Shown here piece by piece: positions 1-33,110 of a stretch of 33,110 nt of DNA. The stretch lies in NCBI GenBank assembly GCA_029243485.1, contig JAQWRY010000048.1, forward strand, positions 1 to 33,110, given 5' to 3'. The DNA is from Candidatus Binatia bacterium. Lineage in GTDB: Bacteria > Desulfobacterota > Binatia > UBA12015. The stretch's first letter is position 1. Every line of letters starts with the position of its first letter. The notes beneath the pieces were generated by a model. That model made no database searches and was not told the origin of the DNA. It worked only from the letters and a program-made list of their open reading frames with translations. The position numbers were made by a program, and so were the translations under genes.

Positions 1-58
1 TGTTTAGTCGCGGACGCGAACTTTTCGGGCCGAGCTGAAATTCCACCGCGACTAAACA
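1..58. repeat. 13-bp perfect inverted repeat at the window edge
   Basis: Positions 1-13 (TGTTTAGTCGCGG) are the exact reverse complement of 46-58, with a 32-nt spacer. It lies downstream of the minus-strand DUF3556 gene ending at 94, so it could be a long hairpin ending that transcript, or one end of a mobile element cut by the window edge. There is no T-tract typical of a simple terminator, and a similar word (TCGCGAGACTAA) follows at about 65. Function is unknown. Confidence 0.6.
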
Positions 59-93
59 AAAATCGCGAGACTAACCAACGTCCCCTCCCTCCC

Positions 94-1788
94 TCAGAGC
101 CAGCCGGAGCCTACCTTCAAGGCTTCGGCGTATTTGCCGGTTGGGTAGGGGGTTACTTCGAGCATGTGGCTGATCTCGGTGCGGCCGGCGGCGTGGAGAC
201 CGGTCCTCGCGTCGATGACACGCCAGGACATGGTCGAGCCAAAGAGGGGCTGGGACTCGACCACTACGACGCGGACCTCACCCTCCTCGAAGTCACATTG
301 GGCCTGCACAGCGTGGAGAAGCTGAGTGCTGTTCAGGTGACCATCGCCAAAGTTCCAGCCGATGATCGAACCGCCGAGAACCTCGCCCTCCATCCACTCA
401 TACTGCTCGATGTCGTCGACGGCCCTCGGAAGCGCCTCGAGCAACGGGCGGCCCTCGATGTGCAGAAACCGGTGCGCGAGGGACATCGCCAGCCCCATCT
501 CCACCTGCTCCTCGTCGTCCAGCATCTTCTGGAGTTGCTGACGCATCGTCCCGGCGGGCTTCGTGAGCTTGTCGAACTTGTGCATCGCCTCGGGGCGCAC
601 CAGCCAGATGTTGTACGCCCAGTTCCCGGCGTAGTAGCGCATCGACAACAGGAACGAGACGTTCGCCGGGAAGAAGTTTCCGAAGCACGGGATCGCGAAC
701 GTCCAGAGAGATACGAAGAACGCGAGCAACGGTATCGAACCGATCGGCAGAACGCCGACCTCTGCGTGATAACCGAAGAGGAAGATGCCGCCGTAGATCA
801 TCAGGATGTTCCACTCGACGGGCATCCCGCTCGGGTTGTTGGCGCCGATGAAGCTGTGGAACCCGGCCATCAGGACCAGCCCGAAGAGCGTGAGCATCCC
901 GCCGTCACTCGACAGAAGGATGACCGGAATCATGTACTCCACGAACGTACCGGAGTGCGCGATGAACTTCGCGAAGGTCGACGGCCGCAGGTCTCCGATG
1001 TAGTCGACGAACAGCTTCTTTTTGAACCACTTCGGCGCGAGCGGCCCGTTGTTCACCATGAACATGATCACGGATGGGAAGTGATGATTCAGCTTCGACG
1101 TCGCCGCCCAGAACCAGATCGCACACCAGACGGCCTTCGAAACGGAAACCCAGAGACCGGCGCCCGTCGCGAACGCAAGTCCGACCAGAACTACCCAGTA
1201 GTGCTCGGCGCGAGCGGCGAGAAAAACCGTTTTGTCGGTCAGCGCGAAGACGGCGACCAAGATCACGGTCGGCAGGACGAGTTCCGGCGTGACGGCCGGC
1301 GCTACGAGGGCACGCAAGAGCGACACCATGAGTGCCGCGAAGAGGAGCACGTCGAACCAGTTCCGCTGGATCCCACCGATGAGGGGAATCCGGTTCGACA
1401 AGGGCATCTTCGTGGTCCCCGGCCGAAGGAAGTAGAGAAGCCCACCGATCGGCGGATTGAAGCGCGCATTCATCGGCCCAGACGCACAGCCGAGGCCGAT
1501 GACCTCATAGAAGAGCGCCCAGATGATCGCCTTCTGAAAGGCGACGTCGGTGAAGACCCACTGCCCGGACCAGAAGCCCGGGTAGTTCTGCGAGAACGAA
1601 GCGAAGAAGGCCCATCCGCCCGCGAAGAAGAGGATGTACTTCAGCCAGTACATCACCAGCACGATCGGCGGATTCGGCGCGACCTGCGCGGCCCACATCC
1701 GACACACCAACCGAACCTTCTCGGCAAAGGGGGCGGAGAGGATCCGCCTCGGCTCGTAGGGAGGAAGATCTTTGTCGCCGAAAGTCAT
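94..1788 (-). CDS. DUF3556 family integral membrane protein
   Basis: About 564 residues. The sequence resembles the DUF3556 family, best known from mycobacteria and of unknown function. Hydrophobic segments run through most of the first 420 residues (for example WLKYILFFAGGWAFFASF and the VLPTVILVAVFALT region), followed by a soluble C-terminal domain of about 140 residues. Conserved-looking stretches include GLGCASGPMNARFNPP and FHSFIGANNPSGMPVEWN. The reading frame extends upstream to 1905, but the arginine-rich leader there looks non-coding, so the start is set at the ATG of MTFGDKDLPPYEP (1788). It is divergent from the flavoprotein gene at 1893 with a 104-bp gap, so the two may share a promoter region. 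Family assignment rests on recognition of the sequence; substrate and role cannot be inferred. Confidence 0.8.
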   Translation of the reverse strand: MTFGDKDLPPYEPRRILSAPFAEKVRLVCRMWAAQVAPNPPIVLVMYWLKYILFFAGGWAFFASFSQNYPGFWSGQWVFTDVAFQKAIIWALFYEVIGLGCASGPMNARFNPPIGGLLYFLRPGTTKMPLSNRIPLIGGIQRNWFDVLLFAALMVSLLRALVAPAVTPELVLPTVILVAVFALTDKTVFLAARAEHYWVVLVGLAFATGAGLWVSVSKAVWCAIWFWAATSKLNHHFPSVIMFMVNNGPLAPKWFKKKLFVDYIGDLRPSTFAKFIAHSGTFVEYMIPVILLSSDGGMLTLFGLVLMAGFHSFIGANNPSGMPVEWNILMIYGGIFLFGYHAEVGVLPIGSIPLLAFFVSLWTFAIPCFGNFFPANVSFLLSMRYYAGNWAYNIWLVRPEAMHKFDKLTKPAGTMRQQLQKMLDDEEQVEMGLAMSLAHRFLHIEGRPLLEALPRAVDDIEQYEWMEGEVLGGSIIGWNFGDGHLNSTQLLHAVQAQCDFEEGEVRVVVVESQPLFGSTMSWRVIDARTGLHAAGRTEISHMLEVTPYPTGKYAEALKVGSGWL

Positions 1789-1892
1789 CTCGCCATGGTT
1801 CTTATAAAGTACGCACCGGCCTGGCCAGCGCTGCCCGCGGAGTCCCTCCCGTGCCTCGCGTTCCCTCCAGCGGCGGAGTAGACGTCGGGGCC

Positions 1893-2369
1893 ATGAAGAC
1901 CGCACGATTCGAGGACATCGCCGACGAGTTCAAACGCCGGGTCGAGCACATCGTCTGGTGCAGCGCGACCACCGTGGACACGCGAGGCCGCCCGAGATCC
2001 CGAATCCTGCACCCCGTCTGGGACGGTCCGGTCGGCTGGATCGCAACGGGGCGTCATTCGCTCAAGGGAAAGCACCTGGCGAAGAACCGGTTCCTCTCTC
2101 TCAGCTACTGGACGCCCGAGCAGGAGCAGGTGCACGCGGAGTGCGCGACCTCCTGGGAGGAACGAGTCGAAGAGAAGCGGCGCCTCTGGGATTTCTTCAA
2201 GGAGCTCCCGGCCCCGGTCGGTTACGATCCGGGCCTCTTCTTCCAGGGCGGCCCGGAGGATCCCGAATGCGGATTTCTGCGCCTGGACCCGTGGCGACTC
2301 GAGCTCTGGTCGCTGAACGATCTCATCACGGGAACCGCACCGCAGGTTTGGCGCCCTGCTTCGAGCTAG
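1893..2369 (+). CDS. pyridoxamine 5'-phosphate oxidase-like FMN/F420-binding protein
   Basis: 158 residues starting at MKTARFEDIADEF; a frame-open leader back to 1851 reads through the intergenic region and is not favoured. It resembles the split beta-barrel flavin-binding proteins related to pyridoxamine 5'-phosphate oxidase, with the typical early strand pair (VWCSATTVDTRGRPRSRIL) that builds the cofactor cleft, then a KHLAKNRFLSLSYWTP segment. Members bind FMN or F420 and reduce small molecules, or act in general stress. No substrate can be assigned. It is divergent from the DUF3556 gene and lies 22 bp before a decayed hydrolase gene on the same strand. It appears intact. Confidence 0.75.
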   Translation: MKTARFEDIADEFKRRVEHIVWCSATTVDTRGRPRSRILHPVWDGPVGWIATGRHSLKGKHLAKNRFLSLSYWTPEQEQVHAECATSWEERVEEKRRLWDFFKELPAPVGYDPGLFFQGGPEDPECGFLRLDPWRLELWSLNDLITGTAPQVWRPASS

Positions 2370-2391
2370 CGAACCGGCAACGGTTTCCACA

Positions 2392-2939
2392 GTGAGGAAG
2401 CTCGTCCTGCTGTTCGTGCTTTCGCTGCCGCGGCAACGCTCGCCGTGGCGGAGCACCACAGACTTCTGGTCTACGCACTCGCGCTCTCCGGTCCACTGCC
2501 GCTACTCGATGCGACCGACGAGGGGCCCGAGGTCCGTTGGTTCGACGACTACTTCACCGTCCAACCGCGCGACGAGCGCACGTTCGCGATCGCCGAGCCT
2601 CGCTTCTTCCAGCAGAACATCAACTACCTCATCGTCGGATCCGGCCGGGCGATCCTGTTCGGTGCGGGGCCCGGCATCCGCGACATCCGCCCCGTCGCAC
2701 AGTCCCTCACGGGCCTCCCGATCACGTTCATCCCGTCCCACTTTCACTAAGATCACACGGGCAACGAGGTGACGTTCGAAGATGTAGCCGTCGTCGATCT
2801 TCCCTAGCTTCGCGAACGCGCACCGGACGGTCACCTCGAGCTCACGTTCGACGAATACCTCGGCGTCGCGGAGGGCATCGATGCCCCGACGCTCGAAATC
2901 GACGAGTGGTTCCAGGACTGGTCGGGCTCAGGCCACTAG
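2392..2939 (+). pseudogene. broken metallo-beta-lactamase-fold hydrolase
   Basis: The fragment reads as the N-terminal half of an MBL-fold hydrolase: FFQQNINYLIVGSGRAILFG, then LPITFIPSHFH, a stop, and DHTGNEVTFEDVAVVDLP, a second stop, and LRERTPDGHLELTF, ending at TAG 2937. The first stop (TAA 2748-2750) sits exactly where Tyr or another residue is expected inside the metal-binding HxHxDH motif; the second is TAG 2805-2807. The 5' end also looks shifted: a hydrophobic leader (VRKLVLLFVLSL from GTG 2392) is in a different frame from the AAATLAVAEHH sequence that should follow it. The C-terminal half with the remaining metal ligands is missing. The 3' end overlaps the convergent DUF3604 gene by 3 bases. 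Reading these as lesions assumes a normal family architecture. Confidence 0.8.
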
Positions 2940-4852
2940 CCCTGCGTGCGGTACCAAATCGGCGAGCTCCAGGCGCGCTCCTGGATCTCCTTGGGGTACG
3001 TCGGATCACAGCAGCCCTCGCCCGAGTCCGGGATCGTCGACGGGTCGTCGCAATCCACACCCTGCGCGTTGCAGATGAAGGTGCTCCACCGACACGTCGG
3101 CACCTCGAGCACGCGCGCGTAGTAGTAGGAGGGCGCCTTCGCGTCGAAGTCGGGATCGGCCCACACGGTACACAGCGAGTCGGACCCGCCACCGGAGATC
3201 TCACACGAGGAGGTGTCGACCGTGCCTACGCCCGCCTTGCCGGCGACGTCGTAGACCTGCTCGCGAATCTCGTCCCCATCGAGCCAACCCTTCACGATCT
3301 GAATTCGCTCGAGCGGCGCACTCGGCGAAACTTCCGTACCGGCGTCGCGCAACGCTTGAACGACAAAACGTGGCGCGCCGCCTGCCTCCGCCGGCGTCGC
3401 GAGATCGCTCCCCATCGGCACGCCACCAGCGTACCCGATCGTCGCGAGATCCCCGTCACAGACGTCGGCCGGGAAATCCCAACCGCCAAAGAAGCGAACC
3501 GTGATCCGAGGACCACTCGTCGCGTAGGCTTCCCGACGACGCATCGCCTCGAACAGCGAGTCCCGCGAGTTCTCTTCCGCCCACAAGACGGCCAGGCCAC
3601 CCGGGTTGTATTGAATGTTGTCGGGAAGCCCAACCGGCTTTCCATCCGCGCGCACCACGCCGGCGCCACCGTGTCCCTGATGGGTATTCTCCGCGACCGC
3701 GCCCGGCGTCCCCAGGTGCGTGTCGGTGCTCCCGATGAGTCCGAACTTGAACGGGTTCGCGCCGAGCTTCTTCTCAAGCAGCAAACCCTGGCCGAGACCC
3801 GTCCGAACGAAGTTGGTCTCGGTCGGTGTGAAGACCTGCGTCGGATCGAACGCACCACCGAAGCGATCGTACGGTAGCTTCTCGTATCCGCACTGTTCGT
3901 CGTTTGTGCCGATGCCGGTCTGACACTCGGACTCACCCTTGTGCTGCATGATCTCGACGATGGGCTCGTACACCCCACGCTTCTCCGCGTACTCCCGACC
4001 GAAGTCCGGGCGATCGCGCTCGTGCTCGAGGAACATCAGGCCGCCGCTGATGTTCGAGTTGTGCGGGATCGCGAGAACCTCGCACCCTTCCACACCTTCG
4101 ACGCACACCTCGTCCAACTGCTGCCACATGTCGCTCGGGTACGGCGCCTCGATGAAGCCCACCGGCAGATCCGGAACGTTGTCATTCCGGAAGATGACGT
4201 TGCGATGCAGATTCCGCGTACCCGGGGCGCCGGTCCATTCGTAGGCGACGAACGTCGTGAAGGAGCATGCCGACGTCCGGTCATAGGCCTCCTCCGCCGC
4301 CTGTTGGATCTCCTTCCAGGGCCCCCGTGAAGCGTCGAGGCACGTCGCGGCACCCTCCCCACAAAAGTTGAAGCGCGTCGGCGCGCCCACCCCGAGAATG
4401 TCGCCACCGAAAAGGATGAACCCCAGACGAGGCCACTTCCGATAGATCGTGCAGACGAGCGAGTCGTAGCCTTCCATCCCCGGCGTCTGGCAGATCTGCA
4501 CCTCGCCGAGGAACTCGGCGTGGTCGGTCACGGCCGTGAAATCCAGCGGTCGGTCGATCTGCGACGAGCGCATCGCCTCCCCATTCGCGTCGTACGGCTG
4601 CAGGCCTACGCGCTCGCCCCTCGCGAAGCGATACGCATCCCCAGGGCGGTTTCGGGTGTCTTGGGCAGCCGCATCGAACGAAAGCGCAGTATGAACGTGC
4701 AGGTCACCGAAGAAAGGACGACGATTCGCATCGTAATCGGCGCACGCTTCACGCTGCTCGGTGCGTCGAATCGGCGCGGCATCCGCGACGGCCTGTAGAC
4801 CGACGAGGACCGCGAGCACGACGAGTGCGGAACTCCAACAAACTCGATTCAT
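2936..4852 (-). CDS. DUF3604 family exported PHP-like protein
   Basis: About 638 residues with an N-terminal signal peptide (VLAVLVGLQAVADA, probable cleavage near residue 26). A PHP-like metal-site pattern is visible: FFGDLHVHTALSFDA near residue 50, TAVTDHAEF near 110, AIPHNSN near 265 and STDTHLG near 378. DUF3604 proteins are envelope or secreted and of unproven function; the PHP resemblance suggests metal-dependent phosphoesterase or related hydrolase chemistry (inference). The C-terminus is Cys-rich. A GTG at 4855 precedes the ATG at 4852; the ATG is preferred, with AAGGGCG 8 nt upstream. It follows the small membrane protein gene by only a few bases, so the two are probably one operon. 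It is intact and of normal family length. Confidence 0.85.
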   Translation of the reverse strand: MNRVCWSSALVVLAVLVGLQAVADAAPIRRTEQREACADYDANRRPFFGDLHVHTALSFDAAAQDTRNRPGDAYRFARGERVGLQPYDANGEAMRSSQIDRPLDFTAVTDHAEFLGEVQICQTPGMEGYDSLVCTIYRKWPRLGFILFGGDILGVGAPTRFNFCGEGAATCLDASRGPWKEIQQAAEEAYDRTSACSFTTFVAYEWTGAPGTRNLHRNVIFRNDNVPDLPVGFIEAPYPSDMWQQLDEVCVEGVEGCEVLAIPHNSNISGGLMFLEHERDRPDFGREYAEKRGVYEPIVEIMQHKGESECQTGIGTNDEQCGYEKLPYDRFGGAFDPTQVFTPTETNFVRTGLGQGLLLEKKLGANPFKFGLIGSTDTHLGTPGAVAENTHQGHGGAGVVRADGKPVGLPDNIQYNPGGLAVLWAEENSRDSLFEAMRRREAYATSGPRITVRFFGGWDFPADVCDGDLATIGYAGGVPMGSDLATPAEAGGAPRFVVQALRDAGTEVSPSAPLERIQIVKGWLDGDEIREQVYDVAGKAGVGTVDTSSCEISGGGSDSLCTVWADPDFDAKAPSYYYARVLEVPTCRWSTFICNAQGVDCDDPSTIPDSGEGCCDPTYPKEIQERAWSSPIWYRTQG

Positions 4853-4864
4853 CACAATTCGCCC

Positions 4865-5254
4865 TTAGTAGACGCCGAGCAGGTTCACCGGGGCGCCCCG
4901 TGCGATGACCGGCGTCTGATAAACCTGGAAGAGAGACACGACGACGAGCGCGACGACCACAAGCGCGACCCCCGCCACCGGAACGCGCCCGCCGCCGACG
5001 CGAGCCAGCAACCCCGCGATCACTCGAGAGACCCCGTAAAGCACGGCCAGCCAGACCAAACCCTGGACGGCGAAACCGAGGAAAGCGAGCTGCGCCCCGG
5101 GTCCACCTTCCGCGAGCCACACGGGGATCAGGTAGGCAGTGATTTGAAGGAGAGCGAAGGTCGGAACCCTCCCGCCACCGAGGAACCACATGGGAATCGG
5201 CAGAGTGAAGAGGAGTACCACCCAGAGAATGCGGCGCGACGCGATCGTGGACAT
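4865..5254 (-). CDS. small four-helix membrane protein, hypothetical
   Basis: 129 residues from MSTIASRRILWVV; the frame is open upstream to 5353 but that leader is polar and arginine-rich. Four hydrophobic segments are visible: ILWVVLLFTLPIPMWFLG, PTFALLQITAYLIPVW, LAFLGFAVQGLVWLAVLYGV and VPVAGVALVVVALVVVSLF. No catalytic motif is seen and I do not recognise a family. It lies directly upstream of the DUF3604 gene on the same strand, so the two exported or membrane products may act together (inference from context only). Confidence 0.65.
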   Translation of the reverse strand: MSTIASRRILWVVLLFTLPIPMWFLGGGRVPTFALLQITAYLIPVWLAEGGPGAQLAFLGFAVQGLVWLAVLYGVSRVIAGLLARVGGGRVPVAGVALVVVALVVVSLFQVYQTPVIARGAPVNLLGVY

Positions 5255-5336
5255 CGGCGGCGTATATCCGGTTCGCGAGTTGGCCGCGAATGGGCGGTTG
5301 GGACAAGATTCGCGGTGCGATCTACGGGGGCCCGGA

Positions 5337-5689
5337 GTGATCGCAGTCGACACGAACCTTCTCGTGTACGCCCATCACCCGGACAGCCCGTTTCACGACG
5401 AAGCACGGGGGTGCATCCGAGGCCTGGCGGAGAACCGAGCCCCGTGGGTGATCCCGTCGCCGTACATTCACAAGTTCATCGCCGTCGTCACGCACCCGCG
5501 CATCTTCTCGCCGCTCTCTGCCAGGCACATGGCGTCCGCGAACTGTGGACCGCCGAGCGGGACTTCGGGCGCTTCCCGGGGCTCGTCGCGCGCAACCCGC
5601 TCGGCCAGGACACCATGCACGAACGAAACTCCGGCTACAGGCGCCGCCCAAAGGGCGGTGCCCCCCGAAGACGAGCCGTCCGAGCCTGA
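5337..5689 (+). pseudogene. PIN-domain (VapC-like) ribonuclease remnant with internal deletion
   Basis: GTG 5337 begins VIAVDTNLLVYAHH, the first beta strand and first acidic residue of a PIN ribonuclease, followed by SPFHDEARGCIRGLAE and a HPRIFSP segment. The sequence then jumps to the typical C-terminal end, CQAHGVRELWTAERDFGRF, in a different frame (+2 track, stop TGA 5687-5689). About 40 residues of the middle, including a central acidic active-site residue, are missing between about 5515 and 5525. No antitoxin gene is adjacent. The product cannot be an active nuclease. An alternative is a local assembly deletion. Confidence 0.75.
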
Positions 5690-5715
5690 CCACAGAGCGG
5701 CGAACGCCGACGCCC

Positions 5716-6660
5716 CTAGAGAGCAGCCGCCTCGTCCGCCCCTGCGAGCGCTCGCTTCACGTCCGCAACGGTCTTCCCATTCCCGTCCGGCGCCCAGCCC
5801 GGCGGCCGGAAGAGATAGCCCAAGCGCTCACGCCAACTCCGCGCGCCGCGGACGTCCCGCCAGAGCAGTCGAAACTCGCCGAAGTGCAGATCGACAAATC
5901 CGCCCGTATCGACGTCCCGTGTGATCCCGTACTGAACCGGATCGTCATCGCGCAACGGCTGCAGAGTGCCGAGCAGCCAATCCCACAACAACGTGATCGA
6001 GTTGTAGTTGGTGTCCATGTAGCGAGCGTTGCGGCCGTGATGAACGCGATGATGCGCCGGCGTTTGCAGGAAGCGCTCGAGCACGCCATAGCGCCCCCTC
6101 CGCACCACGTCGTCACTGATGTGCAGAAAGCTCCCGTACACGACGTCCACGAGATTGATCGCGACGCACATGAGCGGCGGCACGCCGCAAAGCGCGGGGA
6201 AAAACCCCATGAAGACCGGAAAGTAGAAAATCGTCTCTGCGAAGTGATGATTCGCGCCGACCAACATGTGCATCGACCGAGGCGCGTGGTGAGGCGAGTG
6301 CATACACCACAGAAACCGCACCTTGTGCGCACCCCAATGCTGGACCCAGTACCAGAACTCGTAGACGACCCAACCGAAGATCCACCACGGCCACGTGAAC
6401 CCACCCTCGATCGGGCTGAGCGCCGCGCCGCCCTCGGCCAATAGTAAAATACCAAGGGTGATCCCGACACCACCGAGCACGCCGCCGACCACCCCGCCGC
6501 TCAGAACCCCCAGGCCGCACGCGCGCGCTTCGCGTAACTTCAGGTCCCGGTTCCGGAAGTGCACCAGAAGGAGTTCCAACGGCAGGTATAGGAACGTCGC
6601 GCCCAGTGCGACCGGCGCGACCTGCGCGATGGTTTGGTTCAGAGATTCGGCATTCATCAT
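5716..6660 (-). CDS. sterol desaturase / fatty acid hydroxylase family protein
   Basis: 314 residues. This is an integral membrane di-iron oxygenase family that uses O2 to hydroxylate or desaturate lipids or sterols. The histidine clusters that bind iron are present: HWGAH (108-112), HSPHH (121-125), NHH (137-139) and HRVHH (204-208). Hydrophobic helices flank them (residues about 13-33, 48-75, 90-106, 141-180). The C-terminal 80 residues are soluble. The start is one of two adjacent ATGs at 6660/6657. It stands alone on the minus strand, 48 bp after the NUDIX gene stop, so it could be the second gene of a two-gene unit. The exact lipid substrate is not readable from sequence. Confidence 0.88.
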   Translation of the reverse strand: MMNAESLNQTIAQVAPVALGATFLYLPLELLLVHFRNRDLKLREARACGLGVLSGGVVGGVLGGVGITLGILLLAEGGAALSPIEGGFTWPWWIFGWVVYEFWYWVQHWGAHKVRFLWCMHSPHHAPRSMHMLVGANHHFAETIFYFPVFMGFFPALCGVPPLMCVAINLVDVVYGSFLHISDDVVRRGRYGVLERFLQTPAHHRVHHGRNARYMDTNYNSITLLWDWLLGTLQPLRDDDPVQYGITRDVDTGGFVDLHFGEFRLLWRDVRGARSWRERLGYLFRPPGWAPDGNGKTVADVKRALAGADEAAAL

Positions 6661-6708
6661 CGGAGTCCCGCAGTTTTCCGAGCGCCACGCTTCCAGTTCC
6701 TCAGGATA

Positions 6709-7428
6709 CTAGCCGAGGCCAGAATCCTCGAACAGAAACCCCTGCTTCGTCATCGTCAGGCGGTGACGCGGACCAGCCACCGACGCATCGAGCGTGGCGT
6801 AACCGGCGTCCCCGTCCCACATCACGGCCATCCCGCCGTCAGCCTTCGCGATCTGGGTGACGTAGTGACGTGGGCCGCCCGCGGGCACGAGCCCGCGGAG
6901 TGCGGCGTCGACGCTCTCGTGCTCGGCGAGGTAGTGAAGTGTCACGTACGTCGGCGGCACGAGCTGGATCTCTTGCGCACGGTGCTTCGCGAGCGCGTCG
7001 GAGGGCCGCATCCACTGGCTGTCGGTGATTTCGCCGTCGTCGATGGCAACTTCCGCGTCGGGAGCCCGCGCTGCGAAGAACCACGTACTGTAGCGTCGGA
7101 TCTCCACGGGCGGCGGCGTCCAGTGCGAGAACCACACCAGAGTCTCTGAGGCGACGGAGAGGTCCGCCTCTTCGGCGGCCTCACGCACCGCCGCAACGCG
7201 CGCACGCTCCTCGTCCGACTTCCCGGGAGCGTCGTCATCGTCGACGCGCCCACCCGGGAAGACCCACATTCCTCCGAAGGCGATCTTCGAGTTCTTGCGC
7301 AGCATAAGGGTCTCGGGCCCCTTTGCGGTGTCTCGCAGAAGGATGACCGTTGCTGCGGGGACGATGACCGTAGCGTCGCCTTTGCCTCCCGCAATTCGCT
7401 CATCGAACTTGTCGCTATCGCCGCTCAT
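6709..7428 (-). CDS. NUDIX hydrolase
   Basis: 239 residues from MSGDSDKF (7428), with a good ribosome site (GGGAG) 6 nt upstream. The frame is open much further up to 7836, but that stretch is the antisense of another gene. The Nudix box is visible but carries an insert: GGMWVFPGGRV followed about 22 residues later by VREAAEEADL, which matches the REUxEExGU core with Ala for Gly. These enzymes hydrolyse nucleoside diphosphates linked to another moiety, such as CoA or sugar nucleotides, using Mg2+. The insert between the glycine and the REUxEE core recalls the NUDT8/19-like coenzyme A subgroup (tentative). Divergent from the NTF2-like pseudogene. Confidence 0.85.
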   Translation of the reverse strand: MSGDSDKFDERIAGGKGDATVIVPAATVILLRDTAKGPETLMLRKNSKIAFGGMWVFPGGRVDDDDAPGKSDEERARVAAVREAAEEADLSVASETLVWFSHWTPPPVEIRRYSTWFFAARAPDAEVAIDDGEITDSQWMRPSDALAKHRAQEIQLVPPTYVTLHYLAEHESVDAALRGLVPAGGPRHYVTQIAKADGGMAVMWDGDAGYATLDASVAGPRHRLTMTKQGFLFEDSGLG

Positions 7429-7551
7429 GAAAATCTCCCGCTTGGAATGATCGAATAGGTACGAGTTCCCTGCGGATTCCACAATGTTCGATCGGCGCCC
7501 GCGGCGCATGGCCCCTCGGGGCGAGCGGTTTGTCGAATTGGAGTGCGGGCG

Positions 7552-7926
7552 ATGGACACGCTGAGTACCTTCCTCGCCGACGCGGCCGATTTCGAGAAGA
7601 CCTTCGCGGACGGCGATCGGTCGCGCCTGACACCGTACTTCGCGGACGACGCCATCTACCGCGTCGAGTCCAACGTGAGGGGCTGCGAGTTGACCGGGCC
7701 CGCCAGCAATTCTCGCGGGGATGAAGAAGGTCCTCGACGGCTCCGATCGTCGTCTGGAGACCCGGATCATCAACGTCACCGGCGGTCCGACCGCCGACGG
7801 AGAAGAGAGGACCGTCTCGTGGGCGGTGACGTACACGCACGAAGGCCTGGCGCCATTCTCTCTCTCCGCGGCGAGTCCCTGTCACGCGCGCACGACGGCA
7901 AGATCATACTCCTCGTCGATCGCTAA
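7552..7926 (+). pseudogene. NTF2/SnoaL-like gene with two compensating frameshifts
   Basis: ATG 7552 (GGAG nearby upstream) starts MDTLSTFLADAADFEKTF, ADDAIYRVESNV and CELTGP in frame 1. The continuation PAILAGMKKVLDGSDRRLET and VSWAVTYTHEG is in another frame from about 7700, and the end RGESLSRAHDGKIILLVDR is back in frame 1 from about 7860, ending TAA 7924. Joined, it makes a standard SnoaL/NTF2-like cone-barrel protein of about 125 residues. The second shift is at a CTCTCTCTCC run, a plausible slippage or sequencing-error site. Either the gene is dead or the sequence has two small indel errors. Confidence 0.75.
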
Positions 7927-7999
7927 ACTCCGGAGATGGACGAAGAGTCAGGCGTGTGGATGCGAGACTCCGTGCTGGGGTTGGACCCGTCGTACGTGC

Positions 8000-8343
8000 A
8001 GCTGCGCCGCAGGCAGAGTGTACGAGAACGAGCTTCGAACCCACGACCTGACAAGCGCACTACAGACTACCGAGAACGTCTTTATTGGCGCAGTTGCCGC
8101 GAACCGAATGCTGAAGGCGTCGCCCAGCCCAAGGTCAAAGACCAACTCGGCCGAGGTACGCGAGTCCCTGCACCTCAGGATCGCTGCAAACGGCCACTGG
8201 CCGCCCCGGGTCTCGTTGACCTGGCGCCGCGGATCCCTATCGGCGTGTCGTCCAGCTACAAATCGGTCATTCCCCTCCCGGAGGAGTTCCAACGCCCGCT
8301 TCGCCGTCATCGGCAACAGGGACTCCGGGTTTTGTGTGTGCAT
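8000..8343 (-). pseudogene. decayed beta-carbonic anhydrase
   Basis: ATG 8343 has AGGAG 8 nt upstream. The product begins MHTQNPESLLPMTAKRALEL and contains QVNETRGGQWPFAAIL, then CRDSR with the zinc Cys and the Asp-Arg dyad, then AELVFDLGLGDAFSIR. After that the homology moves to another frame (GNCANKDVLGSL) at about 8100, meets an in-frame TAG at 8062-8060, and resumes as CQVVGSKLVLVHSACGA with the expected H-x-x-C zinc pair near 8020-8009. No homology is recognised beyond about 8000. Beta-carbonic anhydrases interconvert CO2 and bicarbonate. This copy follows a SulP transporter, a common pairing for bicarbonate uptake, and is inactive as it stands. Confidence 0.82.
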
Positions 8344-9911
8344 GCGGAGAACTCCTGTCGATCTCGCCCATGCGGCCAACGGGCGATGGTTCGCTCTCCA
8401 CGCGCTCGACGGAGATGTTGCGGGCCGGCGCGGATTCCTCGAACTCGGCAATGGCCTCGAGGACGTCGTAGGCCACGTGGAACGACCGTGAGCTGTCGAT
8501 ACATACGTGCACCCCGTCCGGCATGTCGGCGAGGGACCGGATGATCGCCCCCTTGTTCAGGAACGTGACGTCTTCCGCCAAATGTATCGAGACAACGCGT
8601 CTGCCCGTGGCCGACTGGCTCTCCGAAATGTGCAGGAAATGCGAATTCATGTAGCTGCGCGATAGGATGACGAACACCGAGACAGCCATTCCGAGTCCGA
8701 TTCCGGTCAGAAGGTCTGTGAACACGATCCCAAGAATCGTGACGATGAACGGGGCGAACTGATCCATACCGCGGTTGAAACGTCCATGAAGAGGGCCGGC
8801 TTCGAGAGCTTGTAGCCGACGACGAACAGAATGCTGGCGAGTACCGCGAGCGGCACCAGATTGAGCACCACGGGGAGGGCTCCGACGGCCACCAGAAGGA
8901 GCACGCCGTGAAGGATCGCTGAGAGCTTCGTGCGGCCGCCCGATTGTATGTTCGCGGAGCTACGCACGATCACCTGCGTGATCGGAAGGCCGCCGATCAG
9001 GCCGGAGATGATGTTGCCGCACCCCTGCGCAACGAGTTCGCGATTGGCGGGAGTCACTCTCCGCTGCGGGTCGAGCTTGTCGGTTGCATCAACGCAGAGC
9101 AGGGTCTCGAGGCTCGCAACGCCGGCGATCGTCGCGGCAGTGAGGTAGACCGCCGGATTGGCGATGTGGGTCCAATCCGGCAGAACGAGGATCCTTCCGA
9201 AATCGGCCCATTCGGACGCGACGGGAACGCTTACGAGATGGCTCGTGCCGAGGGCGATACCCGGTGCCAGAAGTGACGAGAGAAGCTGGAAACAGATCCC
9301 AAAAGCGACGGCGACGAGCGGCCCCGGCAGACTCCGAAGGCTAGGACACCGTCGCGCGAAGCAGGCGCTCTCCCAAAGGAGCAGGATCAGGAGCGCTCCA
9401 ACGGAAACGAAACGGCACTTGGCTCGAAGTCACCGAGCATGGCTCCGAACGCCGAGATCGTCGTTTCACCATCCGGCTGCGCGAACGCTAGATCTCCCTC
9501 TGGATCACTGTCGTGACCAAAGGCGTGGGGAATCTGCTTCAGGATGATGATCACGCCGATTCCCGCCAGCATTCCCTTGATGACCGAAGACGGAATGAAA
9601 TACGCGACCACGCCGGCTTTGGCGGCGCCCAGTCCGATCTGGATGACTCCGGCCAGCACGACCGCGACTAGGAACCCGGGGAAACCCAGGCTCTGAATTG
9701 CCCCGAACACGACCACCGCGAGGCCCGACACACCCAAAGGGGAACCGCTAATGCTACCCACCACGATGCCACCAATGATGCCGGCGATGAGGCCGGAGAA
9801 GAGCGGTGCTCCGCTGGCAAGGGCGATACCGAGACAAGGCGGGACGGCGACGAAAAAGACCACGACACTCGCAGGAGCGTCGTGGCGGATCTCACCGAGG
9901 ACTTTCTTCAT
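8267..9911 (-). pseudogene. SulP-family anion transporter with STAS domain, frameshifted
   Basis: The intact gene would encode a SulP transporter of about 550 residues. Three frames are needed. 9911 to about 9410 covers the first helices ([57 protein letters not shown]). About 9410 to 8775 continues with [52 protein letters not shown] and LVPLAVLASILFVVGYKL. 8770 to 8267 ends the membrane domain (FIVTILGIVFTDLLTGIGLG) and gives a STAS domain (FLNKGAIIRSLADMPDGVHV, DSSRSFHVAYDVLEAI). SulP proteins move sulfate, bicarbonate or other anions. Pairing with a carbonic anhydrase suggests bicarbonate. The tail overlaps the carbonic anhydrase start by 77 bp. Confidence 0.85.
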
Positions 9912-10024
9912 CAGATGCTCTCCGGGCGCAGACGAGTTGGAACGTCGTACGTCTGCTTCGAGCGGAAGGCGCTGCCTCTCGGGTGCGGTGGGCGTCGCAA
10001 GCCAACAGATTAGGCCGACCTAAT

Positions 10025-10352
10025 TCAGTTTGCGGGCGCGGCCTTCTTCGCGCCGCCACCGCCGGGTAAAGAGGCGAGGTCGATCAGGTCACCGATCGTT
10101 CGGTGCTCCTCGATCGGGTGGCGTAGCTGCAAATCTCGATTGATCGAGTACCTGTTGCGTCGCCCCTTGCGACGCCGGGAGATGACGCTCGCGGCTCCCA
10201 TCTCCGAGAGGAGCCGGTGAACGGCCCGCTCCGTGATGCCGACACGCTCCCCGATGTCCCGCAGGCGCGCCTCGGGGTCTTGGGCCAGTGCGAGCAAGAT
10301 TGTGCCCGTAGTTCGAGAAGAACGTCCAGTTTTGGGTCGTGGATCGATTCAT
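10025..10352 (-). pseudogene. winged-helix transcriptional regulator with one-base insertion
   Basis: ATG 10352 starts MNRSTTQNWTFFSNYGH. The expected continuation LLALAQDPEARLRDIGERVG is in the neighbouring frame (track from TTG 10297), and removal of one A near 10306 would join them. The joined protein of about 108 residues is a winged helix-turn-helix regulator (ITERAVHRLLSEM recognition region, RRRKGRRNRY wing, LRHPIEEHRTIGDLIDLA tail). It lies upstream of the SulP and carbonic anhydrase pseudogenes on the same strand, so it was probably their local regulator. A truncated protein from the TTG is possible but would lack the first helix. Confidence 0.78.
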
Positions 10353-10562
10353 CGGGGCCCCCGGACGGCGGGCCACAGATGTCCAGAATATAGGCAGGTG
10401 CCGCGATTCTAGGCAGCTGGAGCGACGTCGGTCGAACCTGGCCGAAGGATTCGCCCTACCTGTGGGCGCTTGGGGTACCGGCCAGTCGGGCATCGTCTTT
10501 GCATTATTGGCACCTGCGAGCCGTCGATGACGACGGAACTCGATCCAAGGGAGACCGGTTAG

Positions 10563-11810
10563 ATGAGTCACGACATTCTACGTGTATGCACCGCGGTGGT
10601 GTTCTTGATTGCGGGTGCCCAGACGGCATTCGGCGAGACGCTCGGATCCGAAGGCATGGAGACGGGGGCTACCGAAGTTTCGGGTGCGCAGACCGAGGAA
10701 GCCGAGGAAGACTCGCGCTCCCTCGGGAGCGACTACTACGGCTCCGAGCCGATGAAGTTCCTGAGCAACGACGGTGAGGGCTACACCCTGAAGGGCGTCC
10801 TCAACGACGAGAGCTGGCTCAACTTCGGTGGTTGGGCGTCTCTGGGCTACACAAGCCGCTCGACGGGGATGTTCAACTCGGATCCCAGCCGCATCAACAA
10901 CCACCAGAGCTGGTTCTTCCTCGAGAAGGAGGCCGACGGCAGCGAAGGGTTGGATTGGGGCTTCCGGTTCGACGGCATGTACGGCACCGATGCCGGAGAC
11001 ACGCAGTCGTTCGGCAACCGTCCCGGGAACTGGGACTTCGAGAACGGCTTCGACCGGGGCGGCGGGTACGGCTTCGCCATCCCTCAGCTCTACGCGGAGG
11101 TAGCGTACGAGGACTTCTCGCTGATCGGCGGCCACTTCTACACGCTGCTGGGCTACGAGGTCGTGACGTCGCCGGACAACTTCTTCTTCAGCCACGCCTT
11201 CACGATGTACTTCAGCGAAGCCTTCACGCACACGGGCGCGCTCCTCAACTACTCGGGCCTCGACATGTTCGAGTTCTACGCTGGCTGGACGGCCGGCTGG
11301 GACACCGGCTTCGACCAGTTCGGTGGCGGGAGCAGCTTCCTCGGTGGAGCCAGCTTCACGCCGATCGATGAAGTGTCGGTGACCTACATCTTGACGGGGG
11401 GCAACCTCGGCGCGATCGGGGACGGCTACTCGCACAGTATCGTCGTGGACACAGCCCCCCTGCCGGGCCTCAACTACGTCCTGCAGAGCGATTACCTCAC
11501 GACCAACGAGGACGTGCTCGGCTCGGGCAACGCCGGTTACAGCACGATTGGCATCAACCAGTACCTGATGTACTCGATCTTCGACGAACTCGGCGTCGGT
11601 GCTCGCGTCGAGTGGTGGAAGCCCAACGGTGTGTCGTACTACGAGGCGACGTTCGGCCTGAACCTCAGGCCGCTCCCGAACCTCATCATCCGCCCGGAAG
11701 CCCGTTGGCAGTGGAGCCCCGCCGCCAACGACGATCCCGGGCGCAACGTGGCCGGGCTGCCTGTGGACGAGGGTGCGATCCTCGGAATGGATATGATCTT
11801 CACGTTCTGA
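10563..11810 (+). CDS. outer-membrane beta-barrel porin, OmpL-like (BBP2 family)
   Basis: 415 residues with a signal peptide (VCTAVVFLIAGAQTAFG, cleavage about residue 24), an acidic linker, then a beta-barrel rich in alternating aromatic strands: WLNFGGWASLGYTSRSTG, LDWGFRFDGMYGTDAG, YAEVAYEDFSLIGGHFYT, LLGYEVVTSPDNFFFSHAF, and a C-terminal strand ending GMDMIFTF, where a terminal Phe is typical for barrel assembly. It fits the putative beta-barrel porin-2 family and probably forms a diffusion channel of unknown specificity. GGGAGA lies 8 nt before the ATG. It is divergent from the regulator-SulP-carbonic anhydrase remnant and ends at a strong terminator. Confidence 0.85.
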   Translation: MSHDILRVCTAVVFLIAGAQTAFGETLGSEGMETGATEVSGAQTEEAEEDSRSLGSDYYGSEPMKFLSNDGEGYTLKGVLNDESWLNFGGWASLGYTSRSTGMFNSDPSRINNHQSWFFLEKEADGSEGLDWGFRFDGMYGTDAGDTQSFGNRPGNWDFENGFDRGGGYGFAIPQLYAEVAYEDFSLIGGHFYTLLGYEVVTSPDNFFFSHAFTMYFSEAFTHTGALLNYSGLDMFEFYAGWTAGWDTGFDQFGGGSSFLGGASFTPIDEVSVTYILTGGNLGAIGDGYSHSIVVDTAPLPGLNYVLQSDYLTTNEDVLGSGNAGYSTIGINQYLMYSIFDELGVGARVEWWKPNGVSYYEATFGLNLRPLPNLIIRPEARWQWSPAANDDPGRNVAGLPVDEGAILGMDMIFTF

Positions 11811-11863
11811 GAACTCTCTGACTCGGGGCCTTACGACCCCGCTCAGCGCATTCGGTGCTGAAC

Positions 11864-11892
11864 CGCCCCGAGAGGCTTAGCCTCTCGGGGCG
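11864..11892 (+). terminator. rho-independent terminator after the porin gene
   Basis: A perfect 13-bp stem (CGCCCCGAGAGGC, 11864-11876) with a 3-nt loop TTA and the complementary arm at 11880-11892, followed by a T-rich run (TCGTTCGTTTG). It lies 54 bp after the porin stop codon. Confidence 0.85.
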
Positions 11893-11966
11893 TCGTTCGT
11901 TTGGGCGGCGGATCCCGCGCTGGCAAAGGCAACTACGATCCCGTAATCCACTGATCTCACTCACTG

Positions 11967-12050
11967 GCCGGAGTGGCGGAATTGGCAGACGCGCCGGACT
12001 CAAAATCCGGTTCGGGCAACCGAGTGTGGGTTCAAGTCCCACCTCCGGCA
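11967..12050 (+). tRNA. tRNA-Leu (anticodon CAA)
   Basis: 84 nt. The acceptor stem GCCGGAG/CTCCGGC, anticodon stem CCGGA/TCCGG around loop CTCAAAA (anticodon CAA), long variable arm typical of tRNA-Leu, and T arm GTGGG-TTCAAGT-CCCAC are all present. The discriminator is A and no CCA is encoded. Its last 53 nt (11998-12050) recur exactly at 13572-13624. Unlike that copy, this gene is not followed by the AAACCCGCG hairpin, which suggests that the DNA after it was inserted. Confidence 0.97.
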
Positions 12051-12138
12051 TTCGAAAGAGCGCGTTGGACGTCCGTCCGGCGAGACTGACACGCGGTCGC
12101 CTCGGTCACCACGAATCCCCGTCCAGATTCGTTCCGAG

Positions 12139-12795
12139 TCACGCAGAGCCGCGACCGGCGGCGAGACGAGCCAAAGTCGCGTGCAATCGCCCCAGGTACG
12201 AGACCGGCAGGGTCTCGGGGCCGCGCGGAGAAACCTCCGGCCAGCGGATCAGCTCCTCGTGCGGCACCCCCGCGTCGAAACGCGCACACAAATCTTCGGG
12301 GTCGAAGTCCACGCCGATCGAGTTGGTCGCGAAGTCCGGTCCGTACAGGAAGGCGTTCAGCTCCTCGGCGGTCGCGAAGTTGTCGACCTGAAGCTCGACA
12401 TGGTTTCCATCCGGATCGCCGTAGTACATCGACGTCGTACCACCGTGGTTGATGCACCACTCCGGCCGGATGTCGACGGCCGTCAGTCTGCGGTAGGTGT
12501 GGATCAGGTCGCCCAGACTCTCATACGAGAACGCCACGTGCTCGACGCATGCCACGAAGCCGGGACGGTCGAGCAAGCCGGGCATGTGCGCGATGGCGAC
12601 GCGGTGGTGCTCCTCGTCGTAGGTAAGGAAGGTGATCTGCTTCGTGGCGAAGGCAGTTTCAGCTTCGAGCACCGTCTCGTACCACTTCACCATCTCGTCG
12701 TAGCGACTCGTTCGCATCACGGCATGCGCGAGCTTCACCGGAGCGATCCGTCCACGCTCTCGCGCGGGCTTGGGTAGTTCGGTTTGTGGGATCAC
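12139..12795 (-). CDS. VOC-family metalloenzyme, glyoxalase / extradiol dioxygenase-like
   Basis: 218 residues from GTG 12795, with AAGGAGA upstream. Vicinal-oxygen-chelate fold: LAHAVMRTSRYDEMVKWYET (first metal His near residue 24), VEHVAFSYESLGDLI (second His) and YYGDPDGNHVELQVDNF (Glu ligand). The 2-His-1-Glu pattern fits type I extradiol ring-cleaving dioxygenases and related lyases or isomerases. The substrate is unknown. It is the last gene of a three-gene minus-strand unit enclosed between tRNA-Leu and the 53-bp copy of the tRNA 3' end, so it was probably carried in by that insertion. Confidence 0.85.
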   Translation of the reverse strand: MIPQTELPKPARERGRIAPVKLAHAVMRTSRYDEMVKWYETVLEAETAFATKQITFLTYDEEHHRVAIAHMPGLLDRPGFVACVEHVAFSYESLGDLIHTYRRLTAVDIRPEWCINHGGTTSMYYGDPDGNHVELQVDNFATAEELNAFLYGPDFATNSIGVDFDPEDLCARFDAGVPHEELIRWPEVSPRGPETLPVSYLGRLHATLARLAAGRGSA

Positions 12796-12850
12796 CTCCG
12801 AGTCTCCTTCGCGTCAAGAAATGGCCGCTTCGACACACCGATGACCGCGG

Positions 12851-13132
12851 CTACGGCAGGGCGGCCGACGGGACCTGCTGGTCCGACTCGGCCGGTGGAG
12901 GGCCACCCCAGATGACCATGTCGGGACAAAGGTCCGCGCCGCTGGGCCAAGAGAGTGCACCATCGGTCACGCGAACCTCTTGGAAGCGCTGCGGGTCCGC
13001 CGCGATCGTCTCGAACACGGGTCCCTGGAGCAGCGCCGAGAGATCACGCTCGATCGTCGTTCCGTCGGTCAACGTGAGCCGCACCCGGCAGCCTTCGAGT
13101 GGCTCCACGTCCCTAATGCGAAGAAGCGTCAT
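12851..13132 (-). CDS. DUF2442 family protein
   Basis: 93 residues from ATG 13132 with GAGGTGA just upstream; the frame is open to 13348 but that part overlaps the DUF4160 gene in another frame. Matches DUF2442 in its core: LRIRDVEPLEGCRVRLTLTD and IERDLSALLQGPVFETI, ending with an acidic/proline tail that includes LCPDMVIWGG. DUF2442 genes very often sit beside DUF4160 genes, as here (10-bp gap), and the pair has been suggested to be a toxin-antitoxin-like module; this is not proven. Confidence 0.85.
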   Translation of the reverse strand: MTLLRIRDVEPLEGCRVRLTLTDGTTIERDLSALLQGPVFETIAADPQRFQEVRVTDGALSWPSGADLCPDMVIWGGPPPAESDQQVPSAALP

Positions 13133-13142
13133 TGGTTCACCT

Positions 13143-13403
13143 CTACTCAAGCGGCTGGATGGGCTGCGGCAGCTCACCCGACCGGGCCAGTTCCCAGTCT
13201 CGGCGCAGCTCGTCTCGGTGAAGCACCGCCCACTCCAGAACGAGGGCGAGCGCACGCCTAGGCAACTCTCCCCGGAGGACGTCGAGAGTGTCAATGCGGA
13301 TGAGAGCCTCGTGCTCTTGATAGACCGCGTGGAAGTGCGCGGGCTCATGATCGTTGAAGAACATCCGGATGACGATCCCGAAGAATCGGCTCAACTCAGG
13401 CAT
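13143..13403 (-). CDS. DUF4160 family protein
   Basis: 86 residues starting MPELSRFFGIVIRMFFNDHE, followed by PAHFHAVYQEHEALIRIDTL and the helical RALALVLEWAVLHRDELRR. This is the standard DUF4160 sequence, with the conserved F-x-N-D-H-x-P-x-H-F-H pattern that looks like a metal or catalytic site (inference). It is the first gene of the DUF4160-DUF2442-VOC unit. Upstream (13404-13571) no gene is seen; a short direct repeat GTCAGCACT occurs twice near 13470-13487. Confidence 0.87.
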   Translation of the reverse strand: MPELSRFFGIVIRMFFNDHEPAHFHAVYQEHEALIRIDTLDVLRGELPRRALALVLEWAVLHRDELRRDWELARSGELPQPIQPLE

Positions 13404-13571
13404 CTCGAGATGGATCTACCGTCAAAGGTGCACTCGGTGCCAGGGGCGGTGGAAGCCGAACCATTCATGTCAGCACTTTGCGTCAGCACTCGATTTCAGG
13501 ACTAGTCGCCAATCTCGTAACCCCCTACCGATACTGAAGAATCATCGCACGTCACGACGCACTCGCTCTGC

Positions 13572-13624
13572 ACTCAAAATCCGGTTCGGGCAACCGAGTG
13601 TGGGTTCAAGTCCCACCTCCGGCA
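13572..13624 (+). repeat. tRNA-Leu 3'-end duplicate, att-like site
   Basis: 53 bases identical to 11998-12050 of the tRNA-Leu gene, starting one base into the anticodon-side boundary (ACTCAAAATCC) and ending at the discriminator base. Crossover at the anticodon loop with identity through the tRNA 3' end is the usual pattern of tyrosine-recombinase attachment in tRNA genes. It is followed by a terminator hairpin that would be the original downstream flank. No integrase lies between the two copies. Confidence 0.9.
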
Positions 13625-13629
13625 GTCGG

Positions 13630-13654
13630 AAACCCGCGTCCCGCGCGGGTTTTG
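13630..13654 (+). terminator. terminator-like hairpin after the tRNA-Leu remnant
   Basis: Stem AAACCCGCG (13630-13638), loop TCCCG, arm CGCGGGTTT (13644-13652), then TT. The same hairpin follows the tRNA tail in copies 2 (16046-16068) and 3 (with one G-U pair). It probably terminated the original tRNA-Leu transcript. Confidence 0.75.
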
Positions 13655-14131
13655 GAGTGCCAACGGGCGTTGAGGGCCCCCGGGGGGCCAGAGAAACCGG
13701 TCAACCAAGTGTGGGCCAATTGCCCACAACGGAACTCTCTGAGGAGGTCCTTGGAGAAGGTTCCCAGGACGACACGCAGAGGAAGGTACTTCCTTTGCTC
13801 TCCGTTGATCTCGAGGTCTAGATCCCGGCTACCCCTGCGATCCTCGGTCCCGAGGCCAAGGGAAATACCAAGGAAGGCGAGGACGAGTATCGGGTGGATA
13901 GGATCGAGATCTCGAACGCCACGTCGATGGGAAGACGGTCGATCGAACCCTTTCTCCTCCATCCGCTGGAGCTACCGAGATCTCTTCCACAGGGCTCGGT
14001 ATCCCGGCCCTTCCATGCGTCTGTATCGCGCCAAGACGACTCAGGAATCGGAAGGGCCAGCTTTCCGGACACGACGCCCGAGTCCATTCCAAGGTTGCGG
14101 CGCGCGCGCCCCACGACCTAGACTCGGGCAG

Positions 14132-15724
14132 ATGCTGCGCGTCCTCCTCCCCATCCCTCTGATCCTCCTCTTGTCTCCCGCGCTGGGGCATGCGGACGAC
14201 GCGGCGCTCGCGGCGTGCGGAGCGGCAAAGGTCCACGCCATGGCGCGAGCGTGCAGCGACCTGCTCTCGGCCGAGGCACGGTTACTCGCAACGGGAAACG
14301 CGGAAGGAAAAGTTCGACGACTCGCGAAGGTGCGTGGCCGAATCGTCGAGACGTGGGCGAAGGCCGAGGCGCAGGCACCGGATTCTCGGTGCGCCACCTT
14401 CACCGCGAGCCCTGACGGCGCGGTCGACTTCGTCGATTCTGTGGTGTCGGAGATCCTCTCGTCGGTGCCCGTCGCATCCTGTGGCGCGAAGCTCGGACGC
14501 CGCCTGCGCCGACACTGTCGCAACGCGGTCGAGCTGGAAGTGGACGAACTCCTCGCACCGGCGGGCGCGGCCGACGAGCGCACGAAGGTCATCGGAAGAA
14601 TTCGCACGCTGCTCTCACGGCGGTGGCCGGTCAAGGGCTGCGGGACTGGGCCCGACGCGAACGAGGTTACGCGCGCCTTGTTCCGCCTGGCGGGGGCTGC
14701 CGCCGGCCAGGGAACGACGCGGGGCATTCGCGAGCTCGCCGACCAGGTCGGGCTCTCCATAGGCGTCGCAATCGAGCCGGGGGAGGTCGCGACCGATCCG
14801 GACTACCAATCGGCGCTTGTTCGTGAGTCCAACTCGCTGACGGCAGAGAACGTGATGAAATGGGGCCCGACGCAGCCCGGACCGACGCAGTTCAGCTTCG
14901 CCGGCGCCGACCAGATCATGGCGTTGGCCGACGCGGAGAGGATGCGGGTTCGCGGGCACACCCTCGTGTGGGGGGCGCTCCAGCTCCCGTCATACGTGCA
15001 AAACGCATCGACCGCGGCCGAACTGCGCGGCTACATGTCCGACCACATCGCCGGGGTCATCGGCCAATACGCCGGCCGAATCGCGCAGTGGGACGTCGTG
15101 AACGAGCCGCTCAGGTCGACGGTCGACCCGGCGACTCCAGACGGGCTGGATGACAACATCTTCACGCAACTCATCGGCCCAGGTTACATAGCCGAGGCGC
15201 TTCACCTCGCGCGGGCCGCCGACCCGACCGCCGGGCTCTTCGTGAACGAGAATGGAATCGCGGTTCCGGGCCCCCGTCAAGACCGCTTCTACCAGCTCAT
15301 CGTCGACCTGCTTGCGGCTGGCGCGCCCCTGGACGGCGTTGGCCTCCAGGCGCACGTGGGCCTGACCCCGCTCTCGGCGTATCCCACCCGAGACGTAGTC
15401 GAGACGTCGGTGCGACGCTTCGCGGACCTCGGACTCGACGTCGAGATCACCGAGCTCGACGCGACGGTCCTGTTCCGTCCGCCGGACCTGGCGTTGGCGT
15501 TCGCGATCCAGGGGCAGGACTATCGCGCCTACGCGGACGGTTGCTTCGCCGTACCGCGCTGCACCGGAATCACGACCTGGGGCCTGAGTGATCAGTACAC
15601 GTGGCTCCGGACGTTCTTCGGCTTCGACGACTACCCGCTTCCGTTCGACGACTTCTGGAATCGCAAGCCGGCCTACTTCGGAATGCGCGGCTCGCTTCTC
15701 GGACGCCTGCTCGCGGACTCCTGA
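14132..15724 (+). CDS. secreted GH10 endo-1,4-beta-xylanase with N-terminal Cys-rich domain
   Basis: 530 residues from ATG 14132; the frame is open to 13598 but that part is repeat DNA. Signal peptide LLPIPLILLLSPALGHA (cleavage about residue 21). Residues about 22-190 form a helical, cysteine-containing region outside the catalytic domain. GH10 signatures follow: NSLTAENVMKWGPTQ, RVRGHTLVWGALQLP, QWDVVNEPLR with acid/base Glu325, FVNENGI, GVGLQAHVG, VEITELDATV with nucleophile Glu441, and TTWGLSDQYTW. It should cleave xylan backbones outside the cell or in the periplasm with retention of configuration. It is a single gene, and the flanks are repeat or insertion sequence remnants. The N-terminal domain is not a known carbohydrate-binding module that I recognise. 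Confidence 0.88.
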   Translation: MLRVLLPIPLILLLSPALGHADDAALAACGAAKVHAMARACSDLLSAEARLLATGNAEGKVRRLAKVRGRIVETWAKAEAQAPDSRCATFTASPDGAVDFVDSVVSEILSSVPVASCGAKLGRRLRRHCRNAVELEVDELLAPAGAADERTKVIGRIRTLLSRRWPVKGCGTGPDANEVTRALFRLAGAAAGQGTTRGIRELADQVGLSIGVAIEPGEVATDPDYQSALVRESNSLTAENVMKWGPTQPGPTQFSFAGADQIMALADAERMRVRGHTLVWGALQLPSYVQNASTAAELRGYMSDHIAGVIGQYAGRIAQWDVVNEPLRSTVDPATPDGLDDNIFTQLIGPGYIAEALHLARAADPTAGLFVNENGIAVPGPRQDRFYQLIVDLLAAGAPLDGVGLQAHVGLTPLSAYPTRDVVETSVRRFADLGLDVEITELDATVLFRPPDLALAFAIQGQDYRAYADGCFAVPRCTGITTWGLSDQYTWLRTFFGFDDYPLPFDDFWNRKPAYFGMRGSLLGRLLADS

Positions 15725-15772
15725 TTCGCACCCTGCGGAACCCCGTCGTGTCCGGAAACCCGATCCTCGCCG

Positions 15773-15905
15773 TCAGGCGGCCTCGCGATAGTAGTGGTTC
15801 AGGACTCCGCCGAGACGCTGGCGATGTAGGACCTGCCCATCATCCGCCGGCGTGTCGTCAGACATGACGATCGAGCTCCCAAGTCCCTGATGGCGTCCTG
15901 TCCGG
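15773..15905 (-). pseudogene. C-terminal remnant of an rve-type IS transposase
   Basis: About 43 codons reading RHQGLGSSIV, then DDGQVLHRQRLGGVLNHYYR and EAA with the stop at 15775-15773. HQGL..., RxRLGGxLxxYYRxAA is the characteristic end of integrase-core (DDE) transposases of the same kind as the N-terminal fragment at 27338-28081. All catalytic parts are absent. Repeat copy 2 begins 19 bp upstream (to the right). Confidence 0.7.
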
Positions 15906-15923
15906 AAACTCGGCCACTTCCAT

Positions 15924-16320
15924 ATCTCTGGCCCCCCGGGGGCCAGGCTATGACCCACTGGGACACGCTCAGACACACTAGTCCCCGAGAAAACGTAGTC
16001 TTTTCAACCCGAGGTGTGGGTTCAAGTCCCACCTCCGGCAGTCGGAAACCCGCGTCCCGCGCGGGTTTTGGAGTACCAACGGGCGTTGAGGGCCAGCGGG
16101 GGGCCAGAGAAACTCTTCAACCGAAGGTGGGACAGTTGCCCACAACGGAGGTTGCTGAGGAGCTCCTTCGAGAACGACACGCAGAGGAAGGTACTTCCTT
16201 TCCCTCCGTTGATCTCGAGGGTCAGATCCCGGCTACCCCAGCGATTCAGTTCTCCGAGGCCAAGGGAAATACCAACGAAGGCCAGGACGGGGTATGCTGG
16301 GATGAGATCGAGGCCCCCGC
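15924..16320 (+). repeat. tRNA-Leu-tailed dispersed repeat, copy 2
   Basis: Begins with a 90-bp module shared only with copy 3: ATCTCTGGCCCCCCGGGGGC, GACACGCTCAGACACAC, ACGTAGTCTTTTCAACCCGA. Then come the last 27 nt of tRNA-Leu (16014-16040), the hairpin (16046-16068), and the body common to all three copies. Relative to copy 1 it has an 11-nt and a 1-nt deletion. The GC palindrome at its start is the inverted counterpart of the GGGGGGCCAGAGA word inside the body. The 16321-16570 stretch that follows holds no gene that I can support. Confidence 0.8.
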
Positions 16321-16570
16321 TCGGGCTCCGAAGGGTTGGCCGAGTTCGACGCGAGGGAGGACCCATTCCAGACAACCCTGAGGATCGGAACGACCAACTG
16401 CGTCGTACTGATCGCACCACAAGTTCATTGCTTTCCGAGCTTGGAGCTCAGCCCGCAATTCTGCGCTACCCAGAAGACGAGCCGCGCGCCTGGTCTTCCC
16501 CGATCTACGTCGACTATGCCCCGCCCCAAGCACCCATTGCGCGGCTCTCCCCTACGACGCGAAAGAACGG

Positions 16571-17125
16571 TTAGGGTAGCCCCGGAACGGGTCCTTGGAA
16601 GGAATCCTGGTTGTCGGTTCGGATCACGAGAGTCTCGTCGAACAGCTCGATGATCAAGGTATCCGTCGGCGTGTAGTCGACCAGACGCCAGGAGTCGGGA
16701 AGGGTCGGCTCGTCGACGGTGCGGGTCGCGTCCCGACCGTTGCGGAAGTAAGCGTCGCCCTCGGGCGAGACCAGGAGCAGGATCGGGCTCCCCGCCTCGA
16801 CGGTGTACTCGTGGTACTTGCGGACGCGCACCGCGGTCAACTCTCCGTCACCGCCGATCGGAACACCGATTTCGACCACGGTAGCCGCATGCAACCACAG
16901 AAAGCCGAACAGCTCCTCCAAGGTAAACTCTCCCTCTATCGCCTCGGGTGAACGAAGGAAGCGGCTCGAGATGCCGCCCGGGCCCGCGCCGCCGTCCTCT
17001 CGAGGCTGGTTCTTGATCCAGTTGTCGGGCAACTCGAGGGCATCGAATTCCTCGCGCGTGATATCCCCGGTGTTGACCCAGGCCTTGAGGTTTCCGTTGG
17101 GAAGGCGTTCGAGGATCTCCGGCAT
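16571..17125 (-). CDS. hypothetical protein
   Basis: 184 residues from ATG 17125 with no signal peptide or membrane segment. Recognisable stretches are TREEFDALELPDNWIKNQPR, a beta-rich domain (TVEAGSPILLLVSPEGDAYF) and a C-terminal YTPTDTLIIELFDETLVIRT strand pair. I recall similar 'TDNQDSFQGP' tails on exported proteins but know no function. A stop codon lies in frame just upstream, and the start overlaps the end of the fragment at 17120-17321. The protein may be the intact distal part of a once longer exported gene, or a complete small protein. Confidence is in coding, not in role. Confidence 0.55.
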   Translation of the reverse strand: MPEILERLPNGNLKAWVNTGDITREEFDALELPDNWIKNQPREDGGAGPGGISSRFLRSPEAIEGEFTLEELFGFLWLHAATVVEIGVPIGGDGELTAVRVRKYHEYTVEAGSPILLLVSPEGDAYFRNGRDATRTVDEPTLPDSWRLVDYTPTDTLIIELFDETLVIRTDNQDSFQGPVPGLP

Positions 17126-17321
17126 GCCCCCACGGGTCGGCGGAGAACGCGATCGTCTTGTTCATCGCGGCGATCTTGAACTGGTGGGGACCTCGAGAAT
17201 TCGGGTTTCCCGCGATCTCGAGCATGTCGCGGCGGCTGCGATAGCGCATCATGCCGACCATCGTCCATCGATCCGGGATGCCGAGGACCGCGAGAAAGCA
17301 CGAATGGAGTCGCTGCGTCAT
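17120..17321 (-). pseudogene. C-terminal fragment of a dimeric alpha/beta-barrel protein
   Basis: ATG 17321 starts MTQRLHSC, then RYRSRRDMLEIA, HQFKIAAMNKTIAFSADPW and GHAGDPR. The same order of motifs ends the membrane protein at 23029-23685 (RYRSRRDIMQIM, HSFKVAALEKTIAFPLDPW, AGDPR). The N-terminal two-thirds are missing, and the first codons with their ribosome site are nearly identical to the start of the dehalogenase gene at 18486, so the fragment appears to have gained a copied 5' leader. Confidence 0.65.
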
Positions 17322-17335
17322 GGAGTCTTCCCGAT
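17301..17335. repeat. leader direct repeat, copy 1
   Basis: The word CACGAATGGA-GTCGCTGCGTCATGGAGTC-TTCCCGA recurs at 18458-18497 with a 9-nt insertion (ACACAAGAA) and a one-base difference. Both copies contain a start codon and ribosome site on the minus strand, and the two copies bracket the dehalogenase gene at 17335-18486. Confidence 0.7.
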
Positions 17336-18486
17336 TAGTCCCGCATCCACTCGATGAGGCGGCGGGCGATGTCGGCGCCCTTGTCTTCTTGCAGGAAGTG
17401 GCCCGCATCGGGGTAGGCGTGATGAGGCTGGCCGACGGCACCGGGCACGGTGTCCCGCATCTCCCCCTGGGTAGCGTCACTCCCCAGGTTCAGGTCCAGC
17501 CGTCCCGCGATCGTGAGCAGCGGCTTCTCCCATGCGTCGAAGACGGCGCGGGCGGCGAGGTTGTCCGGCTCCTCGTTTACCGTGACGACGAGCGATGGGA
17601 ACGTGCGCGGCGCGGCCATGTAGACGTGCGCCGGGAACGGGGCATCGTAGGCCGCGAGCTCCGCGTCGCTGATCTCCGCCTCGACGGCCACGCGCATGAT
17701 GAGGCTGGGCCTGAAGTCTGGGTTCAAGAGAGAGTATCGGATCCACCGGCTGAAACAGACCGTCCGCGATTCCTGACAACCGGCCTGGCTCGGCACGGTC
17801 GGGTCGGGAACGATCGTGTCGGGAATCGTGAAGAGAGTCCGCATATCGAACGCGGCGGGAACCACGGGCAGCTGCGTGTTGGCGACGACGACGCGCGCGA
17901 ACCGCTCGGGCCGATCGCCGACGACCCGGAGCCCGATCAATCCGCCCCAGTCCTGACAGAACAGCGTGACGTCCTCGAGGCCGACGACGTCCATGAACTC
18001 CTTGATCCACTCGACGTGACGAAGGTACCGATACGTGTCGAGCGCAAGCGGCTTGTCGGACCTCCCCATCCCCACGTGGTCCACCGCGATCGCGCGGAAC
18101 CCGGCCGCGGCGAGCGACGGGATCATCTTTCGATAGAGATACGACCACGTCGGCTGGCCATGCAGCATCAAGACCACCGGTCCATCCCGGGGCCCCTCGT
18201 CGACGTAGTGCATCCGCAGACCGTCGACCTCCGCGTAGTGCGGCGGAAACGGGAAGTCGGGAAGATTCGCGAAGCGCTCGTCGGGCGTCCGAACGAACGG
18301 GACGCAGTCGTCGGTGTACCGAATCGTGGCTCCGGCCAAGTCGACGCCCGGAGGAAGCTCGGCCGGAGGGCAGCGCGGCTCTGTCGAACCATCGCCACAT
18401 GCCCCGGCCAGAGCGAGGAGAGCGAGGAGCAGAACGCGCATGCCTGTGTGGCGGCACGAATGGAACACAAGAAGTCGCTGCGTCAT
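17335..18486 (-). CDS. exported haloalkane dehalogenase-like alpha/beta hydrolase (HLD1)
   Basis: About 383 residues from ATG 18486 (GGGAG 5 nt upstream), or 368 from ATG 18441, which would begin MRVLLLALLALAGACGDG with a lipobox; either way it looks like a lipoprotein. Haloalkane dehalogenase signatures follow: LMLHGQPTWSYLYRKMIP (oxyanion region), FCQDWGGLIGLR with nucleophile Asp179 followed by a halide-binding Trp, TIAGRLDLNLG with a candidate acid, and DAGHFLQED with base His363. Such enzymes release halide from alkyl halides through an ester intermediate. Related hydrolases act on other esters or epoxides, so the substrate is open. It is divergent from the TetR gene and flanked by a direct repeat. 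Confidence 0.82.
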   Translation of the reverse strand: MTQRLLVFHSCRHTGMRVLLLALLALAGACGDGSTEPRCPPAELPPGVDLAGATIRYTDDCVPFVRTPDERFANLPDFPFPPHYAEVDGLRMHYVDEGPRDGPVVLMLHGQPTWSYLYRKMIPSLAAAGFRAIAVDHVGMGRSDKPLALDTYRYLRHVEWIKEFMDVVGLEDVTLFCQDWGGLIGLRVVGDRPERFARVVVANTQLPVVPAAFDMRTLFTIPDTIVPDPTVPSQAGCQESRTVCFSRWIRYSLLNPDFRPSLIMRVAVEAEISDAELAAYDAPFPAHVYMAAPRTFPSLVVTVNEEPDNLAARAVFDAWEKPLLTIAGRLDLNLGSDATQGEMRDTVPGAVGQPHHAYPDAGHFLQEDKGADIARRLIEWMRD

Positions 18487-18497
18487 GGAGTCTCCCG
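18458..18497. repeat. leader direct repeat, copy 2
   Basis: Second copy of the sequence at 17301-17335, holding the ribosome site and ATG (18486) of the HLD1 gene. It has an extra ACACAAGAA between the two halves. Confidence 0.7.
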
Positions 18498-18523
18498 AGG
18501 TGGTTTGGGGGCTGCACAGGTTC

Positions 18524-18539
18524 TGATACAGTGTTATCA
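18524..18539. promoter_or_regulatory. candidate TetR operator between HLD1 and the regulator gene
   Basis: TGATA-CAGTGT-TATCA, a 16-bp sequence with 5-bp perfect arms, lies 11 bp before the TetR GTG start and 38 bp before the HLD1 ATG. TetR regulators usually bind such a palindrome in the divergent intergenic region and repress both sides. The AT-rich surrounding (TTCTGATACAGTGTTATCAA) also offers -10-like sequence. Confidence 0.5.
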
Positions 18540-18549
18540 AATTAGTGCA

Positions 18550-19260
18550 GTGTCGCAAATTTCTGAAAATACCCCGTCTGGCCTGCGGGAGCGCAATATC
18601 GAAGCGCGTCGCCAGCAAATACTGAACGCGGCGCGCGCCCTGCTCAGTCGGGGTGGCCTCGCCGCGCTCTCGATGCGCAAGCTCGCCGAAGAGGCGTCGC
18701 TCAGCGTCAATACGCTCTACAATCTCTGGGGCACGCGCGAAGAGATCCTGCGCGCGCTCACCCTCGACGCTCGGGACCGGATGAAGGCGTCGCTCCCGAT
18801 CGACGCATCGCCCGACGACCCGATCGAACATTGCCGAACACTGACCCGGGCGACGGTCCGGGAGATGTGCCGCCAGCACGAACTCTTCCGGCCCATGATC
18901 CTGGCCTGGCTCGAGGGGGAGATCGCCGGGCGGCCGTCACCGATCGAGCCTGCGGCGCACGCGGTCGGAATGCTCTCGCAAGTCATCCAGAACGCCCGAG
19001 AGCGTGGCCTCCTCGACTGCCCAATGAAGTCCGAGCAGATCGCGTGGCAGATCCAACACGGCGCTCAGTTTGCGCAGGTTCAGTGGGCACTCGGCCGCAT
19101 CGACGATGCTCACTTCGAAGCACGAGTCCTCTACGGCGTGAACCTCGCGTTTCTCGGGATCGTCCACGAAGAACGTCGGCCGGAGATCCGTACCAAGCTC
19201 AAGGGCCTCGAGCGGAAGCTCCGGATGTTGCCCGTCGGAACCGCGGGAAAGACCAAATGA
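18550..19260 (+). CDS. TetR/AcrR family transcriptional regulator
   Basis: About 236 residues from GTG 18550; no better start lies downstream and the frame upstream is antisense to HLD1. The N-terminal DNA-binding domain is clear: ERNIEARRQQILNAARALLS, then the helix-turn-helix SMRKLAEEASLSVNTLYNLW with GTREEILRAL. The C-terminal ligand domain is helical and typical in length. It probably senses a small hydrophobic molecule and represses the cluster; the 16-bp palindrome next to its start is the likely site. Its stop overlaps the next start (ATGA), so it is transcribed with the DUF1330-like and dehalogenase genes. Confidence 0.9.
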   Translation: MSQISENTPSGLRERNIEARRQQILNAARALLSRGGLAALSMRKLAEEASLSVNTLYNLWGTREEILRALTLDARDRMKASLPIDASPDDPIEHCRTLTRATVREMCRQHELFRPMILAWLEGEIAGRPSPIEPAAHAVGMLSQVIQNARERGLLDCPMKSEQIAWQIQHGAQFAQVQWALGRIDDAHFEARVLYGVNLAFLGIVHEERRPEIRTKLKGLERKLRMLPVGTAGKTK

Positions 19261-20138
19261 GCGCCGACGCCTTCTCGGCGTTTCCGGACGGTGCGCCTGT
19301 CGCCCTCCTCGACCTCGTCAAAACGAAGAGCCCGGACACGCGTCGTGCCTTCGTCGCGTCGGTCGAGCGGCTCGCCGCGGAGGCCGGTGGTCGCGTGATG
19401 CTCGCAAACGTTCCAATCGCCCCGATGATCGTACCCGACGAGGAGGCCAGGAGATCGGATGACGCCATAGGCCTACTCGTCGTCACCCAATACCCGACAA
19501 GGCAGGCGGGCCAGATCGCTATCGCGAAGAGGAACGATCAGGGCACCGAGCTCTCCAATGACGAGGTTCGAACCTACGCGGCACAACCGGTAGGACGCAT
19601 CGAGTCCTGGATCGGCCGAACCCTGCCCTACACGCTCGGTCTGCTGAGGCGCGAGCCCGTACCCAAGATCGATGGCGCGGAGGCGCTCGACGCGATGATC
19701 GGGCGCGCCCTGGTTCTAGGGGAACAGCCGGATGAAACACGCTGGGCCAGATTGGCAGAGCGGGCGGGCGACCGACCGATCTGGATGCTGAACTTCCTCG
19801 AGTTCGCGAAGACCGCCGTCTACGCGGGCGACGCGCAGGACACCGCCCCGTCCGCCCCGATTTCAGGCGCCCGCGCCTATCGGCTCTATGGAAGCGGCAT
19901 GATCAGTTCCCTTGCCGCCGTGGGGGGACGCGTTGCCTGGTCGGGCTCTAGGATCGGCCAACTCGCGGGCCCCGATGATGGCCCGTGGCACCAGGTCGCG
20001 ATCGCCTTCTACCCATCGGCGGCCGCCATGATGACGATGCTGGCCCAGCCAAAATACCGGGCGGCGCACGTCCACCGCGACGCGGCTCTGGCACGCACCC
20101 GGCTACTCGCCACCCAACCGATCGAGAGACGGGCATGA
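19257..20138 (+). CDS. DUF1330-like dimeric alpha/beta-barrel protein, two-domain
   Basis: 293 residues, start ATG overlapping the TetR stop by 4 bp. The C-terminal half matches the DUF1330-type ferredoxin-like fold: RPIWMLNFLEFAKTAVYAG, SGARAYRLYGSGMISSLAAV, HQVAIAFYPSAAAMMTMLA and YRAAHVHRDAALARTRLLAT. The N-terminal half has a related pattern (VALLDLVKTKSPDTRRAFVA, IGLLVVTQYPTRQ), so it is probably a tandem duplication within one chain. DUF1330 proteins lack a settled function; some relatives are monooxygenase-like. Its place between TetR and the dehalogenases suggests a role in the same pathway. No signal peptide. Confidence 0.7.
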   Translation: MSADAFSAFPDGAPVALLDLVKTKSPDTRRAFVASVERLAAEAGGRVMLANVPIAPMIVPDEEARRSDDAIGLLVVTQYPTRQAGQIAIAKRNDQGTELSNDEVRTYAAQPVGRIESWIGRTLPYTLGLLRREPVPKIDGAEALDAMIGRALVLGEQPDETRWARLAERAGDRPIWMLNFLEFAKTAVYAGDAQDTAPSAPISGARAYRLYGSGMISSLAAVGGRVAWSGSRIGQLAGPDDGPWHQVAIAFYPSAAAMMTMLAQPKYRAAHVHRDAALARTRLLATQPIERRA

Positions 20139-21214
20139 GCCGGGCGCGACTCCGAAAGAAGAACACTCGAATGACCGCACGGTTGGTTGCGCTGATCGCA
20201 CTCTTCTCATGCGTTACCGCCCCGCACGCCGAGGAGATCAGGCCGGGTGTCCTGCGTACGCCTGAGGCTCGCTTCGTCGATCTTGAAGGGTTCCCCTTCG
20301 ACGCGCACTACATGGAGATCGGTGGGATGCGCGTCCACTATCTGGACGAAGGCCCGAGGGATGGAGAGCCGATTCTTCTGATCCACGGGGAGCCCACCTG
20401 GAGCTACCTCTTCCGCAAGATGATCCCCATCCTGGTCGAGGCCGGCTACCGCGTCGTGGCGCCCGACCTGGTGGGCTTCGGCAAGTCCGACAAGTACGCG
20501 GACCAAGCCGCCTACAGCTACGCGATGCAGGTGGAGTCCATGCGCGCGTTCGTGAACCGACTCGACCTTCGCGGAGTGACCTTCTTCGGTCAGGACTGGG
20601 GCGGCTTGATCGGCCTGCGCGTGGTTGCCGCCGAGCCGGCCCGATTCTCACGTGTCGTGGTGTCCAACACGGCTCTCGTTTCGGCGGGAGGTGTGGCCGG
20701 AGCCGTGGGCTATCCACTCTTCAAGGCCCTGATCTGGTGGCTCGGCCCGATCACGCTCGAGGAGCTGCAGACGGACATCACCTTCCCCCGGTGGGTTGCC
20801 TACAGCCAGAACGTTCCGGACCTGCCCATCGGCGATGTCATGGTGATGTTGAACGATGGCGAGGAGCACCTGCGCACAGCTTACGAGGCGCCCTTTCCGG
20901 ACCGAAGCTACAAGGCGGCCGCGCACATCATGCCCTACCTGGTGCCCTCGCAGCTGCGGGAGAACGAAGTGGCCTGGCAGACGGTGTTCGACAAGTGGGA
21001 CAAGCCGTTCCTGGTCGCCTTTACCGATGAGGACCCGCTCACCTCGGCAGGCGAGGCGGTTTTTCTCGAGCGCGTCCCCACGGCGCAAAAGGTGACGATC
21101 CGTGGCGCGGGCCACTTCGTGCAGGAAGATGCCGGCCCGGAGCTCGCGAAGCTGATGATCGACTTCATGCAGGACCGTCCCTTACCGACGGGAATCTCCG
21201 TCGAGCAGGATTGA
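20135..21214 (+). CDS. exported haloalkane dehalogenase, DhlA-type motif (HLD2)
   Basis: 359 residues, ATG overlapping the previous stop by 4 bp (a second ATG at 20171 is possible). Signal peptide MTARLVALIALFSCVTAPHA with cleavage before EEI, unusual for dehalogenases, which are mostly cytoplasmic. Motifs: LLIHGEPTWSYLFRKMIP, the same HGEPTWSYL seen in Xanthobacter DhlA, then APDLVGFGKSDK, FGQDWGGLIG with nucleophile Asp154 and Trp155, FTDEDPLTS with a candidate acid, and RGAGHFVQED with base His327. The cap domain lies in between. This resembles subfamily HLD-I, which hydrolyses short chloro- and bromoalkanes. The exact substrate is unknown. Middle gene of the coupled operon. Confidence 0.87.
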   Translation: MSRARLRKKNTRMTARLVALIALFSCVTAPHAEEIRPGVLRTPEARFVDLEGFPFDAHYMEIGGMRVHYLDEGPRDGEPILLIHGEPTWSYLFRKMIPILVEAGYRVVAPDLVGFGKSDKYADQAAYSYAMQVESMRAFVNRLDLRGVTFFGQDWGGLIGLRVVAAEPARFSRVVVSNTALVSAGGVAGAVGYPLFKALIWWLGPITLEELQTDITFPRWVAYSQNVPDLPIGDVMVMLNDGEEHLRTAYEAPFPDRSYKAAAHIMPYLVPSQLRENEVAWQTVFDKWDKPFLVAFTDEDPLTSAGEAVFLERVPTAQKVTIRGAGHFVQEDAGPELAKLMIDFMQDRPLPTGISVEQD

Positions 21215-21230
21215 AGGCGGAGAGACAGCC

Positions 21231-22295
21231 TTGAAGAAGCGAGTTCTGATTTCTCTGGCGATCCTCTTCGTCGCCGCGCTCGTCTTCGCAGCCAGGATCA
21301 CGCAGGACGGCGAGCGTATCGTTCCACGGGGAGATGGAACCGTCGCGTTGGATGCCGGCGACTTCGAAGCCTTCCCACTGCCGGACTACGCGGCGAAGTA
21401 CTTGCCCGACGGATACGAGAGCTACTTCGTCGAGGTGGAACCGGGGATCAAGGTGCACGTCCTCGAAGTGGGATCCGGCCTCCCCCTACTCCTCCAGCAC
21501 GGCAACCCGACCTCGGGCTTCCTCTACCGAAAGGTGGTGGAACAGCTGCCGACCGATCGAGTCCGCGTCATCCTGCCGACGTTGGTCGGCCTGGGGTTCT
21601 CGAGCAAGGTCCCGGCGAGCGAGCACACGCTCGACAATCACATCGGCTGGATTCACGGCGTCCTCGAGCAGTTGCAGTTGACCGAGGTCGTCTTCGCGGG
21701 ACAGGACTGGGGTGGGCCCATCGGCATGGGGGCTCTCGCGCGCTCGCCCCATCTTCTGAAGGGGATCGTCGTGCTGAACACCTTCTTCGATGCCGTAGCC
21801 GAAGAGGGAGACCTCTCTCCTGGCCATGCCATCGCCAGGAGGCCGGTCGTCGGCGAACTCCTCATCGAGACCCTTGGTCTGATCTTCAGAAACCTCCCGA
21901 ACACTCAGGGCGATCCCGAGTCCCTTCCGGCCGATGTCTTGGACCTGTACCGCAGGCCCGTCGTCGCGAGCGGCAATGGCAAGGCACCGCTCGCGATGAT
22001 GCGCATGGTGCCCGACGGGCCAGATCACCCGACCACACGGGCGATGAGGGTGATCGAACAGTACGTCCGCGGCTTGAAGCTTCCTGCGGAGATCGTGTGG
22101 GGAGCGAAGGACCCGATTCTGGCTGGGCAACTGCCTGCCATGAGGCGGCATTTCCCCGATGCTCCGATCACCGAAACGGAAGCTGGCCACTTCCTCCAAG
22201 AAGAGGTACCGGTCGAAATCGCCGCGGCCCTGATGCGAGTCGGGGATCAGGTTCGCCTCGAGGGCCTGCAGGAACAGGAAAGGGTAGAGAATTGA
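21231..22295 (+). CDS. haloalkane dehalogenase-like alpha/beta hydrolase, HGNPTS type (HLD3)
   Basis: 354 residues from TTG 21231 with GGAGAG upstream. The N-terminus KKRVLISLAILFVAALVFAA is a signal peptide or membrane anchor. Motifs: LLLQHGNPTSGFLYRKVV with the Asn that in HLD-II enzymes (DhaA, LinB) stabilises halide, then LVGLGFSSK, FAGQDWGGPIGM with nucleophile Asp159, GAKDPILAG with a candidate acid, and ETEAGHFLQEE with base His320. So the operon pairs one HLD-I-like and one HLD-II-like enzyme. It could also be a related hydrolase that does not act on halides. It ends in ATTGA, overlapping the next gene's TTG start. Confidence 0.82.
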   Translation: MKKRVLISLAILFVAALVFAARITQDGERIVPRGDGTVALDAGDFEAFPLPDYAAKYLPDGYESYFVEVEPGIKVHVLEVGSGLPLLLQHGNPTSGFLYRKVVEQLPTDRVRVILPTLVGLGFSSKVPASEHTLDNHIGWIHGVLEQLQLTEVVFAGQDWGGPIGMGALARSPHLLKGIVVLNTFFDAVAEEGDLSPGHAIARRPVVGELLIETLGLIFRNLPNTQGDPESLPADVLDLYRRPVVASGNGKAPLAMMRMVPDGPDHPTTRAMRVIEQYVRGLKLPAEIVWGAKDPILAGQLPAMRRHFPDAPITETEAGHFLQEEVPVEIAAALMRVGDQVRLEGLQEQERVEN

Positions 22296-22987
22296 CCGCC
22301 ACTAGCCGACTCTGCGTTGCCGCTCTTGCGACCTTCATTCTGACGGCGTGTGGTTCCGGGGCGACGACCGGCGATTCCGAGACCTCTGCAGGAATCGAAT
22401 CCTCGTTCACTCTCAAGATGCTCAGGAGCACCGGCGAAAACCCTTTCGCTCAGCTGGCCTACGAATGTGATGAGTGTTCTTTCGCGCAGCATGCCTCCGT
22501 CGAGCCGCCTTCGGGTTGGACGAGAGCCCCGGCTCAGGTGATTCTTCCCATCGGCGAGCTCCACAGCACCCCCTCCGCTGACGGGTTCCCCAGCTCCGTG
22601 GACTTCGTCCCCGAAATTCCCGGAGACGACTTCCAGGTGATCGCCAAGACCATCGACGGCAGGATCGTCGAAGCCGGCGAAGACGGGATCGTGGCCGTGG
22701 TCCAGGTCATGCGAGATACCAGCTTTCTCTTCCCAGCCGAGACCCGAGTACACGAACTCACCGACCCCGAAGGGAGTGTCTTCGTTCTGTTCGCCTTCGA
22801 GGTCGAGTCGGCGGATTTCACGAGCCCGGTCTTCCAGGATGCCGACGCTCTGATGGGTTATCCCCGGCCTACGGGTTGGACCTATTCCACGCGCATTCTA
22901 GACGAAGACTTGAGGATGAACCCCGGCGGCGTCGCCACAGTGCTCGCGATTCGCGCAGAGGTCGATTCGACCTGGGAGTTGCGTTAG
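22292..22987 (+). CDS. hypothetical lipoprotein of the dehalogenase operon
   Basis: 231 residues, TTG start overlapping the previous stop by 4 bp. LCVAALATFILTACGSG is a lipoprotein signal with lipobox LTAC. The mature part begins with a low-complexity Gly/Ser/Thr linker and then a domain with a CDEC pair (YECDECSFAQHA), no transmembrane segment, and strand-rich sequence (DGIVAVVQVMRDTSFLFPAE, GSVFVLFAFEVES). I do not recognise a family. By position it could be a partner or substrate-presenting protein of the exported hydrolases (inference from context). Unlike typical solute-binding proteins it is small. Confidence 0.6.
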   Translation: MTATSRLCVAALATFILTACGSGATTGDSETSAGIESSFTLKMLRSTGENPFAQLAYECDECSFAQHASVEPPSGWTRAPAQVILPIGELHSTPSADGFPSSVDFVPEIPGDDFQVIAKTIDGRIVEAGEDGIVAVVQVMRDTSFLFPAETRVHELTDPEGSVFVLFAFEVESADFTSPVFQDADALMGYPRPTGWTYSTRILDEDLRMNPGGVATVLAIRAEVDSTWELR

Positions 22988-23028
22988 TGCCTCGCCCGAC
23001 TTCGGCTCGAGTCGATCAGGAGCAGCAC

Positions 23029-23685
23029 GTGGCCAAAGACCATCCATCGAGCGGAAAGGGACTCTCGCGAGCCTGGGCAATCCTCGCGATCGTCTACGCG
23101 ATCTTCTTCTACTGGTACACCTCGTTCGGTGGCCCACTCAGCGACGAAGAGATCGCGCACTACACCGAGGTACTCGCCAGTGCGGCGACCACGGACGCAA
23201 GCAGGTCACGCTGGATCAGCTTCATGAAAAGCGATACGGGCGACGACTGGGCCATGTGGGTTGCGGTCGATCTCTTCGAAACGCCCAAGCAGGTGAAGGG
23301 CGTCGAACCCGGCGATACCGCGGAAGAAGTCGTCAATCGCTACTCCGAACCGTTCTTCCGCATGGCGATGAGGCGTGCGTCCCATCCCGTCATGATGGGA
23401 GTCGCCGCCAACCCCGCCCTCGACATCTGGGGGATCCAAGACGGCGAGAGCTGGGACTCGGGTCTATTGGTCCGCTACCGGAGCCGACGCGACATCATGC
23501 AGATCATGGAAGCGATGACGACTTCCGGCTCCGACATCCACTCCTTCAAGGTTGCCGCACTCGAGAAGACGATCGCGTTCCCGCTCGACCCCTGGTACCA
23601 GGCCGGAGATCCTCGCCTCCTGCTCGCCCTGGTCTTCATTGTGGTGGGACTGGCGCTGCAGCTACGCCACAACGCGCGAGCCTAG
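23029..23685 (+). CDS. membrane-anchored protein of DUF1330-like fold
   Basis: 218 residues from GTG 23029 (AGGAG 6 nt upstream). A membrane helix at the N-terminus (AWAILAIVYAIFFYWYTSFG) and another at the C-terminus (LLLALVFIVVGLALQLRH) enclose a soluble domain with WAMWVAVDLFE, RASHPVMMGVAANPALDIW, LVRYRSRRDIMQIMEAM and HSFKVAALEKTIAFPLDPW, a pattern like the ferredoxin-like dimeric barrel of the DUF1330 protein earlier in the operon. It closes the dehalogenase run on this strand. A truncated relative lies at 17120-17321. Function unknown; placement suggests an envelope complex with the exported hydrolases. Confidence 0.65.
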   Translation: MAKDHPSSGKGLSRAWAILAIVYAIFFYWYTSFGGPLSDEEIAHYTEVLASAATTDASRSRWISFMKSDTGDDWAMWVAVDLFETPKQVKGVEPGDTAEEVVNRYSEPFFRMAMRRASHPVMMGVAANPALDIWGIQDGESWDSGLLVRYRSRRDIMQIMEAMTTSGSDIHSFKVAALEKTIAFPLDPWYQAGDPRLLLALVFIVVGLALQLRHNARA

Positions 23686-23975
23686 TCGCGGAGCCTCCAG
23701 TAGCCTGGACGACGTCGGAGGTGTGCGACGGCGATCACGACCAGATCATCTCCCTCTGCGCGGTAGATCACGGCATACGGAAAGCCGCGCACGATGACCC
23801 TTCTCAGCCGCTCGCCGAACGGTCGGCCGCTGTCGGGGAACTCGGCGACCCGCTCGATCGCCGTCCGAACCGCGGAAAGGAAATCGGAACCAAGCCCGTC
23901 CGCCTGCTGCGAGTAGTAGCGGACGGCTTCGAGGAACTCCGACTCCGCATCCGGATGGAATGCGACGCTCTTCAA
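23682..23975 (-). CDS. RelE/ParE family toxin
   Basis: 97 residues: MKSVAFHPDAESEFLEAVRY, AVRTAIERVAEFPDSGRPFG, RVIVRGFPYAVIYRAEGDDL, VVIAVAHLRRRPGYWRLRD. This is the plasmid-stabilisation RelE/ParE fold, with the closing H-x-R-R-x-P-x-Y-W signature. Members cleave mRNA on the ribosome or poison gyrase. It starts inside the stop of the upstream antitoxin gene (4-bp overlap), the typical type II arrangement. Its stop overlaps the 3' end of the convergent membrane protein gene. Confidence 0.9.
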   Translation of the reverse strand: MKSVAFHPDAESEFLEAVRYYSQQADGLGSDFLSAVRTAIERVAEFPDSGRPFGERLRRVIVRGFPYAVIYRAEGDDLVVIAVAHLRRRPGYWRLRD

Positions 23976-24202
23976 CGGGTCGCTTGGCTGGCCTTCTCGA
24001 AGACGTCCGCAGCAGGAACGCTCCCCACTTTCGCAGAATCGAGTTCGTCGAGTCTGCGCTCCGCCTCTTCCAGCCAGAGCCGATCAGCCGCAACGTCGGG
24101 CTCTTCGTCCAGGCTGGCGATGAGCGTTTCCGCCAATCTCGCGCGAGCCCTCACGGGGAGCTTCAGTGCGTCATCCTGTAGCTTGCGAAGGGGGTCCGCC
24201 AC
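23972..24202 (-). CDS. antitoxin, addiction-module component family
   Basis: 76 residues from GTG 24202. Matches the short addiction-module antitoxins that accompany RelE/ParE: LPVRARARLAETLIASLDEE, LWLEEAERRLDELDSAKVGS, VPAADVFEKASQATR. It is acidic and helical and should bind the toxin and autoregulate. An alternative longer frame to 24400 reads into repeat copy 3 and is not real coding. The module lies next to the repeat copy, in accessory DNA. Confidence 0.87.
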   Translation of the reverse strand: MADPLRKLQDDALKLPVRARARLAETLIASLDEEPDVAADRLWLEEAERRLDELDSAKVGSVPAADVFEKASQATR

Positions 24203-24293
24203 GTAGTCAGAGTTATCACGAGGACGAAGTTGCCGCCTACCCCCGAGAGCGAAGGTATGTCGGCGATGACATGTTCGGCTGGCGTCGAACCGG

Positions 24294-24668
24294 ATCTCTG
24301 GCCCCCCGGGGGCCAGGCTATGACCCGCTGGGACACGCTCAGACACACCGGCCCCGAAAAACGTAGTCTTTTCAACCCGAGGTGTGGGTTCAAGTCCCAC
24401 CTCCGGCAGTCGGAAACCTGCGTCCCGCGCGGGTTTCCGCGTACCAACGCTCGTTGAGGGCCAGCGGGGGGCCAGAGAAATCTTCAGCCGGGTGTGGGAC
24501 AGATGCCCGCACCGGAGGTCTCTGAGGAGGTCCCTGGAGAACGTTCCGAGGACGACACGCGGAGGAAGGTACTTCCTTTGCCTTCCGTTGATCTCGAGTA
24601 CTCGGCGGCTACTACCCCAGCGATCCAGTTCTTCGAGACCAACGGAGATACTAAGGGAGGCCAGAGGG
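24294..24668 (+). repeat. tRNA-Leu-tailed dispersed repeat, copy 3
   Basis: Same organisation as copy 2: ATCTCTGG plus the GC palindrome (24294-24315), GACACGCTCAGACACAC, ACGTAGTCTTTTCAACCCGA, then the last 27 nt of tRNA-Leu (24382-24408), the hairpin, and the body ending near 24668. Its end runs into the 3' part of the PCRVLDTR pseudogene, supplying that gene's stop (24651-24653). Relative to copy 1, one base is missing near the TTTCTCTGG word. Confidence 0.8.
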
Positions 24669-25019
24669 CTCCGTCGCCCCCAGCTTTACGACCGCCGCGT
24701 TGCCCTCCACCTCACCCGTTGCGAAGTTCAACGACGATGCAGTGGGAAGCGCCGCGTCGCTCGGATGGAGCGTCAGAAATCCGGGACCCGCCGGGGCCAC
24801 GATCGTCGCGTTGTTCGTGATCCCCGTCGCGCCCTCGGGAATCCCACACACCCCCCGAACCATGATCTCCCGGGTCGTCTGACCCTCCAGCGCCGGGCCT
24901 TCCCCCGGCTGACGCGTGTCCAGGACCCGGCACGGGTTGATCAGCGTAAGCTCCGCATGCGCGGGGGAGGAAAGAAGCAGCAGCGTCAGGGACGCAATTC
25001 AGATCGTCGTCTTGGTCAT
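24651..25019 (-). pseudogene. exported 'PCRVLDTR' repeat-domain protein with stop in the signal peptide
   Basis: AAAAAGGAGCC precedes ATG 25019. The product would be MTKTTI, stop (TGA 25001-24999), then IASLTLLLLSSPAHAELTLI as the signal peptide, NPCRVLDTRQPGEGPALEGQ, VRGVCGIPEGATGITNNATI, GPGFLTLHPSDAALPTASSL and NFATGEVEGNAAVVKL. This is a common exported beta-sandwich domain found in multi-domain surface proteins. The nonsense codon removes export, and the 3' end fades into repeat copy 3. Without the stop the domain looks complete. Confidence 0.78.
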
Positions 25020-25226
25020 GCGTGGCTCCTTTTTGGGAAATAGAGGCTCTGCAGCCCGCAGATGCCACGACCCGGCTCGTCGTGTCGAGGGGGCTCCCCG
25101 GAACGCCGAACTCCTTCGGGACGACCCTGGCGCGGAACTGCAGACCCCTGAAGCCAGACCAAAGCGGGGTGTGCCGGTTTTTGTGCCAGGTCTCGGCGCC
25201 CTTCCAAAGGAGGGGACAAGGGGACA

Positions 25227-25312
25227 ACGACCGGGAACCTTCCCCGTGAAGCGTAGCGTTGCGATATCCGCTGGCGAAACAAATCGCTTCCTGGGGGAAG
25301 GTTCCCGGTCGT
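25227..25312. repeat. 19-bp perfect inverted repeat with nested arms
   Basis: ACGACCGGGAACCTTCCCC (25227-25245) is exactly complementary to 25294-25312, with a 48-nt interior whose ends also pair (AAGCG and CGCTT). The left arm is preceded by two GGGGACAA words. It may be a miniature mobile element or a structured RNA. The 25020-25420 stretch holds no other gene that I can support. Confidence 0.65.
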
Positions 25313-25420
25313 ACCTGGCGCTCCTCGCTCGGCGGAGGCTTGCCTCGAGCCCATCCGCAGGAGAGATCCGGACCGGTGGGCTCCTCCCGCTCGCCACCTT
25401 GCCGTGCTATCCTCGAAGAC

Positions 25421-25633
25421 GTGCCGACTCGAGACTGGCCTTCGCTTCGCTCAACGCCGGGCTGGCAGGATTCTACGATGGAAGCGCGCGATAGAGCTGT
25501 CGCAAGTGCCTGCCGGGCTGCGATGCAACTGCTCGATGACGTGCCCGACCGCGAAACCAGGCTCAGGCGGATCGACCCGGTCCCCAAGTCCACAAGAGAT
25601 CTGCTGGCTGCGCTACCTCGATGCGATGGCTGA
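25421..25633 (+). CDS. small helical protein upstream of the nucleotidyltransferase, hypothetical
   Basis: 70 residues from GTG 25421 (an inner ATG at 25478 is possible). Text: PTRDWPSLRSTPGWQDSTME, ARDRAVASACRAAMQLLDDV, RRIDPVPKSTRDLLAALPR. It is charged and helical, and I do not recognise a family. Its stop overlaps the start of the nucleotidyltransferase by 8 bp, so translation would be coupled, as in two-gene toxin-antitoxin units. A TATCCT box lies about 10 bp before the GTG. It may be a true partner or chance coding. Confidence 0.5.
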   Translation: MPTRDWPSLRSTPGWQDSTMEARDRAVASACRAAMQLLDDVPDRETRLRRIDPVPKSTRDLLAALPRCDG

Positions 25634-26204
25634 GCCGGCCACCGCCGTCGACATTGCTCGCCGTCTAGCCGACGCACTCGAGAAGGCAGACCTTCCGTAT
25701 GCGATCGGGGGAGCACTGGCGCTGGCCTACTATGCCGTGCCGAGAGCGACCGTCGATGTAGACATCAACATATTCGTTCCCCCCGCGACCGAGCTTCCCT
25801 TGGTACTTCACACCCTTCAAGGGGCGGGGTTCGCGCCAGACGCATCCGCACCGACGATCGAGCGACAGGCCACGACCGACGGGCAGTTTCGTGGCTACGT
25901 CGATGGACTTCGGGTCGACGTGTTCGTCCCGGCGATCAACTACTACGCGGAGCTCCAGCAACGTCGACGGCAAGTACCACTCGCCGGCCGCCCCGCATGG
26001 GTCCTTGGTCCAGAGGACATCGCCATTCTCAAGCTCATGTTCTACCGAAGGAAAGACCTAGCCGACGTCGAGTCCTTGCTCCGCGAGCAGGGCGGAGCCC
26101 TCAACCTGAAGTTCGTAGCCGACAAACTCCGAGACCTCGTCGGGGACGACGACGAGCGACTCAGGACGCTCACGGAGATCGCGGACGAGGTCGAAAAGAG
26201 CTGA
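25626..26204 (+). CDS. nucleotidyltransferase-fold protein (AbiEii/DUF6036-like)
   Basis: 192 residues from ATG 25626. The fold signature is the early LPYAIGGALALAYYAVPRAT motif (G-G turn) followed by VDVDINIFVP, which provides the D-x-D metal-binding pair, then LRVDVFVPA with a third acidic residue. The second half has AWVLGPEDIAILKLMFYRRK and a helical end. Such proteins transfer nucleotides, or act as toxin-like partners in abortive-infection type systems. It overlaps a small upstream ORF, and its own stop codon lies in a tRNA-Thr 3' half. The usual antitoxin of AbiEii is not recognisable upstream. Target unknown. Confidence 0.78.
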   Translation: MAEPATAVDIARRLADALEKADLPYAIGGALALAYYAVPRATVDVDINIFVPPATELPLVLHTLQGAGFAPDASAPTIERQATTDGQFRGYVDGLRVDVFVPAINYYAELQQRRRQVPLAGRPAWVLGPEDIAILKLMFYRRKDLADVESLLREQGGALNLKFVADKLRDLVGDDDERLRTLTEIADEVEKS

Positions 26205-26246
26205 TTCGTAATCAGTAGATCGCCGGTTCAATTCCGGCGGGTGGCT
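26198..26246 (+). other. tRNA-Thr 3' half (anticodon CGT), att-like remnant
   Basis: Anticodon arm GCTGA-TTCGTAA-TCAGT, T arm GCCGG-TTCAATT-CCGGC, and acceptor strand GGGTGGC with T as discriminator. The 5' half is absent: upstream is the coding end of the nucleotidyltransferase gene, and a matching GCCACCC acceptor is not found. It looks like the left-over half of a tRNA gene used as an integration site. Confidence 0.8.
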
Positions 26247-26252
26247 CTTTGG

Positions 26253-26325
26253 AAGCCGAGTTCGCGCAGGCAGTTGAGCGACTCGGCTTCACCGCACAGG
26301 CAAGGCACACACGAGCATGTGTGCC
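26253..26325. other. two hairpins after the tRNA-Thr remnant
   Basis: AAGCCGAGT (26253-26261) pairs with ACTCGGCTT (26281-26289) across a 19-nt loop. GGCACACA (26304-26311) pairs with TGTGTGCC (26318-26325) across a 6-nt loop. There is no clear T-tract. They could be the former tRNA terminator and a flanking structure. The 26326-26543 stretch shows no gene. Confidence 0.5.
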
Positions 26326-26543
26326 TATATAGTGTGCCAACTTTAGGCGGACAGCGGCCAGGGTACCCGGTGGTTCGAGTCGCAGATTCAGTCGCGCCAA
26401 CGTCGCCGCCGAGATTGCGGAGAGGGGCGCAGGCGACCAGCTGACGACGTACATCCTTGACATCCGGGCAGCACCGTGAGCGCGGCGTTCAGGATCCAGG
26501 CCGCACCCTACTAACCTGCAAGCTTCGATTTCGGAGATCCCAA

Positions 26544-27137
26544 ATGAAAGCATCCATCCATCTGCTCTCCGCCGCCCTGCTCTTCACCGTCGCCTGCGGC
26601 GACTCGAGCACCGATGCCAACTTGCTCGGCGACAACCCAAACAACGAAACTGTAACGACAGTCCAATGTGACACTCGAACGAAAGATGTGAATCAGTACA
26701 CGCAGGTTCGTTGCTATCCTTATGGCACGGATCCCGTCGACGATGGCTACTGCGCATTGTCAACGTGGGAAACACCGTGCGAACTGTTCCCTGAATTGCC
26801 ACCTTTCACACCACCGGCGTACATAGCATGCACTTACTTGACCCGTTTAGCCGATAAAGCCCACTCGAATGCTGACGTGTGCCAGAAAGTTTTGGGCGAA
26901 CCATGGAGAAGCGCAGATCACAAGCTAGGCCGCGTGGAGTTGGTGGGAGTGTTCTTCCCCGACGACTCCGAAGAAGAAAGCGCGTATTACGACATCTTTA
27001 TCGACTTGACCCAACCCCATTCTCACCGGGAACTCCAATCTGGTCACCCGGATGTAGATATTTTCTGTTACTCGGCCTCCGTTACTGGCGACGACGATCC
27101 GAATCCAAGGTACGAACCTGCTCTCTGCAGGGACTAG
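26544..27137 (+). CDS. hypothetical lipoprotein
   Basis: 197 residues from ATG 26544 (CGGAG upstream). MKASIHLLSAALLFTVACGD carries lipobox FTVAC, followed by an Asn/Asp/Thr-rich linker and a Cys-containing domain (TVQCDTRTKDVNQYTQVRCY, YCALSTWETPCELFPELPPF, CTYLTRLADKAHSNADVCQK, DIFCYSASV). About eight cysteines in the mature part suggest disulfides. No family recognised. The DNA is visibly less GC-rich than its neighbours, consistent with transfer. Confidence 0.7.
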   Translation: MKASIHLLSAALLFTVACGDSSTDANLLGDNPNNETVTTVQCDTRTKDVNQYTQVRCYPYGTDPVDDGYCALSTWETPCELFPELPPFTPPAYIACTYLTRLADKAHSNADVCQKVLGEPWRSADHKLGRVELVGVFFPDDSEEESAYYDIFIDLTQPHSHRELQSGHPDVDIFCYSASVTGDDDPNPRYEPALCRD

Positions 27138-27244
27138 TTGTACGAATTGAATTCCGGTTTGACAGGAAACACGCCCGCCCCTTTTGACCCAACCCCCTTC
27201 TAGCCGGCAACTCCAAACCTGCCGCCCGACGGCTACGCCGCGGC

Positions 27245-27337
27245 CGCCTGCACCCGAAAACGGGACCTCGCTCCAGGCTTCGCAGTCGCCGCTACCCGTC
27301 GACCCGGGCAAATAGGCCGTTCATGTTTCCTACCACC
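27245..27337 (-). repeat. 93-bp repeat, copy B (inverted)
   Basis: Reverse complement differs from copies A and D by three bases. Starts GGTGGTAGGAAACATGAACG and contains CCCG-TTTT-CGGG. It lies precisely where the transposase reading frame is lost, so it probably interrupted the transposase gene. Confidence 0.85.
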
Positions 27338-28081
27338 AGAATGAGGTAACGTTTGCCAAGCAAGAAACCGTCGAACCCACCGGTAAGGTGCCTCGCCATG
27401 TTCCTCATCCACGCTTCGCCCGGCTGGCATGTGATGCCGGCGATGTGAACTTTGCGCGTGCTCAGCTCCATCACGAACAGCACCGAGTATCGCACCAACC
27501 CGCCAAGCGTGACGACCTCGACGGTGAAGAAGTCCATGGCAGCGAGAACCTCCCAGTGGGCCTTGAGGAAGGTCTTCCACGACATCTTCTTGCGTCGCTC
27601 GGGCGCGGGTTCGATTCCATGATCTGCCAGGATCGTCGCAACGGTGGTCCGACCGATCTCGTGACCCAGGCCGCGCATGACGTCGCGCAGGCGCGTAGTC
27701 GCCCCAGCCGGGATTGTCGCAGGCGAGCTGGACCACCAGGGCCGCAGTCTCTGGCGGCTTTGGAGGTCGACCCGGCCCACGCCGTGCGCTGCCGTCGTAC
27801 TTCTTGGCCAGCAGCCTTCTGTACCAGCGCAGGATCGTGTCCGGCGTGACGACGCCGGCGAACTCTTGCAGCAGCTTGCGTCCGAGGAGCTTCCCCTTGG
27901 CCGCGAGGCGGCGGCGTTGTTCATCGGTGAAGCGGATGCGTCGACCGCCGAGCTTCCGGTCGAGCTGCTCGCGCAGGACGCGATTCTCCTCGATCAGATA
28001 CGCGATGATGTCTTGCTGTCGGCGATTCACGAACCCGGCGAAGGTCAGGAGAAGGAAGTGCAGTGCAGTGGGCGGCAGCAT
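27338..28081 (-). pseudogene. rve-type IS transposase, frameshifted and truncated
   Basis: ATG 28081. N-terminus [76 protein letters not shown] and [10 protein letters not shown] is the usual helix-turn-helix front end. After DNPGWG (about 27715) the frame shifts to [20 protein letters not shown], then [20 protein letters not shown], which holds the first catalytic Asp, and [20 protein letters not shown]. At LLGKRYLI the expected HDRD with the second Asp is replaced by the 93-bp repeat. The second Asp and the Glu are lost, so it cannot transpose. A C-terminal end of the same kind lies at 15773-15905. Confidence 0.85.
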
Positions 28082-28135
28082 CGCACGACAACATCACCGA
28101 CAGGTTGTGCTCGAGCAACGTCGACCTGCCAAGCT

Positions 28136-28206
28136 CTCGGCGCTAGGCTCGCCGAAGGGCGTGTTGCCGCGGAAAACGGCATGGGCCAAGTTTCCCGACA
28201 CAACGA
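28136..28206 (+). repeat. putative IS terminal region, copy 1
   Basis: CTCGGCGCTAGGCTCGCCGA and downstream CGGAAAACGGCATGGGCCAA, CCCGACA lie upstream of the transposase start, where an IS end is expected. About 70% similar to 30123-30195 by eye, in the same orientation. Confidence 0.45.
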
Positions 28207-28208
28207 CG

Positions 28209-29045
28209 TCACCTCGACTGGATCGTGTGAGAATTGTCGATCTTCCAGGTCAGGTTGTAGGGGGCTACGCGCGGGCTTACCCGCGCCGAGCACTGGCCGA
28301 ACCAGTGGCCATTAGGGTCTTTGCTCGTCAAGAAAGTGGGGTCGCTCCACGGCTTGGTGTCCGTTTTTCGCGCGGTCGGGTGGCACTCACAGCCTGCTCC
28401 CGTGCAGGTTCTGAAGACAGGCTTCTTGTGACTCTCGACGATGATCAGTGACCACGGCACCTGCTTCGTCCATTCCGCTCGCCGATGCTCGGGGCTTCTG
28501 CCGTAGCTGCCACATTGATCGAACGTGACGTGAAATCTGGACGTCCGGAAGAGTTCGTGTTTGTCCTTCGCCTCGACGTAGTTCCACATCATGGTCTTCA
28601 GAGTGTTTCCGACGTGGCTAAAGGTCGCAGATTGCGTCGATGGTTTTTCCGTTCCCAGCTGCAGGAATCTGTTGGCCGGTGACTTCTTGTCGACTGGTTT
28701 CTTCGAGCCTTCTCTCCAATAGGTGTTCTTGTCACTCATGTGCCATTCCCGCCCGGTTTTCTTTCCCTGGGCAGCCACCTCGATGCTCTTGTGGAGGTGG
28801 GACCAACCGCCGCTCTTGAGCTGAGTGAAGCCCATCATGGTGATGTGAGCGCCGGCCCAGCACGCATCCACATGAAAAACTTCCTTTTGGTGATAGTTTT
28901 TGGGAATGGCGTAGACGGCGTAGTACGGGCGGGAGCCCTCTCCGTTTCCGCCCGTGTTCGTGCCGTCAGGCTGGGTGGCACTGTCTCCACACGCGAAGAG
29001 AAGAAGGAGGGCAAGAAGGCGCGGGCTTCGGATAGCTGCGCTCAT
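28209..29045 (-). CDS. hypothetical lipoprotein with two HxT motifs, possibly 2H phosphoesterase-like
   Basis: 278 residues from ATG 29045 (the frame is open to 29327, but that leader lacks export features). LLALLLLFACGDSATQ is a lipoprotein signal, followed by a Gly/Asn linker. The domain begins YYAVYAIPKNYHQKEV and contains WAGAHITMMGFTQL (His67-x-Thr69) and SRFHVTFDQCGSY (His172-x-Thr174). Two H-x-T motifs flanked by hydrophobic residues are the hallmark of 2H phosphoesterases, which open cyclic phosphodiesters; the fit is tentative. The end (TWKIDNSHTIQSR) reaches the IS border, so the C-terminus may have been altered. No known family. Confidence 0.6.
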   Translation of the reverse strand: MSAAIRSPRLLALLLLFACGDSATQPDGTNTGGNGEGSRPYYAVYAIPKNYHQKEVFHVDACWAGAHITMMGFTQLKSGGWSHLHKSIEVAAQGKKTGREWHMSDKNTYWREGSKKPVDKKSPANRFLQLGTEKPSTQSATFSHVGNTLKTMMWNYVEAKDKHELFRTSRFHVTFDQCGSYGRSPEHRRAEWTKQVPWSLIIVESHKKPVFRTCTGAGCECHPTARKTDTKPWSDPTFLTSKDPNGHWFGQCSARVSPRVAPYNLTWKIDNSHTIQSR

Positions 29046-29101
29046 CCCTGGCCCGTATCGCAAAAGGGGCGGGATTGGCAATACGCACCCCGCCGCCCGC
29101 G

Positions 29102-29120
29102 GGAACCATGTCATGGTTCC
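29102..29120. promoter_or_regulatory. 19-bp near-perfect palindrome upstream of the HxT lipoprotein
   Basis: GGAACCATG-T-CATGGTTCC with 9-bp arms and a 1-nt centre, 57 bp upstream of the ATG at 29045. The tight spacing suits a dimeric repressor site better than an RNA hairpin. No regulator gene is adjacent. Confidence 0.4.
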
Positions 29121-29188
29121 GGGCAGAGTCGACGGCCCGGCGGAATCTCCGCTCCGAGAGCGGTTCGGCCTTCGAGCTCCGGCGGTGA

Positions 29189-29464
29189 GTGACGCAAGCG
29201 GCGTGGGAGTTGTCCCGGCCTGTACGTCGTCAGCTGATCGAGACGGTCCGATCGGGTGAGTGCGGTGCGTTGTGCGCGTCGACCGCCGCGATGGAGCGTT
29301 TTGACGAGGAACGCCGAGTCGCCGCAAAGAGCACGATCTGGAACACCGGCTGCAAGAGCTGGTATCTCGACCAGGACGGCTTGCCCACGGCCTAGCCCTT
29401 TACCTTCGATCGTTTTCGCCAGGAGATGAGCCGGCGTCGCCTCTCCGACTACGATTGTCTTTGA
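29189..29464 (+). pseudogene. C-terminal remnant of a flavin-containing (Baeyer-Villiger type) monooxygenase
   Basis: AMERFDEERRVAAKSTIWNT, GCKSWYLDQDGLPTA, stop (TAG 29393-29395), then PFTFDRFRQEMSRRRLSDYD, CL and stop at 29464. The WNxGCxSWYLDxxGxPxxWPFT pattern is the usual end of this NADPH/FAD enzyme class, and the amber codon stands where Trp is expected (TGG to TAG). Everything N-terminal, including both Rossmann folds, is missing. Confidence 0.72.
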
Positions 29465-29500
29465 GGCCCGGGTGCGGCGGCGGAAGATACAGACGTCTTT

Positions 29501-29947
29501 TTAGAAGACGATCGGGTCGAGGAAGGCTCCGCTCGGCGATTCGCAGTAATAGTCCCGGTTGATGTCGCGGGTAAAGGCGAGGACTTTCTGGACGTAGCTC
29601 GATCCGTTGGGCATACACCACGGCCGCGGCGCCAAGGCGTCGACCCTGGCCAGATACTTCGGCACGACGCCCTTCCTCGGATCATTCAAGCACGCGTCGA
29701 GGCCACTGTCTTTTCCTTTTGATACGTTCCTGGCGCCCTTGCTGAAGCACTTCGCCATGCTAGCGGCGAGTTTCGAGGAGAATTTTTGGTGCTTGTTGGT
29801 GGCGTCGAACGTCTCGGCGTCAAAGGGTATGAGACCGATGAAGCCGAATTCGGCGGGCAGAGGCGCGCCCCCCAAATAGGTTCCCGCCTGTGCACTCGTT
29901 GCGAACAATGCCACTGCACAACCAATCGCCACGATCGTTCGGTTCAT
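29501..29947 (-). CDS. small secreted protein, hypothetical
   Basis: 148 residues from ATG 29947 with a strong AGGAGGT site. Signal peptide MNRTIVAIGCAVALFATSAQ ending A before GTYLGG. The mature part has four cysteines (AKCFSKGARNVSKGKDSGLD, ACLNDPRKGVVPKYLARV, PRPWCMPNGSSYVQKVLAF, NRDYYCESPSG) and a K/G-rich segment that recalls the helical KC...C start of the DUF1566 protein at 30767. No family recognised. It stands alone. Confidence 0.7.
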   Translation of the reverse strand: MNRTIVAIGCAVALFATSAQAGTYLGGAPLPAEFGFIGLIPFDAETFDATNKHQKFSSKLAASMAKCFSKGARNVSKGKDSGLDACLNDPRKGVVPKYLARVDALAPRPWCMPNGSSYVQKVLAFTRDINRDYYCESPSGAFLDPIVF

Positions 29948-30122
29948 TGCTACCTCCTGTCGGCGTTGCGTCTGGCCTGCCGGCTCGAGATACCGCGGTG
30001 GAAGAGCTTCCTCAAGCAGGGATTCGCTGATGGGCGTCTTGCCCATCGTGACCAGGGAACGAAGAGCAGATAGAGAGCGGGTACGGGCCAGAACTCGATG
30101 TTCAGACAGAGCCAGGTGGCTA

Positions 30123-30195
30123 CTCGGCTGTAGGCTCGCCGACGGGAGGTCGTCACCACGGAAACAGCGTAGGCCGAGTTTTCGGACAGGACGAG
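30123..30195 (+). repeat. putative IS terminal region, copy 2 (solo)
   Basis: CTCGGCTGTAGGCTCGCCGA and CACGGAAACAGCGTAGGCCG, TTTTCGGACA align with 28136-28206. No transposase lies beside it, so it may be a solo end left by an excised or deleted element. Confidence 0.4.
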
Positions 30196-30208
30196 ATCCG
30201 CCGGTCGC

Positions 30209-30449
30209 CTACATGACTGGAACGCGACGGAGAACGAACAGCACCCCGGAGGCAAGTAGGAGTGTCATGACAAGAGCCGTCGCTCCGGGCGACATGGCCG
30301 GGACGGCAGAAGGATCTCCAGGCGTGATCTTGAAGGCGTTGTCCGAGGTTTCACCAACCACATAGACGTTGCCGGCCGCGTCCGTGGCGATGCCGGTGGG
30401 GTAGTCGAGTGTGTTCCCACCCCCGTCGCCGGTAGAGTCGATGATCGCC
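30209..30449 (-). pseudogene. 3' fragment of an NHL/SMP-30-like propeller protein with sorting tail
   Basis: Reading right to left: AIIDSTGDGGGNTLDYPTGI, ATDAAGNVYVVGETSDNAFK, ITPGDPSAV, then PAMSPGATALVMTLLLASGV, LFVLRRVPVM, stop at 30211-30209. The first part is one blade of an NHL-type beta-propeller (D-x-A-G-N-V-Y-V). The end resembles IPTL-CTERM-like anchors: P-x-x-S-P, a hydrophobic helix, and Arg-Arg. Its upstream part is replaced exactly at 30450 by the 93-bp repeat, so the gene was cut there. Confidence 0.7.
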
Positions 30450-30542
30450 GGCGGTAGGAAACATGAACGGCCTATTTGCCCGGGTCGACGGGTAGCGGCG
30501 ACTGCGAAGCGTGGAGCGAGGTCCCGTTTTCGGGTGCAGCCG
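30450..30542 (+). repeat. 93-bp repeat, copy A
   Basis: Identical base for base to copy D (31921-32013). Starts GGCGGTAGGAAACATGAACG and ends GTTTTCGGGTGCAGCCG. Can form CCCG-GGTCGA-CGGG and CCCG-TTTT-CGGG hairpins. It abuts the propeller fragment. Between it and the next gene, AGGGGAA-A-TTCCCCT (30660-30674) is a short palindrome. Confidence 0.9.
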
Positions 30543-30766
30543 GCCGCGGCCGTCCATGGCTAGAGCGTAGGCGCTTCCCGTGTGCAGGCTCGTGAACCCC
30601 GCTGTGCGTCCAGCTTCACAGCCCTCCTTCCCCGAGACTTCGAAAAAGCCACCGTCCGCAGGGGAAATTCCCCTCCTCCCCAGTGGCACCCTTCCTGCTG
30701 TCCAGTCTGGCAGCGGCCGTTTCGCCGCTCAATGACCCAAGCTGCACAACGAAAGGAAGGACGAAA

Positions 30767-31552
30767 ATGTCGAGTCAAACAAACAAGGCCCCCGGAGTAC
30801 GGACGACCATCTGGACCCTGATCCTGAGCCTTGCGCTCACCACCGCCGCCTTCGCCGCGACCGACGAGCAGAAGTGCCAGAATAAGAAACTGATCGCGTT
30901 GGGTAAGCGCGACCTGTGCCTTCAGCAGGAGCGTGGTAAGGAGGCGCTGGGCAGGACGCCGGACGTGGCCAAGTGCGCCGAGAAGTTCGACAAAGGGATC
31001 GCGGCGGCGGAGAAGAAGGTGGCTTGCCGTTGGCTGGACAACGGCGACGGCACGGCGACGGACCTGAACACGGGGCTTCAGTGGGAGCTGAAGACCGACG
31101 ACGGTTCGATCCACGACAAGGATAATCGCTTCGATTGGAGCGACAGGGATGCCGAGCCCTGGGATGTCGTGGAATTCTACCCTGCCGGGTTAAGCTACCC
31201 GGCTGGCGGGGCATTCGTGGACTTCCTGGGGACGCTCAACTTTAACCAATTGCCGGCTGGTTGGGGTTGCTTCGCAGGCAAGTGTGACTGGCGGCTCCCA
31301 ACGGCCGAGGAGCTGGCGGGGATCGTGGACCTGAGCGCACCCGGCTGCTTTAGCGGCTCGCCGTGCACCACGATTCCGGGCGAGACCGCCTATTCGTTTT
31401 TTTACGGGTCGTCGACTTCCGGCTCAGCCAGTGGTGCTGTCACCGCGGCGGTCGTGCTCTTCGACGGCGTGACGAGAGGTGGTGTCGTGACCGCCTTCGC
31501 CAACAAGGACATCCGCCACTTCTCCGTCCGTGCCGTACGCGGCGGCTCGTGA
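30767..31552 (+). CDS. secreted DUF1566 (Lcl C-terminal-like) protein
   Basis: 261 residues from ATG 30767 with AGGAAGG upstream; the frame is open to 30683 without export features. Signal peptide TTIWTLILSLALTTAAFA. A helical, Cys-paired segment follows (EQKCQNKKLIALGKRDLCLQ, DVAKCAEKFDKGIAAAEKKV), then the DUF1566 domain: CRWLDNGDGTATDLNTGLQW, CDWRLPTAEELAGIVDLSAP and the closing HFSVRAVRG. These exported domains occur in surface proteins of many environmental bacteria; binding partner unknown. Intact. Confidence 0.85.
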   Translation: MSSQTNKAPGVRTTIWTLILSLALTTAAFAATDEQKCQNKKLIALGKRDLCLQQERGKEALGRTPDVAKCAEKFDKGIAAAEKKVACRWLDNGDGTATDLNTGLQWELKTDDGSIHDKDNRFDWSDRDAEPWDVVEFYPAGLSYPAGGAFVDFLGTLNFNQLPAGWGCFAGKCDWRLPTAEELAGIVDLSAPGCFSGSPCTTIPGETAYSFFYGSSTSGSASGAVTAAVVLFDGVTRGGVVTAFANKDIRHFSVRAVRGGS

Positions 31553-31640
31553 GCTTGATGACTCACCCCGTCTATTCGGGTTTCTGAGATCCGGGTGGGC
31601 GGGGTTTTGCCGCGCATAGAACCGCCGCCAGGGCGGGCGG

Positions 31641-31733
31641 GGCGGTAGGCGGGATCAAGGGCCTATTTGCCCATGCCGACGGGTAGCCGCCACCGCGAAG
31701 CCTGGAGCGAGGTCCAGTTTTCGGGTCCAGGCG
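31641..31733 (+). repeat. 93-bp repeat, copy C (diverged)
   Basis: Aligns without gaps to copies A/D over the full 93 bp, with most changes in the first third. Conserved words: GGCCTATTTGCCC, GACGGGTAGC, GGAGCGAGGTCC and GTTTTCGGGT. An older copy. Confidence 0.8.
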
Positions 31734-31803
31734 GCAGCGGGCCCCCCAATGGTTTCCCGACCGGGGGGCGTAGGTAAAGCAGGGGTAGGGGGGCCTCGAT
31801 CTA

Positions 31804-31836
31804 GTGCCAAACTGGTGCCAAATAGGTGCCAAATCG
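31804..31836. repeat. three 11-bp tandem repeats
   Basis: GTGCCAAACTG, GTGCCAAATAG, GTGCCAAATCG in direct 11-bp phase, about one helical turn each, between repeat copies C and D. Such iterons can be protein-binding sites. The surrounding 31553-32127 stretch otherwise holds only the 93-bp repeats and no gene. Confidence 0.65.
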
Positions 31837-31920
31837 GAGTGGGCTTTGATGATACTCGGTGACGCTCGGTGAGCGTGCCCACAGTCTTGCCGAACACCGA
31901 ACCCCCTGCCGTTGCTGGCT

Positions 31921-32013
31921 GGCGGTAGGAAACATGAACGGCCTATTTGCCCGGGTCGACGGGTAGCGGCGACTGCGAAGCGTGGAGCGAGGTCCCGTTT
32001 TCGGGTGCAGCCG
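31921..32013 (+). repeat. 93-bp repeat, copy D
   Basis: Identical to copy A. Lies about 115 bp upstream of the lipoprotein gene at 32128, where it could supply or disturb regulatory sequence. Confidence 0.9.
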
Positions 32014-32127
32014 CGTGCGCCAATGTCCGAGAAGGCGCCGTCAGGTCGGCTTGGGCCCAAAAAGCGGCTTCATGTCGGCTATCCCCGGTCCTTGAGCCCT
32101 GGAGGCTGCGAGCGCTAACAGTGTCGG

Positions 32128-32907
32128 ATGCCGAGGCTCCTTGTACTGTTCACCTCTCTGCTGTTGCTCCATGCGGCTGGCTGTACGCCGAAGGCCGACA
32201 AGCCGAAGCTCTACGCCGCCGAGAGCCACGAGTTGGTGATGCACACCTTCGGCATTGCCCCGGACGCTGAGATCCACATGATGCTGCCGTCGGCCATGGA
32301 GGAGGTCGGGGGGCAGATTAACGACGCGATGGTCCGGCTCGTCGAATACTGGCCGCCGTGGAAGCTCCGGCTCGACGACGAGCAGGGGCCGGGTCCGGGG
32401 CTGATCGTCATTGAGGGCGAATTCTACTACCTCGATGGCGGCGTGCAGTGGCTCCGTGCACTCAGTTGGGGGGGAGTCATCGAGATGGCCGTCCGGGGAC
32501 GGGTCCTCGGTCCCGACGGAGAACCGATCCACTACTTCGATGTGGACGGGAAGCAGACCGGAGGGCTCTTCAGAGCAGGTGGCGACTACGAGCAGGTTCT
32601 CGGCTGGATCCTCGACGAGTTCGCCTACGACATCGTGGCTGCCATCGATGCCGAGGAGTTCGAACTCGCCCCAGTCTACGGCTTCGTGTCGGGTGCGGCG
32701 AAGCCGCTGTCGCGCCAGGAGAACGCGGAGCTTCAGAAGGAGGGGTGGCTTCAGCGTGTGGAGCCCAAGAAGGAGGAGGTGTCGTCGGCGACCGTCGAAG
32801 AACGCCTCAAGAAGCTGGGCGAACTCCGTGCATCGGGCGTCATCGAGTCCGAGGAGGAGTACAAGGCGCTCCGGGTCAAGATCATCGGCGAGGCGGTTGC
32901 GGAGTAG
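32128..32907 (+). CDS. lipoprotein with C-terminal SHOCT-like domain
   Basis: 259 residues from ATG 32128. LLVLFTSLLLLHAAGCTPKA is a lipoprotein signal with lipobox AAGC. The main domain (HELVMHTFGIAPDAEIHMML, WKLRLDDEQGPGPGLIVIEG, GVIEMAVRGRVLGPDGEPIH) is unknown. The end, VEERLKKLGELRASGVIESE, EEYKALRVKIIGEA, fits SHOCT, a short helical pair often used for oligomerisation at the C-terminus of bacterial proteins. No operon partner is visible. The remaining 32908-33110 stretch shows no convincing gene; a 22-codon ORF at 32954-33022 lacks support. Confidence 0.75.
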   Translation: MPRLLVLFTSLLLLHAAGCTPKADKPKLYAAESHELVMHTFGIAPDAEIHMMLPSAMEEVGGQINDAMVRLVEYWPPWKLRLDDEQGPGPGLIVIEGEFYYLDGGVQWLRALSWGGVIEMAVRGRVLGPDGEPIHYFDVDGKQTGGLFRAGGDYEQVLGWILDEFAYDIVAAIDAEEFELAPVYGFVSGAAKPLSRQENAELQKEGWLQRVEPKKEEVSSATVEERLKKLGELRASGVIESEEEYKALRVKIIGEAVAE

Positions 32908-33110
32908 GTGGCCGAGATCAGGACTTCGCTCTGAGTCGCGAGGTGCCGACACCATGGAGAAGAATCGCGAAGAATCAAATGACCAGGAACCTTACCTTGA
33001 CGTGATGCTTCAGCCCGACTGAAACGAATCGCTCAGTTCCGATTTCTGTTCATTCGTAGTAGTTGTCCGTCCAAGTCGGCCCAGATTCTCAGGGCGGATT
33101 CATTGTCGCG

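Follow-up and report, generated by a model that had tools for sequence, protein, structure and literature searches.

Halogenated compounds may be degraded in the cell envelope of an uncultured Binatia bacterium

The stretch of DNA analysed here (the window; 33,110 nucleotides from a Candidatus Binatia bacterium) contains a compact cluster of genes reading outwards from a divergent intergenic region. On the plus strand, a TetR-family regulator (18550-19260; PF00440, E 2.8e-11) is followed by DUF1330_B (19257-20138), which has a C-terminal DUF1330 domain and is without an export signal, the HLD-I-type hydrolase HLD_C (20135-21214), the HLD-III-type hydrolase HLD_D (21231-22295), Lipo_E (22292-22987), a lipoprotein of no recognised family, and TM_F (22987-23685), a membrane protein with a DUF1330-type domain. 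The genes are tightly packed, with 4-bp overlaps between TetR and DUF1330_B (19257-19260), DUF1330_B and HLD_C (20135-20138) and HLD_D and Lipo_E (22292-22295), 1 bp in common between Lipo_E and TM_F, and a gap of 16 bp between HLD_C and HLD_D. HLD_A (17335-18441), a lipoprotein of the haloalkane-dehalogenase type, is on the minus strand. A sequence-only reading of the same DNA had listed these genes, and they were found at the coordinates it gave; the hydrolase motifs that it quoted are present in all three haloalkane-dehalogenase-type enzymes (17335-22295), and the combination of these with TetR, two DUF1330-type proteins and a lipoprotein is as unusual as it proposed.

The interval assigned to the cluster by that reading, 17335-23685, omits two features of the minus strand. 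Here the operon runs on past HLD_A into a shortened copy of TM_F (17106-17331) and then into up184 (16571-17125), a protein of 184 residues. The TM_F remnant retains the RYRSRRDM motif, is 51% identical to TM_F residues 147-211 and forms an inverted-repeat pair (I4) with 23538-23615.

The cluster is flanked by direct repeats of approximately 370 bp which hold the 3' end of a tRNA-Leu. The left copy lies at 15924-16320 and the right copy, 85% identical to it, at 24294-24664, both on the plus strand; the repeat core probably stems from a tRNA-Leu (CAA) gene at 11967-12050 (+). A minus-strand toxin-antitoxin pair, made up of a ParE-type toxin (23682-23975; PF05016, E 1.2e-13) and its antitoxin (23972-24205; PF09720, E 3.3e-12), sits at the cluster's right edge. 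An Rfam search of the window returned the tRNA as its sole match, and single-strand folding of the repeats gave z-scores of -1.2 to -2.0. Six Phage_integrase matches occur in the window's own, possibly incomplete genome, none of them on contigs C48, C87, C44 or C62. Judged by this arrangement, the cluster is mobile-looking, as would befit island cargo lying between repeats of tRNA-Leu origin.

All three hydrolases have export-type N-termini, as had been claimed, these features being judged by eye and by hydropathy. When started at 18441 (368 aa), HLD_A has the lipobox LAGAC. A lipobox is retained in its relatives from genomes G031, G068 and G073, which cluster with it in a tree with support of 96/79, just below the program's star. 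HLD_C has a signal peptide with a cleavage site of the type PHA followed by EE. A cysteine that might form a lipobox in HLD_C is replaced by Trp in the orthologue from L059, a locus in one Myxococcota metagenome-assembled genome (MAG), so cleavage by signal peptidase I is likelier.

On the NCBIfam model NF002043 ‘haloalkane dehalogenase’ (cut-off 265), HLD_A reaches 348 bits and HLD_C 345 (E 4.5e-103 or better), and the HLD-I pentad, composed of Asp-Trp, a cap Trp, an Asp acid and a His base, is invariant in all 12 aligned rows that include them. In HLD_A the pentad is Asp179, Trp180, Trp248, Asp331 and His363 (numbered from an alternative start at 18486), and these residues align with those of the HLD-I structures 4mj3, 6f9o and 5esr. 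Thus, the view that two of the three enzymes are HLD-I-like is upheld. A single recent triplication of the hydrolases was ruled out, as the three enzymes sit in three lineages of the tree.

The third enzyme had been described as HLD-II-like, an assignment that has to be abandoned. HLD-II enzymes use as their catalytic acid a Glu after strand 6; in HLD_D this stretch reads VVLNT, with no acidic residue, and the invariant acid, Asp294, follows strand 7. For this reason the pentad Asn92, Trp160, Asp159, Asp294 and His320, invariant in 27/27 aligned rows (one from the window and 26 from the 28 loci, L061 and L085 being excluded), is that of HLD-III, and by these residues HLD_D is an HLD-III-type enzyme. 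It falls below the cut-offs of three NCBIfam HLD models (128.5/265, 118.3/241 and 110.1/466 bits), none of which was tied to HLD-III here. The predicted structure has a pLDDT of 85.8, and among 1628 PDB matches of HLD_D (E <= 0.001) the best 50 are all to haloalkane dehalogenases, to ancestors of these or to HaloTag derivatives. The pentad corresponds to N63, W130, D129, D258 and H286 of DhmeA, as numbered in PMC10503415.

HLD_D has a single N-terminal hydrophobic helix, with a 19-residue mean hydropathy of 2.66. Such a helix was seen by eye in all 27 rows, with hydropathy of at least 2.1 in the 26 rows measured. An apparent HLD_D fusion in L061 was discarded by eye, since the frame overruns the gene and the remainder resembles the wrong frame of the next one. 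Records of the family come from marine-type Myxococcota, SAR86, Haliea and sphingomonads, Qipengyuania xiapuensis 1NDW9 being a named carrier. Among 145 genomes, with at most 14 candidates scored per genome, HLD_D was found at E <= 1e-40 solely in the window's own genome, and the set is therefore sporadic.

The surroundings of HLD_D elsewhere raise the question of what it cleaves. A flavin monooxygenase-like gene lies 3' of HLD_D on the same strand in 6/28 loci, at gaps of 45-1027 bp. Two of the six are cut by a contig end; the other four match FxGxxxHxxxW[PD], the type I Baeyer-Villiger pattern. An alphaproteobacterial and a gammaproteobacterial one of these are only 34% identical, and the one protein checked (from L062) has a Pfam FMO-like match. 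HLD-III enzymes are weak dehalogenases, and the subfamily takes in the beta-lactone decarboxylase OleB, according to PMC10503415. HLD_D, and perhaps the other enzymes, might then cleave an ester, lactone or beta-lactone supplied by an oxygenase, the halide site being ancestral and the proteins not acting as dehalogenases in the cell. This has to be taken seriously but is unlikely, as both halide-binding residues are invariant in the 27 aligned HLD_D rows, and neither the Pfam and NCBIfam matches of the window cluster nor L059, inspected by eye, showed a monooxygenase of this kind. Moreover, such enzymes would be expected in the cytosol, whereas the predicted orientation of HLD_D is towards the periplasm.

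The partner proteins are less familiar. DUF1330_B passes the PF07045 cut-off narrowly (24.3 versus 23 bits), and its family profile matches the RPA0582 structures 3dca and 3hhl at E 3e-45. TM_F has no Pfam match, and so does not reach the PF07045 gathering score; its family profile aligns with that of DUF1330_B (hhalign 97.8%, E 7.7e-13) and weakly matches 3dca in the PDB (E 0.24). The membrane DUF1330-like protein of the earlier reading can accordingly be retained, as a distant relative by profile. Lipo_E, in which an LTAC lipobox was recognised by eye, has no Pfam match, and its family occupies 10 places in 7/145 genomes. up184 has no match in Pfam or NCBIfam. Its C-terminal SFQGP motif is invariant within the family, and in two other genomes (G031 and G068) it is fused to an HLD_A-like lipoprotein. 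An AlphaFold model of up184 built from the single sequence is unreliable (pLDDT 57), and the one PDB match of the profile (E 0.0029 over 30 positions) was taken as chance.

The TetR protein is 77% identical to its counterpart in L059, and its gene is kept beside these genes in this second lineage. The divergent region contains an AT-rich block partly common to L059 and a palindrome, TGATACAGTGTTATCA (18524-18539), that is a weak candidate for a TetR site: one match was observed versus 0.02 expected in shuffles, with a pattern picked after the sequence had been seen. A repeat finder reported no inverted repeat at this position, which counts against such a site, and a promoter scan of the divergent region found none.

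L059 carries TetR, DUF1330_B, TM_F, HLD_C and HLD_D together, five of the six plus-strand genes of the window cluster, at 66-80% identity and in a different order. The exact order was found nowhere else, so the fixed six-gene order once supposed does not hold. The HLD_C-HLD_D block is collinear between the two, with 79% DNA identity over 2.0 kb. HLD_A was not seen in L059, the contig of which starts approximately 220 bp ahead of the TetR frame, and Lipo_E has at most a weak 31% match there, 1.4 kb downstream.

Linkage was assessed across 145 genomes by comparing neighbours within 6 kb of 78 HLD places outside the window contig with random placement; the P values presuppose independent genomes, which these are not. 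HLD genes lie near TM_F in 6/78 places (0.12 expected), near DUF1330 in 6/78 (0.27 expected) and near up184 in 5/78 (0.05 expected). Conversely, up184 is within 6 kb of an HLD in seven of its ten places, window included, versus 0.06 expected. All six HLD-TM_F cases belong to one family, in three genera, and the four starts that could be judged are without export signals. Export does not hold generally for the linked homologues: of the 12 places beyond the window where an HLD lies close to TM_F or DUF1330, one encodes a lipoprotein (G031), nine have no export signal and two (G010 and G011) were not judgeable.

A DUF3604 gene sits in the L059 gene run, and in G008:C46 another overlaps a gene for an HLD. 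That DUF3604 and HLD genes are linked in general was not borne out: 6 cases were observed versus 2.99 expected over 79 HLD places (P 0.08, not significant), since these genomes contain DUF3604 in very many copies. Nominally over chance are its pairings with TM_F (7/29, 1.67 expected) and DUF1330 (6/35, 1.15 expected). The whole test is a rough one, based on at least 77 typed DUF3604 places, the first 35 DUF1330 rows and neighbours hand-picked beforehand.

These comparisons bear on whether the cluster is a chance collection, in which catabolic genes with no relation to one another and no common pathway accumulated on a mobile island. Repeats on either side, a toxin-antitoxin pair at the edge, a shortened TM_F copy, a gene order unlike that of L059 and enzymes from three lineages would all suit such an origin. 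Nevertheless, five genes remain together in L059 with a collinear HLD_C-HLD_D block, and the association of up184 with HLD genes, including its fusions to HLD_A-like proteins, makes a chance collection quite unlikely.

The hydrolase families with their complete pentads, the export-type N-termini, the linkage and the repeats are all read directly from the sequence, and they point to a plausible, still tentative, explanation: a module, borne by an island as its cargo, that would dehalogenate lipophilic organohalogens in the envelope. Two divergent operons around the TetR gene would place three separately evolved enzymes of haloalkane-dehalogenase fold outside the cytoplasm: HLD_A would be a lipoprotein, HLD_C a periplasmic protein and HLD_D a protein with an anchor in the inner membrane. 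In each enzyme the nucleophilic Asp would attack the halogenated carbon of a lipophilic compound, and the resulting ester intermediate would be hydrolysed with the aid of the His-Asp pair, setting halide and proton free outside the cytoplasm. For the DUF1330-type and up184 proteins a role in binding or scaffolding is assumed, and for TetR one as a sensor of substrate or product, while the whole set may move as cargo of an island between the tRNA-Leu-derived repeats. A broader reading, doubtful when all its parts are taken jointly, is that of a so far unnamed extracytoplasmic dehalogenation system. In this system a membrane-anchored HLD-III family, spread over the groups named above, would be accompanied in one lineage by HLD-I enzymes, one a lipoprotein and one periplasmic. 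Membrane proteins of DUF1330 type, together with up184 domains, would present or bind lipophilic organohalogens at the envelope, and all of these would be exchanged as cargo between tRNA-Leu-derived repeats.

An envelope location and a TetR gene would also fit detoxification, and the related cluster L144 includes additional hydrolases, in one of which a motif like that of epoxide hydrolases was noticed by eye. That the enzymes protect against, or make, a bioactive halogenated or epoxide compound and do not serve feeding is nonetheless improbable, no biosynthetic or efflux genes having been recognised among the cluster proteins with Pfam and NCBIfam.

Dehalogenation in the envelope, if true, would keep acid and halide from the cell interior and could give access to compounds whose size or greasiness prevents import. 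HLDs are widespread in organisms not recorded as degraders of synthetic organohalogens, as described in PMC6299022, and this has been taken to suggest natural halogenated substrates; one HLD also appears in a table of M. paratuberculosis proteins in PMC6313528. The conserved membrane-anchored HLD-III-type family, with its recurring neighbours, offers a concrete starting point for finding out what this subfamily, the least studied one, catalyses in nature; the up184-HLD fusion reveals an accessory domain without a Pfam match. In the literature, nothing was found that links DUF1330 with haloalkane dehalogenases, and the titles and abstract openings of the papers listed mention no natural HLD that is membrane-anchored or a lipoprotein.

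Among known systems, HLD_A and HLD_C resemble the HLD-I enzymes DmrA (4mj3), DpcA (6f9o), DccA (5esr), DppA (2xt0) and DhlA (1b6g) in pentad, NF002043 score and best sequence matches. They differ in the lipobox of HLD_A and the signal peptide of HLD_C, in extra residues ahead of the cap Trp of both (also present in an unsignalled protein from L147), in four cysteines of HLD_A beyond those of its lipobox and FCQDW motif, and in the joining of two HLD_A relatives to up184. HLD_D shares the Asn-Trp halide pair and Asp-His-Asp triad of the HLD-III enzymes DhmeA (8CKP), DmbC, DrbA and OleB, and its profile matches 8ckp at E 4e-23, although HLD-I structures score better (5esr, E 5.9e-31); unlike these enzymes, its family has a conserved N-terminal membrane anchor and an ITRDGE-type linker. 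Within the DUF1330 family (PF07045; RPA0582), DUF1330_B is a member by the Pfam cut-off and TM_F is related by profile alone, differing in the two hydrophobic helices that enclose its domain and in an invariant RYRSRRD motif. Islands associated with tRNA genes include tycheposons and integron-like arrays; in the present cluster the cargo is likewise framed by direct repeats that stem from the 3' end of a tRNA, here with a toxin-antitoxin pair, but no tyrosine recombinase beside them. A precedent for the location is LinB of Sphingobium/Sphingomonas, an HLD-II enzyme which, in the title of a 1999 report by Nagata et al., is said to lie in the periplasmic space ‘without molecular processing’. Dehalogenation outside the cytoplasm, as proposed for the enzymes of this cluster, is thus not new as such; LinB, however, is a single enzyme of another subfamily, whereas here there are three, with a lipobox, a signal peptide and a membrane anchor.

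The dehalogenase cluster lies on contig G000:C48, the window in its entirety, which is one of 88 contigs of a 6.55 Mb genome. Six genes run on the plus strand from 18550, in the order TetR gene, DUF1330_B (a DUF1330-type protein), the haloalkane dehalogenase (HLD)-type hydrolases HLD_C and HLD_D, the lipoprotein Lipo_E and a second DUF1330-type protein, TM_F, with every pair of neighbours overlapping or separated by no more than 16 bp. On the minus strand, a third hydrolase, HLD_A, a truncated copy of TM_F (17106-17331) and a 184-residue protein, up184 (16571-17125), diverge from the same gap as the TetR gene. This gap is 108 bp, or 63 bp with the earlier HLD_A start, and TetR control of the cluster is plausible from gene position. 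The cluster seen in the sequence-only reading is real and its interval was correctly placed, but it ended before the truncated TM_F copy and up184. By eye, the bases upstream of the TM_F remnant (17310-17335) and of HLD_A (18475-18500) are identical, which looks like the copying of one onto the other.

HLD_A and HLD_C score 348 and 345 bits against the NCBIfam model NF002043 (cut-off 265), and the closest solved enzymes of both belong to subfamily HLD-I. Asp179, Trp180, Trp248, Asp331 and His363 (numbered from the alternative HLD_A start at 18486, protein P0001) are invariant across 12 aligned HLD-I-type proteins, and the HLD_A cap tryptophan aligns with those of 4mj3, 6f9o and 5esr. Given their family membership, we judge that both probably dehalogenate via an Asp-ester mechanism.

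HLD_D stands well apart from these two. Three HLD models give it 128, 118 and 110 bits, each below the respective cut-off, and all 27 aligned HLD_D rows are hit by these models. All 27 rows share Asn92, Asp159, Trp160, Asp294 and His320, and this catalytic pentad is the same as that given for the HLD-III enzyme DhmeA (PMC10503415). The predicted structure has a mean pLDDT of 85.8, with cap parts 207-214 and 223-225 below 50; its best 50 matches in the PDB are haloalkane dehalogenases or their derivatives, led by 2xt0 (E 1.4e-18). On family membership, we would give the Asp-ester dehalogenase mechanism an even chance in HLD_D. A rival assignment, that HLD_D hydrolyses lactones, esters or beta-lactones, is backed by a flavin monooxygenase-like gene, found downstream on the same strand at 6 of 28 HLD_D loci in other genomes; the four such genes uncut by a contig end carry the type I Baeyer-Villiger pattern. 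At five loci, four of them labelled SAR86, a gene that appears sulfatase-like by eye ends 25-33 bp upstream of HLD_D, and all three checked contain the CxPSR motif. DUF3604 genes lie near HLD_D at 5/28 loci. These neighbours fit the breakdown of complex organics, without pointing to a particular substrate. DUF3604 (PF12228), present in the window at 2936-4855 (minus), is itself multiplied: a first look, with 8 candidates scored per genome, gave 76 in the genome of the window, 72 in its sister genome G001 and none in 14 control genomes.

The 28 HLD_D loci, obtained by scanning genome_contigs with HLD_D, are 59-80% identical to it (best segment) and come from Myxococcota MAGs, SAR86, Haliea and other gammaproteobacteria, and sphingomonads, Qipengyuania and other alphaproteobacteria. 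The six-gene order is not conserved across them. A core set recurs once, at L059 in the Myxococcota isolate ANT-51, which carries relatives of TetR (77%), DUF1330_B (66%), TM_F (75%) and HLD_C (78%) in a different order: TetR, a second DUF1330-like gene (named by eye, without a Pfam match), DUF1330_B, TM_F, DUF3604, HLD_C, HLD_D. The HLD_C-HLD_D block is collinear with that of the window over 2.0 kb at 79% DNA identity. L063 and L065 have TM_F near HLD_D and no separate HLD_C, and the remaining 25 loci have neither in the DNA examined, which is short at some; one locus, L084, has a DUF1330 match at 33%.

Linkage was assessed among 145 relatives within 6 kb, with the window contig excluded and expectations taken from random placement within each genome, all genomes being treated as independent. 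HLDs lay near TM_F in 6/78 cases against 0.12 expected (all six from three genera of one family), near DUF1330 genes in 6/78 (0.27) and near up184 in 5/78 (0.05). Conversely, up184 lay near an HLD in 6 of 9 cases (0.05 expected), two of them one place in G031; TM_F with DUF1330 was weaker (2/28 versus 0.11). Gene fusion is stronger evidence than these counts. In G031 (L143:655-2355) and G068 (L144:9782-11482), a single 566-residue lipoprotein frame encodes an HLD_A-like enzyme together with an up184 domain, and L143:2416-4284 encodes a lipoprotein with up184-like and DUF1330-like parts, the latter matching PF07045 at only E 0.026. Three adjacent HLD-type hydrolases and a nearby epoxide-hydrolase-like fourth occur on G068:C121 (L144, 6615-14785), with a lipobox by eye in 3/4, making this, by its sequence, a second exported-hydrolase cluster in a more distant relative. 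At L113 (G008:C57, 10136-14503), up184, an HLD and a Lipo_E relative lie on one strand within 4.4 kb, a hint that Lipo_E is also part of the wider set. Any role given to the DUF1330 proteins, to up184 or to Lipo_E is speculative.

HLD_A has a lipobox (MRVLLLALLALAGAC), retained in relatives from G031, G068 and G073 that cluster with it in the tree (support 96/79), and HLD_C has a signal peptide, retained in L059. HLD_D begins with one helix followed by an ITRDGE-type linker conserved across the aligned rows, which favours an uncleaved anchor over a signal peptide; from the positive residues ahead of the helix, the catalytic domain would lie in the periplasm. Lipo_E has a lipobox and TM_F a DUF1330-type domain with a hydrophobic helix at either end; no export feature was seen in the TetR and DUF1330_B sequences. 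Of 12 HLD places elsewhere with TM_F or DUF1330 close by, nine lack an export signal (the proteins start close to the catalytic core), one is a lipoprotein and two are not judgeable. Export is therefore a trait of particular lineages and no general rule. What the sequences show directly is the family membership of the enzymes, their pentads, the export-type N-termini, the gene linkage and the repeats. The three enzymes could act jointly on lipophilic organohalogens in the envelope, a proposal we place a little below even.

Direct repeats (15924-16320 and 24294-24664, 85% identical) enclose the cluster together with a toxin-antitoxin pair of the ParE type. Both repeats contain the T-arm and the 3' end of the acceptor stem of the tRNA-Leu(CAA) encoded at 11967-12050; a further direct copy lies at 13594-13885. 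The tRNA-end repeats stand head-to-tail at spacings of 1.6, 2.4 and 8.4 kb, with a hairpin-like stretch after the tRNA end, and the genes between them differ (glyoxalase; GH10 xylanase; dehalogenase cluster). A 207-base repeat query matched 38 times in G001, at least nine starting less than 300 bp from a contig start, 7 times in G000, twice in G003 and once in G002; the repeat was absent from all loci L059-L086. By eye, a toxin-antitoxin-like pair at L216:4832-5550 (minus) directly precedes a repeat, as does the pair at 23682-24205 (minus) in the window. None of the six integrase matches in G000 falls on the repeat-bearing contigs C48, C87, C44 and C62, and the arrangement resembles an array of cassettes that lacks a nearby integrase. 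The repeats suggest exchangeable, possibly mobile units at the tRNA-Leu site. Among the 145 relatives, with at most 14 candidates scored in each, HLD_D occurs at E <= 1e-40 in the window's genome only and is therefore sporadic there, which such units would explain. At 0.80, the GC3 of the cluster differs little from the value for five other genes in the window (0.83), and its composition therefore does not point to a recent foreign origin. Elsewhere, repeats of about 100 bp in both orientations, 75-97% alike, lie near a degenerate transposase-like frame (27237-27339, 30439-30550, 31630-31740, 31910-32013).

HLD genes are reported as abundant in metagenomes of macroalgae, and the same report notes hydrolytic dehalogenases for the Myxococcota order UBA9160 (PMC10919026); in dehalogenation microcosms from the Mariana Trench, UBA9160 is among the dominant orders of MAGs (PMC12750322). 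Among the matches listed from non-subscription literature (titles and abstract openings), none describes a natural HLD as a lipoprotein or membrane-anchored, or a cluster of this composition. HLD_D matches DhmeA (8ckp) by profile at E 4e-23, ranked behind several HLD-I and ancestral entries. As to location, the haloalkane dehalogenase LinB reportedly occurs in the periplasm and provides a precedent for a periplasmic HLD.
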